A DNA stretch of 64,000 bases from Ruegeria sp. ANG-R. Its GTDB lineage: Bacteria; Pseudomonadota; Alphaproteobacteria; Rhodobacterales; Rhodobacteraceae. Position 1 is the first letter of the stretch. Each line of letters opens with the position of its first letter. Location of the stretch: assembly GCF_000813985.1 (NCBI RefSeq), contig NZ_JWLJ01000009.1, positions 1 through 64,000 of the forward strand, read 5' to 3'. This document shows, piece after piece, positions 1-64,000 of the stretch. The notes below the pieces were generated by a model. It worked only from the letters and a program-made list of their open reading frames with translations. It ran no database searches and had not been told where the DNA came from. Position numbers and translations under genes: made by a program.

Positions 1-216
1 AAGCTGCGCAAGACGTTTGATTTGCAGCTGAATACCGAAGGTGTCTACGGTTATAAATGCACGCCACATTACCAAAAGGGCATGGTAGGTCTTATTGTTG
101 TGGGCAACCCTTCGGGGAATCTGACACAAGCAATGTCCGTAAAGACACCAGCTGGTGCCCAAATGGTTTTTGATAGTTTGTTCATGCAGGCAAAGGCTAT
201 TTCTCTGGCGTATTAG
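1..216 (+). CDS. Pseudoazurin, C-terminal part (gene begins before the window)
   Basis: The reading frame is open from the first base and ends at 216, giving the last 71 residues of a small blue-copper protein. The type 1 copper-site pattern Cys-x2-His-x4-Met is visible (KCTPHYQKGM), preceded by the usual GVYGY stretch. Pseudoazurins are periplasmic single-electron carriers that feed nitrite or nitrous-oxide reductase; that partner is not in the window. The N-terminal signal peptide and first copper His lie upstream and cannot be checked. An amicyanin-like cupredoxin is the main alternative. Confidence 0.85.
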   Translation, partial: KLRKTFDLQLNTEGVYGYKCTPHYQKGMVGLIVVGNPSGNLTQAMSVKTPAGAQMVFDSLFMQAKAISLAY

Positions 217-251
217 GGCTCTTTAAGTCCCTGATTGCAGGCCTTGAAAAC

Positions 252-286
252 CAACCACCCTGTGTGTCAAGCGCGGGGTGGTGTTG
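252..286 (+). terminator. Hairpin after pseudoazurin
   Basis: ACCACCC (254-260) pairs with GGGTGGT (276-282) around a 15-nt loop, and the pairing can extend past a bulge. There is no T-run after it, so it may be a weak or Rho-assisted terminator for the pseudoazurin transcript. Confidence 0.35.
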
Positions 287-327
287 TGCATCACTGCAAT
301 CAATCGGGCCACCAGATGCAGAGTGAT

Positions 328-1138
328 GGTTCTGTTGCAAAGTTTTGACCATTGACGGTCATGGATGTAGCGAGCGAATAACTCGCTCCAATTTATGGTC
401 GAAAGCTGGTTCATGATCTCTTTCAAAGGCGCACAATATCCAAAGGACGTCATTCTGTTTGCGGTCTTTTTCTATGTTCGGTGTGGCGTTTCATATCGTG
501 ATCTGGAAGAAATCATGCATGAGCGAGGCGTTGGGGTGGACCACACTACGCTGAACCGCTGCGTGTCACGGTATGCAGGCGCAATCGCTGAAGCAGCGCG
601 TCACCGTAAGGGTCCGAGCGACCGCTCTTGGAAAATGGATGAAACGTACATCAAAGTGAAAGGCACGTGGGTCTATCTCTATCGCTCTGTCGATAAACAC
701 GGCACAACCTTGGATTTAATGCTGTCCGAGCGGCGCAGCCGCTACAAAGTTCTTTGCTCGGATGCTTGAGGTCAACGGCTTACCGCGAAAGATCGTTATC
801 GACAGAAGCGGGGCGAACACAGCTGGCATCAAGGCGATCAACAAAATGCTCAGAGGCTTTGGTTGCCCCGTCCCGATAGAGATGGTCAGGCAGAAATATC
901 TGAACAACATCGTAGAACAGGACCATCGTTTCATCAAAAGACGAACACGCCCGATGCTCGGCTTCAAGTCCTTTGCATCTGCATCCGCGACTCTTACAGG
1001 AATCGAAGTGTCGCACATGATCCGTAAAGGTCAGTTCACGCCTGGAATCTGTCCGCTCCGTCAATTTTCGGAATTGGCTGCTTAACCCGCAGGAGCAGCG
1101 CGGTACCTGCACTCAGCAAGAAACTTTGCAGCAGAACC
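328..1138 (+). mobile_element. IS6-family insertion sequence, about 811 bp
   Basis: The ends are imperfect inverted repeats: GGTTCTGTTGCAAAGTTTT at the left (328-346) and the complement of GGTTCTGCTGCAAAGTTTC at the right (1120-1138). Length and termini fit the IS6/IS26 family. No 8-bp target duplication is visible (AGAGTGAT on the left, ACCCGAAG on the right), so the copy may be old or have arisen through cointegrate formation or deletion. It separates the pseudoazurin gene from the amine-oxidation operon. Only one copy is in the window, so no composite transposon can be claimed. Confidence 0.85.
395..1085 (+). pseudogene. IS6-family transposase, frameshifted
   Basis: The first half (395 to about 734) carries the YPKDVILFAVFFYV and SYRDLEEIM motifs and the first catalytic Asp (MDETYIKVKG). 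The frame then changes near 731-737. The second half continues in another frame as KFFARMLEVNGLPRKIVID (second Asp) and VEQDHRFIKRR (catalytic Glu), ending at 1085. All three DDE residues are present, but in two frames, so the enzyme is probably inactive unless frameshifting restores it. Translation may begin at 395 or at the ATG at 413. Confidence 0.85.
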
Positions 1139-1462
1139 ACCCGAAGCTCCGAGGTGTCGATCATGGAGCATGTCTCTTCTGCCGCCGAAAATCTTTCTGC
1201 ATAATGGGGTGGCGAGGTACCAGCTCAAGTTACAAACGCTTGGAAAGGTGCTTTTTCTTCCTGAGAAAGGAAGCAAAGCGGTATCACCTGGCGAATGTTG
1301 AGCCACTCAAAACGCAACGACTGTGGTAGCGATTTGGCGTAATATATCGGATTGTTGTCAGATATTACAATGTAATTTTCCGTCATCAAGCGCATTAAAG
1401 GCGTGCAATCAGTTTGACCGAATGCTGGCAAACCAACTTACTAGCTATGAGAAAATGAGACC
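1139..1462. other. Non-coding gap between IS6 and the amine-oxidation operon
   Basis: No convincing gene is seen here. The stretch is AT-richer than its neighbours near 1320-1400 and contains the inverted repeat listed separately, so it probably holds the promoter of the operon starting at 1463. Confidence 0.5.
1339..1368. promoter_or_regulatory. Inverted repeat GTAATAT-N16-ATATTAC
   Basis: GTAATAT (1339-1345) is perfectly mirrored by ATATTAC (1362-1368), about 95 bp before the start codon at 1463. The position suits an activator or repressor site. The AraC-type regulator encoded downstream is a candidate, but nothing proves the link. Confidence 0.3.
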
Positions 1463-2602
1463 ATGACCGAGCTGCCAAAGATCGACTTTCTCTACCTCAA
1501 CGAAGAAGACATGATTAAGGCGGGCGTTACCGACATGGCCGGCTGTGTCGACACCCTTGAGGACATGTTTGTGCTGCTGCACAAGGGCGACTATCGCATG
1601 GCCGGGGCCAACAACGACTCGCATGGTGCGATGGTTGTCTTCCCCGAAGAACCCGAATTCCCCGGCATGCCGCGCCACACGGCAGACCGCCGATTTATGG
1701 CGATGCCCGCTTACCTGGGCGGCCAGTACCGCACCACAGGCGTGAAATGGTACGGCTCGAACATTGAAAATCGTGAAAAGGGTCTGCCCCGTTCGGTTCT
1801 GATGTTCATTCTTAACGACACAGATACCGGCGCGCCGTTGGCCTTTATGTCGGCGAACCTGTTGTCGGCCTATCGCACCGGTGCTGTGCCTGGCGTTGGC
1901 GCGCGTCATCTGGCGCGCAAGGATTCGAAAGTTGTGTCGATCTACGGCCCCGGCGTGATGGGCCGCACCTCGCTGGCTGCGTTCATGGCCGCATGCACCG
2001 AAATCGACACGTTGAAAATTCAGGGCCGCAGTCAGGGCACCATCGACCGCTTTATCGAGTGGTCCCGCGAAACCTATCCCCAGATCAAGAACATCGAGGT
2101 CTGCACAGACATCGAAACGTTGGTGCGCGATTCCGACATCGTGACTTACTGTGCTTCGTGCGAGACCGGCGACGTTTCGAAATACCCTTTGGTCAAGCGT
2201 GAATGGTTGAAGCCCGGCACCTATCTGTCGATGCCCGCCGCCGTCGAAATCGACGAAGGGATGGAGCAGAAAGACGTCCGCAAGGTCATGGACCGGATCG
2301 GCCTTTACGAGGCATGGTTTGAAGAACTGCCGAAACCCGCGCACCAGCACGTGCCCGTCGTCGGCGTGCGGTTCATGGACATGATCCATGAGGACAAAAT
2401 GTCGCGTGATGAGCTGGAAGACCTGGGCGCGATCTGTGCCGGTGAAACCCCTGGCCGCCAGAATAATGACGAGATCATTATCCTGTCGGTGGGTGGTATG
2501 CCGATCGAAGATGTGGCCTGGGGTACCGTTGTCTATCGCAACGCGGTTGAAAAGGGCATCGGCACCAAGCTGAACCTGTGGGACACCCCCGCCCTGCGCT
2601 AA
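1463..2602 (+). CDS. Ornithine cyclodeaminase/mu-crystallin family protein (tyramine oxidase subunit B type)
   Basis: The protein has 379 residues. It contains the OCD/mu-crystallin core: substrate-side segment HTADRRFMAMPAYLG (near residue 75), SANLLSAYRTGAVPGVGA (near 133), and a Rossmann segment VVSIYGPGVMGRTSLAAF (near 155). Such proteins are NAD(P)-dependent imine/ketimine reductases or deaminases. The longer ~380-residue branch is often annotated as tyramine oxidase subunit B. It heads an operon with RidA and an FAD oxidoreductase, which suggests oxidation of an amine or amino acid through an imine. The exact substrate is not known. The ATG at 1463 is used; its ribosome site is weak. 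Confidence 0.8.
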   Translation: MTELPKIDFLYLNEEDMIKAGVTDMAGCVDTLEDMFVLLHKGDYRMAGANNDSHGAMVVFPEEPEFPGMPRHTADRRFMAMPAYLGGQYRTTGVKWYGSNIENREKGLPRSVLMFILNDTDTGAPLAFMSANLLSAYRTGAVPGVGARHLARKDSKVVSIYGPGVMGRTSLAAFMAACTEIDTLKIQGRSQGTIDRFIEWSRETYPQIKNIEVCTDIETLVRDSDIVTYCASCETGDVSKYPLVKREWLKPGTYLSMPAAVEIDEGMEQKDVRKVMDRIGLYEAWFEELPKPAHQHVPVVGVRFMDMIHEDKMSRDELEDLGAICAGETPGRQNNDEIIILSVGGMPIEDVAWGTVVYRNAVEKGIGTKLNLWDTPALR

Positions 2603-2631
2603 GGCGGGCGATCACTCAAGGGATTGGAAAC

Positions 2632-3054
2632 ATGACAAAAATCACCAAAGTTAAAACCGGCGGCAAGCTGGAAGAGCTTAGCAGTTATTCGCGTATCGTG
2701 ATGGTCGACAACTGGATTTACGTGTCCAACACTGCGGGCCGTAACCCTGAGACACAGGAAATCCCCGAAGAGCTGGAAGCTCAGACGCATCAGGTGTTCG
2801 ACAATATCGAAAAGGCCCTGTCGGCGGTTGGCGCCAGCTTGCAGGATGTTGTCGCCACGCGCGTGTTCATCCAGACGCCGTCGGACACGCCCAAAGTGAT
2901 GGGTATCTTTGGCGAAAAGTTCCGTGGTGTTGATCCGACCACGACCGTGACTTGCCCTCCGCTGGGCTCGGGCGTCTATAAGGTCGAGATCGAGGTGACA
3001 GCCTATCGCGGCGCAAGTCAGGCTGACATCACCTATATCGACACCTCCAAGTGA
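2632..3054 (+). CDS. RidA family enamine/imine deaminase
   Basis: This 140-residue protein has the RidA/YjgF/UK114 fold features: an early WIYVSNTAGRNPET segment, QVFDNIEKALSAVGASLQDVV in the middle and the conserved Arg in ATRVFIQTP. RidA proteins hydrolyse reactive enamine/imine intermediates to ketones or aldehydes plus ammonia. Here it sits between an OCD-like protein and a flavin amine oxidase, where released imines would need hydrolysis. The start at 2632 follows AGGGATTGGAAAC. Its stop overlaps a possible GTG start of the next gene. Confidence 0.85.
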   Translation: MTKITKVKTGGKLEELSSYSRIVMVDNWIYVSNTAGRNPETQEIPEELEAQTHQVFDNIEKALSAVGASLQDVVATRVFIQTPSDTPKVMGIFGEKFRGVDPTTTVTCPPLGSGVYKVEIEVTAYRGASQADITYIDTSK

Positions 3055-3080
3055 TCAAATCCAGCGCGGGAAGCGGCAAG

Positions 3081-4373
3081 ATGGCTCCGAAAATTGACAC
3101 CGTTGAAACAGCTACAGACATTCCGTCTCAGGCTTCTGTTGTTGTTGTTGGCGGTGGCATTGTCGGGCTGACCACGGCCCTGAACCTTGCCGAGAAGGGC
3201 GTGTCGGTGACCGTGCTGGAAAAGGGCCGTCTGGCGGGTGAACAGTCCTCGCGCAATCTAGGCTGGATTCGCAAAACCTCGCGCGCGCGGCGAGATGTTC
3301 CGATGTCTTTGTTGTCGGACAAGCTGTGGGCTGAGATGCAGCAGAGGACCGGCGTGGATGTCGGATACCGGCAGAATGGCATTCTGTTCGTCGCCAAATC
3401 CGAGGCCGAGATGGCGGCTCATGAAAAATGGCTGGCCTCGGTTCAAGGCCTTGATTTGGATTCACGTCTGGTGTCCGGCCAGCAAATCGCCGAGATGGTA
3501 CCCGGCGGTACCGAAAGCTGGGTCGGGGGCATCTATACGCCTTCGGATGGCTATGCCGAGCCCATGATCACCTCAAGCGCCATCGCAAATGCCGCGATCC
3601 GGCGGGGTGTCACCATTGTCGAGCGCTGTGCCGTGCGGACTCTGGAACGCTCGGGTGACAAGGTGACGGGTGTTCAGACCGAAAAAGGCCTGATCACTTG
3701 CGACCATGTAGTACTGGCCACGGGTCTGTGGTCGCGCAAGTTTCTGGCCAATATGGGCGTTTCGTTCCCGACGCTACCGCTGGTCTGCTACGCGATCCGC
3801 TCATCCGAAATGGATGGGCCGACGGATATCGCTGTGGGTGCACCGAACTTCTCGTTCCGCAAACGTCTGGATGGGGGCTATACCATCTGTCAGCGCGGCG
3901 CTGTTGGCTCGCCCCTGCTGCTGGATCACGCGCTGTTGGGCATGAAATATCTGCCGATGTTTAAGGATGGCCGTTCGATGCTGCGCATCAGTCTGGGCCG
4001 TGAATTCGTCGAAGACCTGCGGCTGAAACGCCGGTGGTCGCCCGACGATGTCTCTCCTTTCGAGAAGGTACGAACCATGGACCCGCGCGTGCGCGAGGAT
4101 ATCAATGTCGAAGCGATGGAGAACATCCAGGCCGCGTGGCCGACATTCGCAAGCGCTACTGTGGAAGAGACATGGGGCGGCACTATGGACATCACCCCTG
4201 ATAGCCTGCCAGTCATTGGCGGGATAGACGGGATTGAGGGGCTGACCCTTTCCACCGGTTATTCCGGCCACGGCTTTGGCACCTCGCCTGCTGCGGGCCA
4301 GTTGACCGCAGAACTGGTTCTGGAGGATACGCCGTCGATTGACCCAAGCCCCTATCGGTTTGACCGCTTCTAG
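3081..4373 (+). CDS. FAD-dependent oxidoreductase, DAO family (amine/D-amino-acid oxidase-like)
   Basis: The protein has about 430 residues. A dinucleotide-binding motif VVVVGGGIVGLTTALNLAEKG lies at the N-terminus, followed by the Glu of VTVLEKG, and a C-terminal GGIDGIEGLTLSTGYSGHGFG segment closes the FAD site, as in sarcosine, glycine and D-amino-acid oxidases. It probably oxidises an amine to an imine using O2 or a quinone-linked acceptor. I prefer the ATG at 3081, preceded by GGAAGCGG; a GTG at 3051 overlapping the RidA stop would add ten residues but has no ribosome site. Neighbours suggest that it, RidA and the OCD-like protein work as a unit. Confidence 0.8.
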   Translation: MAPKIDTVETATDIPSQASVVVVGGGIVGLTTALNLAEKGVSVTVLEKGRLAGEQSSRNLGWIRKTSRARRDVPMSLLSDKLWAEMQQRTGVDVGYRQNGILFVAKSEAEMAAHEKWLASVQGLDLDSRLVSGQQIAEMVPGGTESWVGGIYTPSDGYAEPMITSSAIANAAIRRGVTIVERCAVRTLERSGDKVTGVQTEKGLITCDHVVLATGLWSRKFLANMGVSFPTLPLVCYAIRSSEMDGPTDIAVGAPNFSFRKRLDGGYTICQRGAVGSPLLLDHALLGMKYLPMFKDGRSMLRISLGREFVEDLRLKRRWSPDDVSPFEKVRTMDPRVREDINVEAMENIQAAWPTFASATVEETWGGTMDITPDSLPVIGGIDGIEGLTLSTGYSGHGFGTSPAAGQLTAELVLEDTPSIDPSPYRFDRF

Positions 4374-4402
4374 AAACGATTTTTCCTGATCCTCCGATCT
4401 AT

Positions 4403-4443
4403 ACCGGGACCCAGCCATGTTGCCGGGGCCGGTTCTGTTTTGA
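4403..4443 (+). terminator. Possible terminator after the FAD oxidoreductase
   Basis: ACCGG (4403-4407) pairs with CCGGT (4429-4433), with CCC/GGG inside the stem, followed by TCTGTTTTG. The stem is interrupted, so it may be only a partial terminator before the AraC gene. Confidence 0.35.
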
Positions 4444-4477
4444 TAAGCCGAGATGCAGAACAAGGATTTTGCAGACC

Positions 4478-5542
4478 ATGCTGCCGCACGATGCCTCTGC
4501 CAGAGGAAAGATTTCGTTTGTCCGCGCCTCGCTGATGTCGGCGGTTGCGCGTGAACTGGGTAGAACCGGCACGCGGCCCGAACCGCTGTTGGCGCAAGCT
4601 GGGATCAACTCCGGGCAACTCTCGGACCCTTATGGGGAAATCCCGCTGTTGCAATTCGTGAGGTTTCTGGAAACCAGCGCGCATCTGACCTCGGACCCCC
4701 ATATCGGTGCCGGGATCGGAACGCGGCTTTCGGTGGGCGATCTGGGGCCGGTTGGCATTGCACTGTCACTTTCGCAGAGCATTGATGTCGGGATTTCGCG
4801 ATTTTCCCGGTTTTCCAATGCCTTGCAGGGCGGAACCGAATCGCAATGGGTCGAAGACGGAGGGATGTGCGTTTTTACCTATCGGGTTTCTGACCCCAAA
4901 ATTTGGCCGCGGAAACAGGACTCCGAGTTTTCGCTGGCATCACTTGTTCACATCGTCCGGTCGAGTTTCTGGTCGCGCTGGTCTCCGGATGAAGTCCACT
5001 TTGAGCATGAGGCACCCCATGATGTGCGCCCACTTCAGGCGCTGTTTGGGTGCAAAATACGATTTGCTCAACCCATTAACCGGTTTCTGGTAGAGAAAGA
5101 GCGCTGTCTGGCAACTGCCAGAACCGAAGATCCAGCGCATTTGATGGCATTGGAACGGCATATCACTGAAATCATGGGGTCGACTCTACACTGCTCTACA
5201 CTGAGCGCCTCTGTTTCTGCACTGATCGACGCAAGTCTTGGTCTTTCGCCGGTCACTTTGGCACGTGTAGCGCGGGTCCTGAAACTCACACCCCGTTCAT
5301 TGCAGCGCAAATTATCACTTGAGGGCACGAGCTTTCGAGAGGTTTTGGAAAGGCAACGCAAGGACAAAGCCAAAGTGCTGTTGTCCAACCCCAACATAAA
5401 GGTTTCCGATGTTTCAGAAAGACTTGGCTATTCGGATCCCACCGCGTTCTGGCGCGCCTGGAAGAGTTGGACCGGCGAGTCACCGACCTTTATGAAAAAA
5501 ACTTCCGGCCATGAAGTCGTTCAACGAACCGAAGCTTCATGA
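4478..5542 (+). CDS. AraC family transcriptional regulator (arabinose-binding-type N-terminal domain)
   Basis: This 354-residue protein has a ligand-sensing domain of the Arabinose_bd (OruR/OxyR-like AraC) type over residues 20-200. The C-terminal AraC HTH includes LTPRSLQRKLSLEGTSFREVL and VSDVSERLGYSDPTAFWRAWK. It probably controls the co-directional amine operon just upstream and could bind the inverted repeat at 1339. The ATG at 4478 is preferred over an in-frame TTG at 4469 because CAAGGA lies 11 bases before it. It is convergent with the marR gene downstream. Confidence 0.85.
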   Translation: MLPHDASARGKISFVRASLMSAVARELGRTGTRPEPLLAQAGINSGQLSDPYGEIPLLQFVRFLETSAHLTSDPHIGAGIGTRLSVGDLGPVGIALSLSQSIDVGISRFSRFSNALQGGTESQWVEDGGMCVFTYRVSDPKIWPRKQDSEFSLASLVHIVRSSFWSRWSPDEVHFEHEAPHDVRPLQALFGCKIRFAQPINRFLVEKERCLATARTEDPAHLMALERHITEIMGSTLHCSTLSASVSALIDASLGLSPVTLARVARVLKLTPRSLQRKLSLEGTSFREVLERQRKDKAKVLLSNPNIKVSDVSERLGYSDPTAFWRAWKSWTGESPTFMKKTSGHEVVQRTEAS

Positions 5543-5568
5543 TTTTGGTCAAAGCCATACTTCTCAAG

Positions 5569-6051
5569 TTAAATTTGGTTGTTTTTCACATTTTGCAGCA
5601 AAGTGCCGAGAACACGTACGCATGTATCCAAATCATCGCGGCTGACGCCCTTCACCATGTTCAGATAAAGCTCATTTACTTTTGGAGATAATTCCTTCAG
5701 TGCAGCTTTTCCCGTTGGTGTCAGATTAACAGTTCGAATTCGTTGGTCAGTCGAAAGTATATTGCGTTCGACCAAGCCCGCAACAACCAGCTGTTCTACG
5801 GTTCGGCTTGTGGTCGATTGCTCGGTAACGGACAGAATTGACAGTTGGTTGATGGTCAGCTCACCAAAAGCTGAAAGCGACGAAAGTACTCTGAGCTTGG
5901 CCCCGTGCAATCCGTTTTCAGCAAGGGCTGTGTTCTGATCTGCACTCCAACGGTTAGAGAGTCGGGTGAAAAGGTACGGAAGGTACTGACCTAATTCATC
6001 AGGTGACGTGAATGGGAACTCAATTTGGCCCACTGACTTCGATCGGGTCAT
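5569..6051 (-). CDS. MarR family transcriptional regulator (second of a pair)
   Basis: This 160-residue protein has a winged-helix MarR core: LTINQLSILSVTEQSTTSRTVEQLVVAGLVER followed by the wing STDQRIRTVNLTPTG. It is the last gene of the minus-strand operon from iorA, and its start is one base from the stop of the upstream marR, so the two are probably translated together. MarR proteins are usually dimeric repressors released by aromatic acids. Paired MarR genes are a feature of some auxin-degradation (iad-type) loci. It is a candidate binder of the TTTACATATAAA sites. Confidence 0.85.
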   Translation of the reverse strand: MTRSKSVGQIEFPFTSPDELGQYLPYLFTRLSNRWSADQNTALAENGLHGAKLRVLSSLSAFGELTINQLSILSVTEQSTTSRTVEQLVVAGLVERNILSTDQRIRTVNLTPTGKAALKELSPKVNELYLNMVKGVSRDDLDTCVRVLGTLLQNVKNNQI

Positions 6052-6052
6052 G

Positions 6053-6523
6053 TCATCGCCTCGCGCCCAATTTAACCAACAGATCGCGGATTGTGGCTGC
6101 GATTTTCGTCATTTCCTCAGGGTGGAGATCAGCAAACATGTCTGCCAGAACTTCTTGGTGCACACGCAGCGCGTCTTCGAACTTGTCCTTGCCTTCATTG
6201 GTCAGTCGTGCCCGAAACGAGCGTCTGTCTTCCAAAGACATTTCCTTCTGTACCAGACCTTCCTTGATCAGGCGATTGACCAGCCCTGATACATTTCCGT
6301 TGCTAACCCGTAGCGCATTGGACAGGTTGCTCATGCTCATGCCATCGGGAAACCGGTAGAGATGCGCCATAGTATCAAACTTAGGAAGGCTTATGCCGCA
6401 TTGATCTGACAATGCGCGGTTCAACTCTGAAAAAACCACGCTATGAAGGCTCATGATATTGAGCCAGGTTCGAGTATGTTCTTTGCGAAGGTCTTCGTCC
6501 TGGTAAAGTATGCCGCTCTCCAA
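6053..6523 (-). CDS. MarR family transcriptional regulator (first of a pair)
   Basis: This 156-residue MarR-type protein has the recognition region MSMSNLSNALRVSNGNVSGLVNRLIKEGLVQ and wing SLEDRRSFRARLTNEG. It lies 15 bp after the thioesterase gene and one base before the second marR. Its placement inside a catabolic operon suggests ligand-responsive repression by a substrate or a CoA-thioester intermediate. The two MarR proteins differ clearly in sequence, so they are not a recent duplication. Which one binds the shared operator is unknown. Confidence 0.85.
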   Translation of the reverse strand: MESGILYQDEDLRKEHTRTWLNIMSLHSVVFSELNRALSDQCGISLPKFDTMAHLYRFPDGMSMSNLSNALRVSNGNVSGLVNRLIKEGLVQKEMSLEDRRSFRARLTNEGKDKFEDALRVHQEVLADMFADLHPEEMTKIAATIRDLLVKLGARR

Positions 6524-6538
6524 TGTATTGCTTGCGGG

Positions 6539-7021
6539 TTATGTACCGGCCTTGTATTTTTTCATCGCCTCCCGAATGTCATCAGGCATTTCGGTCGGGC
6601 GATGCTTTTCCAGACAAGTTATTACAGTTGTAAAATATCCTCGCAAGGCTTCGTTGTCACCTTTCATCGCGTGCAGGCACAGCTGATAGGATTTCCCGCC
6701 AATTTTCGAGATGGTCACAAATATCTCAACCTCATCACCCATCATGCAGGGGGTGAAGAAGGTGGCCGATGCGTTGACATAGCCCAAACCGATGCGGCGC
6801 GCGCCCAGAACATCGTAATAGTTGATGCCCAGATGGTTGCAGAACCAGTCCTCGACCGCGTGATTGAAGACGTTAAAGAATTCAGGCGTATAGACGATGC
6901 CCGCCGGGTCGCATTGACCGTGGCGGAACGTGTGTTTGTACGACCACATGCCCGGGGTGATATCATCACGGGTGATCGGTACGGGGCGGCCAATAGGGGC
7001 GGGTTGTTCTTGTTTTGTCAT
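6539..7021 (-). CDS. Acyl-CoA thioesterase, 4-hydroxybenzoyl-CoA thioesterase-like (hotdog fold)
   Basis: The protein has 160 residues. The hotdog active-site segment RHGQCDPAGIVYTPEFFNVF carries the Asp typical of the 4HBT class, and a second conserved stretch reads VNASATFFTPCMMGDEVEIF. It would hydrolyse an aromatic acyl-CoA to the free acid in the cytosol. Its ATG overlaps the iorB stop (7018-7021), so its substrate is likely the CoA ester released by IorAB, for example an arylacetyl-CoA or 2-aminobenzoyl-CoA. That substrate assignment is inference. Confidence 0.8.
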   Translation of the reverse strand: MTKQEQPAPIGRPVPITRDDITPGMWSYKHTFRHGQCDPAGIVYTPEFFNVFNHAVEDWFCNHLGINYYDVLGARRIGLGYVNASATFFTPCMMGDEVEIFVTISKIGGKSYQLCLHAMKGDNEALRGYFTTVITCLEKHRPTEMPDDIREAMKKYKAGT

Positions 7022-8589
7022 GAGAAGGACTCGATTGTTTTGATTGTACCGTCCAGTTCATCGCCGGCGGCATCTTTTATGGCTGAGGTCAGCAGACGGC
7101 GGCCCCAATCGGCGGCGTCTTCCCTTGCTGCGATGGATTTTGTTGTGCTCAGTACTTTGTCGAATTTCGACAGGCCGCGCACATGGGTGTCGGAATACCC
7201 CTTGATCAGACGGCGGAAGGACAGGATCACAACACCCAGATCATAGTTCTGTTTCAGCGCATCTGTGGCATCTGTCAGCCATGCATCGCGGTGGGTGACT
7301 TCGGTCTGGTGCCGCAACGATTTGCGCCGGCTTCCCTTCATGGCCCCAACGAAATGCAAGGGCAGGAACCAGCGCAGTGAATAGGTGCGCACTCGGCGGC
7401 CCTTGTTGATGCGGCGGTCCAGCCAGTCATAGAGCCCCTTGCGCCCGATCAGCCAGTTGGCCAGCCCCACCGGCAGGGTCGAGGTGATCTCTTCCATGCG
7501 CGGGTGCATGAATTCTGTGGTGTTGAGGATCTGACCGTCTTTCAGGCCAACCTCAACCGCGACACGGTCGCGCCGTGTACTGCGGGTCTTTAGACGCGCC
7601 ACGCGGATCACATCGTCATAGGCCATGGCGTTGGCCAGATATTTCGCTGCGGTCGCAGTGAACTCGAACCCGTTTTCCGCGCCACCAGCTGCGGCGTCTT
7701 TCGCCGTCAGGTCACGCAGCAGGTCGAGATATTCGCTGCCATAATCGGCGTCTTGAAAATCGACCACTTTCTGAACGCCCAGAAATGCCGTCTGATGCGC
7801 CTGTTCAGGCAGTTCCGCACGGATACGCGACAGCAGAGCATCGGCGCGCTTGTCGCTCAGACGCTCGGGCAGCGGGGCAGGCGCGTCGGGCTGATCGACG
7901 GCTTCGGCCTCAACACTCTCTTCGCCCTGTTCGGTGCGGGTAAAGGCCGCGTCGAAGGTGCGGATGCTGGCATCCACGCCCTTGCCGCTCCTGCGGATCA
8001 CCTCGTAATAGGCTTCTCGGTCAAAGGGCAGGGTGCCCGAAGCGGCAAGACTGCCGAACATTGCCGACGAAATGACCGAGCCATTGCGGACTGCCATGTC
8101 GTTCATGTCGAACACGATTTCCTGCTGGGCGACCACGCCGATGGCCTCGTCCACGGCACCGCTGTCGGCGATCCCTTCGCCGGGGGCCATCTTTTCGATG
8201 GTCGACAGCGCGCGGTGGCTGGACGCGATCAGGGTGGTACGGTCCGGCGTCACAATCCCGCGCAGGATCGAACGGCCCGCTTCCATATATTCGGATGCGA
8301 TGACCACATCCACGTCACCGGGTGTCGGCATCTGCGCCAGAATGGGTTTTTCCCCGCTGTCGCTGGAGCGCATCATCTCAACATAATAGATGGTCGCCCC
8401 TGTCCGCTGGGCAACGCCCGGAACCGAGGTGGATTGAGCGACCCAGCCCTGACTTTCTGCAAGGCTAACGATCCAGCCGGTCAACACGCCGCCTCCCTGA
8501 CCGCCCATTGCCACGATGGCGATGGAGATCGGGCGCTCGGTCGCTGGTCCAGCTGCCTTGAGGCCGAGATTGACTGTATCGTCTTTCAT
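7018..8589 (-). CDS. iorB: Indolepyruvate oxidoreductase subunit beta, long form
   Basis: This 523-residue protein has an N-terminal 2-oxoacid:acceptor oxidoreductase gamma-type domain (AMGGQGGGVLTGWIVSLAES, then VPGVAQRTGATIYYVEM) and a long C-terminal extension (from about residue 250) with conserved RKGLYDWLDRRI and YSLRWFLPLHFVGAMKGSRR segments, as in the long iorB of Proteobacteria. With IorA it oxidatively decarboxylates aryl 2-oxoacids to acyl-CoA, reducing ferredoxin. It starts six bases after the iorA stop. Indolepyruvate is the family's name-giving substrate; an alternative here is isatinate (an aryl-glyoxylate). Confidence 0.85.
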   Translation of the reverse strand: MKDDTVNLGLKAAGPATERPISIAIVAMGGQGGGVLTGWIVSLAESQGWVAQSTSVPGVAQRTGATIYYVEMMRSSDSGEKPILAQMPTPGDVDVVIASEYMEAGRSILRGIVTPDRTTLIASSHRALSTIEKMAPGEGIADSGAVDEAIGVVAQQEIVFDMNDMAVRNGSVISSAMFGSLAASGTLPFDREAYYEVIRRSGKGVDASIRTFDAAFTRTEQGEESVEAEAVDQPDAPAPLPERLSDKRADALLSRIRAELPEQAHQTAFLGVQKVVDFQDADYGSEYLDLLRDLTAKDAAAGGAENGFEFTATAAKYLANAMAYDDVIRVARLKTRSTRRDRVAVEVGLKDGQILNTTEFMHPRMEEITSTLPVGLANWLIGRKGLYDWLDRRINKGRRVRTYSLRWFLPLHFVGAMKGSRRKSLRHQTEVTHRDAWLTDATDALKQNYDLGVVILSFRRLIKGYSDTHVRGLSKFDKVLSTTKSIAAREDAADWGRRLLTSAIKDAAGDELDGTIKTIESFS

Positions 8590-8595
8590 AATGTC

Positions 8596-10761
8596 TTACC
8601 CTTCGAAGCTGACCGCACGTTTTTCGCGGCGGTTTTGCAGGTAATTGATTACCGAACCGGACATCCGGTTGCGGAACTTGTCCCATCCGGTCGGATTGTG
8701 CGTGACTTCGGCCCGGAAGAACGAGGGGCACAGGACGGCTGCGTCAGCGACTTCGCCACAGTTGCCGCAGGCGACACAGGTGCTGTCGATCGAGGCGACG
8801 GGATCGTCGCGCAGCGGATCGTCCAGTTCCTTCACCGACAGGGACGGGCAGCCCGACAGGCGGATACAGGCGTGATCCCCAGTGCAGACATCTTCATCCA
8901 CGCCAAATTTTTCCTTGATCGTGCGCTCACCGCTTTTGATCGCCTTGGCGACCTGAGGTTTCACGCGGCGTTGTTTGTTCAGCATACATTCGGACGATGC
9001 GATGATGATCTTGGGGCCTTCTGCGTCGGTGGTCAGCGCCTCGGTCAGCACGTCACGCATCTGGTTGACATCATAGGTGTGGTCTATCTGACGGACCCAT
9101 TTGGCGCCCACACCGCGCACGGCATCGGTGATCGGGTTGTTGGTCTGGCGGCGCTTGTTGAAGGCGCGCGATGACAGGATATCCTGTCCACCTGTGGCCG
9201 AGGAATAGTAGTTTTCGACAATCACAAATACGCCGTCATGCTTGTTGAACACTGCGTTGCCGATGCCGCTGGTCAGGCCGTTATGCCAGAACCCGCCATC
9301 CCCCATGATCGAGATCGAGCGCTTGGCCCCCGGCACGTTGAACGCCGCCGCCGAGGCTGGACCAAGGCCGTAACCCATTGTTGTCGCACCGATATTAAAC
9401 GGCGGCAGGATAGAAAACAGATGACAGCCGATATCGGCCGAGACGTGATGCTCACCATGTTCTTCGAAGACCAGCTTCATCGCGGCAAAGATCGGACGCT
9501 CCGGGCAGCCGGTGCACAGCCCTGGCGGACGCGGCGGCACGACGTCTTTCAGCCGTTCAACAACCGGGTTTGTCAGGATTGGCACTGGGTCCGGCACAGG
9601 GGCGCGGTTGCCAAGTTGCTGCGGTTCGTGATCTTCAAGGAACCGTGTCAGGCCTTCGGTCAGCACGGCGGCGGTGTAGTCGCCGCCCATAGGCAGGTAA
9701 TCCTTGCCGTGGACTGTGACGGGGCGCTTTTTGCGGGCCACCAGCGTGTTGATCGACTGTTCGATATATTCCGGCTGACCCTCTTCCACGACCAAAACAG
9801 ATTCGAGCCCTTCGCAGAATTCTTCGACCTCGCTGGGGATCGTGGGATAAGCCACGTTCATCACATAGATCGGCAGTTGCGAGTTGCCGTAGGCGTCGCA
9901 CAGGCCAAGGAACTGAAGTGCGCGGATGGTACTGTTGTACATGCCTCCCACGACGATCAGGCCGGTTTTGCCTTTCTTGTCCTCGCCGGTGGGGCCAAAG
10001 AACTCGTTCAGCTTGTTGTCGCGGATGAAATCAACACCGGCGGGCCAGCGCTTTTCGATCTTCTCGACCTCGTGCTCATAAGCGGCGGGCGGCAGAACGA
10101 TTCGGTCCAGATCACGCTTGGGCGCGTTCATCGCGTCGCGCAGGGTGAATTCGGGGCGCTTGTTGTCCTTGCAGACAAACTCGCCCGTCATATGGCATGA
10201 TCGTACGCGCACCTGCAGCATGACCGGCGTGTTCGACGCCTCTGACAGCTCAAAGCCTTTTTCGATCAGATTGACCAAACAGGCCTGATCGGGGCGCGGG
10301 TCTAGTAGCCACATTTGTGATTTCATTGCAAAGGCATGGGTCCGTTCCTGCATGATCGAGGACCCTTCGCCGTAATCCTCGCCCACGATGACCATGGCGC
10401 CGCCTGTCACACCGCCCGAAGACAGGTTCGACAGCGCGTCCGAGGCCACGTTGGTGCCGACGGTGGATTTCCACGCCACAGCCCCGCGCACCGGATACAT
10501 GACCGAGGCCGACAACATCGCACCCGCGGTCGCCTCGCTGGCTGAGCTTTGGAAGATCACATCCAGATCGTCGAGGATATCGTTGGCATCCGCCAGAACG
10601 TCCATCAGATGCGAGATCGGAGAGCCCTGATACCCACCGACATAGCCGACGCCTGATTGTAGCAAGGCCTTGGTAATGGCCAGAATTCCTTCCCCGCGGA
10701 ACAGGTCGCCTTCACCCAGTTTCAGGTCTTCGACTTCTCTTGCGAAAGATCGTTCAGCCAT
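8596..10761 (-). CDS. iorA: Indolepyruvate:ferredoxin oxidoreductase subunit alpha
   Basis: This 721-residue protein has a PFOR-like N-terminal domain (VGYVGGYQGSPISHLMDVL), CTGCPERPIF in the middle, a thiamine-diphosphate site GDGGFWHNG...VIVENYYSSATGGQ, and a C-terminal iron-sulfur domain with VCTGDHACIRLSGCPS and CVACGNCGEVADAAVLCP. It binds the 2-oxoacid and ThDP and passes electrons to ferredoxin. I chose the ATG at 10761 because TGGAGGCGCGC precedes it; an upstream start at 10815 would add 18 non-conserved residues across the promoter. An operator-like site lies 34-45 bp upstream. It leads the operon iorA-iorB-thioesterase-marR-marR. Confidence 0.88.
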   Translation of the reverse strand: MAERSFAREVEDLKLGEGDLFRGEGILAITKALLQSGVGYVGGYQGSPISHLMDVLADANDILDDLDVIFQSSASEATAGAMLSASVMYPVRGAVAWKSTVGTNVASDALSNLSSGGVTGGAMVIVGEDYGEGSSIMQERTHAFAMKSQMWLLDPRPDQACLVNLIEKGFELSEASNTPVMLQVRVRSCHMTGEFVCKDNKRPEFTLRDAMNAPKRDLDRIVLPPAAYEHEVEKIEKRWPAGVDFIRDNKLNEFFGPTGEDKKGKTGLIVVGGMYNSTIRALQFLGLCDAYGNSQLPIYVMNVAYPTIPSEVEEFCEGLESVLVVEEGQPEYIEQSINTLVARKKRPVTVHGKDYLPMGGDYTAAVLTEGLTRFLEDHEPQQLGNRAPVPDPVPILTNPVVERLKDVVPPRPPGLCTGCPERPIFAAMKLVFEEHGEHHVSADIGCHLFSILPPFNIGATTMGYGLGPASAAAFNVPGAKRSISIMGDGGFWHNGLTSGIGNAVFNKHDGVFVIVENYYSSATGGQDILSSRAFNKRRQTNNPITDAVRGVGAKWVRQIDHTYDVNQMRDVLTEALTTDAEGPKIIIASSECMLNKQRRVKPQVAKAIKSGERTIKEKFGVDEDVCTGDHACIRLSGCPSLSVKELDDPLRDDPVASIDSTCVACGNCGEVADAAVLCPSFFRAEVTHNPTGWDKFRNRMSGSVINYLQNRREKRAVSFEG

Positions 10762-10794
10762 GCGCGCCTCCAAAAATGTATGGTCATGAATAGA

Positions 10795-10806
10795 TTTATA
10801 TGTAAA
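10795..10806 (-). promoter_or_regulatory. Operator-like site TTTACATATAAA upstream of iorA
   Basis: The minus strand reads TTTACATATAAA inside the context TATTTTACATATAAATCT. The same 18 bases occur upstream of tctC (24518-24535). A TATAAA within the site could be the -10 element, so a bound repressor would block RNA polymerase. The site lies in the divergent gap between iorA and the aldehyde dehydrogenase gene and could affect both. Confidence 0.6.
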
Positions 10807-10876
10807 ATAAGTCAACGATAAGGTTTCACGTCATCTAAAATAGTTCACGCGAACAGGGAAAAAAGGGAAATAAATC

Positions 10877-12391
10877 ATGCAGATAGCAAGACCAGACAGC
10901 GCAGTAGAAAAGATTCTTCCTGGCGTTGCGGACTTTCTTGATTCGCAGCTGACCATGGTAATCGGCGATCAGAAGGTCGCAGGTGAATCCGGGCAGACCT
11001 TTCCTGTTTTCAACCCGGCGACCGGTCAGAAACTGGCAGATGTTCCCTCGGGAACGGCGCAGGATGTCGACAAGGCTGTGACAGCCGCACAGGCTGCGCT
11101 GAACGGCGAATGGTCGAACATGCTGCCTGCGGATCGTCAGCGCATGATGCTGAAGCTGGCCGATCTGATCGAAGCCAATGGCGAAGAGCTGGCGCAGCTG
11201 GAAACGCTGAACAACGGCAAGTCGGTGATGATGTCGCGCCTGATCGAAGTTGGCGCATCCGCTGACTACATCCGTTATATGGCGGGCTGGGCGACCAAGA
11301 TCGAGGGTTCGACCATCGACGTGTCGATCCCTGTGCCTCCGGGTGCCAAATATCAGGCCTATACCCGGAAAGAGCCGGTGGGTGTTGTCGGCGCGATCAC
11401 GCCCTGGAACTTCCCGCTGAACATGGCGGTGTGGAAAATCGCCCCGGCGTTGGCGTGCGGCTGTACCGTTGTGATCAAGCCTGCGGAAGAAACCCCGCTG
11501 ACCACCATTCGCTTTGTCGAGCTGTGTCTTGAGGCCGGTCTGCCTGCGGGTGTGGTCAATGTCATTACCGGTTCGGGCGCCGAGGCGGGTGCCGCGCTAA
11601 CCGCGCATCCGGGCGTCAACAAACTGACCTTCACCGGCTCGACCGAAACCGGCAAGATTATCGGTGTTCAGGCGATGCAGGACATGAAGCGCGTGACGCT
11701 GGAACTGGGCGGTAAGGCCCCCATGGTCATGTTCGACGATATGGACATGGATCAGCTGGGCATTGCAGCCGGAATCGGTGCGCTGTTCAACACCGGCCAG
11801 ACCTGCTGTGCCGGGACGCGTATCTATGCGCAAAAGGGCATCTATGACAAAGTCTGCGATTTCCTGGGTGGCATGGTCGGGTCGCTGCCGATGGGATCGG
11901 GCCTGGACCCGGTCAACCAGATCAACCCGATGGTCTCCGCCAAGCACCAGAACCACGTGAAATCCTGCATCGCACGCGGGGTCGAGCAGGGCGCGAAACC
12001 GATGCTGAACGCGGGCGACTATGACGGCGAAGGTTTCTTTGTGAAGCCCGAGATCTTCACTGACGTGGATCAGAAAATGTCGATCATGCAGGATGAGGTT
12101 TTTGGCCCCGTTCTGACCATCACCCCGTTCGAGGACCCCGATGATGCCATCGCGATGGCCAATGACACCCGCTACGGTCTGGGCGCGTCGATCTGGACGA
12201 CGAACCTGAACACGATGCACCGCTATGTGCCGCAGATCGAGGCCGGAACCGTCTGGGTCAACGCCCACAACCTACCGGATCAGAACATGCCGTTCGGTGG
12301 CTACAAGCAATCCGGCGTCGGTCGCGAACACGGCCGCGCGGCGCTGGACAATTACCTGGAAACCAAATCCGTCTGTATCGCCTTGGGTTGA
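10877..12391 (+). CDS. Aldehyde dehydrogenase (phenylacetaldehyde/indoleacetaldehyde-type)
   Basis: This 504-residue NAD(P)-dependent ALDH has the cofactor segment TFTGSTETGKIIG, the general-base region VTLELGGKAPMVMFDDMD and the catalytic Cys in NTGQTCCAGTRIY. It oxidises an aldehyde to the acid in the cytosol. It starts the plus-strand operon that continues with an aminotransferase and a nitrilase, so it probably oxidises the aldehyde made by amine transamination or oxidation (for instance indoleacetaldehyde). Class-level identity is secure; the substrate is inferred from context only. AAAGGGAAA precedes the ATG at 10877. Confidence 0.85.
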   Translation: MQIARPDSAVEKILPGVADFLDSQLTMVIGDQKVAGESGQTFPVFNPATGQKLADVPSGTAQDVDKAVTAAQAALNGEWSNMLPADRQRMMLKLADLIEANGEELAQLETLNNGKSVMMSRLIEVGASADYIRYMAGWATKIEGSTIDVSIPVPPGAKYQAYTRKEPVGVVGAITPWNFPLNMAVWKIAPALACGCTVVIKPAEETPLTTIRFVELCLEAGLPAGVVNVITGSGAEAGAALTAHPGVNKLTFTGSTETGKIIGVQAMQDMKRVTLELGGKAPMVMFDDMDMDQLGIAAGIGALFNTGQTCCAGTRIYAQKGIYDKVCDFLGGMVGSLPMGSGLDPVNQINPMVSAKHQNHVKSCIARGVEQGAKPMLNAGDYDGEGFFVKPEIFTDVDQKMSIMQDEVFGPVLTITPFEDPDDAIAMANDTRYGLGASIWTTNLNTMHRYVPQIEAGTVWVNAHNLPDQNMPFGGYKQSGVGREHGRAALDNYLETKSVCIALG

Positions 12392-12408
12392 GTGTAGGAG
12401 TAAGAAAC

Positions 12409-13779
12409 ATGGTCACGAAAGACGGCAATTTCCTGCGCGAAAACAATGCGCGTCATCAGCTGCACCCGATGATCCATCCGTTGATCTCGGAAGAAAACCC
12501 GCCCCAAATCATTGTTAAGGGCGACGGCTATAACGTCACCGATATCGACGGCAACACATTCGTCGACGGGATCGGCGGCTTGTGGAACGTCAATGTTGGT
12601 CACAACCGCGCCGAGGTGAAGGCCGCGATTGCCGCGCAGATGGATGAGATCGCCTATTACTCAAGCTTCGCGGGCACCACGACCGCTCCGTCGATTGAGC
12701 TGTCGGCCAAAATCATCGAGATGTCAGCCGAGGAGAATATGGCCAAAGTGCTGTTTTCGGCCAATGGCTCGGACGCGGTGGAAACGGCGCTGAAACTGTC
12801 CCGCCAGTACTGGAAACTGGAAGGACAGCCGGAACGCACCGGGTTCATCTCGCTGAAGCAGGGCTATCACGGCATCCAATTTGGCGGCACCTCGGTGAAC
12901 GGTTCGACCTATTACCGGAACGTCTATGGCCCGCTGCTGCCGGGTTGCTATCAAGTGGACAGCCCCTGGTCCTACCGCAATCCATATTCCGAGGACCCCC
13001 AGGAATTGTCGGACGCGATCATCACCCAGATCGAACGGGTGATCCAGCACAACGGTGCCAATACCATCTCGGCTTTCATCGCCGAGCCAGTACAGGGCGC
13101 GGGCGGCGTAATCGTGCCCCCGGCACAGTTCTGGCCTGCTCTGCGCAAGCTTTTGGACAAATATGATATCCTGCTGATCTCGGACGAAGTTGTGACCGGT
13201 TTCGGCCGCTCGGGTTCCATGTTCGGAGCGCGCGGCTGGGGTGTGAAACCTGATATAATGTGCCTCGCCAAGGGGATCACCGCAGGCTACATCCCGCTGG
13301 GCGCAACCGTACTGAACGAACGCGTCATGAGCGCATGGACCAAGGGCGTCGATCCCAACGGCTTCATCTTCCACGGCTATACGGCAACCGGCCACGCTCT
13401 GGGCTGTGCTGCGGCCAACGCCACGCTGAAAATCGTCGAGGATGAGGACCTGCCCGCAAATGCCAAGGCGATGGGTGATCGTCTGCTCAAAGGCCTGCAG
13501 GACATCCCCAACTGGTCGTCGCTGGCCGGTGAGGTGCGCGGTAAAGGTCTGATGGTCGGCATCGACATGGTGGCCGACAAGAAAACCCGCGAACCGATTG
13601 ATCCTGGCAAGGGACAAGGCGAGATGACAGCTGGGTTTGCTCGTGAAGAAGGTGTGATCGTGCGCCCGGCCGGGTCCAACATCATCATCTCTCCACCGCT
13701 GACGATTGATGCCGAGGGTGTCGATAAGATTGTCGATGGTCTGAACAAGGCCTTCCGCAAATATGAAGAGGTGAAATAG
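12409..13779 (+). CDS. Class III aminotransferase (omega-amino/amine:pyruvate type, PLP)
   Basis: This 456-residue fold-type I PLP enzyme has GIGGLWNVNVGHN near the start, FSANGSDAVETALKLSRQYW (phosphate-binding), LLISDEVVTGFGRSG (Asp contacting the PLP ring nitrogen) and the Schiff-base Lys in MCLAKGITAGYIPLG. Such enzymes deaminate primary amines or omega-amino acids to aldehydes using pyruvate or 2-oxoglutarate. The ATG at 12409 follows TAGGAGTAAGAAAC, 17 bases after the ALDH stop. The pair transaminase plus ALDH fits amine to aldehyde to acid conversion, for example for tryptamine or phenethylamine. Confidence 0.85.
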   Translation: MVTKDGNFLRENNARHQLHPMIHPLISEENPPQIIVKGDGYNVTDIDGNTFVDGIGGLWNVNVGHNRAEVKAAIAAQMDEIAYYSSFAGTTTAPSIELSAKIIEMSAEENMAKVLFSANGSDAVETALKLSRQYWKLEGQPERTGFISLKQGYHGIQFGGTSVNGSTYYRNVYGPLLPGCYQVDSPWSYRNPYSEDPQELSDAIITQIERVIQHNGANTISAFIAEPVQGAGGVIVPPAQFWPALRKLLDKYDILLISDEVVTGFGRSGSMFGARGWGVKPDIMCLAKGITAGYIPLGATVLNERVMSAWTKGVDPNGFIFHGYTATGHALGCAAANATLKIVEDEDLPANAKAMGDRLLKGLQDIPNWSSLAGEVRGKGLMVGIDMVADKKTREPIDPGKGQGEMTAGFAREEGVIVRPAGSNIIISPPLTIDAEGVDKIVDGLNKAFRKYEEVK

Positions 13780-13781
13780 CC

Positions 13782-14813
13782 ATGCTACCCGTCAAAAATT
13801 TTCCCAAGTTCACGGCGGCTGCGGTTCAGGTGAGCCCGGCGTTTCTGGATGCGGACAAGACCGCTGAAAAGGCCGCAAGTCTGATCGGCGAGGCGTCGGG
13901 GAACGGGGCGCGATTGGTTGTGTTCCCCGAGGTGTTCATCCCGGCCTATCCCTATTGGAACTGGATCACCGATCCGGTGACGGGCAGCGCGTGGTTTGAC
14001 AAGCTGGTACGTGCGTCGGTCTTCGCCGATGGCCCCGAGATCGGGAAAGTCCGTGCCGCCGCCAAGGCCAATGGCTGTTATGTGGTCATCGGCATCAATG
14101 AACGCAGCCCGGTCAGCCTGGGCGCACTTTACAACACGCTGCTGTTCATCGGCCCGGATGGCGAAGTCTTTGGCAAGCACCGCAAGCTGGTGCCGACCTG
14201 GGCCGAGAAACTGACCTGGACGGGCGGCGACGGATCGAGCCTGCGGGTCTATGACACCGAGATCGGCCCGCTGGGCGGTCTGGCCTGTGGGGAAAACACC
14301 AACACGCTGGCGCGGTTTTCCCTGCTGGCGCAGGGCGAACTGGTGCACACGGCCAGCTATATCGGCCTGCCGGTGGCGCCGCCTGATTACGACATGGCCG
14401 AGGCGATCAAGCTGCGCGGCATGTCGCACAGTTTTGAGGGCAAAGTGTTCACCATCATCTCGACCTCGACCGTGTCGGACGAGATCATTGCTGCGATGGA
14501 AGAGATCCGCCCCGATGCCCGCGCCCTGCTGGAGCGCGAGTCGGGTGCCTATTCCGGCATCATCGGCCCGGACGGGCGCGAGGTTGTGCCGGGTCTGATC
14601 GATGACGAGGGCATTGTGTATGGCGAGGTCGATCTGGGCCGCTGCATCCAGCCCAAACAGATGCATGACATCACCGGGCACTACAACCGGTTCGATGTCT
14701 TCAATTTACAGGTGAACCAGCAAGCGCAGGCGCCGGTCTCTCTGACCGGTCAACCCCCTTTGCCAGCAACAGAACGCGAACAGGAAGAGGGCGCAACGTC
14801 CGACATCCAATAA
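13782..14813 (+). CDS. Nitrilase (carbon-nitrogen hydrolase)
   Basis: The protein has 343 residues. The catalytic triad is visible: Glu50 (LVVFPEVF), Lys135 (KHRKLVPTW) and Cys169 (GGLACGENTN). The CGENTN signature and length match true nitrilases rather than amidases. The reaction would be nitrile plus 2 water to acid plus ammonia; arylacetonitriles such as indole-3-acetonitrile are plausible here. The polar C-terminal tail (from about residue 305) is the usual variable extension. It starts two bases after the aminotransferase stop with GAAGAGGTG upstream. Confidence 0.85.
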   Translation: MLPVKNFPKFTAAAVQVSPAFLDADKTAEKAASLIGEASGNGARLVVFPEVFIPAYPYWNWITDPVTGSAWFDKLVRASVFADGPEIGKVRAAAKANGCYVVIGINERSPVSLGALYNTLLFIGPDGEVFGKHRKLVPTWAEKLTWTGGDGSSLRVYDTEIGPLGGLACGENTNTLARFSLLAQGELVHTASYIGLPVAPPDYDMAEAIKLRGMSHSFEGKVFTIISTSTVSDEIIAAMEEIRPDARALLERESGAYSGIIGPDGREVVPGLIDDEGIVYGEVDLGRCIQPKQMHDITGHYNRFDVFNLQVNQQAQAPVSLTGQPPLPATEREQEEGATSDIQ

Positions 14814-14831
14814 CTAAAAGGAGTTTGCCTC

Positions 14832-15956
14832 ATGGCACAAACCGAAATCAAACCCGAAGACGACATTCTGGGCCGTGCACGGGTGCGCGACACGCCTGAA
14901 CTGGAAGCCTATTACGAGGATCTGGCCAAGATCGAAACCGGCGCGCTGTGGACCGTGGCCAATGACATTGAGCCATGGGAACCGACGCCCAAATCGGCCC
15001 CGGTTCTGTGGCGCTGGGAAGACACGCGCCGTCAAGTTCTGCGTGCGATTGACCTGGTGCGTCCCGAAGATGCGGGTCGTCGCGTGGTGTATCTGCGCAA
15101 CCCGCTGCGAAAGGATGTGAGCGCGGCCTGTGGCTGGCTGTTCTCGGGTCTTCAGACGATGAAGGCGGGCGAACGGGCTGGCGCTCACCGACACGCCGCC
15201 TCGGCGCTGCGTTTTATCATGGAAGGCTCGGGCGCTTATACCATCGTGGATGGGCACAAGGTAGAACTGGGTGCGCGCGACTTTGTGCTGACGCCCAATG
15301 GCACATGGCACGAGCACGGCATTCTGGAGACCGGCACCGAATGCATCTGGCAGGATGGTCTGGATATTCCGCTGACCAACTGCCTTGAGGCGAACTTCTA
15401 TGAGGTTCATCCCAACGATTATCAGACCACCAACATCCCGATGAATGACAGTCCGCTTACCTATGGTGGTCCGGCGCTACTCCCGCAAACGGACAAATGG
15501 GACAAGCCCTATTCGCCGTTGTTGAAATACTCGTGGGAGCCGACTTACGAGGCTCTGCTGAACTATGCCAAGATCAGCGAAGGCTCGCCCTATGACGGGT
15601 TGATCATGCGCTATACCAATCCGCAGACAGGTGGTCATCCGATGATGACGATGGGGGCCTCGATGCAGATGCTGCTGCCGGGTCAGCACACCAAGGCACA
15701 CCGGCATACCGGCAACGTGATTTACAACGTCGCCAAAGGCTCGGGCTATTCCATCATCGGCGGCAAGCGGTTCGACTGGACCGAGCGGGACATCTTCTGC
15801 GTTCCTGCCTGGACCTGGCACGAGCATTGCAACACCTCGGAAGGTGATGATGCATGCCTGTTCTCGTTCAACGACTTCCCGGTGATGGAGAAACTGGGCT
15901 TCTGGGCGGAGCAGGCATTGGAAGACAATGACGGTCATCAGATCGTCGAGGGTTAA
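14832..15956 (+). CDS. Gentisate 1,2-dioxygenase-type bicupin ring-cleavage enzyme
   Basis: This 374-residue bicupin has a first cupin with GERAGAHRHAASALRFIMEG and TWHEHG (residues about 112-165), and a second with HTKAHRHTGNVIYNVAKGSG and TWHEHCN (about 278-335). The His residues would hold a non-haem Fe(II) that cleaves the ring between carboxyl- and hydroxyl-bearing carbons. Family members act on gentisate, salicylate, 5-nitrosalicylate or 1-hydroxy-2-naphthoate. It precedes a fumarylacetoacetase-fold hydrolase and a maleate isomerase, giving a full lower pathway. It starts 18 bp after nitrilase with AAAGGAG in front. Confidence 0.82.
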   Translation: MAQTEIKPEDDILGRARVRDTPELEAYYEDLAKIETGALWTVANDIEPWEPTPKSAPVLWRWEDTRRQVLRAIDLVRPEDAGRRVVYLRNPLRKDVSAACGWLFSGLQTMKAGERAGAHRHAASALRFIMEGSGAYTIVDGHKVELGARDFVLTPNGTWHEHGILETGTECIWQDGLDIPLTNCLEANFYEVHPNDYQTTNIPMNDSPLTYGGPALLPQTDKWDKPYSPLLKYSWEPTYEALLNYAKISEGSPYDGLIMRYTNPQTGGHPMMTMGASMQMLLPGQHTKAHRHTGNVIYNVAKGSGYSIIGGKRFDWTERDIFCVPAWTWHEHCNTSEGDDACLFSFNDFPVMEKLGFWAEQALEDNDGHQIVEG

Positions 15957-16013
15957 ACGCGAACAGCCCCTTCAAGCAGTGAAGCGGTGGGGGCCAAAAG
16001 AGGATATAAACCT

Positions 16014-16931
16014 ATGAAACTTGTGACCTACCGCGACAGCGCGGCCGGTGAGGGGCGCCTTGGTGTCGTCAAAGACGGGCTTGTTATTGACGTTGAGTAT
16101 CTGGGCGAAGCAGTGGGCGAGGCTCTGCCCTCGACCATGCTGGATCTGATCGATCTGGGCCCGGACGCCCAGGCCTCCATTACGCGAGCGCTTGAGGCCA
16201 CCGACGGGTCCCGCCCTGCAGGCATCGCGGTGCCGAAAGAGAACGTGCGGTTGTTGGCACCAATCCCGCGCCCGCGCAAGAACATCTTCGGCATTGGCCT
16301 GAACTACGTCGAGCACGTGGCCGAAAGCGCCAAGTCGCTGGACACTTCGAAGGATCTGCCGAAGGAGCCGGTGGTGTTCTCGAAGCCGCCCACATCTGTG
16401 ATCGCCAACGGCGAGCCGATCCAGCACAACGCGTCGATGACACAGATGCTGGACTGGGAGGTCGAGCTGGCCGTGATCATCGGCAAGCGCGCTACCCGCA
16501 TCAGCAAGGATGACGCGATGAGCCATGTGTTTGGCTATTCGGTGATCAACGATATCTCGGCTCGTGACAACCGCCGTGCTGGCCAGTGGATCTTTTCCAA
16601 GGGCCAGGACAGCTATTGCCCCTTTGGTCCGGCAATCATCACCGCAGATGATGTGGCCGATCCCCACAATCTGGATCTATGGCTGACCAAGAACGGTGAG
16701 GAAAAGCAGCGCTCGAACACCAAACACCTGCTGTTTGATATCCCGACACTGATCGCCGACATCTCGTCAGGCATTACGCTGGAACCCGGCGACATCATCG
16801 CCACCGGCACCCCGGCGGGTGTTGGCGCGGGCCGTGATCCGCAGGAATGGATGTGGCCCGGCGACGTGATCGAATGCGGTGTCGACGGCATCGGTGTGCT
16901 GCGCAATCCGGTTGTGAAGATTGGCGACTGA
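16014..16931 (+). CDS. Fumarylacetoacetate hydrolase family protein (maleylpyruvate/fumarylpyruvate hydrolase-like)
   Basis: The protein has 305 residues and a C-terminal FAH domain. Metal-binding Glu residues are seen in LDWEVELAVIIGK (near 147), with FGYSVINDISARDNR, FSKGQDSYCPFGP and TGTPAGVGAGR as further family motifs. Placed between a gentisate-type dioxygenase and a maleate isomerase, it most likely hydrolyses a ring-cleavage product such as maleylpyruvate to maleate plus pyruvate. No glutathione-dependent maleylpyruvate isomerase is present, which argues for direct hydrolysis. The ATG at 16014 follows AGAGGATATAAACCT. Confidence 0.8.
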   Translation: MKLVTYRDSAAGEGRLGVVKDGLVIDVEYLGEAVGEALPSTMLDLIDLGPDAQASITRALEATDGSRPAGIAVPKENVRLLAPIPRPRKNIFGIGLNYVEHVAESAKSLDTSKDLPKEPVVFSKPPTSVIANGEPIQHNASMTQMLDWEVELAVIIGKRATRISKDDAMSHVFGYSVINDISARDNRRAGQWIFSKGQDSYCPFGPAIITADDVADPHNLDLWLTKNGEEKQRSNTKHLLFDIPTLIADISSGITLEPGDIIATGTPAGVGAGRDPQEWMWPGDVIECGVDGIGVLRNPVVKIGD

Positions 16932-16932
16932 C

Positions 16933-17709
16933 ATGGCTGGCATTCAGGAAAACATGCACCAGACGCTCAAGATCGGGCAGATCGTTCCATCGTCAAACCT
17001 GACGATGGAACGGGAAATCCCGGCCATGCTGCGCGCGCGTGAAGAGGTGCTGCCCGAGCGCTTTTCGTTCCATTCCTCCCGCATGCGGATGAAGAAGGTT
17101 ACGAAGGAAGAGCTTGAAGCCATGGATCGCGACAGCGACCGTTGTGCTTTGGAACTATCGGACGCAGATGTCGATGTGATGGGCTATGCCTGCCTTGTCG
17201 CCATCATGTCCATGGGCAAAGGCTATCACCGCGAAAGCCAGAAGCGTCTGCATCAGGTGACCGTGGACAATGGACATCCTGCGCCGGTTGTCAGCTCGGC
17301 CGGTGCGCTGGTTGATGGTCTGCATCTGATGGGGGCCAAGCGGATTTCGATCGTGACGCCGTATATGCGTCCGCTGACCAATCTGGTTGCGGATTACATC
17401 GAGGCCGAAGGCGTCGAGGTGTCGGACAGCATCGCGCTGGAAATCCCCGACAACCTTGAGGTTGCCGCCCAGAACCCGCTGAACCTGACGGAGATCTACA
17501 AGCAGGTGAACCTGAAAAACATCGACGCGCTGGTCCTGTCGGCCTGCGTTCAGATGCCGTCACTTGCCGCGATCCAGAAGGTTGAGGACGAATGCGGCAT
17601 CCCGGTTCTGTCCGCAGCGGTCGCCACGACCCACCAGATGCTGAAAGAGCTTGGCCTGGACGCACGCGTTCCCGGTTGCGGCACGCTGCTGTCGGGCAAA
17701 TTTGCATGA
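16933..17709 (+). CDS. Maleate cis-trans isomerase (Asp/Glu racemase superfamily)
   Basis: This 258-residue protein has the maleate isomerase/arylmalonate decarboxylase pattern: KIGQIVPSSNLTMEREIPAML near the N-terminus and two active-site Cys, Cys87 (MGYACLVA) and Cys205 (LSACVQMPS). It would turn maleate into fumarate, feeding the TCA cycle. It lies one base after the FAH-family gene, consistent with maleate as that enzyme's product. An ATG at 16954 with AGGAAA close in front is an alternative start and would remove seven residues. Confidence 0.82.
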   Translation: MAGIQENMHQTLKIGQIVPSSNLTMEREIPAMLRAREEVLPERFSFHSSRMRMKKVTKEELEAMDRDSDRCALELSDADVDVMGYACLVAIMSMGKGYHRESQKRLHQVTVDNGHPAPVVSSAGALVDGLHLMGAKRISIVTPYMRPLTNLVADYIEAEGVEVSDSIALEIPDNLEVAAQNPLNLTEIYKQVNLKNIDALVLSACVQMPSLAAIQKVEDECGIPVLSAAVATTHQMLKELGLDARVPGCGTLLSGKFA

Positions 17710-17795
17710 AACTCTTCCGGACGCGGTTCCAAATCGCGCCCGGCCACTGACACGCGGCAGGAGGAGCCGCGCCAAGGTTATAAGGGAGAAGACGG

Positions 17796-18821
17796 ATGTT
17801 TTCGAGATTTCTAAGCACCGCCGCAATTGTTTCGGCGGCGACGATGGTGTCGATGCCGGTACAGGCGCAAGAGGTCACTCTGACCATTTCCACCTGGGCA
17901 CCGCCCACGCATGGCATCAACGCCACAATGTTCCCCGAGCTGATCCGCCTGATCGAAGAGGCCACCGAAGGTCGCGTGACGGCTGAGATGAAGTACAATC
18001 TGGCCCCGCCGCCTGCGCAGGCCGATATCGTCTCGGACGGGATTGCTGATATCACATGGATCGCCCATGGCTATACGCCGGGTCGTTTCCCTTCGGCTGC
18101 TATGGCAGAGCTGCCGGGTTTCGGTGGCAATACCGAGGCGTTGTCGGTTGCCTATTGGCGCACCTTTGAAAAGTTTTTTGCCGAGGCGAACGAACACCGA
18201 GATCTGAAAGTTCTGGCCGTTCATACCCATGGCGACGGGATGCTGCATTCCTCGACCAAGATCGAAAATCTGGATCAGGTCGCGGGCATGAAGTTCCGTG
18301 TTGGCGGCGGCGTCGCTGGCCACGTTGGTAAGGCGTTGGGTCTGTCCGCGATCAACGTGCCTGCGCCGCGTGTCTATGAAACGCTCGCGTCGAACGCGGC
18401 AGACGGCGCGATGATGCCGATGGAGGCGAAGGTCGGCTTCCGCCTGACCGAGGTTGCGCCGCACAGCTATGACATGCCGTCTGGATTCTATCGCACCTCC
18501 ATGGCCACGGTCATGAACCGCGACGCGTTTGAAAACCTCAGCGAGCAGGATCAGGCCGCTTTGGACGATTTGTTTGGCGAGAAGCTTTCGGCCATCACCG
18601 GCGCGATGTGGGATCAGTTCGATCAGGAAGGGATTGATGCATCAGCTGCGGCAGGGACCAACACGATGACCATGGCCTCGGAAGAGGATCAGGCCGTCTG
18701 GGCCGCCAAGGCCGATGTGATCGTGGCGGAAGTTCTTGAAGAGATTAGCAAAACCGGCGTCGATGCAGAATCGGCTTATGCCTACTTTCGACAGGAATTC
18801 GAAAGTCTGAACACGCAATGA
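17796..18821 (+). CDS. dctP: TRAP transporter substrate-binding protein, DctP family
   Basis: The protein has 341 residues. A Sec signal peptide (about 24 residues, ending PVQA) is followed by LTISTWAPPTHGINATMFPELIRLIEE, GADM-like AMAELPGFGG and the GMKFRVGGG segment that contains the carboxylate-binding Arg typical of DctP proteins. It acts in the periplasm and hands an organic acid to the DctQM permease encoded next. AAGGGAG precedes the ATG. Co-direction with the gentisate/maleate genes suggests import of an aromatic or dicarboxylic acid, but the ligand cannot be read from sequence. Confidence 0.87.
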   Translation: MFSRFLSTAAIVSAATMVSMPVQAQEVTLTISTWAPPTHGINATMFPELIRLIEEATEGRVTAEMKYNLAPPPAQADIVSDGIADITWIAHGYTPGRFPSAAMAELPGFGGNTEALSVAYWRTFEKFFAEANEHRDLKVLAVHTHGDGMLHSSTKIENLDQVAGMKFRVGGGVAGHVGKALGLSAINVPAPRVYETLASNAADGAMMPMEAKVGFRLTEVAPHSYDMPSGFYRTSMATVMNRDAFENLSEQDQAALDDLFGEKLSAITGAMWDQFDQEGIDASAAAGTNTMTMASEEDQAVWAAKADVIVAEVLEEISKTGVDAESAYAYFRQEFESLNTQ

Positions 18822-18836
18822 CCACCTGAGCCGTTT

Positions 18837-18863
18837 GGGCAAGCGCCAGTTGGTGTCTTGCCC
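18837..18863 (+). other. RNA hairpin between dctP and the small-permease gene
   Basis: GGGCAAG (18837-18843) is mirrored by CTTGCCC (18857-18863). There is no T-run, so it may protect the dctP message 3' end or reduce read-through, giving more binding protein than permease. Confidence 0.4.
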
Positions 18864-18914
18864 ATCGGCACGCGTATCGCAGCACGCGATGCAGGACCCT
18901 GAGGAGGAGGTTCC

Positions 18915-18995
18915 ATGCAAGACAACGCTCATCCACTCTTGGTATCGCCAATCCGGGGCGCGTGGCGCGTGAGCCGATGGCCGGGCAGGAGCTGA
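18915..18995 (+). CDS. Possible 26-residue leader ORF before dctQ
   Basis: An ATG at 18915 follows a very strong ribosome site (GAGGAGGAGG). Its 26-codon frame (MQDNAHPLLV...) ends with TGA at 18993-18995, one base before the dctQ start. dctQ also has its own GGAG. The peptide resembles no family I know. It may couple translation to dctQ rather than have a function of its own. Confidence 0.3.
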   Translation: MQDNAHPLLVSPIRGAWRVSRWPGRS

Positions 18996-18996
18996 C

Positions 18997-19524
18997 ATGA
19001 TGACCCCATCCTCTGAAACCTCCAGACTGAAACTTTGGTCCGAACGGCTTGCTCTTGGCCCGGCAAGGATTGCTGGGCTTGCCCTTATGTTCCTGATGGT
19101 TTTGACTTTTGTCGATGTGATCTCGCGCAGCGTGTTTTCCGCGCCGCTGGGCTTTTCGGCAGAGCTGACCGAGATTTCCATGGCGGTCATCGTCTTTGCC
19201 GCTCTGCCCATGGCCACCTTGCACGATGGCCATATCGTTGTGGATCTGCTGGACAAGCTGTTTCAGGGCAAGGCCGCTTATCTGCGCGATATGATGGTGG
19301 ATGTGGTCTGTCTGGTGTCGCTGGCCTATCCGGCGGTGCGCGTGTGGACCCTGGGCACCCGCAGCCGCAGCTATAACGAAATAACGGAAATCCTCGGTTG
19401 GCCGCAGTTCTATCTGATCTATTTCGTCTCAATCGCCCTTTTCGGCTGCTGCGCCGTCTATGTGCTGCGCATCCTTATCCGGTTCCAGACAGGGGCCAGC
19501 CCCCAGCGAGAGGCTTCATGTTAA
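18997..19524 (+). CDS. dctQ: TRAP transporter small permease, DctQ family
   Basis: This 175-residue protein has four predicted membrane helices (roughly residues 22-45, 56-75, 95-115, 138-160). Conserved features include FVDVISRSVFSAPLGFSAELTE and FAALPMATLHDGHIVVDLL. It forms the inner-membrane complex with the large permease whose start overlaps its end (19518). The gene starts ATGATG; the first ATG is used. Confidence 0.85.
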   Translation: MMTPSSETSRLKLWSERLALGPARIAGLALMFLMVLTFVDVISRSVFSAPLGFSAELTEISMAVIVFAALPMATLHDGHIVVDLLDKLFQGKAAYLRDMMVDVVCLVSLAYPAVRVWTLGTRSRSYNEITEILGWPQFYLIYFVSIALFGCCAVYVLRILIRFQTGASPQREASC

Positions 19525-20831
19525 TTTCGATACTTGGTTTCTTCGCGGTTCTCGCGCTGGCCTTTGTGCGCATCCCGATCGCTTTTGCGATGGGGATCGT
19601 CGGCTTTGTTGGCACCGCCTACCTGACCAGCACCAAGGCATCGCTGTCCCTTACAGGTCGTTTGATCGTGGACACGTCGCAGGACTATGGACTGTCGGTT
19701 GTGCCGCTTTTTATCCTGATGGGGCTGTTTGTGAACAAAGGCGGCCTGTCGCGTGAGCTGTACCGCGCGGCCTATGGGTTCCTCGGCCATATGCGGGGCG
19801 GACTGGCGATGACAACCATCACCGCCTGTGCCGGGTTCTCGGCCATTTGCGGCTCGTCACTGGCGACAGCGGCCACCATGTCGAAAGTGGCTATGCCCGA
19901 GATGCGCAGGCTGGGCTATGCTGATCGTTTGTCGACCGCTTCGATTGCGGCGGGGGGCACGCTGGGTATCCTGATCCCGCCCTCTGTCATTCTGGTGATC
20001 TATGGTCTGATGACCGAGACCAGCATTGGCAAGCTCTTCATCGCGGGCATTATCCCCGGTTTTCTGGGCGTGTTGTTCTACCTTCTGGCCGTTCAATGGA
20101 CGGTCCGCCGCGACCCCACCGCCGGACCGGCGGGTGATCGTAGTTCCTGGCCGGATCGCCTGCGCGCGCTACGCGACATCTGGATGGTGCTGGCCCTGTT
20201 CTTCCTTGTGATCGGTGGCCTGTACGGGGCGTTTGATTTTTATCCGCTGAACCTGACCTTCTCACCGACCGAGGCTGCGGGCATGGGCGCGGCAGGGGCC
20301 TTCCTGATCGCGCTGGCCCGAGGCCAACTGAATCTGCGTGCCGTCAACGAGGCGCTGACCGAAACCGCCGTGACCTCGGCCGGGCTGTTCGCGGTTCTGA
20401 TCGGTGCCTGGATGTTCTCGAATTTCGTCAATCTGGCAGGCCTGCCCGAAGCGCTGCGCGAATTCGTTCTGGGTATCGGAGCGACTCCGATGGCGGTGAT
20501 GATCGTGATCATCCTGATCTACATCGTTCTGGGCTGCGTGTTTGAAAGCCTGTCGATGTTACTGCTGACGGTGCCGATCTTCTTCCCGCTGGTGACATCG
20601 CTGGGTTTTGATCCAGTCTGGTTCGGCATTATCGTCGTTGTCGTCACTGAAATCAGCCTGATCACTCCGCCGGTAGGGCTGAACGTATTTGTCCTGAAAG
20701 GCGTTGTGAACGACGTCTCGACCGGGACGATCTTCAAGGGGGTCACCCCGTTCTGGGTTGCCGATATCTTTCGGTTGATCCTGTTGCTCTGGTTTTCGGG
20801 GCTTGTTCTCTTCCTTCCCAACATGATGTGA
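19518..20831 (+). CDS. dctM: TRAP transporter large permease, DctM family
   Basis: This 437-residue polytopic protein of the inner membrane carries DctM hallmarks: VPLFILMGLFVNKGGLSRELY, GFSAICGSSLATAATMSKVAMPEM, TLGILIPPSVILVIYG and the C-terminal PPVGLNVFVLKGV. It is the Na+-coupled transport subunit of the system. The ATG at 19518 overlaps the end of dctQ by seven bases, typical of these operons. An open extension upstream to 19398 lies inside dctQ and is ignored. Confidence 0.87.
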   Translation: MLISILGFFAVLALAFVRIPIAFAMGIVGFVGTAYLTSTKASLSLTGRLIVDTSQDYGLSVVPLFILMGLFVNKGGLSRELYRAAYGFLGHMRGGLAMTTITACAGFSAICGSSLATAATMSKVAMPEMRRLGYADRLSTASIAAGGTLGILIPPSVILVIYGLMTETSIGKLFIAGIIPGFLGVLFYLLAVQWTVRRDPTAGPAGDRSSWPDRLRALRDIWMVLALFFLVIGGLYGAFDFYPLNLTFSPTEAAGMGAAGAFLIALARGQLNLRAVNEALTETAVTSAGLFAVLIGAWMFSNFVNLAGLPEALREFVLGIGATPMAVMIVIILIYIVLGCVFESLSMLLLTVPIFFPLVTSLGFDPVWFGIIVVVVTEISLITPPVGLNVFVLKGVVNDVSTGTIFKGVTPFWVADIFRLILLLWFSGLVLFLPNMM

Positions 20832-20837
20832 GGTGCC

Positions 20838-21389
20838 ATGGAAAAAGTTATCACCCGCCTGAAGACATTTCAGGAGCTGTTCCACCGGGACCGAAGACCC
20901 GGAGACCTGATGTTCGCGCTGGCATTTCTGGCATTCTGCATCTTCCTGTTGTGGAACCTTGAGGGGCAGGCCCAATGGGTCAAGAACACCAAACTGGTGG
21001 CACAGCCCGCGTTTTGGCCGACTGTGGCGGTTTATGGCATGGGCATCTTTGCACTGCTGCACCTGATCGGGTCGCTGTCCTCGCCCCGGATTCCTGGGCG
21101 ATTGAAGGAAATTTCGTTCTGGGTGCGCTCGCTGGAATATGTGGCCTATTTCCTGATCTATGTCAGCATCGTGCCGGTGATCGGCTATCTGCTGTCGTCA
21201 ATCGTGTTTGCGCTGTTCCTGACCTTCCGGCTGGGATACCGCCGGGCTACGGCGTTTGGCATCTCGACTGTGTTTGCCGTTGCGGTTGTGCTGATCTTCC
21301 GCGCCGGTCTGCGGGTGAAGATACCAGCAGGGCAGATCTATGAGTATCTGCCAGACGCCGTCCGTTCTTTTGCAATGATCAACCTGTGA
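20838..21389 (+). CDS. tctB: Tripartite tricarboxylate transporter TctB family protein
   Basis: This 183-residue protein has about four membrane segments and the TctB-type pattern (GDLMFALAFLAFCIFLLW, AQPAFWPTVAVYGMGIF, SSIVFALFLTFRLGYRR). It is the small membrane subunit of a TctABC-type carboxylate importer. It follows the TRAP dctM by six bases, so the two different importers seem co-transcribed. TctA follows eleven bases later; the binding protein is encoded separately on the other strand. Confidence 0.8.
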   Translation: MEKVITRLKTFQELFHRDRRPGDLMFALAFLAFCIFLLWNLEGQAQWVKNTKLVAQPAFWPTVAVYGMGIFALLHLIGSLSSPRIPGRLKEISFWVRSLEYVAYFLIYVSIVPVIGYLLSSIVFALFLTFRLGYRRATAFGISTVFAVAVVLIFRAGLRVKIPAGQIYEYLPDAVRSFAMINL

Positions 21390-21399
21390 GGATCAAATA

Positions 21400-22941
21400 A
21401 TGGACGCACTCCTCGGAGGAATTCAGATCCTGCTTAGCTGGCAGGTTCTCGTCGCCCTGTTGATCGGTTCGATCGGCGGCGTGATCATCGGTGCCATTCC
21501 CGGTGTTGGCGCGGCTGTGGCCATCGCAATCCTGCTGCCCGCTACATTCTCGTTTGAGCCCATCGTGGGCCTTACCATGCTCCTGGGGATTTACGGCAGT
21601 TCGATGTATGGCGGATCGATCCCGGCCATCCTGCTGAACACGCCGGGCACGCCTGTGAACGCGCTGACCACGTATGACGGCTATCCGATGACCAAACGGG
21701 GGCAGGCACACCGGGCGCTGTCTCTGGCGTATTCAGCCAGCTTCTTCGGCGGTGTTTTTGCCGTGATCTGTCTGATCATTCTGGCTCCTGTGCTGGCAAT
21801 GATCGCACCGCATTTTGGCAGCCGCGAGATCTTTCTGGCGGCGCTACTGGGGATCATTCTAGTGATCCTGGCGCACCGAGGTCAGATCATGGCCGCTGGT
21901 ATGATGGCGTTTCTGGGTATCTTCCTGAATACCGTCGGATTGGAACCCGCAAAGTACACGCATCGTTTCACATTCGGTCAGAATTGGCTGACCGGTGGCG
22001 TTGACCTTATTGTTCTTGTGCTGGGCCTGTTTGCGATCAGCCAGGCGCTGTTTCTGATGGTCGAAAAAGATGAGATGCCCAAAGCCGAACGCGTACAGGG
22101 CAACATGCTGGGCGGTTTTGTCGAACTATTGGGCCTGAAACGCGTGGCCTCGGTCGCGGGCAGTTTTGGCGTCATGATGGGTACCATTCCGGGCGTGGGT
22201 GAGTTCACCGCTCAGTTCCTGTCGTATACCTACGCGCAGAAAACCTCGAAAACCCCCGAAGCGTTTGGGGATGGTTCGCCCGAGGGTCTGGTTTCATCCG
22301 AAGCGGCGAACAACGCGGTGCCTGCTGCGGCGATGATTCCGCTGCTGGCGCTTGGTATTCCGGGTGAGGCGCTGACGGCCATGATGTTATCGGTGTTCTA
22401 TGTGCACAACGTCATCCCTGGTCCGCAGCTGTTCCAGGGCAGCATGGACTTTGTGATGGCGCTGTATATCGCGATGCTGCTGCTGAACATCATCGTTCTG
22501 GTGTTCCTGCTGTTCTCGACCAACCTACTGTTGCGCATTACCCAGATTCCAACCCGGTATCTGGGACTGATGATCCTGTTGCTCAGCTTTGTCGGGGTTT
22601 ACTCTCTGCGGAACTCGCCTGTGGATTGTGCCATGGCAACCGGGTTCGGTGTGTTCGGTCTAATCCTGAAACGCCTGAACCTGCCGATCGTTCCGATCAT
22701 TCTGGGCGTTGTTCTGGGTGGCATCATGGAGGTCAAGCTGCGCAGCGCCATGGCGCGCGTCGACAGCCCGATTGATTTCGTCAACCGCCCGATTTCGGCC
22801 ATTCTGGTTTCGCTGATCCTGATCGTGCTTGTGCAACACGTCCGAGCCCTGCGGTTCGAACACAGGCAGCGGCGGCTCAAGAAACAGATGGAAGGCGATA
22901 AGCCACCCAAGGATGAAGGCGTGGCACCCGAAGGCTTCTGA
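21400..22941 (+). CDS. tctA: Tripartite tricarboxylate transporter large permease TctA
   Basis: This 513-residue inner-membrane protein has family signatures GAIPGVGAAVAIAILLPATF, YGSSMYGGSIPAILLNTPGTP, GTIPGVGEFTAQFLSYTYAQK and AAAMIPLLALGIPGEALTA, the duplicated PGVG repeats being typical of TctA. It would transport tri-, di- or aromatic carboxylates with proton or sodium symport. The cytosolic tail (from about 485) is highly charged. Upstream GTGAGGATCAAATA serves as the ribosome site. Confidence 0.88.
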   Translation: MDALLGGIQILLSWQVLVALLIGSIGGVIIGAIPGVGAAVAIAILLPATFSFEPIVGLTMLLGIYGSSMYGGSIPAILLNTPGTPVNALTTYDGYPMTKRGQAHRALSLAYSASFFGGVFAVICLIILAPVLAMIAPHFGSREIFLAALLGIILVILAHRGQIMAAGMMAFLGIFLNTVGLEPAKYTHRFTFGQNWLTGGVDLIVLVLGLFAISQALFLMVEKDEMPKAERVQGNMLGGFVELLGLKRVASVAGSFGVMMGTIPGVGEFTAQFLSYTYAQKTSKTPEAFGDGSPEGLVSSEAANNAVPAAAMIPLLALGIPGEALTAMMLSVFYVHNVIPGPQLFQGSMDFVMALYIAMLLLNIIVLVFLLFSTNLLLRITQIPTRYLGLMILLLSFVGVYSLRNSPVDCAMATGFGVFGLILKRLNLPIVPIILGVVLGGIMEVKLRSAMARVDSPIDFVNRPISAILVSLILIVLVQHVRALRFEHRQRRLKKQMEGDKPPKDEGVAPEGF

Positions 22942-23199
22942 TCCTTCTAGGCGACAGGGTGTGGCGGGTGATTTCATTGCCGGCCACAACCAGCATCAGG
23001 AAGTAATTGCAGAATTCCGCATCGGTCCAGCAGACGACCGTCCACCTCGCCACGCACCGGCGAGGTGACGATATCGTCCAACGGGTTCTTGCGGCGATCT
23101 TACGCCCATCTCACGGGCAATCAGCGATGCGGGATGACCGGTTTATTTCGAGCAGGACAGCAACTTGATCCTTCTCTCACCCGAGAATTTGCGCCGCGC
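22942..23199. other. Intergenic stretch after tctA, no gene seen
   Basis: About 250 bases between tctA and the AraC remnant. No frame gives a recognisable protein. It may be decayed coding sequence of the same lost regulator. Confidence 0.4.
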
Positions 23200-23454
23200 G
23201 CCCGCGGCCCAAGAACCGACACTTAGCGCGGCGAAGCTGCGGCGGAGACTGGCAGCCGAAGGGGGACCTTTCGCGACATCCTTCGCAAAAAGCGGATCGA
23301 GATGGCGTCACGTCTGTTGCTGGATGAAAGCTATGGCGTGCTCGGATTCGCGGAGCGCTGCGGGTATTTCGTAACCGCCAGTTTCACGCAGGCCTTTGCT
23401 GAGGAAACCGGGAAATCCCTGCGTCAATTTCGATTGGACAGCCGGATATCCTGA
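23200..23454 (+). pseudogene. AraC family regulator remnant (C-terminal HTH only)
   Basis: A frame-shifted stretch translates as LRRRLAAEGG, then, after a one-base shift near 23262, TFRDILRKKRIEMASRLLL, YGVLGFAERCGYFVTASFTQ and AFAEETGKSLRQFR, ending TGA at 23452-23454. This is the second half of an AraC DNA-binding domain. The sensor domain and a usable start are missing. It lies between tctA and the convergent tctC, so a former regulator of the transporter has probably decayed. Confidence 0.65.
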
Positions 23455-23486
23455 CAAAAAAACCTGCCGGCGAAGCGCCGGCAGGT
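23455..23486 (-). terminator. Rho-independent terminator of tctC
   Basis: On the minus strand CCTGCCGGCG and CGCCGGCAGG (23476-23485 and 23463-23472) form a perfect 10-bp stem with a 3-nt loop, followed by a run of seven Ts (complement of 23456-23462). It lies 29 bp past the tctC stop. Confidence 0.88.
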
Positions 23487-23514
23487 AAGGTGTCGAGAAG
23501 AACGCTCGGGGAGT

Positions 23515-24453
23515 TCAGTTTGCGTTCATCTCGGCAATGTTGCCCAAGGTCGCCCCGTCTTTTGCGATCTGTGCGGCGGCCTCTTCCGGGGTCTGCCAGT
23601 AGATCAGCGCACCGGTTTGCTGAGACAGCTCTTTCGCGGCATCGCTGGTTGCGACTTTCTGAGCGACGGCGATGATCTTGTCGCGTGCGTCCTGAGGGGT
23701 GTCCTTATGAACGAACAGGCCGTTCCAAGTTCCTAATTCTAGCTCGGGCTTCAACTCACCCAGAGTCGGCACGTCAGGCAGGATCGCGATGCGATCTTCT
23801 GTGACAGTGGCCAGCGGGGTGATGCTGTCGAGGCAGGGCTGAACCAGTTGCAGCGTGGTGTTGATCACATCCGCATCGCCCGAAGCAAGTGTGTTGCAGT
23901 CCAGCGCATCAAACGCGGCATCGCTGCCCCATTCAAAACCAAACGCTTCCTGAGTGGCCATGGTCACCTCGGTCGGAGAGGCACCAGCGCCAAAGTGGCC
24001 CACAACCAGGCTGTTGTCCTGCGCATGCGCGGCAAGCTCTTCCATGGTTTTAAACGGAGCGTCACCGGCAGCGGCCAGAATGAACGGGTAGGTCAGAAAG
24101 ATGCCCAAAGGCTCAAACGGGTCTTCTGCTAGGTCCGGAATACCGATCTGGGGGCCGACGATCGGGATATCCAGAACGAACGAACCAATGGTGTAACCAT
24201 CTGCTGGCTGGTTGGCCACGAACACAGCGCCCGGGAACGGACCACCACCGCCACCTGGCTTGTTCACAACTGCTGCAGGGACGCCGTAGGTAGCCTGAAA
24301 TTCATCGGCAATCATCCGGGTCAGAACGTCTTCAAGGTCGCCTGGGGGGAAGGGCACAACAAACTCAACCGGTTTTTCGGGATATTCCGCAACAACCGGC
24401 GCAGCGGCCAAAGTCGCCAGTGCGACCGACGTATAGAAAGCAATTTTCCTCAT
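23515..24453 (-). CDS. tctC: Tripartite tricarboxylate transporter substrate-binding protein, TctC/Bug family
   Basis: This 312-residue periplasmic protein has a signal peptide of about 22 residues ending PVVAEYPEKP. Bug-fold motifs VEFVVPFPPGDLEDVLTRMI, VVNKPGGGGGPFPGAVFVA and ADGYTIGSF line the ligand cleft. It is convergent with tctBA, which lack a binding protein of their own, so it most likely serves them. A close paralogue of identical length lies at 40644-41582. Its promoter contains TTGACT, a 16-bp spacer and TATAAA, overlapping the operator at 24521-24532. Confidence 0.87.
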   Translation of the reverse strand: MRKIAFYTSVALATLAAAPVVAEYPEKPVEFVVPFPPGDLEDVLTRMIADEFQATYGVPAAVVNKPGGGGGPFPGAVFVANQPADGYTIGSFVLDIPIVGPQIGIPDLAEDPFEPLGIFLTYPFILAAAGDAPFKTMEELAAHAQDNSLVVGHFGAGASPTEVTMATQEAFGFEWGSDAAFDALDCNTLASGDADVINTTLQLVQPCLDSITPLATVTEDRIAILPDVPTLGELKPELELGTWNGLFVHKDTPQDARDKIIAVAQKVATSDAAKELSQQTGALIYWQTPEEAAAQIAKDGATLGNIAEMNAN

Positions 24454-24520
24454 AGTTTTTCTCCTGTTGGCTCATTTCAGCCCATTGCTATTTGGGTCAA
24501 GAAACATGCTGATGAAAAGA

Positions 24521-24532
24521 TTTATATGTAAA
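24521..24532 (-). promoter_or_regulatory. tctC promoter with TTTACATATAAA operator
   Basis: On the minus strand, TTGACT (24548-24543) is followed by a 16-base spacer and TATAAA (24526-24521). The -10 hexamer is part of TTTACATATAAA (24532-24521), the same 12 bases found before iorA and the second TRAP operon. A repressor on this site would cover the -10 element. Confidence 0.6.
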
Positions 24533-24585
24533 ATACTTTTTGAGTCAACCACCTTCCTCTAAACGTCGCGCTTGACAGATTTTCT

Positions 24586-24597
24586 TTTATATATAAA
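24586..24597 (+). promoter_or_regulatory. Reductase/Rieske operon promoter with palindromic operator
   Basis: TTGACA (24572-24577) lies 14 bases before TATAAA (24592-24597), and TTTATATATAAA (24586-24597) is a perfect 12-bp palindrome differing by one base from the TTTACATATAAA sites. The flanking bases CTTTTATATATAAATCT match the iorA and tctC sites in the same orientation relative to the gene served. The gene start is 40 bp downstream. Confidence 0.6.
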
Positions 24598-24636
24598 TCT
24601 ATGCAAAATCATACATTAGATTCGAGGGGCTAGAAA

Positions 24637-25581
24637 ATGCCAGCAATCGCATACGAGGTTGTAGCTGCCACCAGCGAAACACCCGATATTCGGCGTATCG
24701 TGATGAAACCGATTTCGCCGATTCCTGTCGTGTGGCGGGCCGGGGCGCATATTCGCGTCAACCTGCCTGAGGGTGGTGATCGCGCCTATTCCCTCCTGCG
24801 CCTGCCAAAGATGAAGGCCGGGCATCTGGCCGTTGGCGTTTTGCGCGAACCCAACAGCCACGGCGGTTCGAAATACATGCACTCGCTTAAGGCCGGAGAT
24901 TGGATACGTCTGAACAATCCGGCCAATCATTTTGAGGTGGAAGATCACGACGGGCCCTGCCTGCTGATCGCGGGCGGCATTGGGATCACGCCGATCTTGT
25001 CGATGGCCTCTGATCTGTCCAGAACCGACCGTGAGTTTGAGGTTCATTATGGCGGACGCGCTGAAGGTGCGCTGGCCTTTGTGCCCGAAATGCAGGAAAT
25101 CTGCGGTGACCGCCTGAACCTGCATTACGACGATCAGCCCAATCGGATGAATCTGGTCGAAATTCTGGAAAACGCCCCCGATAACTCGCATGTCTATTTC
25201 TGTGGCCCGCGCGGTATGGTCGAGGCGATCATCTCGATCACCGAAAACCTTGGCTGGGATGATGAGCGTGTGCATTTCGAGGTCTTCGCCGCCAATGCCG
25301 ATACCTCTGGCGATACTGCGTTTGACATTCAGATCCGCAGCACGGGTCAGGTTGTCAAAGTGGCGTCGGACAAAACCATCGTCGAGGCACTGGAGGAAGC
25401 AGGGCTTGACCCGCTTTACGATTGCCAGCGCGGCGATTGCGGCATCTGCCAGTGCAAGGTCCACGAAGGTGAGCCCGAGCACCGGGACGTGGTGCTGACC
25501 AAAAAGGAACGGTCGTCGAACTCGAAGATGCAAATCTGCGTTTCGCGTTCCAAATCCCCGAAGCTTGTCATCGACATCTGA
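24637..25581 (+). CDS. PDR/VanB-type oxygenase reductase (FMN, NAD(P)H, 2Fe-2S)
   Basis: This 314-residue protein is organised as flavin-binding barrel (RAYSLLRLP), NAD(P)-binding domain (LLIAGGIGITPILSMA, VYFCGPRGMVEAI) and C-terminal plant-type ferredoxin with the cluster motif YDCQRGDCGICQCKV plus a later Cys in MQICVSRS. It moves electrons from NAD(P)H to a Rieske oxygenase. It is the first gene of the operon and precedes the oxygenase alpha and beta subunits by 21 bp. A PDR-type reductase paired with an alpha-beta oxygenase is a less common combination. AGGGGCTAGAAA precedes the ATG. Confidence 0.85.
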   Translation: MPAIAYEVVAATSETPDIRRIVMKPISPIPVVWRAGAHIRVNLPEGGDRAYSLLRLPKMKAGHLAVGVLREPNSHGGSKYMHSLKAGDWIRLNNPANHFEVEDHDGPCLLIAGGIGITPILSMASDLSRTDREFEVHYGGRAEGALAFVPEMQEICGDRLNLHYDDQPNRMNLVEILENAPDNSHVYFCGPRGMVEAIISITENLGWDDERVHFEVFAANADTSGDTAFDIQIRSTGQVVKVASDKTIVEALEEAGLDPLYDCQRGDCGICQCKVHEGEPEHRDVVLTKKERSSNSKMQICVSRSKSPKLVIDI

Positions 25582-25602
25582 TTTAGGAAACAGGAGGAAG
25601 CA

Positions 25603-26949
25603 ATGGATCGCTACCGCGGGAACCCACAAGCCATCGCTGATCTGGTCAAGGGCTATGCTGTCCATCGTGACACATATGTAGATCAAGAAGTCTTTGACCT
25701 TGAGATGGAACAGCTGTTCCCGAACTGCTGGGTCTATATTGGCCATGAAAGCCAGATCAAGAATTCCGGCGATTTCATCACATCAAAGATCGGGCATCAG
25801 CCGGTTCTGGCCTCGCGTCATCGTGACGGTCAGGTCTATGTGATGCACAACCGTTGCCCGCACAAAGGCGTCAAGATCGCCTCCGAACCCTGCGGCAACA
25901 CCGGCAAGTTCTTCCGCTGCCCCTATCACGCTTGGTCGTTCAAGACCGATGGCTCGCTGTTGGCGATCCCGCTGAACAAGGGCTATGAGGGCACCGGGTT
26001 TGACGCGGATCGCGCGGCTCAGGGTCTGCCCCGGATCGAGAACGTGAAAATCTATCGCGGCCTGATATTTGTGCGTCTGGCTGAAAAGGGCCTGAGCTTT
26101 GAGGAATATTTCGGCGAGTCGCTGACCACGATCGACAACATGGCCGACCGCTCGCCCGAGGGTGAGCTTGAGGTGCTCAGCGCACCGATCCGCTACATGC
26201 ATTCGTGCAACTGGAAAATGCTGGTCGACAACCAGACCGACACCTGCCACCCGATGGTGGCGCATGAAAGCTCAGCCGGGACTGCGGTGAATGTCTGGGA
26301 ACGTGCCAAAAAGGCCAATCCGGATCTGGAAACGCCGATGGCCGTGCAGCTTTATGCGCCCTTCATGGCACCTTACGAATTCTACGAAGGCGCAGGTATC
26401 CGCGTTTGGCCGAATGGTCATGGCCATTCCGGCGTGACCGGCTCGATCCACCAGGACTACGAAGATGTCGATGGCTATCTGGGCAGGATGGAAGACGCCT
26501 ACGGCAAAAAGCGCGCGCATGAGATTCTGGGCGACGTGCGGCATAATACCAACTACTTCCCGAACATCATGGTGAAGGGTCCAGTCGGCATTCTGCGCAA
26601 CTTCATCCCGCTGGCCGTGGACAAGACGCTGGTCGAGAGCTGGGTGTTCCGATGGAAAGGCGCGCCGGACAAGCTGTATGAGCGGGGCCTGATGTACAAC
26701 CGCTTCATCAACGCGCCGACCTCGATTGTGGGCCATGATGATCTGGAAATGTACGAACGCGCGCAGGAAGGTCTGTTGTCGGACGGCAATGAGTGGATCA
26801 ACCTGCACCGTCTGTGGGAAGAGGATGAGGCCGAAGACACCACCGAAGTGGTCAACGGTACCTCGGAACGTCAGATGCGCAACCAGTTCTACGCCTGGCG
26901 CAAATTCATGATCCAGAACATGGAAAACACCGTGGAGGCCGCAGAATGA
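25603..26949 (+). CDS. Aromatic ring-hydroxylating dioxygenase, alpha subunit (Rieske)
   Basis: This 448-residue protein binds the Rieske cluster with Cys85-x-His87 and Cys106-x2-His109 (NRCPHKG, CPYHAW). The mononuclear iron ligands are His216 and His221 with the bridging Asp213 (TDTCHPMVAHE); a third carboxylate is probably in VGHDDLEMYERAQEG. It inserts O2 into an aromatic ring. The upstream reductase and downstream small subunit complete the system. Neighbouring CoA ligase, thiolase-like, OB-fold and isatin-hydrolase-like genes suggest an indole-acid substrate; that is inference. Other aromatic acids (benzoate- or salicylate-like) remain possible. Confidence 0.87.
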   Translation: MDRYRGNPQAIADLVKGYAVHRDTYVDQEVFDLEMEQLFPNCWVYIGHESQIKNSGDFITSKIGHQPVLASRHRDGQVYVMHNRCPHKGVKIASEPCGNTGKFFRCPYHAWSFKTDGSLLAIPLNKGYEGTGFDADRAAQGLPRIENVKIYRGLIFVRLAEKGLSFEEYFGESLTTIDNMADRSPEGELEVLSAPIRYMHSCNWKMLVDNQTDTCHPMVAHESSAGTAVNVWERAKKANPDLETPMAVQLYAPFMAPYEFYEGAGIRVWPNGHGHSGVTGSIHQDYEDVDGYLGRMEDAYGKKRAHEILGDVRHNTNYFPNIMVKGPVGILRNFIPLAVDKTLVESWVFRWKGAPDKLYERGLMYNRFINAPTSIVGHDDLEMYERAQEGLLSDGNEWINLHRLWEEDEAEDTTEVVNGTSERQMRNQFYAWRKFMIQNMENTVEAAE

Positions 26950-27419
26950 ACCGCGACGATCTGATTGATTTCGTCTATGACGAAGCCGCCATGCTGGATG
27001 ACATGCGGTGGGAGGACTGGACCAAACTGTTTGCCGAAGATGGCCGATACTGGATGCCGCTAGAATGGCAACAGGAAGACCCGATCCTGCAACCCTCGCT
27101 GATGTACGAAGACCTGCTGCTGCTGACCGTTCGGGTTGAGCGTCTGACAGGTGAACGGACCTTCAGCCAGAAACCCAAAAGCCGTAGCCATCACCTGATG
27201 GAACGGCCCCGTATCCTGTCGATGGGGGAAGAGGACGGTATATACAGAATGCGCACCTCGTTCCTTTACACCGAAACGCGGGGCGACCTGTTGGAACGCT
27301 ACTCTGGCTGGATCGGGCATCAACTGGTCGAGGTCGACGGTGCTTTGAAGATCAAGCAAAAGCGCATCGACCTGATCAACTTCGACGCACCCTTCAGCAA
27401 CATTCAGCTGTTTATCTGA
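26946..27419 (+). CDS. Aromatic ring-hydroxylating dioxygenase, beta subunit
   Basis: This 157-residue SnoaL/NTF2-like small subunit shows the early DDMRWEDWTKLFAEDGRYWMP segment and a C-terminal beta-rich half (SRSHHLMERPR, YRMRTSFLYTETR). Such subunits support assembly of the alpha3-beta3 oxygenase and carry no cofactor. Its ATG overlaps the alpha-subunit stop by four bases, so the two are translationally coupled. Confidence 0.85.
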   Translation: MNRDDLIDFVYDEAAMLDDMRWEDWTKLFAEDGRYWMPLEWQQEDPILQPSLMYEDLLLLTVRVERLTGERTFSQKPKSRSHHLMERPRILSMGEEDGIYRMRTSFLYTETRGDLLERYSGWIGHQLVEVDGALKIKQKRIDLINFDAPFSNIQLFI

Positions 27420-27427
27420 GGCACTTC

Positions 27428-29041
27428 ATGACATCCGAGACCGTTTACCGGCGCTTTTCTGAAACCGCCGCGCGCCGCGGTGACGCACCCTTTCAGCATG
27501 TTCTGGAAGAAACCGCAGGGATTTACGGAATCCCGGCGGGCGATATCTCTTATACCGATATGGCCGCACGTATTGAAAAATGGCGGCGACGGTTCGAGGA
27601 CGCAGGATACGGGGCAGGCCAACGCGTTGGCTTGCTGTTGCAGAACCGGCCTGTGTTCCTTGAAATCTGGCTGGCTCTGAACGCGATTGGTGTATCGGTA
27701 GTGCCGATCAATCCCGATCTGCGACTGGCCGAGCTGGAATATCTGGCCGAGCATTCCGAGATGATCCTGGCCATCGTTCTGGCCGATCGCGTGGATGAAA
27801 TGCGTCAGGCGGCCCAGAATGCAGGCCTGTCGATGCCGGTGATCACCGTCGATGACGATTTGCCCGCCGCAACCACTGCGCCCCGGGCCGGGGCCGAGCT
27901 GAACAGCGCGACGGAATGCGCGCTACTTTATACCTCGGGCACCACAGGGCGGCCCAAAGGCTGTATCCTGACCAACGAATACTACCTGCATTCCGGCGAC
28001 TGGTACGCGGAAACCGGCGGCCATATCAGCCTGCGCAAAGATTGCGAGCGGATGTTGACGCCGCTGCCGGTGTTCCACATGAACGCCATGGCGGTTTCGG
28101 TTACGGCGATGATCACCGTCGGTGGCTGCCTGATCATGCTGGATCGCTTCCACCCGCGCAGCTGGTGGGAGTCGGTACGCAAAAGCGGCGCGACCGTGGT
28201 GCATTATCTGGGCGTCATGCCCTCGATGCTGATGGTGGCCGAACCCTCTGATGCAAACCGCGACCACAATGTGCGCTTTGGCTTCGGCGCAGGTGTCGAC
28301 AAAAAGCTGCACGCGCCCTTCGAGGAGCGCTATGGCTTTCCGCTGGTCGAGGCCTGGGCCTGTACTGAGACCGGGTCCGGCGGTGTGATCAGCGCCCATG
28401 AAGAGCCGCGCCAGATCGGGACCTCGTGCTTTGGCCGCCCCTGCAAGGACGTCGCCGTGCGCGTGGTGGATGACGCAGGCAATGACGTTGCCACCGGCGA
28501 ACCCGGTGAGCTTTTGGTGCGCCGCGCCGGGGACAATCCGCGCTATGGCTTCTTCTCGGGTTACCTGAAAAATCAGGAAGCCACGGATGAGTTGTGGGAA
28601 GGCGGCTGGCTGCACACCGGCGATGTGGTCAGCCAGGACGCAGACGGATCGCTGCATTTCGTTGACCGCAAAAAGAACGTGATCCGCCGCTCGGGCGAGA
28701 ATATCGCGGCGGTCGAGGTTGAATCGATCCTCAACCGTCACCCCGAGATCAAGATTTCCGCCGCTGTCGCCGCCCCCGATGAGGTGCGCGGAGACGAGGT
28801 GGCCGTGTTCATGATCCTTGACGGGGTCAAGGGCGACGCCGCCAAAGCTGAAGAGATTGCAACCTGGGCGCTGGACCAGATGGCCTATTACAAAGTGCCC
28901 GGCTGGATCGCTTTTGCAGATGACCTGCCTTTGACCGCGACGCAGAAAATCCTGCGCGGACAGATGAAGGATCTGATGGTAAAGACGTTTGAGGAAGACG
29001 GCTTTATCGACACGCGGCACCTGAAGAAACGCAAGGTCTGA
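27428..29041 (+). CDS. Acyl-CoA synthetase / aromatic acid-CoA ligase (ANL superfamily)
   Basis: This 537-residue protein has the AMP/phosphate-binding motif LLYTSGTTGRPKGCIL, the core motif WACTETGSGG, the hinge segment GGWLHTGDVVSQDADG...FVDRKKNVIRRSGENIAAVEVE and the adenylation Lys in LTATQKILRGQMK. It forms acyl-AMP and then acyl-CoA from a carboxylic acid. Directly after the dioxygenase genes it probably activates the hydroxylated acid, before C-C cleavage by the following two proteins. It ends overlapping the next ATG by one base. Confidence 0.85.
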   Translation: MTSETVYRRFSETAARRGDAPFQHVLEETAGIYGIPAGDISYTDMAARIEKWRRRFEDAGYGAGQRVGLLLQNRPVFLEIWLALNAIGVSVVPINPDLRLAELEYLAEHSEMILAIVLADRVDEMRQAAQNAGLSMPVITVDDDLPAATTAPRAGAELNSATECALLYTSGTTGRPKGCILTNEYYLHSGDWYAETGGHISLRKDCERMLTPLPVFHMNAMAVSVTAMITVGGCLIMLDRFHPRSWWESVRKSGATVVHYLGVMPSMLMVAEPSDANRDHNVRFGFGAGVDKKLHAPFEERYGFPLVEAWACTETGSGGVISAHEEPRQIGTSCFGRPCKDVAVRVVDDAGNDVATGEPGELLVRRAGDNPRYGFFSGYLKNQEATDELWEGGWLHTGDVVSQDADGSLHFVDRKKNVIRRSGENIAAVEVESILNRHPEIKISAAVAAPDEVRGDEVAVFMILDGVKGDAAKAEEIATWALDQMAYYKVPGWIAFADDLPLTATQKILRGQMKDLMVKTFEEDGFIDTRHLKKRKV

Positions 29042-30216
29042 TGGCAAAACAGAAATCATATGACGGCGCGGTTGTCTGCGCGCCGGTGACTGTGCCCTAT
29101 GTGCGGTTTTCGCCAGAGACGGCACATTGGTGGACCGGGGCCGCGCTGGCCGAACTGTCGCGTCAGACGGGGCTTGGGCCTGCGGATTTTGACGGGTTCT
29201 GCTTTGCCAGTTTTTCGGCCGTGCCCGACAGTGTGGTGGGCATGGTCCAGCATCTGGGCCTCAGCCCCCGCTGGATGGACCATATCCCGACGGGCGGGGC
29301 CAGCGGCGTGATGGCGCTGCGCCGTGCGGCGCGCGCGGTTCAGGCGGGTGATGTGGATATCGTGGCCTGTGTTGCGGCGGACACCAACCAGATCGACAGT
29401 TTCCGGCAGACTTTGGCCGGGTTCTCGCGCTTTTCGCAGGATGCCACCTATCCCTATGGGTTTGGCGGGCCGAACGCGACTTTTGCGCTGATCACCGATA
29501 ACTTCATGCGCCAATATGGCATCGGGCGCGAAGATTTCGCCAAGCTCTGCGTGGCGCAGCGCGACAATGCGCTGTCCAATCCGACGGCGCTGATGAAGAA
29601 GCCACTGACGCATGAGCAATACATGAAGGCCCGTCCGATCTCGGACCCGGTGCATCTGTTTGACTGCGTGATGCCCTGCGCCGGGGCTGAGGCGTTTATC
29701 GTCACCACCCCCGAAAAAGCCGAAGAACTGGGCCTGTCCACGGCGCGGATCGCAGGCACCATCGAACGGCACAATGCCTTTGCCGAGGACGCTGTGCAGA
29801 CGCGCGGCGGCTGGGCGCGCGACATTGACGATCTGTGGCAGGCCGCAGAGCTTGGCCCGCAGGATATGGATATGGTTCAGGTCTATGACGACTATCCCGT
29901 GATCGTCGCCATGCAACTGGCCGATCTGGGCTTTTGCGACAAAGACAAGCTGCCAGAGTTCATTGCCCAGAATGACTTTACCATCTCGGGCTCACTGCCG
30001 CTGAACACCAATGGTGGCCAGTTGTCCGCCGGGCAGGCGGGCGCGGCTGGTGGGTTCCAGAACGTGACCGAAGGGTTGCGGCAGGTGCTGCATTGCCCGT
30101 TGGGCGATCAGGTGCCCGATGCGCGCCACGCGCTGGTGTCGGGCTTTGGTCTGGTGAACTATGACCGGGGCGTGTGCACCGGTGCGGCTGTATTGACGCA
30201 GGAGGTGCTGCGATGA
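29041..30216 (+). CDS. Thiolase-fold protein lacking the catalytic Cys (SCP-x/Ltp2-like, probable retro-aldolase)
   Basis: This 391-residue protein belongs to the SCP-x-like thiolase group, recognisable by the late NTNGGQLSAGQAGAAGG segment and DMVQVYDDYPVIVAMQL. At the usual nucleophile position it reads PTGGASGVMAL (residues 83-92) with no Cys. In steroid side-chain degradation, the thiolase-like Ltp2 needs a DUF35/OB-fold partner and performs a retro-aldol cleavage instead of thiolysis. Here the next gene encodes such an OB-fold domain, so cleavage of a beta-hydroxyacyl-CoA to a ketone plus acetyl-CoA is proposed. The mechanism is inference. Confidence 0.75.
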   Translation: MAKQKSYDGAVVCAPVTVPYVRFSPETAHWWTGAALAELSRQTGLGPADFDGFCFASFSAVPDSVVGMVQHLGLSPRWMDHIPTGGASGVMALRRAARAVQAGDVDIVACVAADTNQIDSFRQTLAGFSRFSQDATYPYGFGGPNATFALITDNFMRQYGIGREDFAKLCVAQRDNALSNPTALMKKPLTHEQYMKARPISDPVHLFDCVMPCAGAEAFIVTTPEKAEELGLSTARIAGTIERHNAFAEDAVQTRGGWARDIDDLWQAAELGPQDMDMVQVYDDYPVIVAMQLADLGFCDKDKLPEFIAQNDFTISGSLPLNTNGGQLSAGQAGAAGGFQNVTEGLRQVLHCPLGDQVPDARHALVSGFGLVNYDRGVCTGAAVLTQEVLR

Positions 30217-31451
30217 CCGATCCGTTGACGCCTCCGAAAAAGAAAGACCCGCTGGTCAGAACCCGCGCGGGCCATGTGCCTCCGGGGCTGCGATCCCGTG
30301 CGGCCAAGGCAATGGCAGTGCGGGCCGGGCAGGGGCAGTTTGTTTTGCAGACCTGCAACACCACCGGGCAGACGACCTATCCGCCGCGCGACCGCTCGCC
30401 CTTTACCTGGGATGAGCTGACCTGGCAGGAACAGCCCCGTGGCGCCGTAATTGAGGCCGTGACCACGATTGATGCCACCGTCGATCCGTTTTTCCGCGAA
30501 CATCTGCCCTGGCGCGTTGGCTCGGCCCGGCTGGATGCAGGCCCGATGGCGATTGTGCATCTGCATGGCGACGTCAAACAGGGCGACCGCGTGCGGATGG
30601 AGATCAAGCTGGACCGGGGCGGCAACCCGGCCCTGTTTGCGATGCCCGAAAAGGAGACACCGAACATGGCCGATGATCCGCAACTGCGCGTCTTTACTGC
30701 TGATCCGAAACTCCGCCGCGTTCTTGTCACCGACGGGCGTGGCCCGGTGGGGCAGGCCGTGGCGCAGGCCCTGCTGAAGGCCGGGGCCAAGACGGTCTAT
30801 CTGGGCAATGCCGACACGCTGATGCGCTATCCCGGTCAGGACCGGATCGAGGCCATCGAGGGCATCGAACCCGTCGCCCTGAACCTGACCGACACAAGCA
30901 GCACGCAGGAACTGGCGGCGCAACTGGGCGGCAAAGTGGAAATCGTCGTCAACACGGCACAGTTCACCCGTCAAAGCGGCGTGGGTTTCGGCGGCAAGTT
31001 GAGCGATCTGCAAACCGGGCTGGAAACCGAGGTGTCGGGCCTGATGCGTCTGGCGCAGGCCTTTGCCCCGGCGATGTCCGGGCGGTCGGATGATGGGGTG
31101 AACTCGGCTGCGGCCTTTGTTGACGTGGCCTCGATCCACGGGCTGACCGGAAAATCCGGTTTCTCGGGCGCGGCGGCGGCGGCGGCTGCGCGCCTGTCGC
31201 TGATATCGGGACTGCGCGGAGAGATGGCCCATACCGGCATCCGCGTCATGTCGGTTCTGACCGGCGCAATCGACGATGAATGGCACCAGAACGTGCCGCC
31301 CCCGAAGACGGCCCCCGTTCAGATCGCCAAAGCGGTGGTCGAAGTGCTGCAAAAGGGGCAGGAAACAATATGCGCGGGCGATGTGGCCAAGGACATTCTG
31401 TCCCGCTGGCAGGCCGATCCGCTGCTGACAATCCGGGAGGAAAACCAATGA
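30213..31451 (+). CDS. Fusion of DUF35-like OB-fold domain with a degenerate short-chain dehydrogenase domain
   Basis: This 412-residue protein has two parts. Residues about 40-145 match the DUF35/ChsH2-type rubredoxin-OB fold (LQTCNTTGQTTYPPRDRSP, GAVIEAVTTIDATV, DRVRMEIK), but only one of the four usual zinc Cys remains (Cys48). Residues about 168-400 are SDR-like with a cofactor loop VTDGRGPVGQAVAQALL. The SDR catalytic Tyr and Lys positions are both Ala (SGFSGAAAAAAARL after ASIHG), so oxidoreductase activity is doubtful. It overlaps the thiolase-like gene by ATGA. It is probably the obligate partner of that protein. Confidence 0.75.
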   Translation: MTDPLTPPKKKDPLVRTRAGHVPPGLRSRAAKAMAVRAGQGQFVLQTCNTTGQTTYPPRDRSPFTWDELTWQEQPRGAVIEAVTTIDATVDPFFREHLPWRVGSARLDAGPMAIVHLHGDVKQGDRVRMEIKLDRGGNPALFAMPEKETPNMADDPQLRVFTADPKLRRVLVTDGRGPVGQAVAQALLKAGAKTVYLGNADTLMRYPGQDRIEAIEGIEPVALNLTDTSSTQELAAQLGGKVEIVVNTAQFTRQSGVGFGGKLSDLQTGLETEVSGLMRLAQAFAPAMSGRSDDGVNSAAAFVDVASIHGLTGKSGFSGAAAAAAARLSLISGLRGEMAHTGIRVMSVLTGAIDDEWHQNVPPPKTAPVQIAKAVVEVLQKGQETICAGDVAKDILSRWQADPLLTIREENQ

Positions 31452-32239
31452 CCCAATCTGTTCTTGTTGATCTGGCGGCGGCGCTGGCCTCGGGTCAGGT
31501 GCGCGTTGTCGACCTGACCAACACACTCAGCCCCGAGTTTCCGGTGATCGTGCTGCCGCCAGAGTTTGGCCAATGCGCGCCGTTCCGGATGGAGAAAGTC
31601 TCGCGCTATGATGACAATGGCCCGGCGTGGTACTGGAACAACATCTCGATGAACGAACACACGGGCACGCATTTTGATGCGCCCGCGCATTGGGTGACGG
31701 GCAAGGATCTGCCCTCGAACACCGTTGATGCGATCCCGGCGCAGGATTTCATGGCACCGGCGGTTGTGATCGACATCTCGGTTGAATCTGCAGCGGATGC
31801 GGATTTTGTGGTGACGCGTGCGTTTCTGGAAAACTGGGAAAAGGAAAACGGTACCATCCCGCCGGGTCACTGGATTGCCCTGCGCACCGATTGGTACAAG
31901 CGTGTCGGCACGCCCGAATACCTGAACCTGCTGGAAGACGGCGCGCATTCGCCCGGGCCGGATGCCAGCGCGGTTGAATTCATGGTACATGACCGCAATT
32001 GCGTGGGTCTTGCGGTGGAAACCGTGGGCACCGATGCGGGGCAGGGGTTCCATTTCAATCCGCCCCTGCCGGCGCATTCGATCCTGCATGGCAATGGCCG
32101 TTTCGGCCTGCAGTGCCTGACCAATCTGGACAAGCTGCCAACCTTCGGCGCGATCATCGTCGCCTGCCCGCTGAAAATCGAAGGCGGTTCGGGCAGCCCG
32201 CTGCGCGTTGTCGCCCTGATCGAAGGAGAGGGCGCATGA
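31448..32239 (+). CDS. Cyclase-family metal hydrolase, isatin hydrolase-like
   Basis: The protein has 263 residues. It contains the complete metal-binding motif HxGTHxDxPxH (His71 to His81, EHTGTHFDAPAHW) of the kynurenine formamidase/cyclase family, which also defines the Mn-dependent isatin hydrolase. Isatin hydrolase opens isatin to isatinate in bacterial indole-3-acetate breakdown. Further conserved parts are WIALRTDWYKR and VGLAVETVGTDAG. It overlaps both neighbours by ATGA-type junctions. Kynurenine formamidase is possible, but no tryptophan dioxygenase or kynureninase is nearby. Confidence 0.7.
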   Translation: MTQSVLVDLAAALASGQVRVVDLTNTLSPEFPVIVLPPEFGQCAPFRMEKVSRYDDNGPAWYWNNISMNEHTGTHFDAPAHWVTGKDLPSNTVDAIPAQDFMAPAVVIDISVESAADADFVVTRAFLENWEKENGTIPPGHWIALRTDWYKRVGTPEYLNLLEDGAHSPGPDASAVEFMVHDRNCVGLAVETVGTDAGQGFHFNPPLPAHSILHGNGRFGLQCLTNLDKLPTFGAIIVACPLKIEGGSGSPLRVVALIEGEGA

Positions 32240-32955
32240 AAACCACTCTGATCACCGGCGGAAACTCGGGCATTGGTGCGGCGATTGCCGAATTGCTGCT
32301 GGTGCGTGGCGAAAAGGTTGTGTCGCTGGGGCTGGAACTGCCCGCGGCAGAGCATGAGAACCTGTTTGGCTACACCGCCGATCTGACCGACGCGGCCAAC
32401 ACGGCCGAGGTTGCGGCGCAGATCGCATCAGATCATCAGATCGACGCGCTGGTGCACAATGCGGGGATGATCCTGCCTAACCTGCTGCCCGATGCTTCGC
32501 CGCAGGACATTCTGACCCTGTCGCAACTGCACCTTGCCGCGCCTATGGCGCTGACGCAGGCAGTTCTGGCGGGCATGGAAGAGCGTGGTTCGGGCCGTAT
32601 CCTGTTCATCTCATCCCGCGCGTCGATGGGGATGCCGACCCGCTCGGCCTATTCTGCGACCAAGGCGGGGGTGCATGGCATGGCGCGCACCTGGGCGCTG
32701 GAGCTGGCCCCCAAGGGGATCACCGTCAACGTTATCGCGCCGGGCCCGGTTCTGACCGAGAATTTCTGGGGCATCGTGCCAAAAGACGGCGAATTGCAGG
32801 GCAAAATCGCCGATGGCGTGCCGGTCAAGCGGATCGGGACATCGGACGATATCGCCAATGCGGCTGGGTTCTTTCTGGATGACAAGGCCAGTTTTGTCAC
32901 CGGGCAGGTCCTGTTTGTCTGCGGGGGCACCAGCCTCGGTAGCCTGCCGTCGTGA
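32236..32955 (+). CDS. Short-chain dehydrogenase/reductase
   Basis: This 239-residue classical SDR has a cofactor motif ITGGNSGIGAAIAELLL, the NAG motif VHNAGMI, and an intact catalytic Ser-Tyr-Lys set (SSRASMGMPTRSAYSATKAG). The C-terminal PGPVLTENFW segment follows. It would oxidise or reduce a pathway alcohol or ketone with NAD(P). Unlike the SDR half of the fusion protein upstream, its active site is complete. The start at 32236 overlaps the cyclase stop and has GGAGAG upstream. Confidence 0.83.
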   Translation: MKTTLITGGNSGIGAAIAELLLVRGEKVVSLGLELPAAEHENLFGYTADLTDAANTAEVAAQIASDHQIDALVHNAGMILPNLLPDASPQDILTLSQLHLAAPMALTQAVLAGMEERGSGRILFISSRASMGMPTRSAYSATKAGVHGMARTWALELAPKGITVNVIAPGPVLTENFWGIVPKDGELQGKIADGVPVKRIGTSDDIANAAGFFLDDKASFVTGQVLFVCGGTSLGSLPS

Positions 32956-32961
32956 GGCCCC

Positions 32962-33564
32962 ATGTTCTACACGATTGAACAGGGTCACCCGTTCCGCCAC
33001 AACCCCCTCAGCGCCATTGTCACCCCGCGCCCCATCGCGTGGATTTCCACCCGCGATCAGGATGGGGTGGACAATCTGGCGCCCTATTCGTTCTTCAACC
33101 TCACGGCCTATGATCCGCCACAGGTAATGTTCGCATCTACCTTCACCAAACCCGATCAGGATCGCTCGAAGGACACGGTGTCGAATATCGAAGCCAGCGG
33201 CTTTTTCTGTGTCAACGTGGCCGAACACGCGGCGCGCGAGGCGGTCAACCACTCCTCGGCCCCGCTGGAGCGTGGCGTGGATGAATTCGCGCATACCGGC
33301 ATCGAAAAAACCGCGTGCGAAATGATCGACTGTAGCCGCGTCGCGCAGACTCCTGCGGCGCTGGAATGTCGGTTGAACCAGGTGATCGACCTGCCAGGTG
33401 AGAACAACCATCTGGTTCTGGGTTTCATCGAGGCCGTGCATATTCGCGACAATTGCATTGTCGAGGACCGGTTCGAGATCACAACCTATAAACCTCTGAC
33501 CCGGTTGGGGTATCAGGACTACGGCATGATCGAAGACACATTCAGGATGTCCCGACCCAAATAA
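32962..33564 (+). CDS. Flavin reductase family protein
   Basis: This 200-residue protein has the split-barrel flavin reductase-like domain: NPLSAIVTPRPIAWISTRD, then APYSFFNLTAYDPPQVMFAS and FCVNVAEHAAREAVN. Such proteins supply reduced flavin to two-component monooxygenases or act as FMN-binding oxidoreductases. No large flavin monooxygenase subunit is seen in the window, so its partner is unknown. It is six bases after the SDR gene, so probably co-transcribed. Confidence 0.78.
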   Translation: MFYTIEQGHPFRHNPLSAIVTPRPIAWISTRDQDGVDNLAPYSFFNLTAYDPPQVMFASTFTKPDQDRSKDTVSNIEASGFFCVNVAEHAAREAVNHSSAPLERGVDEFAHTGIEKTACEMIDCSRVAQTPAALECRLNQVIDLPGENNHLVLGFIEAVHIRDNCIVEDRFEITTYKPLTRLGYQDYGMIEDTFRMSRPK

Positions 33565-33612
33565 CGGCTGTCAGACCATCACAGCGCATTTCGTTCAGAT
33601 AAGGGTGCACGT

Positions 33613-34386
33613 ATGAAAATCTGGTATCAAAGCTATGTCGATTATGAAAACGGGGCCGCGTATTGGGATGTTCTGAAACCGCATCTTGAGGCCTGCGTCT
33701 CGGACGGTACGACAATTGACATCCATGGCATCACCCCTTTCGACAGCTATGCGCACCCGCTGGTCGAATTCCGCTGCGCCCGCGAGATGATCTGCAATGC
33801 GATCCGGGCCGAGCGTGAAGGGTATGACGCGTTTGTGGTCGGCCATTTTCAGGATGCGGGACTTTATGAGGCGCGTAGCGTTGTCGACATCCCGGTGATC
33901 GGTTTGGGCGAGGCCACGATGCTTTGGTGCTGCCAGATGGGCCAGCGGCTGGGGATTGTGACGATCAACACCCGGTTCATTCCGTGGTTTCACCACCAGA
34001 TCGGCAAATACGGCCTGCGCGACCGCATTTCAGGCGTCCACGCGATGAGCTTTGAGCCCGGCCAGATTCTGGGCGCCTACGGTGATGCTGACAAGGCACA
34101 AGTGGTGAAGCGGTTGTTCGAAGAACAGGGCCGCCCTCTGGTCACCGAAGGAACCGATGTGCTGATCCCCGGTGGCGGCATTCCCATGCTGCTGTTTTCG
34201 CAGTTCCACGATCACCAGATCGACGGCGCGCCGGTGGTGAACGGTATTCCGATTGCGGTGAAATCGGCCGAAATGGCCGTCGCGCTCAAGTGGATGACAG
34301 GGCAGTGTGTCAGCCGGACCGGCGATTATTCCAAAGCCCCACCCGAGGTGATTGAAGAGTTCATGACCCATCCGAAAGGGTTGTGA
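33613..34386 (+). CDS. Asp/Glu/hydantoin racemase family protein
   Basis: This 257-residue protein has two racemase half-domains. The first acid/base site would lie in FVVGHFQDAGLYEARSVVDIPVIGLGEA and the second in DVLIPGGGIPMLLF. The Cys found at these sites in typical hydantoin racemases are not obvious: the first reads HFQDAG and the second GGGIP. Activity as a classical two-Cys racemase is therefore uncertain. It closes the operon begun at 24637. A decarboxylase or isomerase role on a pathway acid is possible. Confidence 0.65.
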   Translation: MKIWYQSYVDYENGAAYWDVLKPHLEACVSDGTTIDIHGITPFDSYAHPLVEFRCAREMICNAIRAEREGYDAFVVGHFQDAGLYEARSVVDIPVIGLGEATMLWCCQMGQRLGIVTINTRFIPWFHHQIGKYGLRDRISGVHAMSFEPGQILGAYGDADKAQVVKRLFEEQGRPLVTEGTDVLIPGGGIPMLLFSQFHDHQIDGAPVVNGIPIAVKSAEMAVALKWMTGQCVSRTGDYSKAPPEVIEEFMTHPKGL

Positions 34387-34462
34387 TTCAATCAGTTGAG
34401 ATGTGCTTTCTGAAGATTCTGCGTCAAGTTTCAGAATAACATTTATTCATAAAATTATGCTT

Positions 34463-34490
34463 TTGAAAAATTTTATATGTAAATGATACT
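34463..34490 (+). promoter_or_regulatory. Promoter of the second TRAP operon with TTTATATGTAAA operator
   Basis: TTGAAA (34463-34468) and GATACT (34485-34490) are spaced by 16 bp. The spacer holds TTTATATGTAAA (34472-34483), whose complement TTTACATATAAA is identical to the sites before iorA and tctC. Its orientation is opposite relative to the gene, which is acceptable for a near-palindrome. Confidence 0.6.
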
Positions 34491-34552
34491 TTCTTGTGTA
34501 TTCTGGCTGACGTCAGGGAAGGTTGAAACAACCGCTTCGAGGGAGTGAAGGA

Positions 34553-34687
34553 ATGACCACAAGCGATTTGACAGCGCTGTTCGGTCTTTCGACCAAGGGC
34601 CGTAGCTGCAGCGATCTGTTCGCGCGAGGTTGTCGTTGCACCGCTGACACTGAAAAAAGTAACAGAACAGAGAGGGCATTAAGATGA
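34553..34687 (+). CDS. Possible 44-residue upstream ORF overlapping dctP
   Basis: The ATG at 34553 has a strong ribosome site (GGGAGTGAAGGA). The 44-residue frame (MTTSDLTALFGLSTKG...) has three Cys and ends in TGA at 34685-34687, overlapping the dctP ATG at 34684 as ATGA. No family is recognised. A role in translational coupling or control of dctP is possible. Confidence 0.35.
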   Translation: MTTSDLTALFGLSTKGRSCSDLFARGCRCTADTEKSNRTERALR

Positions 34688-35658
34688 GATTTGTGACGAA
34701 AACATTGGCGGGGCTGGCCCTTGCGGTGGCCTCGTTGGGGACAGCGGCAAATGCGCAGGACACCTTGCGGGGCGTCAGCTGTTTCCCGATTGGCAGCCCT
34801 CCGGGCTTGCCGTTTGAAAATCTGGTGGCTGATATCAATGAGCGCGGCGCAGGCGTGGTTCAGATCGACTTGCTGGGCGGCGCGCCAGCCATTGGCAGCC
34901 CGTTTCAGGTGGCCGAGCGGATGGCGTTGGGGGCATATGACATAGCGGGTTGCCCCGAGGCGTTCTTTGGAAATCTGGTCCCCGAAGCCCCCGCGCTGCG
35001 CCTGACCGAGCGGTCCTATGCTGAGCTGCGCGAGAATGGCGGGATCGACTATTTCCAGGAGTTGATGAATGCCAAAGGCGCGGTTTTTCTGGGCCGCCAC
35101 CATGACGACGGAAACTTTCACCTGTTCCTGGCGGAACCGATTGAAAGCACCGATCTCAGCGGTCTGAACCTGCGGGTCTCGCCGGTTTACACCGCGTTCT
35201 TCAAAGCGCTTGGGGCCACGGTGCAGCGGTCCAGCATGCCCGAGGTATATACGCTGATGGAAAACGGCACGGTTGACGGTTTCGGCTGGTCGTTCCGTGG
35301 CATCTCGCCCACCTGGTACAAGGTGACGAACTATCGGGTGGATCCCGGTTTCTATCGCGCGACCATTCATACCATTGCCAACAAAGCCCGCTGGGATGCG
35401 CTGAGCCAGGAGGCGCGGGATGTGATCTCGGAGGTTGTCATCGAGTATGAGAAACGGATGGAACCGGGCAGCAACCATTCGAACGAACTGGACGCGGCGA
35501 TGCGCGCGACGCAGGCCGAGAACGGGTTCGAAACCATCACCCTAGAAGGTGCCGATGCCGAAACATGGGTGAACTCGGCTCGTGACGCGGCTTGGGCCGA
35601 GTTTCTGGAACAAAACCCCGAAACCGGCCCCCGCCTGCAAGAACTGTTCACCCAGTAA
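34684..35658 (+). CDS. dctP: TRAP transporter substrate-binding protein, DctP family (second system)
   Basis: This 324-residue protein has a signal peptide of about 24 residues ending TAANAQDT. Conserved DctP parts are FLAEPIESTDLSGLNLRVSPVYTAFFKALGA (carboxylate-binding Arg) and YTLMENGTVDGFGWSF. It shares little with the first DctP in this window and so probably binds a different acid. Its operon has the same operator as iorA and the Rieske operon, which suggests that it imports the substrate of that pathway. Confidence 0.85.
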   Translation: MRFVTKTLAGLALAVASLGTAANAQDTLRGVSCFPIGSPPGLPFENLVADINERGAGVVQIDLLGGAPAIGSPFQVAERMALGAYDIAGCPEAFFGNLVPEAPALRLTERSYAELRENGGIDYFQELMNAKGAVFLGRHHDDGNFHLFLAEPIESTDLSGLNLRVSPVYTAFFKALGATVQRSSMPEVYTLMENGTVDGFGWSFRGISPTWYKVTNYRVDPGFYRATIHTIANKARWDALSQEARDVISEVVIEYEKRMEPGSNHSNELDAAMRATQAENGFETITLEGADAETWVNSARDAAWAEFLEQNPETGPRLQELFTQ

Positions 35659-35676
35659 GGGCGCACCGCGCCAACC

Positions 35677-35698
35677 GGCTGGTCGCGCGCGGCCAGCC
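35677..35698 (+). other. RNA hairpin between dctP and dctQ (second system)
   Basis: GGCTGG (35677-35682) pairs with CCAGCC (35693-35698) across a 10-nt GC-rich loop, without a T-run. Like the hairpin in the first TRAP operon, it sits between binding protein and permease genes, where differential expression is usual. Confidence 0.35.
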
Positions 35699-35711
35699 CA
35701 TTCCCCACTCC

Positions 35712-36236
35712 ATGCGGTCGGTGACCATGCAAACCTTTGAATCCCTGTTCAAAACGCTCAATTCCGCCATTGCGGCATGTGTTGCCGTGTCGGTCGGGCT
35801 GTTCACCGTGCTGGTGACGCTGGATTACCTGCTGCGCAAGTTCAGGATCGGCGGGCTGGAATGGCTGAATGAAGGGGCTGAATACGGCCTGTTCTTTGGT
35901 GTGTTCCTGTCCGCAACCAGGGTTTTGCAGCAAGGCGCGCATGTGCGGGTGGATATCATCATCTCATCCCTGCCAGCCCGCGCGGCGGCCTGGCTTGAGC
36001 GGATGGTGGATCTGTTTGGCGCGCTGATCTGCGCGATCATGGCCTATCTGGGCAGCAAAGGGGCGTTGTCGGCTTTTGTACTGGGCACCTTGCCCGACAA
36101 GGATCTCCGGGTTCCGAACTGGGTGGTTCTGTCGGTCTTCTGCCTGTCCTTCGTGCTGCTGACGGTCGAGTTTCTGCTGCGCTACTACCGCGCGGGCAAG
36201 CACGGATATGTGCGCGAAGACGGTGTGGGATTCTAA
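35712..36236 (+). CDS. dctQ: TRAP transporter small permease, DctQ family (second system)
   Basis: This 174-residue protein has four membrane segments. The DctQ pattern is seen in VTLDYLLRKFRIGGLEWLNEGAEY and FLSATRVLQQGAHVRVDII. It pairs with the DctM encoded three bases later. The ATG at 35712 or the one at 35727 could be the start; neither has a strong ribosome site. Confidence 0.82.
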   Translation: MRSVTMQTFESLFKTLNSAIAACVAVSVGLFTVLVTLDYLLRKFRIGGLEWLNEGAEYGLFFGVFLSATRVLQQGAHVRVDIIISSLPARAAAWLERMVDLFGALICAIMAYLGSKGALSAFVLGTLPDKDLRVPNWVVLSVFCLSFVLLTVEFLLRYYRAGKHGYVREDGVGF

Positions 36237-36239
36237 GTT

Positions 36240-37715
36240 ATGGAATGGTATTTTGCACTCAGCCTGATGCTGGGCACGGTCTGTTTCTTTCTGTTTCTCG
36301 GCCTGCCGGTGGCCTTTGCCTTTATCGCGGCGAACCTGCTGGGCACGGCGATGTTCATCGGGGCGTGGGCTTCGCTGGGCGACTGGACCATCGTGCGTAT
36401 CTCGTTGGAAAGCATGCCGATCGAGTTCCACGAGGCGGTCGGATACCCGTTAACCACAATCGCGCTGTTTCTGCTGATGGGAGAGATCCTGTTGCAGACC
36501 GGTGTGGCCTTCAAAGCCATCGGCGCGATTGAACAGATGATCGCTCGCGTGCCGGGCCGGTTGTCCATCGTGGCCATTCTGGGCGGCACAGTGTTTTCCT
36601 CGTTGTCGGGATCAACCGTGGCCAATACCGCCATTTTGGGCAATGTACTGCTGCCCGACATGGTCAAGCGTGGCTACAAGCCGGAAATCGCCATGGGGCC
36701 GATCATGGCGGTCGGCGGCATTGCCATGCTGATCCCGCCCTCGTCTCTGGCGGTGCTGCTGGCCAGTATCGCGCAGCAATCGGTGGCCCTTCTGCTGGTA
36801 GCGGGAATCGTGCCCGGCGTTCTGATGGCGCTGCTGTTTTTTGCCTATGTGGTCATTCGCTGCACCATCAATCCCGATATGGCCCCGGCATATGATCCTG
36901 ACACCAGCCATCTTGACCAACCCATCACCTTTGCGGTCAACCGCAAGGGGCATACGATCTGGTCGCGCAGCTATGATGGTGCGCTCAACCGAGTTCTGAA
37001 CCGTATCCTGCCGTTCTTTCTCTACATCACCCCGCTGATGTCGATCTTTGTAGTGGTTGTGGGCAGCATCTTCTTCAAACTGGCCTCACCGACCGAGGCT
37101 GCCGCGATGGGCTGTCTGGCGGCGCTGGCCACCTGTTACTTCTTCCGCCTGTTCCGGCACACGATAACGATCAGCGGGATCGAAGGCGCAGATTTCGACT
37201 GGCGCGCGATTGCAACTGCACTGATGGGGACGGTCAAGATCAACACGATGATCATCTTCATCATCGCCGGATCGCTGGTCTTCACCCAGGCACTGGCGGT
37301 GTCGGGCGCAACCCAGGGCCTGCTTGAGGCGCTGTTGTCGGTGGATATGAGCGCCACGACCGTGGTGATTCTGATGATCCTGATCCTGCTGTTTTTAGGG
37401 GCATTTATGGATCAGGTCAGCATGCTACTGCTGACGTTGCCCTTCTTTCTGCTGGGCGCGAATTCGCTACAGGTCGTCTATGATATCGACCCGATCTGGC
37501 TGATGGTGCTGATCCTGATCTCGATGGAGATCGGCCTGCTGACCCCGCCCTTTGGTCTGCTGCTCTATGTGATGAAAGGTGTCGCACCTGCCGGGATCAG
37601 CATTGCACAGATCGTCCGGTCGGCTATTCCCTTCATCCTGATCGAGTTGGCCGTGCTCGCGTTGCTTATCGCCGTACCTGAAGTCGCAACTTGGCTACCA
37701 CAACAGCTGCGATAA
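36240..37715 (+). CDS. dctM: TRAP transporter large permease, DctM family (second system)
   Basis: This 491-residue inner-membrane protein has DctM motifs TTIALFLLMGEILLQTGVA, FSSLSGSTVANTAILGNVLLP, GGIAMLIPPSSLAVLLASI and TPPFGLLLYVMKGVAP. It is longer than the first DctM because of a cytosolic loop (about residues 210-250), as in the subgroup paired with this kind of DctQ. It transports the acid bound by the second DctP. Confidence 0.86.
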   Translation: MEWYFALSLMLGTVCFFLFLGLPVAFAFIAANLLGTAMFIGAWASLGDWTIVRISLESMPIEFHEAVGYPLTTIALFLLMGEILLQTGVAFKAIGAIEQMIARVPGRLSIVAILGGTVFSSLSGSTVANTAILGNVLLPDMVKRGYKPEIAMGPIMAVGGIAMLIPPSSLAVLLASIAQQSVALLLVAGIVPGVLMALLFFAYVVIRCTINPDMAPAYDPDTSHLDQPITFAVNRKGHTIWSRSYDGALNRVLNRILPFFLYITPLMSIFVVVVGSIFFKLASPTEAAAMGCLAALATCYFFRLFRHTITISGIEGADFDWRAIATALMGTVKINTMIIFIIAGSLVFTQALAVSGATQGLLEALLSVDMSATTVVILMILILLFLGAFMDQVSMLLLTLPFFLLGANSLQVVYDIDPIWLMVLILISMEIGLLTPPFGLLLYVMKGVAPAGISIAQIVRSAIPFILIELAVLALLIAVPEVATWLPQQLR

Positions 37716-37736
37716 ACGATAAGGCATCTTGAATAC

Positions 37737-38936
37737 ATGTCATTTTCCTTAGACCGCCCCGAAACGCTAATGTTCATGGGCGGGATCACCGCGCTGGCCG
37801 CCATCTCGGTTGAGATTGTGGTGCCTGCAACCGGTATCGTGGCGCGGTATTTCGATCTGCCCGAAGCGCGCGGAGCTTCGCTGGTCGGCGTGTACTTCCT
37901 GTCCTACGGGACCGGGCAAATTTTCTGGGGGCTGTATTCGGATGCTTTTGGGCGGCGCATTGCGCTGTTGCTATCTCTGGCCGGTTTTGCGCTGGCGTCG
38001 CTGGCCTGTGCGCTGGCCCCCAGTTTTGAATGGCTGTTGATCGGCCGCTGCGCCCAAGGGGCGATGGCCGGGGCACCGGTGACTGCCCGCGCGATGGTGC
38101 GTGATGCCACCTCTGGTGCAGAGAGTGCGCGGATCATGACGTTGCTGGGCGCGATCCTGACCGTGACCACACTGTTCGCGCCAGTGCTGGGGTCCGGGTT
38201 TCTGATCCTGTTTTCCTGGCGCGTGATCTTTCTGGCGCTGATGCTGCTGGCGCTGGTGTTTCTGATCTACAGCTACGTGGCGCTGACCCCCACAAACGAA
38301 CGCTGCCGACGTGAAAGGTTTTCGCTGCGCTTTCTGCGACAGGCAACACAGTATCTGCCGGGCAACCAGCAATTCCTTGTGCCGACCCTGATCGGAGGGT
38401 TTATCTTTGGCGGCTATGCCTCGCTGGGGGCGGTCGGTGCCATCACGGCTGAGGAGCAATATTGCATCTCGCCCGGTTCCTTCGGGGCGCTGTTCACCAT
38501 TGCGGTTCTGGCCAATGTCTCAGGGTCGTTATTCGCCAGCCGCCTGTTGCGGCGGATCAATCTGCGCGCTGTCGGAACGCTGTCGATGGCCATTCTGGCG
38601 GTTCTGACCATCATTCATGTTGTCATCGCGCAGGCGCAGCCCAGCTTGCAATTGTTTTGGGTCACGATATGCATCTACGTCTTTGTGTTCGGGATGACCC
38701 TGCCCACAACCATGGCCGCTTCGCTGGAGCCTGCGGGTGAAATGCCGGCCTTTGCGGCCTCGGTTTTTGGGGCCTGCATCATGGGGATGGCCTTTCTGGG
38801 GGCGGTGACCGCATCGCGCCTGTATGATGGGGATCATCAGGCCATTTCCCTGACCATGGCGCCGTTCGGAGCGGCGGCGGTTATGGTGGCTGTTGCAGGC
38901 CGCGTGTTGGGACGGCCTGCGTCGCCTTACCCCTGA
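37737..38936 (+). CDS. MFS transporter, Bcr/CflA drug-resistance type
   Basis: This 399-residue protein has about 12 membrane helices. The MFS loop motif is seen in GLYSDAFGRRIALLLS, with GRCAQGAMAGAPVTARAMVRD and the SGFLILFSWRVIFLALMLLALV stretch typical of Bcr/CflA exporters. It may export a toxic intermediate or unrelated drugs. It lies 21 bp after dctM and overlaps the convergent sulfatase gene by ten bases. Confidence 0.82.
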   Translation: MSFSLDRPETLMFMGGITALAAISVEIVVPATGIVARYFDLPEARGASLVGVYFLSYGTGQIFWGLYSDAFGRRIALLLSLAGFALASLACALAPSFEWLLIGRCAQGAMAGAPVTARAMVRDATSGAESARIMTLLGAILTVTTLFAPVLGSGFLILFSWRVIFLALMLLALVFLIYSYVALTPTNERCRRERFSLRFLRQATQYLPGNQQFLVPTLIGGFIFGGYASLGAVGAITAEEQYCISPGSFGALFTIAVLANVSGSLFASRLLRRINLRAVGTLSMAILAVLTIIHVVIAQAQPSLQLFWVTICIYVFVFGMTLPTTMAASLEPAGEMPAFAASVFGACIMGMAFLGAVTASRLYDGDHQAISLTMAPFGAAAVMVAVAGRVLGRPASPYP

Positions 38937-40588
38937 TCGAAACGGGCGATGCGATCTTGCTCGGCTTTTAGCTCGTCTTCGTCCCAATACCCGATGATGA
39001 TCCCTGAGCGCAGCGTCGGGTCGCCGCCCTCAGCCCTCAAGGCATCATCGCGGGTAAAGCTGTCATCGCGTTTTGTGATCCGGGTGCGGGCATCCTGATA
39101 CCAGCTGTGGATGGCGGCCAGTAGACGCGCCCGTTCTGCGACAAAATCCGGGTGGTCACCTAGATCCGTCAGCTCATCCGGGTCGGTTTGCAGGTCGAAC
39201 AGCATGGGCCGAAAGCCCCGGCATTCCACCAGTTTGAACCGTCCGTCGAACACCATGACCATGCGACTGTTCTGAACCGGTACCTCTAGCTTGTATCGCG
39301 CAGTTTCCGGGGCATAGTCGAATTCCGAGAACACATAGGTCTTTTCCGCAGCCTTCTGCCCATGCAGAACCGGCAGCAGAGAGGTCCCTTCCAACACGTG
39401 CGGCTTAGCCTCGCCGTCTGCGACCTCCAGGAATGTGGGCGCCAGATCGATCATTTCGACCAATCGCTCCGAGACCTGACCGCGTGTTTTGTCCGCCGCC
39501 GGATCAGGATCGACGATGATCATCGGTACCTTGGCCGAGACATCGTGGAACAGATACTTCTCACCTAGCCAGTGATCGCCCAGATAGTCCCCGTGATCTG
39601 AGGTGAAGACAATCATCGTATCCTGCATCATCCCGCGATCTTCCATGAAGGAAAACAGCAGCCCAAGCTGATCGTCGATCTGTTTGATCAAGCCCATATA
39701 GGCAGGAATGACCTTTTCGCGCGCACCTGGACGCGCAAAGTTCTGCGAGTGTTTCTCTTCGGTAAAGGCGCGGAAGATCGGGTGGCCGTTATCAAGCTCG
39801 GCCTGATTGCGCACCACGGGCGGGATGTCTTCGAGCCCGTACATGTCGTGATAAGGGGCGGGCACGAGATAGGGCCAGTGCGGTTTGATGTAACTCAGAT
39901 GTGCGCACCAGGGGCGGCCATCCGCCTGCGCTTGCGCCATGAAATCCATCGCGCGTCGGGTCATATAAGGCGTCTCGGAATCCTCTTCGGCCACGCGCGC
40001 AGGCTTGTCGGCATGGGTCCAGAGCCAGCCGTTCAGGACCTCTCCGTTCGGGGCTTCGGCAGCGTTGGCCCAGCTTTCCCACGGGCTCTCGCCGGTATAG
40101 CCTTTCTCGGCCAGATAGCGGTTGTACTCCGGCGCTTCATGGGGCCCGTCCGATGGGTGCAAACCATCATCTCGTTCAAACGGTTCAAACCCGCATTGCG
40201 CGCTGTGCACCCCAATGATCGAGTTCGGGTCGATCCCCAACCTCTCCATCCCTTCGGTGTCAGCGGTCATATGGGTCTTGCCGATCAGAACCGTGCGCAT
40301 CCCGGCGTCGCGCAGATGATCGCCCAGCGTCGGTTCGCCAATGCGCAAAGGGATGCCATTATAGGTCGATCCGTGCGAGCGGACATAGCGCCCAGTATAG
40401 GCCGACATACGCGACGGCCCGCAAATCGTCGACTGCACATAGCTGTTGGTGAACCGCACCCCGCGCGTGGCCAGCGCGTCGATATTGGGGGTGTGCAGGG
40501 TCTTGTGGCCATAACAGCTTAGATAGTCATACCGAAGCTGATCACACATGATCCAAAGGATGTTTCGGGGTTTCGCCACGGGTGTCAC
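38927..40588 (-). CDS. Sulfatase / phosphonate monoester hydrolase family (alkaline phosphatase superfamily)
   Basis: This 553-residue protein has metal ligands in IMCDQLRYDYL at the N-terminus and VFTSDHGDYLGDHWLGEK in the middle. Cys56 in ICGPSRMSAYTGRY fits the C-x-P-S-R motif converted to formylglycine. No signal peptide is visible, so it is probably cytosolic. Family members hydrolyse sulfate esters or phosphonate/phosphate monoesters; the early Cys position and DQLR are reminiscent of phosphonate monoester hydrolases. It is followed downstream by the convergent MFS gene and preceded by a tctC gene. Confidence 0.82.
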   Translation of the reverse strand: MTPVAKPRNILWIMCDQLRYDYLSCYGHKTLHTPNIDALATRGVRFTNSYVQSTICGPSRMSAYTGRYVRSHGSTYNGIPLRIGEPTLGDHLRDAGMRTVLIGKTHMTADTEGMERLGIDPNSIIGVHSAQCGFEPFERDDGLHPSDGPHEAPEYNRYLAEKGYTGESPWESWANAAEAPNGEVLNGWLWTHADKPARVAEEDSETPYMTRRAMDFMAQAQADGRPWCAHLSYIKPHWPYLVPAPYHDMYGLEDIPPVVRNQAELDNGHPIFRAFTEEKHSQNFARPGAREKVIPAYMGLIKQIDDQLGLLFSFMEDRGMMQDTMIVFTSDHGDYLGDHWLGEKYLFHDVSAKVPMIIVDPDPAADKTRGQVSERLVEMIDLAPTFLEVADGEAKPHVLEGTSLLPVLHGQKAAEKTYVFSEFDYAPETARYKLEVPVQNSRMVMVFDGRFKLVECRGFRPMLFDLQTDPDELTDLGDHPDFVAERARLLAAIHSWYQDARTRITKRDDSFTRDDALRAEGGDPTLRSGIIIGYWDEDELKAEQDRIARFDQG

Positions 40589-40608
40589 CTGTTGTTTTCA
40601 TAGAATGC

Positions 40609-40636
40609 GGGGCGGTCAGAGCAAACCAACCGCCCC
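40609..40636 (-). terminator. Hairpin after the second tctC
   Basis: GGGGCGGT (40609-40616) and ACCGCCCC (40629-40636) form an 8-bp stem with a 12-nt loop, just past the tctC stop. No T-run follows on the minus strand, so it may stabilise the message or only weaken read-through into the sulfatase gene. Confidence 0.45.
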
Positions 40637-40643
40637 AGTTGGA

Positions 40644-41582
40644 TCAGTTTTCACCGATAAGCGCGTCGATCTTGCCCAGAATCGTGATGTCGCTTTCGAT
40701 TTGCGCTGCCGACTCGTCGGCCCCTTTCCAATAAATGACTGCGCCGGTGTTTTCAGCCAGCTCCTTGGCCGCGTCAGAGTTCAGCGCCTTGATGGCAACC
40801 TCTTCGATCTTGGCGCGGATTTCGGGGGGCGTGTCCTTGTGTACGAACAACCCGTTCCAAGTGGACAGGTCCAGCTCAGGCACCAGCTCTCCCATAGTTG
40901 GGACATCCGGCAAAGTCGCGATGCGTTCGTTCGTCACGGCGGCCAGAACGTTCAGCTCATCCACACACGGCGCGACAAGCTGCAATGTGGTCGAGATTAC
41001 GTCTGCATCGCCCGACGCCAGCGTGTTGCAATCGAGCGCGTCAAATCCGGCCTCAGACGAGAACTCGAACCCCAGTTGGCGGGCGGCGGCAACCATGTGG
41101 CGGCGTGGGATGCTGCGGGCACCGAAATGGCCGAAGGTGACCTGATTGTCCTTTGCATAGGCCGCCAGTTCGTCGATGCTCGAATAGGGCGCATCGCCAC
41201 TGGCCGCGATTACGAAGGGGTAGGTCAGGAATATGCCAACCGGGTCAAACGGGTTGGGTGACAGTTCGGGAATGCCGATCTGCGGACCCACCACCGGCAC
41301 ACCGATCACGAATGAGCCAATCGTATATCCATCCGCAGGCGCTTGGGCCACATAGATCGAACCAGGGAACGGGCCACCGCCGCCACCGGGTTTGTTCACG
41401 ACTGCGGCAGGCACGCCATAGGTTTCCTGAAATTCATCGGCGATCATCCGAGTCAGCAGATCCTCAAGATCGCCAGGGGGAAAGGGTATGACGAATTCAA
41501 CTGGTTTCTCGGGATATTCTGCGGTGGCCAGCCCGGGCAGGGCGGTGGCTGAGAGCGCCAGAGCGGTAAGCAGTTTCTTCAT
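40644..41582 (-). CDS. tctC: TctC/Bug family substrate-binding protein (paralogue)
   Basis: This 312-residue periplasmic protein is a close paralogue of the one at 23515-24453 and has the same length: VEFVIPFPPGDLEDLLTRMI, VVNKPGGGGGPFPGSIYVA and ADGYTIGSF are nearly unchanged. The signal peptide ends about residue 21 (GLATAEYPEK). I chose the ATG at 41582, preceded by CAGGAGGGAGACC; a longer open frame to 41711 has no conserved residues. No TctA/B is adjacent, so it may share the tctBA permease. A LysR gene and a LysR-like site lie directly upstream. Confidence 0.85.
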   Translation of the reverse strand: MKKLLTALALSATALPGLATAEYPEKPVEFVIPFPPGDLEDLLTRMIADEFQETYGVPAAVVNKPGGGGGPFPGSIYVAQAPADGYTIGSFVIGVPVVGPQIGIPELSPNPFDPVGIFLTYPFVIAASGDAPYSSIDELAAYAKDNQVTFGHFGARSIPRRHMVAAARQLGFEFSSEAGFDALDCNTLASGDADVISTTLQLVAPCVDELNVLAAVTNERIATLPDVPTMGELVPELDLSTWNGLFVHKDTPPEIRAKIEEVAIKALNSDAAKELAENTGAVIYWKGADESAAQIESDITILGKIDALIGEN

Positions 41583-41689
41583 AAGGGTCTCCCTCCTGTT
41601 GGTTTGCGCGGCATGTTCTGTATGCGGCGCAGTATCGTGCCAGTCTGGGGCGGGGGCCGTTGAAATGAAAATACCGTTTGCAGGTGGGG

Positions 41690-41707
41690 TATATCTGTTT
41701 TGATATA
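41690..41707. promoter_or_regulatory. LysR-type operator TATATC-N6-GATATA upstream of tctC
   Basis: An interrupted perfect dyad TATATC-tgtttt-GATATA lies between lysR and tctC, about 110 bp before the tctC start. It includes the T-N11-A pattern of LysR-type regulators and overlaps the palindrome TGATATATCA (41701-41710). It is probably the binding site of the LysR protein encoded just upstream. Confidence 0.5.
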
Positions 41708-41725
41708 TCAAAGCGTAACGTCAGT

Positions 41726-42655
41726 CTAACTTGCGGGTTTAGCGGCTTCTTCTTCGATCAGTTGAATCAAGCGTTTCGCAGGTTGGCCAAGCTTGCGGCG
41801 CGCATTTGTTGTGATGCCGACGGCACCCATCAGTTGCGGGTCCCCCAGCTCGAGATCAATAAACTCATTCCGCGCAAGCTCCTGTGAGACAGCCCCGGCG
41901 GGACAAAAAGCAATCGCCTGCGTTGTCGGCAGAAAGGCGCGGATAAACTCGAATGAAATCGTTTCGATTTTATTGGCAATTCGAGGTTGGTCGTTGGCAA
42001 TCAAGAAATGGTCGAGCTCGTCCCGCAGGACCACACCTTCCAACGGGACCAGCATTAGATACCCGGCTATGTCCGATAATCCGACCGCTTTGCCTGTTGA
42101 TAACGGATGTGTGTGGTGGGCCACAAACAACAGCGGTTCACTGTAAAGGTGATTGAAGCTGAGCCCATCCATTTTCTCAGACGTCCCTAAACGTCCGATT
42201 GCAAAGTCCAGATCACCACGCCTAAGGGTGTCCGGAAGAGTTGCGTCGCCACGGGTTTCAAGCTCGATCGAAACGTTTGGGAATTCTTCCTTAAAACGGA
42301 CAACCGCGCGCGGGAACAGAGTGCGCGATACAGTTGGCAGGATAGCAACACGCACTGATTGCGTACCATAATCACACTCTACATCGCTCAGACCCGCTTC
42401 AAGCTGTTCAAACGCTGCCAGAACGTAAGTCTGTAGACGGCGACCCTCAGCTGTCAGGTGCAGACCATTTGGGGTCCGGTCGAATAGGCGGCAGTTCAGT
42501 CTCCCTTCCAGTTCCGCTACCGCTCGTGACAAAGCCGGTTGGGATGTGTGCAACCGCTGGGCCGAGGCCGTGACCGAACCGCTATCGGCTATATCCACGA
42601 AGGCGTGCAGATGCCTCAGCCGGATACGGAGTTGATTGAGTAATGGAAAACGCAT
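41726..42655 (-). CDS. LysR family transcriptional regulator
   Basis: This protein has about 309 residues. The N-terminal HTH reads LRHLHAFVDIADSGSVTASAQRLHTSQPALSRAVAELE, and a periplasmic-binding-like effector domain covers residues about 95-300. It resembles the GbpR/PcaQ-like group. It is co-directional with tctC, which lies 143 bp downstream, and probably activates it in response to the transported acid. ATG at 42655 is chosen over an adjoining GTG at 42658. Confidence 0.83.
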   Translation of the reverse strand: MRFPLLNQLRIRLRHLHAFVDIADSGSVTASAQRLHTSQPALSRAVAELEGRLNCRLFDRTPNGLHLTAEGRRLQTYVLAAFEQLEAGLSDVECDYGTQSVRVAILPTVSRTLFPRAVVRFKEEFPNVSIELETRGDATLPDTLRRGDLDFAIGRLGTSEKMDGLSFNHLYSEPLLFVAHHTHPLSTGKAVGLSDIAGYLMLVPLEGVVLRDELDHFLIANDQPRIANKIETISFEFIRAFLPTTQAIAFCPAGAVSQELARNEFIDLELGDPQLMGAVGITTNARRKLGQPAKRLIQLIEEEAAKPAS

Positions 42656-42750
42656 CACATCCCGGCAGTTTTGAGCAGAATATCGTGCAGCATTTGGTCC
42701 GGCAATTCTTTATCGTCCAAGAAGTGTGAGCGATAACTCAACCGCGTCAC

Positions 42751-42951
42751 CTATTTACTTTGAGGACATCCGACCTTGTGTCGGATCACCGATGCGCCGT
42801 CTTGACGATACCGCTTCAACAGCCGGAAAATCTGCCGCCGTGTCAGGTCCAACATGTTCGCAGCACTGTCTACGCTCAAACGTCCATCATCGACCTGCGC
42901 CAGGACTTCCACGCGGTTCAACTCGCGCTCGCTCATAACCACCCATCCCAT
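42751..42951 (-). pseudogene. Truncated ISNCY-type transposase (N-terminal fragment)
   Basis: A 66-residue frame reads MSERELNRVEVLAQV, VDSAANMLDLTRRQIFRLL and KRYRQDGASVIRHK, the helix-turn-helix start of ISNCY-family transposases, and stops at 42751. The catalytic DDE part is absent. Confidence 0.65.
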
Positions 42952-43035
42952 GTCTGCTCACCCTCATTGATTTTTGAGGGCAGAGTGACATTCCTGAATT
43001 GCTCACGGGTGACATTTTAGCTTTGCTGCTACACA
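42751..43035 (-). mobile_element. ISNCY-like insertion sequence remnant (left end)
   Basis: The transposase fragment is preceded on the minus strand by about 80 bases with GTGACATT-type repeats (GAGTGACATTCC and GGGTGACATTTT at 42982-43020), which look like the end of the element. The outer boundary near 43035 is approximate. The other end is missing. Confidence 0.5.
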
Positions 43036-43543
43036 ACCAATACTGCAGAAGCAAAATTATGTTAAATTATCTGCCGGATCCGCTGATACCAGAAAAACGT
43101 TGTTTTAACCTAAATAATTTACCCTGTGCATGTGATTTTAGGAACATATCTAATGTGCAATATTGGGCCATCCCGCTTCCAAACCGATGCCACTCTCGTA
43201 GACAAGTTGAGCTTCTACCGTCGAACGCACGAATCTACTAGACGTGCTCTATCCAGCACGACTTGGCCATCAATCGATTTTTTCGACTTTCAAAACCTGA
43301 CGGTATCGCCCGGAGCGATGCGCAGTGCCGACGGTTCAAACACTATTCGACCAACTTCACCCTTTTTCAGCAGGGGCCATATTCGCGACCGCCAGCGCAA
43401 CACCCACAGTGGTGAAAAGCGCGTATTTAATGTAGTGGTTCCTTTCACACAAAGTCTCTTTTCGGTTGAACAAACAGGGCTGAGAGGACGGTTTTTTGAT
43501 CTAGCGCAAAGGCTGAGTTTTTCTATCAGGTAAGGAGATATCC
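43036..43543. other. AT-rich stretch without a convincing gene
   Basis: An open frame of 135 codons (43126-43533, plus) exists, but it shows no family motif, no ribosome site and unusual composition, so I do not call it. The segment between the IS remnant and the hypothetical gene is probably decayed sequence plus the promoter of 43544. Confidence 0.4.
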
Positions 43544-43948
43544 GTGAGGCCGACCTGCGTCGGGGTACATAGATTCCAAAGGAACCAAAGCGTGCTGAAG
43601 ACTGATCTCATCATTCTAACCGTCGGCTCGACTGGCCAGACCCATATGGCGATGATGGATGCGCCCTCGGACGCTGCGTGTCAGGATGCGGCCCAAACGA
43701 TTCAGGCGATCCTCAGTAAGAATGACATTCCGATCTCGGCCATGCGCTGTGGGGAAACCGGGTTACGACTGACCGAGTTCGCACATGGCTACTCCGAGGA
43801 AGAGATGCGATGGCATTACCGGGTGACCGTGAAGGGCACAGCGTTAGAGGATGGCTTTGCGATCACCCAAGTCGCACCGGGCACCTGTGAGATGTCTGGC
43901 CCGGATACATACTGCACGATTTCGGCACAGCACCCGGTTGAAGACTAA
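43544..43948 (+). CDS. Hypothetical protein, 134 residues
   Basis: I do not recognise this family. The GTG at 43544 has a strong ribosome site (TAAGGAGATATCC). A second GTG at 43592 with AAAGGAACC in front is also possible and gives 118 residues. The protein has few hydrophobic stretches apart from TDLIILTVGS near the start, and four Cys, one in ISAMRCGETGL and two in APGTCEMSGPDTYCTI. It could be a small cytosolic or periplasmic domain. It precedes a MarR gene on the same strand. Confidence 0.5.
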   Translation: MRPTCVGVHRFQRNQSVLKTDLIILTVGSTGQTHMAMMDAPSDAACQDAAQTIQAILSKNDIPISAMRCGETGLRLTEFAHGYSEEEMRWHYRVTVKGTALEDGFAITQVAPGTCEMSGPDTYCTISAQHPVED

Positions 43949-44079
43949 TGCGGTCGTTTGGATGTTTGCCAATAATCGTGCTTTAATCATTTGTATTGCA
44001 AAACTTTTCTGGGGTTTGTTTCTAATGTATCGTGATGGTGTATTTCATCTTTCAGATATATGCTCAGGCAGGAACCCAA

Positions 44080-44559
44080 GTGGACCCCATCAACCCCCCT
44101 TCCGAAGACGCGCTGTTCTTCGGCGATGATCAGGAATGCGTTAGTTACAACCGTGTTTGGTTCAACCTGATCCGCGCTCATCGTAAGTTTTATCCACGTA
44201 TCACCAAGGCCCTGAAATCCTGTGGTATAAACGACCCGCTCTGGTACGAGATTCTGCTGGAAATTGAGCGGGCCGGGCCCGAGGGCCAACCGATGGCTGC
44301 GCTTGAAAAACGGTTGTTTGTTCCACAATATGCGCTGTCGCGCCACGTTGCCCGATTGGAAAAGGAAGACTTCGTTCGGCGCGAATACATCGCCGATATT
44401 CGCCGCAAGCAGATCCTGTTTCTGACCGAAAAGGGACAGGGCATGCATGCGCGCATCTGGCCCGTCTACTGGGATGCGATGCAGGACGAAATCGGGCCGC
44501 ATATGAGCGTTGATGACGCTTATAAGCTGGCCCGACTTCTGATCAAACTTTTACCCTGA
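44080..44559 (+). CDS. MarR family transcriptional regulator (third)
   Basis: This winged-helix protein has about 159 residues: DPLWYEILLEIERAG, MAALEKRLFVPQYALSRHVARLEKEDFVRREYI and the wing DIRRKQILFLTEKG. The GTG at 44080 is chosen because CAGGAACCCAA precedes it; starts at 44032/44035 would add a hydrophobic segment not usual in MarR. It converges on the TonB receptor gene. Its target is unknown. Confidence 0.75.
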   Translation: MDPINPPSEDALFFGDDQECVSYNRVWFNLIRAHRKFYPRITKALKSCGINDPLWYEILLEIERAGPEGQPMAALEKRLFVPQYALSRHVARLEKEDFVRREYIADIRRKQILFLTEKGQGMHARIWPVYWDAMQDEIGPHMSVDDAYKLARLLIKLLP

Positions 44560-44580
44560 CAGGTAGGATCAAAAGGGTTG

Positions 44581-46605
44581 TCAGAACCGTGCGACGGCCT
44601 CAACAACCACTGTACGACCCGGTTCCTTGAGCGGGACAAGATCGGCGGCGTAGTCTGCACCATAGGTCGCGCGATCCGAATAATCCTCGTCAAACAGGTT
44701 GTTGACCGACAGGCGCAATGTGAGGTTCGAAAGTGACGGTGGAGTGTATTCACCAAAGATATTAACCACGGTGTAGCCGTCCAAACCCGAACAGGTGTCG
44801 CAGACCGCCGTCGCGTCATTGTCGAAAGCCATATCGACCGTGGCGCCAAAGAGCGTGTTCAACTGTGGCACAAATTGCTGAGCTTGAAGCGCGAGGCGCT
44901 GGCCGATCGGAGTACCAAAACCAAAAGCCTGCGACTCATAGGTGCCGGGATCCTCACCGTTGATCTTCAGGTCCGCGTTTGTATAGGTCACGCGCATCGA
45001 GCCATTGTACCAGGCATAGCTGGCGTCAAGGTTAAAGCCCTGGCTTCGGACATCTGCGGGGTTGTGTACGTTCATGCCCGTCGCCCGGTCAAAGACCATC
45101 ATGCGGGCGCTATCGACGGATGTACGAAACAGTTCTGCCGATACATGCAGATTGCCTGCATCCCAGCCAACGCCGAGATTGATGTTCTTGCCACGTGACG
45201 ATTCAAAACCGCTATAGTCGGTAATCCAGAACTTATAGTTATCTTCGATCTGGTAGCCGCCAAACACGTTCGAGTATCCGGCCCGCAGCGACAGAGCGTC
45301 AGTCAAGAAGTAGGTTGCTGAAAGGTTATAGCTTCCACCTGAATCGCTAAGGTCAGTTTCGTCAACGCCGGTAAAATCCTGTGTATCATAGCGCGCTCCG
45401 GTCGAGATACTCCAACGGTCGGACGGGTCAAACCGGGCCTGCGCGAAGATACCAAGGTTTTTCACCCGCTCTTTCAGACTGTATGTCGGTTCGGTGAACT
45501 CGGAGTCCTTATCGTAGAAGTCCAAACCAGCCACAACTGTGCCGCCCTCCATGAACCCGCTTCCGATATGGAAGGTGTTTTGGATTTTACCCGACAGAGT
45601 AGATGAGACACCCTCGTAACTGGAATCGGTCCGGTTCACCGTGGCATCGGAATAGCCCACAACGACCTGCGGGTCCCACATTCCCCCGCCTTGCGTATTT
45701 GAGTATTGGAATGCATAGCTTGATCGCTCAGTGTCATATGGCAACAGTTCCATCTCAAATGGTGGTACCCAATTCCCGAAATTGGGCTTCTCGTTGCGCT
45801 CTTCGGAATCCTTGATGCGCTGGCCTGACAGTTCGAAGCGGTCGCCCTGATCTCCTTCATAGGCGAACTTCAAAAGCCCCGTCTGCATGTCGGCTGCCGT
45901 TCCTTGCGTCAGGTTGCCTGCGCCGTCTTCATAGGGATCGCCGGTGGTTGAACGCCCATAGCCAAGGGCTTCAAAACCACTGCTGCGGCCCGCCAACACA
46001 AGTGATCTGGCAAACGTGTCGCCATTATTACCGTAACCCAGCCGTAGTGTTCCCGCTGCGCTGTGTCCGTCGGTAATTATGTCGCCAGCGTCAATGGTTT
46101 CCAGAATGACCGCACCGGCAGTTGCGTTTGGTCCGGTGTCTGCAGCGGCGATGCCAGGATCAACCCGAACAAACTTCAGCATCCCCGGATCAAAAACCGT
46201 TGCACTTGTGTGGTGGAACACACGGTTGTTTTGCAGCGCTCCGTCAATCTGGGTGGTCAGATTGATCAGGTCGATTCCGTTCACGTAGATTTTCTGAGTG
46301 AGCGGGATTGCCCCGCCAACTGAGACGTTGGCGATCCCCTCGAACAGATCCTTGGCATTGCCCAAGCGAGCATTCTCCAACTCAGCATCCGACAGGTAGA
46401 TGGAGTTGGCGCGGTCCGCATCCCGCCCCAACGGGTCTCTGTCGCGCACAATGATCGGATCAAGCGAAAAAACCTCGCCATCGGTGTCCGTCGCCGTCGG
46501 TTCTGATGTCTCTGCATCTTGCGCAAGCGCGGCTGCGCCAAACAGCAAGGACAGCGCCGACCCGCAGAGCAATCCTGCGCGCGACGCGTTAAATTTCTTA
46601 GGCAT
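44581..46605 (-). CDS. TonB-dependent siderophore receptor
   Basis: This 674-residue outer-membrane protein has a signal peptide ending AALAQD, a TonB-box-like EVFSLDPIIVRD, a plug domain (DLFEGIANVSVGGAI, IYVNGIDL) and a 22-strand barrel with the C-terminal aromatic signature (VVVEAVARF). It imports a ferric siderophore or similar chelate. The ATG at 46605 is chosen; an upstream start at 46716 would begin inside the regulatory palindrome. It is the last gene after a binding-protein-dependent ABC transporter on the same strand. Confidence 0.87.
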   Translation of the reverse strand: MPKKFNASRAGLLCGSALSLLFGAAALAQDAETSEPTATDTDGEVFSLDPIIVRDRDPLGRDADRANSIYLSDAELENARLGNAKDLFEGIANVSVGGAIPLTQKIYVNGIDLINLTTQIDGALQNNRVFHHTSATVFDPGMLKFVRVDPGIAAADTGPNATAGAVILETIDAGDIITDGHSAAGTLRLGYGNNGDTFARSLVLAGRSSGFEALGYGRSTTGDPYEDGAGNLTQGTAADMQTGLLKFAYEGDQGDRFELSGQRIKDSEERNEKPNFGNWVPPFEMELLPYDTERSSYAFQYSNTQGGGMWDPQVVVGYSDATVNRTDSSYEGVSSTLSGKIQNTFHIGSGFMEGGTVVAGLDFYDKDSEFTEPTYSLKERVKNLGIFAQARFDPSDRWSISTGARYDTQDFTGVDETDLSDSGGSYNLSATYFLTDALSLRAGYSNVFGGYQIEDNYKFWITDYSGFESSRGKNINLGVGWDAGNLHVSAELFRTSVDSARMMVFDRATGMNVHNPADVRSQGFNLDASYAWYNGSMRVTYTNADLKINGEDPGTYESQAFGFGTPIGQRLALQAQQFVPQLNTLFGATVDMAFDNDATAVCDTCSGLDGYTVVNIFGEYTPPSLSNLTLRLSVNNLFDEDYSDRATYGADYAADLVPLKEPGRTVVVEAVARF

Positions 46606-46697
46606 GATTTCTGGCCCCCATGAGTTGCATTCAACCTGGCGGGCCCTGAGCATGAGCTGGCGTGGATTTCGCCCGTCCACTAGGCTTCGGACCATTA

Positions 46698-46713
46698 ACA
46701 TGCAAGTGCATGT
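46698..46713. promoter_or_regulatory. Palindrome ACATGCA-AG-TGCATGT before the TonB receptor
   Basis: A perfect 7-bp dyad with a 2-bp centre, 93 bp before the receptor start. Its core ATGCAAGTGCATGTCA matches ATGCAATTGCATGTGA upstream of the binding-protein gene at 14 of 16 positions. A shared iron-responsive repressor is likely. Confidence 0.55.
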
Positions 46714-46738
46714 CAATGATTGGTGCGAGACTGTGGCG

Positions 46739-47491
46739 CTAAACCAACACTATCGGGCGACCATCGACTGTTTTGACCTTGGCGCGGGTTTGAAACACGT
46801 CCTGCAGCAAGCTATCGCTGACAATGGTACTGGGCGCACCATCGGCAACCACTTCGCCCGCCTTGAGGGCGATGATGCGGTCCGCATAGGCTGCGGCATA
46901 GTTGATGTCGTGCAACACGATCACCACGGTCCGCCCGCGTTGCCGGGTCAAATCGCGCAACACCTCCATCAATGCACGAGAGGCGGCGATATCCAGGTTG
47001 TTGAGCGGCTCATCCAGCAGCAGATAGTCCGTGTCCTGTGCATAGGCCATGGCGACAAAGGCCCGCTGGCGTTGCCCCCCGGACAGCGTATCCAGTTGAC
47101 GGTCGCCAAGGTCGGCCAGGTCGAACAGTTTCAGGGCGGCCTCGATCAACTCGCGATCCTCGGCACCCGGGCGGCCGCGATGATAGGGATAGCGACCAAA
47201 GCCGACCAGATCACGCACCGTCAGGCGGCTGGCAACCGTCAGGTCCTGACGCAGGATTGCAAGCGTGCGGGCCAGTTCAATATCCGTGGCCTCTCCAATT
47301 TGCAGATCATCCACCACGATCGAGCCGGACTGCAGTGGTAAAAGGCGCGCGATCAGCGATAGGAGCGTCGATTTCCCGGCCCCGTTCGGCCCAATCATGG
47401 CAACCACTCCACCCTTGGCCAACTGCAGCGACACATCACGAAGAACGGGCTGACCGGCAATCTGATAGCTGAGGTTGTGAATGTCGATCAT
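46739..47491 (-). CDS. Iron-siderophore ABC transporter ATP-binding protein (FecE/VctC-like)
   Basis: This 250-residue ABC ATPase has Walker A GPNGAGKSTLL, signature LSGGQRQRAFVAMAYA, Walker B YLLLDEPLNNLD and the switch His in VIVLHDINYA. It powers the two permeases encoded upstream on the same strand; its start overlaps the stop of the second permease by four bases. Confidence 0.87.
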   Translation of the reverse strand: MIDIHNLSYQIAGQPVLRDVSLQLAKGGVVAMIGPNGAGKSTLLSLIARLLPLQSGSIVVDDLQIGEATDIELARTLAILRQDLTVASRLTVRDLVGFGRYPYHRGRPGAEDRELIEAALKLFDLADLGDRQLDTLSGGQRQRAFVAMAYAQDTDYLLLDEPLNNLDIAASRALMEVLRDLTRQRGRTVVIVLHDINYAAAYADRIIALKAGEVVADGAPSTIVSDSLLQDVFQTRAKVKTVDGRPIVLV

Positions 47492-48426
47492 CTGAGGCTC
47501 CGGAGCAGAAGAAACAGGAATACGAGCCCGCCGAGGAACTCGACCACCACACTGAGCGGGGTGTTAAGGTCCAACACCCGCTCCATCATTGTCTGGCCGC
47601 CGACAAGTATGATCCCGGCGATCAGCGCGGCGGCGGGCAGGATGTCGGCGTGGCGGCTGGACGGTATGATCAGGTAGGTCAGGCTTGTGACCAACAGGCC
47701 AAAGAATGCGACCGGCCCGACCAGAGCGGTCGAAACCGATACGAGTATCGAGATCAGGATCAGCACCTGCCACTGCAGCCGCTGCGGTGGCTCACCCAGT
47801 GAGGTGGACAGAACCGGGCCAAGCGATGTGACGTCCAGCCGGTGGCGCAGATGCCAGACACCCAGCCCCGCCACCAGCGACAATCCTGCAGCCAGAGTCA
47901 GAAGGCTGGTGTCAATGTTCGAGAACCGGGCAAACGACGCAGCTTGAACAACGGCATACTCGTTGGGATCGATCACGCGCAGAACGTATGAAGTCAATGA
48001 CCGGAACAGCACGGACAGAACCACCCCTGTCAGGATCATTTGCATCATGTTGTCGCGCCCGGCGCGCAGCACCACCTTGAACAGGATCAGTGCGGCGGAG
48101 CATAACAATGCAGCATTTGCCGCCATCAAACCCTGCACGGGCAGCGCCTGATATGCCTGTCCACCAATGCTCCAGACCAGCAGGCTGAGCAGCAGCAGAA
48201 AGAGCGCATCAAACCCCATGATCGCAGGGGTCAGGATGCGGCTTCCGGTGATAGTCTGAAAGATAACGGTTGCCCATGACAGGGCAAAACTCACCAGTAG
48301 AAGCGCTGCCAACTTACTTGCCCGAAAGGCCAGTACAAAGCTCCAGTCTCCGCGTGCTCCAAGGCTCAGATACGCCAGGCAACAGAGCACCAGCGCAGCG
48401 ACCATTAGCGTGATCCTAACCTGCAC
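47488..48426 (-). CDS. Iron-siderophore ABC transporter permease (second)
   Basis: This 312-residue FecCD-type permease has about 8-10 membrane helices. Typical segments are FQTITGSRILTPAIMGFDALF and VAFFGLLVTSLTYLIIPSSRHADILPAAALIAG. It resembles the VctG/YclO-type subunit and overlaps the first permease gene by eleven bases. Confidence 0.84.
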   Translation of the reverse strand: MQVRITLMVAALVLCCLAYLSLGARGDWSFVLAFRASKLAALLLVSFALSWATVIFQTITGSRILTPAIMGFDALFLLLLSLLVWSIGGQAYQALPVQGLMAANAALLCSAALILFKVVLRAGRDNMMQMILTGVVLSVLFRSLTSYVLRVIDPNEYAVVQAASFARFSNIDTSLLTLAAGLSLVAGLGVWHLRHRLDVTSLGPVLSTSLGEPPQRLQWQVLILISILVSVSTALVGPVAFFGLLVTSLTYLIIPSSRHADILPAAALIAGIILVGGQTMMERVLDLNTPLSVVVEFLGGLVFLFLLLRSLR

Positions 48427-49357
48427 GACGCCCTCCTTTGTACAGCAACCAAAGAAAGGCGATGGCCCCGACGACGCCGATAACTGTGCCGACGGGCATC
48501 TCGAACGGGTAAATCACCAACCGCCCGACCAGATCGGCGATCAGTACAAGGCCAGCCCCAGCCATCGCCGTGATCGGTAGGGTCCGGCGTAGATTGTCGC
48601 CCGCCATCAGGCTGACCATATTGGGTACGACAAGCCCGACAAAAGGGATTATCCCGACCGTCACGACTGTCAATGCAGTGACAACCGAAATCATCAGCAG
48701 CCCCAGCATCACAACCTGACGGTAGCTCAGGCCCAGATTTATGCTGACCGCCTCACCCAACCCGATGATCGAGAACTGATCCGCCACCAGATAAGTCAAC
48801 GCGGCCGCAATCCCGGCCAGCCACAGCAGTTCATAGCGGCCACGCAGGGTCCCCGAGAACTCTCCATTCATCCAGATTTCGATGAATTGCAGCATGTCAG
48901 CCTGAAACGCGACATAGGTCACGCCCGCGCCGACGATGCCGCCATAGATTAACCCGACCAGCGGCACCAGTAACGGCTGTGTTGGCGGCAGGCGCCTTAT
49001 AAGCGAAAAGAACAGCACCGAACCGCCGAGCGCAGTGATCGACGCCAACCCCATTTTCAGGCCAATCGGAGCCGTCGGAAACAGCACTGCCGTCAGCAAA
49101 ACCCCCAGCGCCGCGCTCTGGCCAGTGCCAGAGGTCATCGGCTCGACAAAGCGGTTACGGGCGATCAACTGCATGATCTGACCGGCGATGGCCAGTGACG
49201 CCCCGGTCAGCAGCGTCGCCACCGTGCGTGGAAAGCGGCTGTCGCGGATCAGCGGCCAGATTTCGGCCGGATCGACCCGTAGAAGGTCTATGACACCAAC
49301 GAACAGCGAGACGCTTGCCAGTGCCGCCAGCGCAATCAGGCACAACCATTTGGACAT
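48416..49357 (-). CDS. Iron-siderophore ABC transporter permease (first)
   Basis: This 313-residue FecCD-type permease has the hallmark SLAIAGQIMQLIARNRFVEPMTSGTGQSAALG near the start and GIIPFVGLVVPNMVSLMAGDNLRRTLP in the coupling region. It forms a heterodimer with the second permease. The set binding protein, two permeases and ATPase follows the order of the Vct/Ycl-type catechol-siderophore systems. Confidence 0.85.
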   Translation of the reverse strand: MSKWLCLIALAALASVSLFVGVIDLLRVDPAEIWPLIRDSRFPRTVATLLTGASLAIAGQIMQLIARNRFVEPMTSGTGQSAALGVLLTAVLFPTAPIGLKMGLASITALGGSVLFFSLIRRLPPTQPLLVPLVGLIYGGIVGAGVTYVAFQADMLQFIEIWMNGEFSGTLRGRYELLWLAGIAAALTYLVADQFSIIGLGEAVSINLGLSYRQVVMLGLLMISVVTALTVVTVGIIPFVGLVVPNMVSLMAGDNLRRTLPITAMAGAGLVLIADLVGRLVIYPFEMPVGTVIGVVGAIAFLWLLYKGGRRAG

Positions 49358-49363
49358 TGGAAC

Positions 49364-50260
49364 CTAGCTGGATGAAAAACCGGCAATCAACTGATCCAGC
49401 GTCCGCATCATCGACTGGATGCCACCGCCCGCAATGTAAATATCGGCGGCGTTCAGATAGATCACCTGATCGGTCTTCCAGGCCTTGGTTTCTTGCACCA
49501 GAGCATTGTCCAGCGTCGCCTTTGCGCTGTCGCCCGGCTGCCCGATCGCCGCCAGGCGGTCCACCACGATCAGCCAGTCAGGGTCAGTGTCGCGAATGAA
49601 CTCAAAGGAAATCGCCTCACCATGTATGGTCGTGCTGATCTTGGGTGCAGCTTCGGGCAGGCCGATATCCCTGTGTAGCCAGCCAAATCGGCCTCCACCC
49701 CCATAGGCGCTGACCTTAGGGCCATTGGTCATGACGATCAGCACGTCTCCTTTGCCCTCCGCGGCAGCTTTGGTCTGTTCCAGCCGGTTCTGAAAGGTGT
49801 TTTCGATCGCGGCCGCTTTATCTGTCTTGCCAAAAATGCGGCCATAGTCGCGCAGCCGCGCAAGGGCACCACCAACCAGATCGGCGTCGATGGTCATGTC
49901 GATGCTGGGGGCGATCTTGGCCATATGGTCCAACTGATCCGAACTGCGGCTGCCGACAACGATCAGATCGGGGCTTAGTGCGTGCACGCCTTCGAAATCG
50001 GGTTCCCAGAAGGTCCCCAGATCAATGGCCCTATCGGCCACGTCATCAAGGTAGTCTACGTAAAGCCCGTCAACGGTTCCGGCGATGGGTACGCCAAGCG
50101 CGTCGATCGTGTCAGCGGCGGCCACATCGAAGACAGCGATCGTTTTGGGTAGCGCTGCCACCTGCGCCGGACCGCGATAGGTGTCGACGTCCAGCGTCTC
50201 GGCCAACGCTGCGCCAGCGGTCAGGAGGGTCAGGGCAAGTGAGGTCAGTCGGCCAGGCAT
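49364..50260 (-). CDS. Iron-siderophore ABC transporter substrate-binding protein (FatB/VctP-like)
   Basis: This 298-residue protein has a signal peptide of about 20 residues (ending AALAET). The FepB/FatB-like domain includes PKTIAVFDVAAADTIDALGV, LSPDLIVVGSRSSDQLDHMAKIAP and VLIVMTNGPKVSAYGGGGRFGWLH. It would be periplasmic and deliver ferric siderophore to the permeases. It is the first gene of the minus-strand iron operon, with a palindromic site 52 bp upstream. The exact siderophore is not known. Confidence 0.85.
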   Translation of the reverse strand: MPGRLTSLALTLLTAGAALAETLDVDTYRGPAQVAALPKTIAVFDVAAADTIDALGVPIAGTVDGLYVDYLDDVADRAIDLGTFWEPDFEGVHALSPDLIVVGSRSSDQLDHMAKIAPSIDMTIDADLVGGALARLRDYGRIFGKTDKAAAIENTFQNRLEQTKAAAEGKGDVLIVMTNGPKVSAYGGGGRFGWLHRDIGLPEAAPKISTTIHGEAISFEFIRDTDPDWLIVVDRLAAIGQPGDSAKATLDNALVQETKAWKTDQVIYLNAADIYIAGGGIQSMMRTLDQLIAGFSSS

Positions 50261-51014
50261 CTCAAATCCTCAGGGTTTTTCCAGTTTGAAAACGGGGGTA
50301 ACGCTGGCGAGATGCAATTGCATGTGACTGGCGCGCGGACATTTGCATATCGAGTAAAGAACTTCAATCCGCCTAGTTCAGCCCCTCCGCATCGGACGGA
50401 CGAACAGTAAAGTCCAGCCGGTTGCCGCATATAGCGAGCTGAGCCTGCCAAGTGCAAAAGTCGATGTGATCAAGGTTGCGTCGAATTTTACATCGACTGG
50501 CTCTATCGCCAACTTTTTAGTTGGCAGCATAAGTGGGGCAATGGTTCCGTGGAAATCGGCAACTTCACTGTCGCAACGTTGACTGAGGACGAGTAGATCT
50601 TAGTTAGCACCCTAAAGCCCGATCATATTTCGCTCGGCTAGGTGTCAGAGCACGATTGTACATCTATTGTTCCAAATAGAGCCTAAGTATGCGGTTTCCA
50701 AGCCGCCTGTGTCGAAAAGCCAATGAATGCAAACGGTCGGGCGGGGACAAGCCTTCAGGAAAAGGGTAAATCATGCTCGGAACTTGTCCTTTTCGGTAAC
50801 TTTGCTGAACTGACTGCTTGAGACCGCACATCGGATGACACCCGTCGACTTGATGGAAGCTTCGCATCAGATTCCATGGGGTGTCGAAAACAACTGGAAT
50901 TCCTGCTCCGGCGGGGCCGAAAACTTGACGGCGCTACGCAATAATCCTAGCAGGGTCTTGCCACGTCATTGCAATCGAAAGATCATTTTCTCCCCGAAAT
51001 CAATAAAACGGACT
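50261..51014. other. Divergent intergenic region between iron operon and lacI
   Basis: About 750 bases. Apart from the ATGCAATTGCAT palindrome near the left end, I see no gene or clear promoter. Short open frames on both strands lack motifs and ribosome sites. Confidence 0.45.
50312..50323. promoter_or_regulatory. Palindrome ATGCAATTGCAT upstream of the iron operon
   Basis: A perfect 12-bp palindrome with the extended form ATGCAATTGCATGTGA, 52 bp upstream of the binding-protein start. The same core with one central change is found before the TonB receptor. It is a likely operator for an iron regulator (Fur/RirA/Irr class not decided). Confidence 0.55.
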
Positions 51015-52046
51015 ATGCCCCCAAAGAAGCGAGCAACAATCAAGCAAGTGGCGGAACATGCCCATGTCTCGCCGATGACGGTTTCGAATTACGTCAACGG
51101 GCACTTCGATCTGCTCTCTGACAAGATGAAAGAACGGGTTTCCAAATCGATCAAGGAATTGAATTACCGTCGGAACTTCGGTGCGCATGTATTGCGGACG
51201 TCACAGCTTTGGTCGATCGGTCTTATCATAGTGGACCGGTCTGACGAATTTCTTGCTGACGGATACACCACACAGATTACGTCGGGGTTCAGCAACTATT
51301 TGAACAACAACGGATACTCGTTGCTCTTGCAGGGTGTGAAGCCCGAGGAGTTTGAGAATTCAAACATTGTCCGCAATCTTCAGACCGACGCGATTGGCGT
51401 GCTTTTCTCCGGAGATGATGCTGCGCGGCAGTCCCAGTTTGAACTCATCTGCGAGCTCAGCCAGCCTACCGTGTTGTTCCTTGAGGATTTCGAGAACTCC
51501 ACTCACAAGCTGTGTTCAATTAAGCAGGACGAAATTGCTGGCGGCAGCCAATTGGCCGGCGCGGTCCTGAAATACTCACCCAAGCATGTTGCAATCTTGA
51601 CGTCGGGCGAGAACGAATGGGCGGCTGTCAACAAACGCATCGCAGGAATGCGTCGCGCGTTGGACCAAGCCGGCGTAGTGGACAGGATTTTTACGGTTCC
51701 GTGTGGCGATACAAGCTTCGGGGATGTGAGTGTCTCTCTGGAACGGCACGTGCGTGATCACGGACTTCCCGATGCGGTAATGTGCATCAATGACTACATC
51801 GCGATGTCTGCAATTACGCTCCTGAAACGACGCGGGGTCGATGTCCCGGGTCGGACCTGCGTGACTGGGTTCAACGCATTTCAACTTCACCAGATGTCTG
51901 ATCCGACCATAACCACCATGCAGTCGCCTGCCTATGAAATGGGGCAGGCAGGAGCCAAAGCGCTGTTGGACTGTCTGGACAGCGACGGTTTCAGCGATAG
52001 GGTGATTACGTTTCCCGGAATCCTGGTGCAGGGCGAGTCTGCCTAA
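51015..52046 (+). CDS. LacI family transcriptional regulator
   Basis: This 343-residue protein starts with the LacI HTH (ATIKQVAEHAHVSPMTVSNYVNG, then the hinge helix region NYRRNFGAHVLRTSQ) and a periplasmic-binding-type effector domain (residues about 65-340, CINDYIAMSAITLLKRRGVDVPG). The ATG at 51015 is chosen because the HTH begins there; an upstream extension to 50835 is not conserved. A LacI-type operator lies 35 bp after its stop and another before 58600, making these the probable targets. Confidence 0.85.
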   Translation: MPPKKRATIKQVAEHAHVSPMTVSNYVNGHFDLLSDKMKERVSKSIKELNYRRNFGAHVLRTSQLWSIGLIIVDRSDEFLADGYTTQITSGFSNYLNNNGYSLLLQGVKPEEFENSNIVRNLQTDAIGVLFSGDDAARQSQFELICELSQPTVLFLEDFENSTHKLCSIKQDEIAGGSQLAGAVLKYSPKHVAILTSGENEWAAVNKRIAGMRRALDQAGVVDRIFTVPCGDTSFGDVSVSLERHVRDHGLPDAVMCINDYIAMSAITLLKRRGVDVPGRTCVTGFNAFQLHQMSDPTITTMQSPAYEMGQAGAKALLDCLDSDGFSDRVITFPGILVQGESA

Positions 52047-52080
52047 TAAATAGCTGGTCCAATTTGAACCTCCTCACAAC

Positions 52081-52099
52081 AATATTGTAACGTTATAAA
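52081..52099. promoter_or_regulatory. LacI-type operator aatattgtaacgttataaa (copy 1)
   Basis: The core TTGTAACGTTATAA is a near-palindrome around a central CG (AACGTT), as in many LacI-family operators. The same 19 bases occur at 58570-58588. This copy lies just after lacI and before the pseudogenised genes at 52180. Confidence 0.6.
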
Positions 52100-52179
52100 T
52101 GCAGTGAGTGACTACCCAGATGCCCGATACAATGGCGATTTCCTAGTTGCTAACTGAAGGCCCAGCTCTTCTGGGTTCT

Positions 52180-52665
52180 ACGAGCTTGCTTGCCAATTGC
52201 TTGGCGCTTAAGTCCGGTGATCTGGTTTTGCTGGTCGAGGAAGAATTCGGACCGGGATATTTTTGATAATCTCGCCCCAAGGATCGTGGCCGATGAGGCG
52301 CGCAATACGGGCGTTGAGGTGTTGATCATGAGCACGCCACGGGCAGCCGGGCCGGATTCGGTCGCAGCTGCGCTGAGAGCGGCGATGGAACATGTCGATC
52401 ATCCGATCTTTCTGAGCCGATTCACCATCGGGACAAATACGAACATCTACTCGCCCGAGGCTCATTTCCTGACCAGCCCTATCACTGCGACAATCAAATC
52501 AGGCCGTGTGGTCATACTGGATGGGCAAAGCGACGCAGTCAGAAAATTCAAAGCGCACAGAAAAATGGTTGCCGATCTGTTTGGGCTGATGAGATGTTTG
52601 TCCATTCCTGGCATCCGGGCCTGAACCCCGGCATCACGTATTTCGGCAAAGCGGCGGACGATCTG
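52180..52665 (+). pseudogene. Remnant resembling M29 aminopeptidase / NicX-type family
   Basis: Frame 1 gives LANCLALKSGDLVLLVEEEF up to a stop at 52264; after one extra T (run at 52260-52264) the sequence continues as DNLAPRIVADEARNTGVEVL, then TIKSGRVVILDGQSDAVRKF. After another shift near 52590 it reads FVHSWHPGLNPGITYFGKAA. The alternation of GD-LVLL, TIKSGR-V and HPGLNPGI fits the leucyl-aminopeptidase-like/2,5-dihydroxypyridine dioxygenase family. The start is missing and the end runs into an MttB-type sequence. Assignment is tentative. Confidence 0.4.
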
Positions 52666-53123
52666 GAGCGGGGGATTACTTCAAACACATCGGCGTACCT
52701 GCCTGGATCGGCGCCGGGTGCTCGGATTCCCATGACTTTGACGCTCAGGCTGCTGCCGAAGCCGGGTCCAACATGGCAATCGCCGCGATGGCGAGTACGC
52801 CATTTGTTCACAACCTGGGATACCTGTCCGGGGGAAGGACCGGTTCTCTGGAAATGCCGGCCCTATGCGATGAACTGGTGGGTTGGTCCAACCAGATGGC
52901 CGCGGGTTGCAAAGTGGACGCTGACAGTATTGCCGTTGATGTAATCACACGCGCGGCACGTGACAATTCTTACCTGACCGACCGGCACACTCAGGACAGA
53001 TACCTTACGGAAAACTGGTACCCAACTTTGCTGGAACGCTCGGATGCCGATGCGTGGATGGAACGGGGAAGCCCAGACCTCCGGAGCCGGATAAACGATC
53101 GGCTTGCGGACATACTCCGCTAG
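52665..53123 (+). pseudogene. Trimethylamine methyltransferase (MttB) family, C-terminal fragment
   Basis: From about 52665 the frame gives GVPAWIGAGCSDSHDFDAQA, then FVHNLGYLSGGRTGSLEMP, and DADSIAVDVITRAARDNSYL up to the stop at 53121-53123, ending with WYPTLLERSDADAWMERGS. This is the conserved C-terminal third of MttB-superfamily methyltransferases, which demethylate quaternary or tertiary amines to a corrinoid protein. About two thirds of the gene is lost, and the break is joined to the preceding remnant, as from a deletion. No pyrrolysine codon can be tested here. Confidence 0.6.
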
Positions 53124-53330
53124 GACGCATGTGGCGTTCACTGGGCGACCTGCCATCATATGAACCGGGCGTTTGACCCAAGTGTATTCCGGTTTCGGAA
53201 ACGATCTGAAATGAACCGGTCCGAAACCCTTTGCTGTAATGAGCGAAATTTCGCCCCATAGGAGCTACACAAATCGATCAATCCTGTGCCATGTTCGACC
53301 CAATTGACGACTAGGAACACGAGGGCAACG

Positions 53331-53981
53331 ATGGCGCGCACTGATAAGGTCGAAGACAAAGCTGTGCTGTCGCAGGACCCGCATAAAGTTACGGATAGCG
53401 GTGAGAAGAACCTCGAAACAGCGATTGGGCGAGAAATCAAGGCACTGCGCCTGCAGCAGGGGACAACCATTGCCGAGTTGTCTTCATTGACCGGATTGTC
53501 CATCAGCATGTTGTCAAAAATTGAAAACGGCGCAACCTCGGCGTCGCTGACAACACTTCAATTGCTGGCGAACGCGCTGAGCACCCCGATCACCTCATTC
53601 TTTCGCAGGTATGAGGAAACCCGTAACGCCGTGCATACCAAAGCGGGCGAAGGGGTCGAGACGGAGCGTGCAGGAACACGTGCCGGACATCAGTACAACC
53701 TGCTGGGGCATCTGGGCGCAAATGCCAGCGGCGTGGTGGTAGAGCCTTATCTGATCACTCTGACCGAGGAATCGGACAGGTTTCCTACGTTTCAGCACGA
53801 TGGGATCGAGATGCTCTATATGTTGGATGGTGAAGTGGATTACCGCCACGGCGACAGAATTTATGCGCTGAAACCGGGGGATACTCTGTTCTTCGACGCC
53901 GATGCACCGCACGGGCCTGAAGTTCTGGTGAAGCTTCCCGCCAAATATCTGTCGATCATTTCTTATCCGCAAACCAGCTGA
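53331..53981 (+). CDS. XRE family regulator with C-terminal cupin domain
   Basis: This 216-residue protein has an HTH (IGREIKALRLQQGTTIAELS, SISMLSKIENGATSASL) at residues 30-85 and a cupin (FQHDGIEMLYMLDGEVDYRHG, LKPGDTLFFDADAPHGPE) at 140-200. Such regulators often sense small metabolites and control amine or amino-acid genes. The ATG at 53331 follows GAGGGCAACG. It sits 136 bp before glxB on the same strand and is the probable local regulator of that cluster. Confidence 0.83.
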   Translation: MARTDKVEDKAVLSQDPHKVTDSGEKNLETAIGREIKALRLQQGTTIAELSSLTGLSISMLSKIENGATSASLTTLQLLANALSTPITSFFRRYEETRNAVHTKAGEGVETERAGTRAGHQYNLLGHLGANASGVVVEPYLITLTEESDRFPTFQHDGIEMLYMLDGEVDYRHGDRIYALKPGDTLFFDADAPHGPEVLVKLPAKYLSIISYPQTS

Positions 53982-54117
53982 TCGCCACACCTTCGATTTG
54001 TGCTCGTCATGATTGGCTTCCCGTATTTCCTCACATGAAAAATTATTTCTCACAGTTGTTTTTCAGCGGCTAGGCTGCTAGCGTTACTTTCGAAGAAATC
54101 TCGGAAGGCAAAAGCTG

Positions 54118-55014
54118 ATGTGTGGAATTGTCGGCCTGTTTCTCAAAGACAGGACACTGGAGCCCAGGCTGGGCGGGATGCTAACGGATATGCTGGTTAC
54201 GATGACCGACCGTGGCCCGGATAGCGCCGGGATTGCCATCTACGGAAAGGAATCGACCGGAAACGCCAAATTGACGGTCCAGTCGGACACGCCCGACAAA
54301 GATTTTGCAGCGCTGGCCGCGGAACTTGGTGCTGCAATCGGAGCCAACGTGACGCTGCGCGCCAACGACACTCATGCCGTGCTTGAACTGGATAGCGCCA
54401 AGGTTGAACAGGCACGTCGGGCGGTGCGTGAGTTGCGGCCGGGTATGCGGGTCATGTCAGACGGAGCGGCGATAGAAATTTACAAAGAGGTCGGCCTGCC
54501 AAAGGATGTGGCTGAACGGTTCAGCCTGTCGGGCATGGCAGGAAGTCACGGCATTGGTCATACGCGCATGGCGACCGAATCCGCGGTGACTACCGAGGGT
54601 GCACACCCATTCAACACCGGTTCAGATCAATGCCTGGTGCATAACGGATCGTTGTCGAACCACAACGCGCTGCGCCGCAAACTCAAGCGCGAAGGTGTCC
54701 GGGTCGAGTCGATGAACGACACCGAGGTCGGCGCGGCCTACCTGACCTGGAGGATGCAAAGAGGTGCAACGCTGGGTGAGGCGCTGGAAAGCAGCCTTGA
54801 GGACCTTGACGGGTTCTTTACCTTTGTCGTTGGGACCAGAGACGGGTTCGGTGTGGTCCGCGACCCCATCGCCTGCAAACCGGCAGTTATGGCCGAGACA
54901 GACAAATACGTGGCTTTTGGCAGCGAGTATCGGGCGTTGGTAAATCTGCCGGGGATCGACGAGGCCAGAGTCTGGGAGCCCGAGCCAGCAACCGTTTACT
55001 TCTGGAGCCACTGA
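54118..55014 (+). CDS. glxB: Class II glutamine amidotransferase (GlxB / N-methylglutamate synthase subunit A type)
   Basis: This 298-residue Ntn hydrolase begins MCGIVGLF, leaving Cys2 as the nucleophile after Met removal. Other glutamine-site motifs are GHTRMATESAVTTEGAHPF and LVHNGSLSNHNALRRKL. It would release ammonia from glutamine (or methylamine from gamma-glutamylmethylamide) for the FMN synthase subunit. It is the first of a three-gene set (amidotransferase, GXGXG, FMN synthase) corresponding to glxBCD or mgsABC. Confidence 0.83.
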   Translation: MCGIVGLFLKDRTLEPRLGGMLTDMLVTMTDRGPDSAGIAIYGKESTGNAKLTVQSDTPDKDFAALAAELGAAIGANVTLRANDTHAVLELDSAKVEQARRAVRELRPGMRVMSDGAAIEIYKEVGLPKDVAERFSLSGMAGSHGIGHTRMATESAVTTEGAHPFNTGSDQCLVHNGSLSNHNALRRKLKREGVRVESMNDTEVGAAYLTWRMQRGATLGEALESSLEDLDGFFTFVVGTRDGFGVVRDPIACKPAVMAETDKYVAFGSEYRALVNLPGIDEARVWEPEPATVYFWSH

Positions 55015-55015
55015 A

Positions 55016-55699
55016 ATGCAGATATATGATGTTGCAGAAAATGGTCTGCGCGGGCTCAACGCGACTCTGCAGGCGCAAGGCAAAGAGACCAACCAGACCA
55101 ACTGGGTCGTGCAAAACCCCAAGGGCAGCCATGCCATCGCGGTGGGTTTGGACGCGCCGATAGACGTCACCGTCAAAGGATCGACGGGATATTATTGCGC
55201 CGGGATGAACCAGCAGGCGATTGTCCGGGTCGAAGGCTCGGTCGGTCCGGGCGTGGCAGAGAACATGCTGTCCGGCACTGTGATCGTAGAAGGCGACGCC
55301 AGCCAATATGCAGGCGCGACCGGACATGGCGGCTTGCTGGTGATCAAGGGCAACGCCAGTTCGCGGTGCGGAATTTCCATGAAAGGGATCGATATCGTCG
55401 TGCATGGCAATATCGGCCACATGTCCGCCTTCATGGCGCAGGCGGGCAATCTGGTTGTGTGCGGCGATGCGGGCGACGCGCTTGGGGATTCACTCTACGA
55501 AGCATGTTTGTTCGTTCGCGGGTCGGTCAAAAGCCTTGGTTCGGACTGTATCGAGAAAGAGATGCGGCCCGAGCATCTCGAGCTATTGAAAGATCTCCTG
55601 GAACGCGCTGGCAGCGATGCGAAGCCGGAGGAGTTCAGACGATACGGATCGGCCCGGCAGCTTTACAACTTCGACATCGACAATGCCGCCGCTTACTGA
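55016..55699 (+). CDS. glxC: GXGXG-domain glutamate-synthase-like protein (GlxC / MgsB type)
   Basis: This 227-residue protein is built of GXGXG beta-helix repeats (GSTGYYCAGMNQQAIVRVEG, GDASQYAGATGHGGLLVIKG, GNIGHMSAFMAQAGNLVVCG). It corresponds to the C-terminal domain of large glutamate synthase, here a separate subunit. It starts one base after glxB and has a structural role in the complex. Confidence 0.84.
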   Translation: MQIYDVAENGLRGLNATLQAQGKETNQTNWVVQNPKGSHAIAVGLDAPIDVTVKGSTGYYCAGMNQQAIVRVEGSVGPGVAENMLSGTVIVEGDASQYAGATGHGGLLVIKGNASSRCGISMKGIDIVVHGNIGHMSAFMAQAGNLVVCGDAGDALGDSLYEACLFVRGSVKSLGSDCIEKEMRPEHLELLKDLLERAGSDAKPEEFRRYGSARQLYNFDIDNAAAY

Positions 55700-55710
55700 G
55701 GATGAAGCGT

Positions 55711-57048
55711 ATGAAAGATACGGATACAACGATCCCCCAAACCCGGCCGATCCAGTCGGCGACATTCACAAACGAAATCAACTCGGAAATCCGCCGTGCT
55801 GCTGCGACCGGAATCTACGATATCCGGGGTGGTGGCGCCAAGCGTCGGGTGCCGCATTTCGATGACCTTCTGTTCCTCGGCGCATCGGTCAGCCGATACC
55901 CGCTGGAAGGTTACCGCGAACGGTGCAGCACATCAGTTACGTTGGGAACGCGCTTTGCAAAAAAACCGATTGAACTGGACATCCCGGTCACCATCGCGGG
56001 AATGAGCTTTGGCGCACTATCCGGTCCCGCAAAAGAGGCGCTGGGTCGGGGCGCGTCGATGGCAGGGACGTCGACCACCACCGGTGATGGCGGCATGACC
56101 CCCGAAGAACGTGGGCACTCCTCCAAGCTGGTTTATCAGTACTTGCCGTCCCGCTACGGCATGAATCCCAACGACCTGCGCAAGGCGGATGCTATTGAAA
56201 TCGTTGTCGGTCAGGGGGCGAAACCGGGTGGTGGGGGTATGTTGCTGGGCCAGAAAATCAGCGACCGGGTAGCCGAAATGCGAACGCTGCCAAAGGGCAT
56301 CGACCAGCGCTCGGCCTGCCGGCACCCGGATTGGACCGGGCCCGACGATCTGGAGATCAAGATTCTCGAACTGCGGGAGATCACCGGTTGGCAGGTGCCG
56401 ATCTACGTCAAGGTAGGTGCGACCCGACCCTATTATGACACTGCTCTGGCCGTGAAAGCCGGGGCCGATGTGGTGGTAATGGATGGAATGCAAGGCGGAA
56501 CAGCTGCCACGCAGGATGTATTCATCGAACATGTCGGCATTCCGACACTTGCCTGTATCCGCCCTGCGGTTCAGGCGCTGCAGGACCTTGGTGTACATCG
56601 CGAAGTGCAACTTGTTATCTCTGGCGGTATTCGCACCGGTGCCGACGTGGCAAAGGCGCTGGCGCTGGGGGCGGATGCGGTGGCGATCGGCACGGCTGCA
56701 CTGATTGCCCTGGGTGACAATGACCCGAAATGGGAGGCCGAGTATCAGAAGCTGGGCTCGACCACCGGCGCCTATGACGACTGGCATGAAGGGCAGGACC
56801 CGGCGGGCATTACCACTCAGGACCCCGAGCTGGCGGCCCGGCTTGATCCGGTCGAGGCCGGGCGCCGCTTGCGCAACTATCTGAAGGTGATGACACTTGA
56901 GGCGCAGACGATTGCACGGGCGTGCGGACACAACCACCTGCATAACCTGGAGCCCGAGGATTTGTGCGCCTTGACGATGGAGGCCGCGGCAATGGCCAAG
57001 GTGCCGCTGGCGGGGACCGATTGGTACCCGGGAAAAGCCGGGTTCTGA
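55711..57048 (+). CDS. glxD: FMN-binding glutamate synthase family protein (GlxD / MgsC type)
   Basis: This 445-residue protein carries the synthase domain: PVTIAGMSFGALSGPAKEALG, VGQGAKPGGGGMLLGQKIS, IYVKVGATRPYYDTALAVKAGADVVV-type barrel strands and SGGIRTGADVAKALALGADAV for FMN binding. A Cys-rich region (ARACGHNHLHNLEPEDLC) may hold an Fe-S cluster. With the two preceding subunits it would make glutamate or N-methylglutamate. I chose the ATG at 55711 (TGAGGATGAAGCGT upstream); 55702 is an alternative. Confidence 0.83.
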   Translation: MKDTDTTIPQTRPIQSATFTNEINSEIRRAAATGIYDIRGGGAKRRVPHFDDLLFLGASVSRYPLEGYRERCSTSVTLGTRFAKKPIELDIPVTIAGMSFGALSGPAKEALGRGASMAGTSTTTGDGGMTPEERGHSSKLVYQYLPSRYGMNPNDLRKADAIEIVVGQGAKPGGGGMLLGQKISDRVAEMRTLPKGIDQRSACRHPDWTGPDDLEIKILELREITGWQVPIYVKVGATRPYYDTALAVKAGADVVVMDGMQGGTAATQDVFIEHVGIPTLACIRPAVQALQDLGVHREVQLVISGGIRTGADVAKALALGADAVAIGTAALIALGDNDPKWEAEYQKLGSTTGAYDDWHEGQDPAGITTQDPELAARLDPVEAGRRLRNYLKVMTLEAQTIARACGHNHLHNLEPEDLCALTMEAAAMAKVPLAGTDWYPGKAGF

Positions 57049-57063
57049 AATGACAAACGACAT

Positions 57064-57091
57064 AAGGCGCGGCCCAGCAGGGCGGCGCCTT
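57064..57091 (+). other. Hairpin between glxD and glnT
   Basis: AAGGCGC (57064-57070) pairs with GCGCCTT (57085-57091) over a 14-nt loop, followed by TCTTCTG. It could attenuate read-through so that the synthase subunits and the ligase are made in different amounts. Confidence 0.4.
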
Positions 57092-57132
57092 TCTTCTGTG
57101 GGATGACATCAACAGGGAAAGGAGAGCCGACC

Positions 57133-58461
57133 ATGACGACAGATCTGGCTGCTTTCGCCAAGGAAAATGGCGTCAAATATTTCATGATCTCGTTCACCGA
57201 CCTGTTTGGTGGGCAACGGGCCAAACTGGTGCCGGCACAGGCGATCGCGGATATGCAAGAGGAAGGTGCAGGTTTCGCGGGTTTTGCGACCTATCTAGAT
57301 ATGACTCCGGCGCATCCTGACATGCTGGCGGTGCCGGACCCGTCCTCGGTCATCCAACTGCCCTGGAAGCCCGAGGTTGCCTGGGTTGCTGCGAATTGCG
57401 TGATGGAAGATCAGGACGTGGCTCAGGCTCCGCGTAACGTCCTGCGTCGGCTGATCGGTGAGGGTGCGTCTGATGGCCTGCACGTCAAAACCGGAATTGA
57501 GGCCGAGTTCTTTCTGTTGACGCCCGATGGCGAACAGATCAGCGACCCGTTCGATACCGCCGAGAAACCCTGTTACGATCAGCAGGCGGTAATGCGGCGC
57601 TATGATGTCGTACGAGAGATTTGCGACTATATGCTGGAACTGGGTTGGGGGCCGTACCAGAACGACCACGAAGACGCCAATGGCCAGTTCGAGATGAACT
57701 GGGAATATGACGATGCCCTACGCACCGCCGACAAGCATTCCTTCTTCAAGTTCATGACCAAATCGGTGGCCGAAAAGCACGGCTTCCGTGCGACATTCAT
57801 GCCGAAACCGGTCGAAGGACTGACCGGAAATGGCTGCCATGCCCATATCTCGGTCTGGGACGCACCCGGCGCCGATGCCGGGATCAATGTCTTTGCCGGT
57901 GACGGCGATGGCCCAACGGGCGAGGTTGGCTTGGGTGAGAAGGGTAAGCACTTTCTTGGCGGTATCATGAGACATGCCATCGCCATGGCGGCTATCACAA
58001 ACCCCACTGTGAATTCCTATAAGCGGATCAATGCTCCCCGCACGATGTCCGGTGCGACCTGGGCGCCGAACACCGTAACATGGACGGGTAACAACCGTAC
58101 CCACATGGTGCGTGTCCCTGGGCCGGGCAGGTTTGAATTGCGTCTGGCGGACGGTGCGACAAACCCCTATCTGCTGCAGGCCGTGATCATCGCGGCTGGC
58201 CTGTCCGGTATCCGATCACAAGCCGATCCAGGGCCACGCTACGATATCGACATGTATGCCGAGGGTCACACGCTGACCGATGCCCCGAAACTGCCGCTGA
58301 ACATGTTGGACGCCCTGCGTGAATTTGATCGGGACGGTGAGTTGAAAGCGGCGATGGGTGAAGAGTTCTCGGCAGCGTATCTGAAGATGAAGCATCAGGA
58401 GTGGAATTCCTTCGTCAGCCATTTCTCGCGCTGGGAAAAGAAGCATACGTTGGATATCTGA
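57133..58461 (+). CDS. glnT: Type III glutamine synthetase-like ligase (GlnT / gamma-glutamylmethylamide synthetase GmaS)
   Basis: This 442-residue glutamine-synthetase-fold protein has KTGIEAEFFLLT (metal Glu), NDHEDANGQFEMNWEYDD, GNGCHAHISVW (ATP/metal His) and NRTHMVRVPGPGRFELRLADG (Arg residues for glutamate and phosphate). Members of this group next to glxBCD/mgsABC ligate glutamate to ammonia or methylamine. The methylamine-specific GmaS is a strong alternative to GlnT in roseobacters. ATG at 57133 follows AAAGGAGAGCC. No N-methylglutamate dehydrogenase genes follow. Confidence 0.83.
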   Translation: MTTDLAAFAKENGVKYFMISFTDLFGGQRAKLVPAQAIADMQEEGAGFAGFATYLDMTPAHPDMLAVPDPSSVIQLPWKPEVAWVAANCVMEDQDVAQAPRNVLRRLIGEGASDGLHVKTGIEAEFFLLTPDGEQISDPFDTAEKPCYDQQAVMRRYDVVREICDYMLELGWGPYQNDHEDANGQFEMNWEYDDALRTADKHSFFKFMTKSVAEKHGFRATFMPKPVEGLTGNGCHAHISVWDAPGADAGINVFAGDGDGPTGEVGLGEKGKHFLGGIMRHAIAMAAITNPTVNSYKRINAPRTMSGATWAPNTVTWTGNNRTHMVRVPGPGRFELRLADGATNPYLLQAVIIAAGLSGIRSQADPGPRYDIDMYAEGHTLTDAPKLPLNMLDALREFDRDGELKAAMGEEFSAAYLKMKHQEWNSFVSHFSRWEKKHTLDI

Positions 58462-58532
58462 CCGGATCGACGGAGTGGCTGGCATTTTCCGCAGACACGT
58501 CGCCAACCGTGCCGCAATCAGACCTTAAATGT

Positions 58533-58564
58533 CGCCGGAGTGTTCGTCACGCTCCGGCGTTTGT
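58533..58564 (+). terminator. Terminator after glnT
   Basis: CGCCGGAG (58533-58540) and CTCCGGCG (58552-58559) form an 8-bp GC stem with an 11-nt loop, followed by TTTG. It ends the regulator-downstream glx/glnT operon. Confidence 0.65.
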
Positions 58565-58569
58565 GGTTG

Positions 58570-58588
58570 AATATTGTAACGTTATAAA
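58570..58588. promoter_or_regulatory. LacI-type operator aatattgtaacgttataaa (copy 2)
   Basis: Identical over 19 bases to the site at 52081-52099 behind lacI. It ends 11 bases before the GTG start at 58600, where a bound repressor would block transcription or initiation of the nitronate-monooxygenase-like gene. Confidence 0.6.
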
Positions 58589-58599
58589 AGAGATGAAGA

Positions 58600-59463
58600 G
58601 TGATCGATACCCGATTCACCCGTCAATTTGGGCTAACATGCCCAGTGATGCTTGCCCCTATGCCAGGTATGGCTGATGGGCTGTTGGCTTCGGCTGTCGC
58701 GCAAGCGGGTGGCCTGGGTATGATCGGGGTTGGTCAGCGAGACGCCGGGTGGATCGCGGCTCAGTTTGGAGCCGCAGGGCGTGAAAAAGTCGGCTGCGGA
58801 TTCCTGACATCTCACCTGGCGCAATCGCCAGAGTTGCTGGATTTGGCATTGTCTCGGCAGCCGCGTGCGATTTTCCTGACTCACGGCGACCCTCGCCCTT
58901 TTGCCCCTCGGATCGCGCAGGCGCAGATTCCGTTGATCTGTCAGGTGCAGAGCCTGGAGGGTGCGGCCTTGGCGGTCGATGCCGGGGCCGATGTCATCGT
59001 GGCACAGGGCGGTTCGGCAACCGGCCCTACAGGCGTGCGCACAACGCTTGCCCTGTTGCCGGAAGTGGCCGATTTCCTGCACCGCGAGGCACACGACACC
59101 GTTTTGCTGGCCGCCGGAGGCATTGCGGATTCCCGAGGGCTGGCAGCCTGTCTGGTAATGGGTGCTGATGGTGTTGTGATTGGGACCCGCCTGTGGGCCA
59201 GTGTCGAAGGACGGGTGTCCGATACACAGATGCAACAGGCTTTGCGGGCAACAGGCGATGATACGATCCAGACCCTGCAATCGGATACGGGCTGCTCTGA
59301 GCCTATAGCGACCCGATATTTGGCGAATACCCGCAGCACGTGCCCGGCGGGTGAAGGTATCGGGCTGATCCGGGACTTCCCGCCCGTCGCCGACATTCTC
59401 AATACCCTCACGGACAGGGCGGGCCGGTTGATGATTCACGCACAGCGCAAAGTGATCCCGTAA
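58600..59463 (+). CDS. Nitronate monooxygenase-like FMN protein (2-nitropropane dioxygenase family)
   Basis: This 287-residue TIM-barrel flavoprotein has LAPMPGMADGLLASAVAQAGGLGMIG at the N-terminus, VDAGADVIVAQGG (120s-130s) and LLAAGGIADSRGLAACLVMGADGVVIGTRL for FMN phosphate binding. The family's catalytic His segment (AQGxEAGGHxG) is here AQGGSATGPTG, with no His, so nitronate oxidation is doubtful. It is also shorter than the usual 320-350 residues. The GTG at 58600 is the only suitable start. Confidence 0.75.
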   Translation: MIDTRFTRQFGLTCPVMLAPMPGMADGLLASAVAQAGGLGMIGVGQRDAGWIAAQFGAAGREKVGCGFLTSHLAQSPELLDLALSRQPRAIFLTHGDPRPFAPRIAQAQIPLICQVQSLEGAALAVDAGADVIVAQGGSATGPTGVRTTLALLPEVADFLHREAHDTVLLAAGGIADSRGLAACLVMGADGVVIGTRLWASVEGRVSDTQMQQALRATGDDTIQTLQSDTGCSEPIATRYLANTRSTCPAGEGIGLIRDFPPVADILNTLTDRAGRLMIHAQRKVIP

Positions 59464-59784
59464 GGCGGTTGAGCCTTACATATCTCTGACCCCGAGCGGA
59501 TTCGGGTTTCGCAGATGCAAGCGAGGCGCGCTGTTTGATTCGAAGAAGACTGCCCGAGGTCTGGCGGTTCCCGCAGAGTTGCGCCGAAAGGTTACGAAAA
59601 CATCACATTACTCCCGGATATATGAGATATACTCTACGAATATAGCCAGTTTGTGTGATGGATTCGAAAAAATTTCTAGACAGGATGCGTATTACGCAGT
59701 TCACTGATGCTTAGACGCGTCGAAAGCAGATCGGTGACCTCCCTGCGGCGGCGGTCGCGCAATCTAATGTCAGGAACTTGAACG
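59464..59784. other. Intergenic region before the Rieske gene
   Basis: Holds a small hairpin CCCGA-N6-TCGGG (59491-59506) followed by TTT, a possible terminator of the 58600 gene, and AT-rich sequence around 59617-59650 likely to contain the promoter of the next operon. No gene seen. Confidence 0.45.
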
Positions 59785-60894
59785 ATGAACCCAATCCATT
59801 CGTTGCTTGAGTCTTTCTACGAGGAAACAACGCCCAAACGGGGCCTGCCCGCAGCCGCGTACAAGGATACGGAATTCTGGCGGGCCGAGTGCGCCTCGGT
59901 CTTCACGCGCAACTGGATTTGCGTCGGCTTTGCGCATGAATTGCAGTCCACCGGAGATGCCGTGCCGGTTACCGTGGCAGAGCACCCTCTGCTGCTGGTG
60001 CGCAACACCGCGGGTGAGATCAGAGCTTTCCACAATATCTGCCGCCATCGCTGTCTGACATTAGTCGATGCACCCAAAAACGTGGGCAAACTGATCCGCT
60101 GCCCCTATCACGCCTGGGCCTATGATCTGGACGGCCAGTTGCGTGCGGCCCCGCATTTTGGTGGTGCGAACGCGCATCAGGCGGATGGCTTTGACAGGAA
60201 AAAGAACAGTCTTGTTCCGGTGCGCAGCCACGTCTGGAATGACTGGATATTTGTTAACCTCGATGGAACGGCGCCTGATTTCGATGAATACTCTGCCGCC
60301 ATTCAATCTCATCTGGAGGGCATGAACTGGGACAAACTGAACTGTATAGGAACGCTCGATTTCGGGGAAATCGCCTGTAACTGGAAGTTCATCATGGAGA
60401 ACTTCATCGAACCGTATCACGTGCAGTTCGTACACGCCTCGACCACAGATCAGCCGCTGGAGGATCACTATACGATCATTGACGGCAACTGCATGGGTAG
60501 TGCTGTCGATCTGGAGGAAGAGATCGGGACCTCTGGCAGTCTCGGTGTCAGCTCCCGTTATCTGACACTCTATCCGAACTTCATTCTGGGGCGGTACTTT
60601 CCCGATCAACTGGGTGTCTATCTGAACATTCCGACCGGCCCCGGCACGATGACGCAAAAAAGGGCGCTTTACACCACCGAGGGCCAGACCCTGACGCAAG
60701 ACGAAGTCGAGGGTCTGAAGAAACTGTGGTGGGATGTGCACAAGGAAGATCACGAAATGACCGAACGGCTTCAGCTGGGGCGGGCATCATCGATCTCGGA
60801 TGAGGGCGGTGTGTTGTCCCCGGCGTGGGAGGACAGCGTCCGTGCGTTTCAGGAAATGGTGGCGCGTGACGTGACCACAGCCGGACAAAATTGA
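59785..60894 (+). CDS. Rieske oxygenase, quaternary-amine type (carnitine/betaine monooxygenase-like alpha subunit)
   Basis: This 369-residue protein binds the Rieske cluster with Cys86-x-His88 and Cys106-x2-His109 (NICRHRC, CPYHAW). The mononuclear iron site is Glu209-x2-His212-x4-His217 (ENFIEPYHVQFVH), where Glu replaces the usual bridging Asp. That Glu is known in carnitine monooxygenase CntA. The short length, lack of a beta subunit and Glu bridge fit oxygenases that demethylate or cleave betaines. No reductase gene is nearby, so electrons must come from elsewhere. Confidence 0.8.
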   Translation: MNPIHSLLESFYEETTPKRGLPAAAYKDTEFWRAECASVFTRNWICVGFAHELQSTGDAVPVTVAEHPLLLVRNTAGEIRAFHNICRHRCLTLVDAPKNVGKLIRCPYHAWAYDLDGQLRAAPHFGGANAHQADGFDRKKNSLVPVRSHVWNDWIFVNLDGTAPDFDEYSAAIQSHLEGMNWDKLNCIGTLDFGEIACNWKFIMENFIEPYHVQFVHASTTDQPLEDHYTIIDGNCMGSAVDLEEEIGTSGSLGVSSRYLTLYPNFILGRYFPDQLGVYLNIPTGPGTMTQKRALYTTEGQTLTQDEVEGLKKLWWDVHKEDHEMTERLQLGRASSISDEGGVLSPAWEDSVRAFQEMVARDVTTAGQN

Positions 60895-60909
60895 CTTGAG
60901 GAGAATAGC

Positions 60910-61347
60910 GTGAGCGACACGATAAGCAGCGGTTTCCGCCTTGCACACACGATGATGCGGGTAATGGATATGGAAAAATCACTGGAATTTTATTGCGGCA
61001 TTCTGGGGATGCAGGTCCTGCGCCGCACAGATTACCCCGAAGGCAAGTTTACCAACACGTTCATCGGCTACGGCCCCGAGGCGGAGTCTCCGACCCTAGA
61101 GCTGACCGCAAACTGGGATCAGGAAAAGCCGTATGAAAAGGGAAATGGCTGGGGGCATATCTGCATCGAAACACCGGATGTCTACAAAGCCTGTGAAGAT
61201 CTGGCCGCAGCCGGGGTGAACATCACCCGTCCGCCCGGACCAATGAAAAACGGCACGCGCGTTATCGCGTTTTGCGAAGACCCTGACGGCTACAAGGTCG
61301 AACTGAACGAATCCATTCTGAAACATCTTGCCAAGGAAGGGTCCTGA
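60910..61347 (+). CDS. VOC family protein, glyoxalase I-like
   Basis: This 145-residue protein has two beta-alpha-beta3 modules: RLAHTMMRVMDMEKSLEFYCGILGMQ and GWGHICIETPDVYKACEDL, with metal ligands likely His13 (RLAHTMM), a Glu near 60 (LELT), His77 (GHICIE) and Glu127 (YKVELNE). It is close to lactoylglutathione lyase in length and motifs. Its position between a Rieske oxygenase and a cupin may mean detoxification of an aldehyde product or a different small-molecule role. It uses GTG at 60910 with GAGGAGAATAGC in front. Confidence 0.78.
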   Translation: MSDTISSGFRLAHTMMRVMDMEKSLEFYCGILGMQVLRRTDYPEGKFTNTFIGYGPEAESPTLELTANWDQEKPYEKGNGWGHICIETPDVYKACEDLAAAGVNITRPPGPMKNGTRVIAFCEDPDGYKVELNESILKHLAKEGS

Positions 61348-61350
61348 TCC

Positions 61351-61749
61351 ATGGGCGACAAACCGCAGCTATTCAAGTTCGATCTGGTCGAAGAACGCTA
61401 TAACGCGATGGGGGAAAGCGACACCTACATCAAACCGATGGTGACCAGCGAGTTCAGCAAGACCATGTGCGGCGGCATCAATGTGCTGAACAACATCAAG
61501 GTGCCGTGGGATCTGACCTGCGATGAGATCATATATTGCCTCGAAGGAACCTTCCGGCTGGTCTGCGATGGCGAGGAATATGTCTGCGATCGTGGCGATG
61601 TTCTGTTTGTGCCCAAGGATAACCACATCTCTTACGAAGCGGATGGCAAATGTGTCATCTTCTATGCCGCCTATCCTCATAACTGGAAGCAACTGGCCGG
61701 TATCACCAAGGTTCCGGGAATTGACCCAAGCGATTTTGTGGCGGGCTGA
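61351..61749 (+). CDS. Cupin domain protein, EutQ-like
   Basis: This 132-residue single-cupin protein has the motifs DEIIYCLEGTFRLVCDGEEY and CDRGDVLFVPKDNHISYEADG, resembling EutQ-type cupins. The metal-site His residues are only partly present, so its activity is uncertain. It starts three bases after the VOC gene and probably shares its transcript. Confidence 0.7.
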   Translation: MGDKPQLFKFDLVEERYNAMGESDTYIKPMVTSEFSKTMCGGINVLNNIKVPWDLTCDEIIYCLEGTFRLVCDGEEYVCDRGDVLFVPKDNHISYEADGKCVIFYAAYPHNWKQLAGITKVPGIDPSDFVAG

Positions 61750-61766
61750 GTGCCCGACACAGCCTG

Positions 61767-61815
61767 AAGGCAGGCGCCCCCCACTCTGTTCTTCCCGTTT
61801 CGGGGCGCCTGCCTT
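61767..61815 (+). terminator. Long perfect hairpin between cupin and glutamine-synthetase-like gene
   Basis: AAGGCAGGCGCCCC (61767-61780) is perfectly complementary to GGGGCGCCTGCCTT (61802-61815), a 14-bp stem with a 21-nt loop. It is very stable but lacks a T-run (CCCCC follows), so it may block read-through weakly or protect the upstream message. Confidence 0.5.
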
Positions 61816-61900
61816 CCCCCATGGCAAATGTACTGCCCAATATTACGCTGCCACGTCCTGAAACCGGACGGCTCGCGGGGCTCTGACAGGAGGAAGCCAA

Positions 61901-63340
61901 ATGCCCAAAGACAATTCAAACAGCCGGATTTACTATGAGAGCTTCCAGGATGCGGTTGAACGCAATCGGCCCAGGATACCTGCCGTCAAAAAGCGGCTGG
62001 AAGAGGCGGGCGTCAAGTATCTGATGGGCGCATGGATCGACCTGCACGGCATTCCCAAAACCAAACCCGTCCCCATGAGCGATTTCGAGGAACTCTGCCT
62101 TGGGAAGGGGCCGCAATTCGCTGTACACTCGATTTCATATGTCCCCGAACTGAGCCCGGCCGACAGCGACCAGGTCGTGGTGCCGGATTTGGATGCGGTC
62201 TATGTCTGCCCGTGGGACACTTCGATGGCGATCATCTTCTCTGACCTGTATTGGGAAGACGCGCCCTATAACGTCTGCCCCCGCCAGGCGCTGAAGCGTG
62301 CGATGCATGAGGCGGCACAGGAAGGGTATGCAGGATATGCCGGGGTTGAGCCGGAATTCATCGTCATGAAATACGATGAAGCCGGTCAGCCCGTGAAAGC
62401 CTTCGATGACGACCCGGCAGATGGGTTGCGCCCGCGCCGCCAGGCGTTTGGCTACGACGTGGAATACTCGGTCGACTCGATGCCGTTCCTCAAAGACATG
62501 ATCGACATCATCGAAGGATTGGGTTGGAATCTGCATGATGTGGTGGCCGAAGGCGCCTATTCCCAGTTCGAACTGGATTTCCACTATACCAACATGCTGG
62601 AAATGTCGGACAGGCTGGCGTTCTTGCGCATCGTTCTGAAAGAGGTCGCCAAGAAACACGGCATGTTCGTGACATTCATGCCGAAACCGACGGTGGGTGA
62701 CTGGCGCTCGGGTGCGCATATCAACATGTCGATGCAGCATGAAAGCCGCCCCGGCGAGAACATATTCGAGACACCGGAAGGTGAATGGAGCGACGAATCC
62801 CGCTGGGCCGTCGGCGGTCTGATGGAACATGCCGAGGCGATCACCGCGATCACCTGTCCGATTGTGAACTCGTATAATGGCCTGGTGCCGCGCGTCGGCG
62901 GTTTCGAAGGCGGTACTGTGACATGGGCGCCGACTAACATCACATACGGTTACAACAACCGCTCGGCCCAGTTCCGCCTGCCACAAAGCCGCCACTGCAT
63001 CGAAAACCGTGCGTGCGACATGACGATGAATGTCTACCTTGCGATGGCCATGCACCTGAGTTGCGCAGTGAAGGGGATCAAAAACAAGATCGACCCGGGC
63101 AAGCCGACCGATTTTGACCTCTATTCCAAAACCGAGGCCGAGCTTGCCGAGCTGGGTATCCGCCGTCTGCCGCGCACCCTGTTTAACGCCATCGAGGCTT
63201 TGCGGCATGACGATATGGCAGAACACGTTATGGGCCCGGTCATGCGCAAATCCTATCTGGAGTACAAAAACGACGAGTGGGAGAGGTATCACCAGTCCGT
63301 CACCGACTGGGAAGTGCAGGAATACCTGCGGCTTTACTGA
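61901..63340 (+). CDS. Glutamine synthetase family protein (gamma-glutamyl-amine ligase-like)
   Basis: This 479-residue protein has the GS fold: GVEPEFIVMKYD (metal Glu), VVAEGAYSQFELDFHY, WRSGAHINMSMQ (ATP/metal His) and NRSAQFRLPQSRHCIENRACD (Arg). It differs clearly from the GlnT-like protein in this window and from type I GlnA. Relatives ligate glutamate to amines. It is probably part of the operon containing the Rieske gene. The amine substrate is unknown. AGGAGGAAGCCAA precedes the ATG. Confidence 0.78.
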   Translation: MPKDNSNSRIYYESFQDAVERNRPRIPAVKKRLEEAGVKYLMGAWIDLHGIPKTKPVPMSDFEELCLGKGPQFAVHSISYVPELSPADSDQVVVPDLDAVYVCPWDTSMAIIFSDLYWEDAPYNVCPRQALKRAMHEAAQEGYAGYAGVEPEFIVMKYDEAGQPVKAFDDDPADGLRPRRQAFGYDVEYSVDSMPFLKDMIDIIEGLGWNLHDVVAEGAYSQFELDFHYTNMLEMSDRLAFLRIVLKEVAKKHGMFVTFMPKPTVGDWRSGAHINMSMQHESRPGENIFETPEGEWSDESRWAVGGLMEHAEAITAITCPIVNSYNGLVPRVGGFEGGTVTWAPTNITYGYNNRSAQFRLPQSRHCIENRACDMTMNVYLAMAMHLSCAVKGIKNKIDPGKPTDFDLYSKTEAELAELGIRRLPRTLFNAIEALRHDDMAEHVMGPVMRKSYLEYKNDEWERYHQSVTDWEVQEYLRLY

Positions 63341-63402
63341 TCGAAATAAAGGTGGCCGCGGTGAAGGCCGGGGCCGCCAATTTGTCAATAACAGGTGCCT
63401 CC

Positions 63403-64000
63403 ATGACACAGGAATTTCAAATCCTCGAACTTGGCGATTTTCCTTTGTTGTCGGGCCTTGTCCTGAACAACGCCAAGCTTGCATACCAAACCTACGGGAC
63501 CCTTTCGCCAGCCCGCGACAATGTAATCGTGTTGCCAACCTTTTACACAGGCACCAATTCGCGCAACGAAGGGTTTTTCGGGGCGGGACGTGCCATTGAT
63601 CCGGCGCGGCATTTCATTGTCAGCCCCAATCTGTTCGGTAACAGTCGATCATCATCTCCGTCGAACACGCCGCCGCCGCAGGATGGGCCGCGTTTCCCGT
63701 TGATCCAGATGTGGGATAACATTGCCGCACAGCACCGGCTGATCCACGATCATCTGGGCATTGATCGGATCGCACTGGTGGCAGGCTGGTCCATGGCTGG
63801 TTGCCAGTCTTATCAATGGGCGGCGCAATATCCGGATATGGTGCAGGCGATCCTTCCGTTTTGCGCTTCGGCCAAAACCTCACCACATAACTTCGTGTTC
63901 CTCGAAGGCGTCAAAGCCGCGCTTTGCGCAGACCGGAACTGGAATGGTGGCGACTACGACAACCCTCCTGTCGCGGGCCTCAAAGCGTTTGGGCGGGTTT
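63403..64000 (+). CDS. Alpha/beta hydrolase, homoserine O-acetyltransferase-like (cut by window end)
   Basis: The visible 199 residues show the MetX-like fold: LAYQTYGTLSPARDNVIVLP, the tetrapeptide FYTGT..RNEGFFGAGRAIDPARHF and the nucleophile Ser in VAGWSMAGCQSYQWA. The catalytic Asp and His would lie past the end. MetX-like hydrolases without a methionine context often hydrolyse esters or amides. It follows the glutamine-synthetase-like gene by 62 bp. Confidence 0.78.
   Translation, partial: MTQEFQILELGDFPLLSGLVLNNAKLAYQTYGTLSPARDNVIVLPTFYTGTNSRNEGFFGAGRAIDPARHFIVSPNLFGNSRSSSPSNTPPPQDGPRFPLIQMWDNIAAQHRLIHDHLGIDRIALVAGWSMAGCQSYQWAAQYPDMVQAILPFCASAKTSPHNFVFLEGVKAALCADRNWNGGDYDNPPVAGLKAFGRV

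Follow-up and report, generated by a model that had tools for sequence, protein, structure and literature searches.

IadG and IadH of an indole-3-acetate degradation cluster as a probable thiolase-fold retro-aldolase

The DNA analysed here, called the window, is a stretch of 64,000 nucleotides from Ruegeria sp. ANG-R (NZ_JWLJ01000009.1, positions 1 to 64,000). Its gene pair at 29041..30216 and 30213..31451 (+ strand) is iadG-iadH of an iad (indole-3-acetate degradation) cluster. IadG and the OB (DUF35) half of IadH would form one enzyme, which is probably a retro-aldolase of the Sal/Ltp2 type converting dioxindole-3-acetyl-CoA to isatin and acetyl-CoA. This reading, raised in the first-pass annotation, is supported by the active-site columns, a Cys/His versus Gly/Tyr control, the trees, the fold, the OB matches, the broken SDR half and IadI. 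The support is inferential: from the sequence anatomy, the conservation, the phylogeny and the partner and neighbour genes, which are shown here, we infer the substrate, the complex and the residue roles. A preprint on the iad pathway (PMC12633357) names the two as ketothiolase (IadG) and alcohol dehydrogenase (IadH); judged from the sequences, both assignments are contradicted, and the two proteins are re-assigned here. The literature searched assigns no purified enzyme to C-C cleavage in the aerobic route from auxin to anthranilate.

The gene set of the window is the same as that of the iad pathway of Variovorax and Bradyrhizobium (PMC9613470, PMC10374108, PMC12633357), and the gene order matches C-D-E-F-G-H-I-J as named there. 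On the + strand, iadC (24637..25581) encodes the oxygenase reductase, iadD (25603..26949) the Rieske oxygenase alpha subunit, iadE (26946..27419) the oxygenase beta subunit and iadF (27428..29041) an AMP-binding acyl-CoA ligase, the proposed maker of dioxindole-3-acetyl-CoA (PMC12633357). They are followed by iadG (391 aa), iadH (412 aa), the isatin hydrolase gene iadI (31448..32239) and iadJ (32236..32955), which encodes an SDR. The iadG/iadH overlap in the window is ATGA, and iadH starts at ATG; the start of the longer frame that opens with GTG at 30174 is not the one conserved among the copies. The gene of the DUF35 partner is adjacent to iadG in 43/43 copies, with iadH always directly after iadG and an ATGA-type overlap in 31.

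When any one of iadF, iadG, iadH and iadI is deleted in Variovorax, anthranilate is lost and C10H9NO4, assigned to dioxindole-3-acetic acid, builds up (PMC12633357). The accumulation of this compound in both the iadG and the iadH deletion is expected if both proteins act at one step. C8H7NO2, the formula of dioxindole, accumulates when iadI is deleted, and also in a strain with iadCDEFGH, J and K2 (PMC12633357).

Of the 20 loci from the first genome scan, 10 (L001-L010) are IadH; the remaining loci, whose matches lay in the SDR half alone or in a part of it, were not carried further. IadG of L079 was matched in two pieces, and its IadG and IadH were left out of the counts while its IadI was kept. 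The IadH copies of L076 and L077 are cut by contig ends; they enter the zinc and adjacency counts but not the SDR count, which also omits four OB-only copies (L075 and the second copies in L001, L004 and L059). IadH of L080 was read from 8001, upstream of the annotated start, with no in-frame stop. Start codons of unannotated genes were chosen by hand, and L070, from the same phylum and another class, served as a stand-in for Variovorax CL014.

The first-pass annotation had placed GGASG where the catalytic Cys of a thiolase should be. Consistently, GGASG forms residues 85–89 of IadG, and Gly86 falls in the nucleophilic-Cys column, which holds Gly in 43/43 copies. Other Cys are present in the protein, so it is "Cys-less" only with regard to the nucleophile. 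Compared with a ketothiolase, IadG has Gly for the nucleophilic Cys, Tyr for the His of HDxF and GQ for GHP. The YDDY motif (Tyr282-Asp283-Asp284-Tyr285), Gln327 and Gln332 are each kept in all 43 copies. Among 29 other thiolase-like ORFs used as a control, Gly in the nucleophile column went with Tyr in 16/16, and Cys went with His in 12/13 and with Gln in 1/13.

In the alignment with CtSal, its Tyr302, Gln347 and Gln352 are all retained in IadG. The column of Sal Cys304, whose variants C304A/S/H are dead in CtSal (PMC12329534), holds Asp284 in 43/43 copies, and the column of Ltp2 Tyr344 holds Gln332 in 43/43. IadG lacks both known general acids, which on the sequence level makes it a sister subfamily, neither a Sal nor an Ltp2. 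Gln161 of the proposed oxyanion hole of Sal is replaced by Pro, Ala or Thr across the IadG copies. These replacements, of the general acids and of Gln161, count against the retro-aldol reading.

The top PDB sequence match of IadG is CtSal (9myr, E 8e-46), which also ranks first in Foldseek with the IadG model. In the VIA fold comparison, 9myr was again on top (Z 37.0), followed by 7yvy (36.1, which counts as tied) and 6esq (36.0, only 1 below the top), and Cys thiolases score nearly as high as CtSal. Confidence in the predicted model is moderate, with a mean pLDDT of 68 and values below 50 near residues 84–87, 325–336 and 370–379, which leaves the active site too uncertain for distances. The close scores and the model confidence count against the retro-aldol reading. 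IadG was sister to CtSal in the first tree (99/97) and sister to the Sal clade in the second (96/93), from which the motif columns had been dropped and to which more Sal-like rows had been added; both trees group IadG with Sal, apart from the Cys thiolases. On the first tree the program had flagged possible long-branch attraction between IadG and CtSal; the grouping in the second answers this. Sal is the better comparator for IadG than Ltp2.

CtSal-Shy(DUF35), a bile-acid side-chain aldolase (9myr; PMC12329534), is like IadG a thiolase fold without the nucleophilic Cys, and the two share the catalytic Tyr of Y-D-x-Y and the motif GGQLSxGQxGxxGG. It also has a DUF35 partner and releases acetyl-CoA, as proposed for IadG-IadH. 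Besides the replaced Cys304 and Gln161, the systems differ in the product, which is an aldehyde for CtSal and would be a ketone for IadG, and in the partner: the DUF35 domain of Shy lies C-terminal to an active MaoC hydratase, whereas that of IadH is N-terminal and fused to a pseudo-SDR. The steroid aldolase Ltp2-ChsH2(DUF35) (6ok1) likewise combines a Gly/Tyr thiolase-fold aldolase with a DUF35 partner. Ltp2 cleaves a C17-hydroxy side chain to leave a ketone (PMC12502768), which parallels the proposed C3-hydroxy cleavage by IadG. In contrast to IadG, with YDDY and Gln332, Ltp2 has YDHF and Tyr344; it removes a propionyl residue, and the DUF35 domain of ChsH2 is fused to MaoC rather than to an SDR.

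IadH, the proposed obligatory partner of IadG, matches two Pfam families in the window, OB_ChsH2_C at residues 71–131 (E 5e-7, above the Pfam cut-off) and adh_short at residues 170–360 (E 3e-15). Its N-terminal half is a degenerate zinc ribbon plus the OB fold (30330..30605, residues ~40–131). Because Foldseek with the whole IadH model lists SDRs in the top 50, this half was tested by sequence, and the best PDB matches of the OB profile were ChsH2-DUF35 (6ok1_B, 3.6e-10), an archaeal DUF35 and Shy-DUF35 (9myr_B). The loss of three of the four zinc Cys, as first described, is right for the window, where 1/4 remains. It does not extend to the family: the C4 pattern is present in 42/43 copies and the loss is private to the window (1/43). 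That the OB domain of the window has lost its zinc site counts against the retro-aldol reading. One complete iad cluster (L075) has an OB-only IadH with no SDR half, and YDDY paralogs with OB-only partners are present in Sulfitobacter.

The SDR half of IadH (30720..31292) has Ala/Ala for the catalytic Tyr/Lys in the window, in agreement with the earlier description, and TDGRGPVG for TGxxxGxG. Tyr is kept in 7 and Lys in 5 of the 37 complete IadH copies, both are kept in 0/37, and the pair is broken by differing substitutions. The first Gly of TGxxxGxG is lost in 37/37, replaced by Asp (32) or Asn (5). As a control, the Tyr/Lys pair is intact in 19/19 IadJ, including the window copy with TGGNSGIG. 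The residue 13 before the catalytic Tyr in IadJ is Ser in 8/19 and Thr, Gly or Ala in the others. By sequence as well as by Foldseek, the solved structure closest to the SDR half is the Burkholderia cenocepacia SDR 5u4s, which has NADP bound, whereas IadH has neither the Gly motif nor an intact Tyr/Lys pair. The SDR half is under purifying selection in 12 pairs that share lineages (dN/dS 0.03–0.15), with values below those of the OB half in 11/12, and a decaying pseudogene is thereby ruled out. On these sequence data, the SDR half is best explained as no longer a dehydrogenase but a conserved pseudoenzyme domain, whose role would be structural or in docking.

The purifying selection, the scattered Tyr and Lys and the observed dioxindole formula (PMC12633357) could also mean that IadG and the OB half perform the retro-aldol cleavage while in some lineages the SDR half has kept nucleotide binding or a weak isatin reductase activity, so that dioxindole is a true product there. 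This is improbable, as no copy keeps both residues, the first Gly is Asp or Asn in every copy, and L075 lacks the SDR half.

The fusion of an OB fold to a dead SDR had been called unusual, and the survey bears this out. A hand count gave 129 OB_ChsH2_C matches in 142 genomes of the class of the window, two of which are IadH (G000 and G065:C34). Forty of the 129 were fetched, picked for long open frames, with 14 further long-frame matches left out, and were searched with an SDR profile made from IadJ and the SDR halves of IadH (threshold E 1e-5). An SDR-matching ORF was found in 0/40 stretches, some of whose frames are cut by stretch ends and 36/40 of which matched the OB profile itself, and a common OB-SDR architecture is ruled out.

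The next gene had been expected to use isatin, and iadI does encode an isatin hydrolase, with GLQC and HTGTHFDAPAH in the window copy (motif definition from PMC6117287). The GLQC/GLAS signature is present in 35/37 IadI and missing in two, and HxG[T/A]HxDxPxH is present in 37/37. Isatin hydrolase A of Labrenzia (now Roseibium) aggregata (5nnb; PMC6117287) is 96.8% identical to the IadI of a Roseibium plasmid, which lies right after iadH; the window IadI is 60% identical to 5nnb and shares its GLQC and metal motifs. An isatin hydrolase gene lies within 1 kb downstream of the pair in 35/43, and no IadI was found nearby in two clusters having IadG-IadH (L054 and L078, the latter from Paroceanicella). 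The two missing signatures and these two clusters count against the retro-aldol reading.

In the proposed reaction, IadF would first produce dioxindole-3-acetyl-CoA, a tertiary beta-hydroxyacyl-CoA. Tyr282 of IadG would accept the proton of the C3 hydroxyl, the C3-CH2 bond would be cleaved and isatin released, and the acetyl-CoA enolate would be reprotonated, probably by Asp284 at the position of the catalytic Cys of Sal. Isatin would then be hydrolysed to isatinate by IadI en route to anthranilate, and NAD(P)H would not be consumed in the IadG-IadH step. The mass reported without iadI is C8H7NO2 and not isatin, which counts against the retro-aldol reading; on that reading, dioxindole would have to be a side product of an additional reaction.

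The same C8H7NO2, seen in both strains, and the annotation names quoted in PMC12633357 favour the printed scheme, in which IadF-G-H strip the acetyl side chain reductively to dioxindole. This scheme requires a ketothiolase without its Cys (43/43 IadG) and a dehydrogenase whose Tyr/Lys pair is broken and whose first Rossmann Gly is lost (37/37 IadH), and an iad cluster exists without the SDR half. Moreover, a tertiary alcohol cannot turn into a beta-ketone, so thiolysis would have no substrate, and dioxindole would need reoxidation for isatin hydrolase. The scheme is thus very unlikely. Cleavage by IadG-IadH of another beta-hydroxyacyl-CoA, such as a ring-opened form, is least likely of all: F-G-H without a nearby isatin hydrolase in Paroceanicella and the Sulfitobacter paralogs suggest more than one substrate in the family, but isatin hydrolase mostly follows the pair and C10H9NO4 accumulates without F, G or H.

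If the retro-aldol reading is true, a redox-neutral step yielding isatin and acetyl-CoA, consistent with the isatin hydrolase downstream, would fill a gap in the known auxin-degradation pathway, and dioxindole in cultures would be a side product. Aldolases of the Sal/Ltp2 kind would extend beyond steroid metabolism and gain both a novel catalytic pair and a partner fused to a pseudoenzyme, which would be useful to builders of auxin-degrading plant symbionts and seekers of carboligating biocatalysts. With slightly better than even chances, IadG represents a third type of thiolase-fold retroaldolase outside steroid metabolism (Tyr-Asp, versus Tyr-Cys in Sal and Tyr-Tyr in Ltp2), with the pseudo-dehydrogenase of its partner as a scaffold and with the YDDY/OB-only paralogs and the Paroceanicella cluster as further aldolases. 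The scaffold perhaps hands isatin to the hydrolase or clamps CoA.

The run at 24637-32955 encodes a reductase, Rieske alpha and beta subunits, a CoA ligase, a thiolase-like protein (IadG, 29041-30216, plus strand), an OB+SDR fusion (IadH, 30213-31451, plus strand), a cyclase-family hydrolase (IadI, 31448-32239, plus strand) and an SDR (IadJ, 32236-32955, plus strand). These gene kinds match iadC, D, E, F, G, H, I and J of Variovorax paradoxus CL014 as described in a preprint (PMC12633357), where deletion of iadF, G, H or I lowered anthranilate and raised C10H9NO4. From annotation, to which they say they resorted, the authors assign IadG as ketothiolase and IadH as alcohol dehydrogenase, and propose that the side chain is removed reductively, to C8H7NO2. 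The available passages of two earlier papers (PMC9613470, PMC10374108) name the locus and metabolites and give no IadG/IadH reaction. The first-pass annotation had proposed that IadG and its partner IadH probably cleave dioxindole-3-acetyl-CoA into isatin and acetyl-CoA by a retro-aldol reaction. Among the matches listed for literature on iad genes, isatin and DUF35-SDR fusion, with subscription papers mostly outside the scope, no such proposal for this step was found.

IadG carries Gly86 where thiolases have their nucleophilic Cys, Tyr282 in place of the His of the HDxF motif, and GQA instead of GHP. The absence of the catalytic Cys, already claimed for the window copy, extends to all 43 IadG copies, in which Gly86, Y282-D283-D284-Y285, Gln327 and Gln332 are invariant; these copies, from 40 sources, were collected by similarity and are mutually related, hence not independent. 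Judged from Gly86, Tyr282 and GQA, IadG cannot work as an ordinary thiolase. The control set was 29 other thiolase-like ORFs among 30 loci fetched for Pfam PF22691 (58 genomes of the window's class, other matches left out). Gly was found in 16 of the 29, all with Tyr, and Cys in 13, with His in 12 and Gln in one. Because of this pairing, the two combinations, Gly/Tyr and Cys/His, are read as alternatives, of which IadG has the first. Asp at position 284 was found in none of the 29 ORFs.

The best PDB sequence match of IadG is 9myr, the Comamonas Sal aldolase (CtSal, a bile-acid side-chain retroaldolase; E 8e-46), followed by 4u4e, 7yvy and 6ok1 (the steroid aldolase Ltp2). An AlphaFold2 model built from 13 rows (mean pLDDT 68.2, pTM 0.78) again had 9myr_A at the top in both Foldseek and VIA, the latter superposing 369 residues at Z 37.0 and rmsd 3.4. 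In VIA the thiolase 7yvy (Z 36.1) is regarded as a tie and several thiolases score at most 2 lower, so the fold alone is undecided between aldolase and thiolase. In a 77-row tree the 43 IadG sequences form one clade with CtSal as sister (99/97). After a long-branch warning from the tree program, a second tree was built with 7 rows found with CtSal added, IadG thinned to 19 and three motif blocks removed. Five of the added rows (YDCY) grouped with CtSal and two (YDSF/YDAF) fell outside that group, and the Sal clade was still the sister of IadG (96/93). The nearest relatives of IadG are retroaldolases.

In CtSal the base is Tyr302 and the acid is Cys304, which has Gln347 and Gln352 close by; Ltp2 uses Tyr294 and Tyr344 (PMC12329534). 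Columns were taken from the 9myr alignment, whose printed chain positions are the published numbers plus 24. Gly89, Tyr302, Tyr305, Gln347 and Gln352 of CtSal are retained in IadG. The CtSal Gln161 column is Pro (34 copies), Ala (6) or Thr (3), and the Tyr165 column is Phe in 43/43. In contrast to the acids Cys304 of Sal and Tyr344 of Ltp2, IadG has Asp284 and Gln332, respectively. The base is therefore conserved and the acid is new. Asp284 may serve as the general acid; in CtSal, Cys304 changed to Ala, Ser or His is inactive, and Asp is not among the variants reported in the available part of that paper (PMC12329534). Because the known general acids are missing, IadG is filed as neither Sal nor Ltp2, and IadG-IadH is best filed as a putative new sister subfamily of the Sal/Ltp2 aldolases.

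The OB half of IadH, searched against the PDB as a 19-row profile, gave as its three best matches 6ok1_B (ChsH2-DUF35 of the Ltp2 complex, 3.6e-10), 6esq_E (archaeal thiolase-complex DUF35, 4.9e-9) and 9myr_B (Shy-DUF35 of the Sal complex, 2.8e-7). Thus, IadG and IadH respectively find both partners of the same Sal and Ltp2 crystal entries. The gap from iadG to iadH is at most 7 bases in 43/43, with an ATGA-type overlap in 31. The ChsH2 DUF35 is described as indispensable to aldolase activity in C. testosteroni TA441 (PMC12502768), and DUF35 as the binding element of Shy for Sal (PMC11321319). A DUF35 partnership would explain why the same step is blocked whether iadG or iadH is deleted. The reported loss of zinc Cys is real in the window IadH (residues 48-65) but is not a family trait, since the C4 pattern is gone only in this copy of 43. 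The window IadH, the sole OB_ChsH2_C match listed for its genome, probably represents a zinc-free DUF35 within an otherwise intact pair.

In the SDR half of 37 complete IadH copies, Tyr is kept in 7, Lys in 5 and both in none; at the first Gly of the nucleotide motif, 32 copies have Asp and 5 have Asn. The SDR described earlier as dead therefore lacks the Tyr/Lys pair throughout, although the residues vary and either can persist alone. As a control, IadJ of the same clusters has Tyr and Lys, and a TGxxxGxG-like motif, in 19/19. The dN/dS of the SDR half is 0.03-0.15 (12 pairs), below the OB half in 11. Judged from sequence, the SDR half has lost its enzyme function and been kept as a domain. 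Locus L075 (genome G202) has iadF, G, J, D, E, I and iotA/iorB-like genes, and its IadH, 157 aa long, consists of just the zinc ribbon and the OB fold. In three Sulfitobacter loci (L001:10814-12411, L004:10831-12410, L059:9541-11126) an additional thiolase-like gene with YDDY, 55-56% identical to IadG, is paired with an OB-only protein of 133-139 aa and probably encodes an aldolase for a related substrate. Because of these OB-only partners, the SDR half is not always needed. The fusion was surveyed with 129 OB_ChsH2_C matches (142 genomes of the class); an IadH/IadJ-type profile found SDR in 0/40 fetched long-frame cases, bearing out the view that the fusion is unusual. In these 40 cases the OB, where clearly matched, lay past the midpoint of the open frame, whereas the IadH OB is N-terminal; these frames run stop to stop, so an untranslated lead may shift the OB position.

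IadI matches isatin hydrolase A (5nnb, E 1.7e-108), and the window copy has both GLQC and the metal motifs, the signature of isatin hydrolase activity (PMC6117287), in agreement with the idea that the product is the substrate of the next gene. GLQC or GLAS is present in 35/37 IadI copies and the metal motif in 37/37. On the Roseibium aggregatum SDL044 plasmid NZ_CP045623 (L053), the gene directly after iadH is 96.8% identical to 5nnb over 252 residues, so 5nnb is presumably the chain of Labrenzia aggregata (Roseibium aggregatum per the taxonomy file), whose isatin hydrolysis was measured (PMC6117287). iadI lies within 1 kb after iadH in 35/43. The eight exceptions are the three OB-only second copies, L075 (iadI elsewhere in the cluster), L054 and L078 (iadI not found in the fetched stretch), and L076 and L077 (contig ends). 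Around G-H-I of L003, L055, L058, L060, L062-L067, L069 and L071-L074, iadDE-like oxygenase genes were not found in the fetched stretch, some short; because of such sets, G-H-I looks like the lasting unit.

In dioxindole-3-acetic acid the hydroxyl group beta to the carboxyl is tertiary, which bars conversion to a beta-ketoester; therefore, thiolysis would have no substrate. Cleaving the CoA ester of this acid by retro-aldol releases isatin (C8H5NO2) and acetyl-CoA in a redox-neutral way. By arithmetic, the preprint's C8H7NO2 has two more H than isatin. Mammalian carbonyl reductases are described as reducing isatin to dioxindole (PMC10934121), and Variovorax cells without IadI may do the same. 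That C8H7NO2 would require such a reduction in Variovorax cells is the main point against the retro-aldol reading. With retroaldolases as nearest relatives, an OB half matching ChsH2-DUF35 and Shy-DUF35, and an isatin hydrolase next, the interpretation of IadG/IadH as a retro-aldolase is well supported at the sequence level.

Of 385 sampled genomes of the window's class, 8 have a full-length OB+SDR IadH; in two more it is truncated at a contig end, one has an OB-only form, and the other 11 genomes with matches gave SDR-only matches. In the phylum the figure is 8/398, the window's genome being counted in both samples. IadG as query was found in 5/299 genomes drawn around genome G725. Plasmid-borne IadH occurs in Ruegeria, Roseibium, Sulfitobacter, Novosphingobium, Shinella, Paracoccus and others. 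A Paroceanicella profunda plasmid (L078:5171-9086) carries a CoA ligase, an IadG-like protein and OB plus degenerate SDR, while neither isatin hydrolase nor oxygenase was seen within the stretch fetched; its IadG-like protein is a candidate aldolase for another substrate. On Mesorhizobium and Sulfitobacter plasmids (L153, L154), a Sal-like YDCY protein, a zinc-ribbon protein and MaoC lie beside acetoacetate-CoA ligase, and are perhaps Sal-type aldolases outside steroid clusters.

Elsewhere in the window, genes resembling the indolepyruvate oxidoreductase pair iotA/iorB (iadA/iadB), judged from TPP and POR domains, lie at 7018-10815 (minus strand). Aldehyde dehydrogenase, class-III aminotransferase, CN-hydrolase, cupin and FAA-hydrolase genes follow at 10877-16931; as a guess, the cupin and FAA hydrolase could serve gentisate-type ring cleavage downstream of anthranilate. 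Solute-binding-protein-like paralogs (66% identity over 307 residues) stand on either side of the cluster at 23515-24453 and 40644-41711, both on the minus strand. A flavin-reductase-like gene (32962-33564) comes after iadJ, and L006 has one too. The window also has an arylmalonate-decarboxylase-like gene (16921-17709) and an Asp/Glu-racemase-like gene (33613-34386), the latter with a relative near iadG-H-I in 11/37 scanned sources (window counted), plus L080 and L081.
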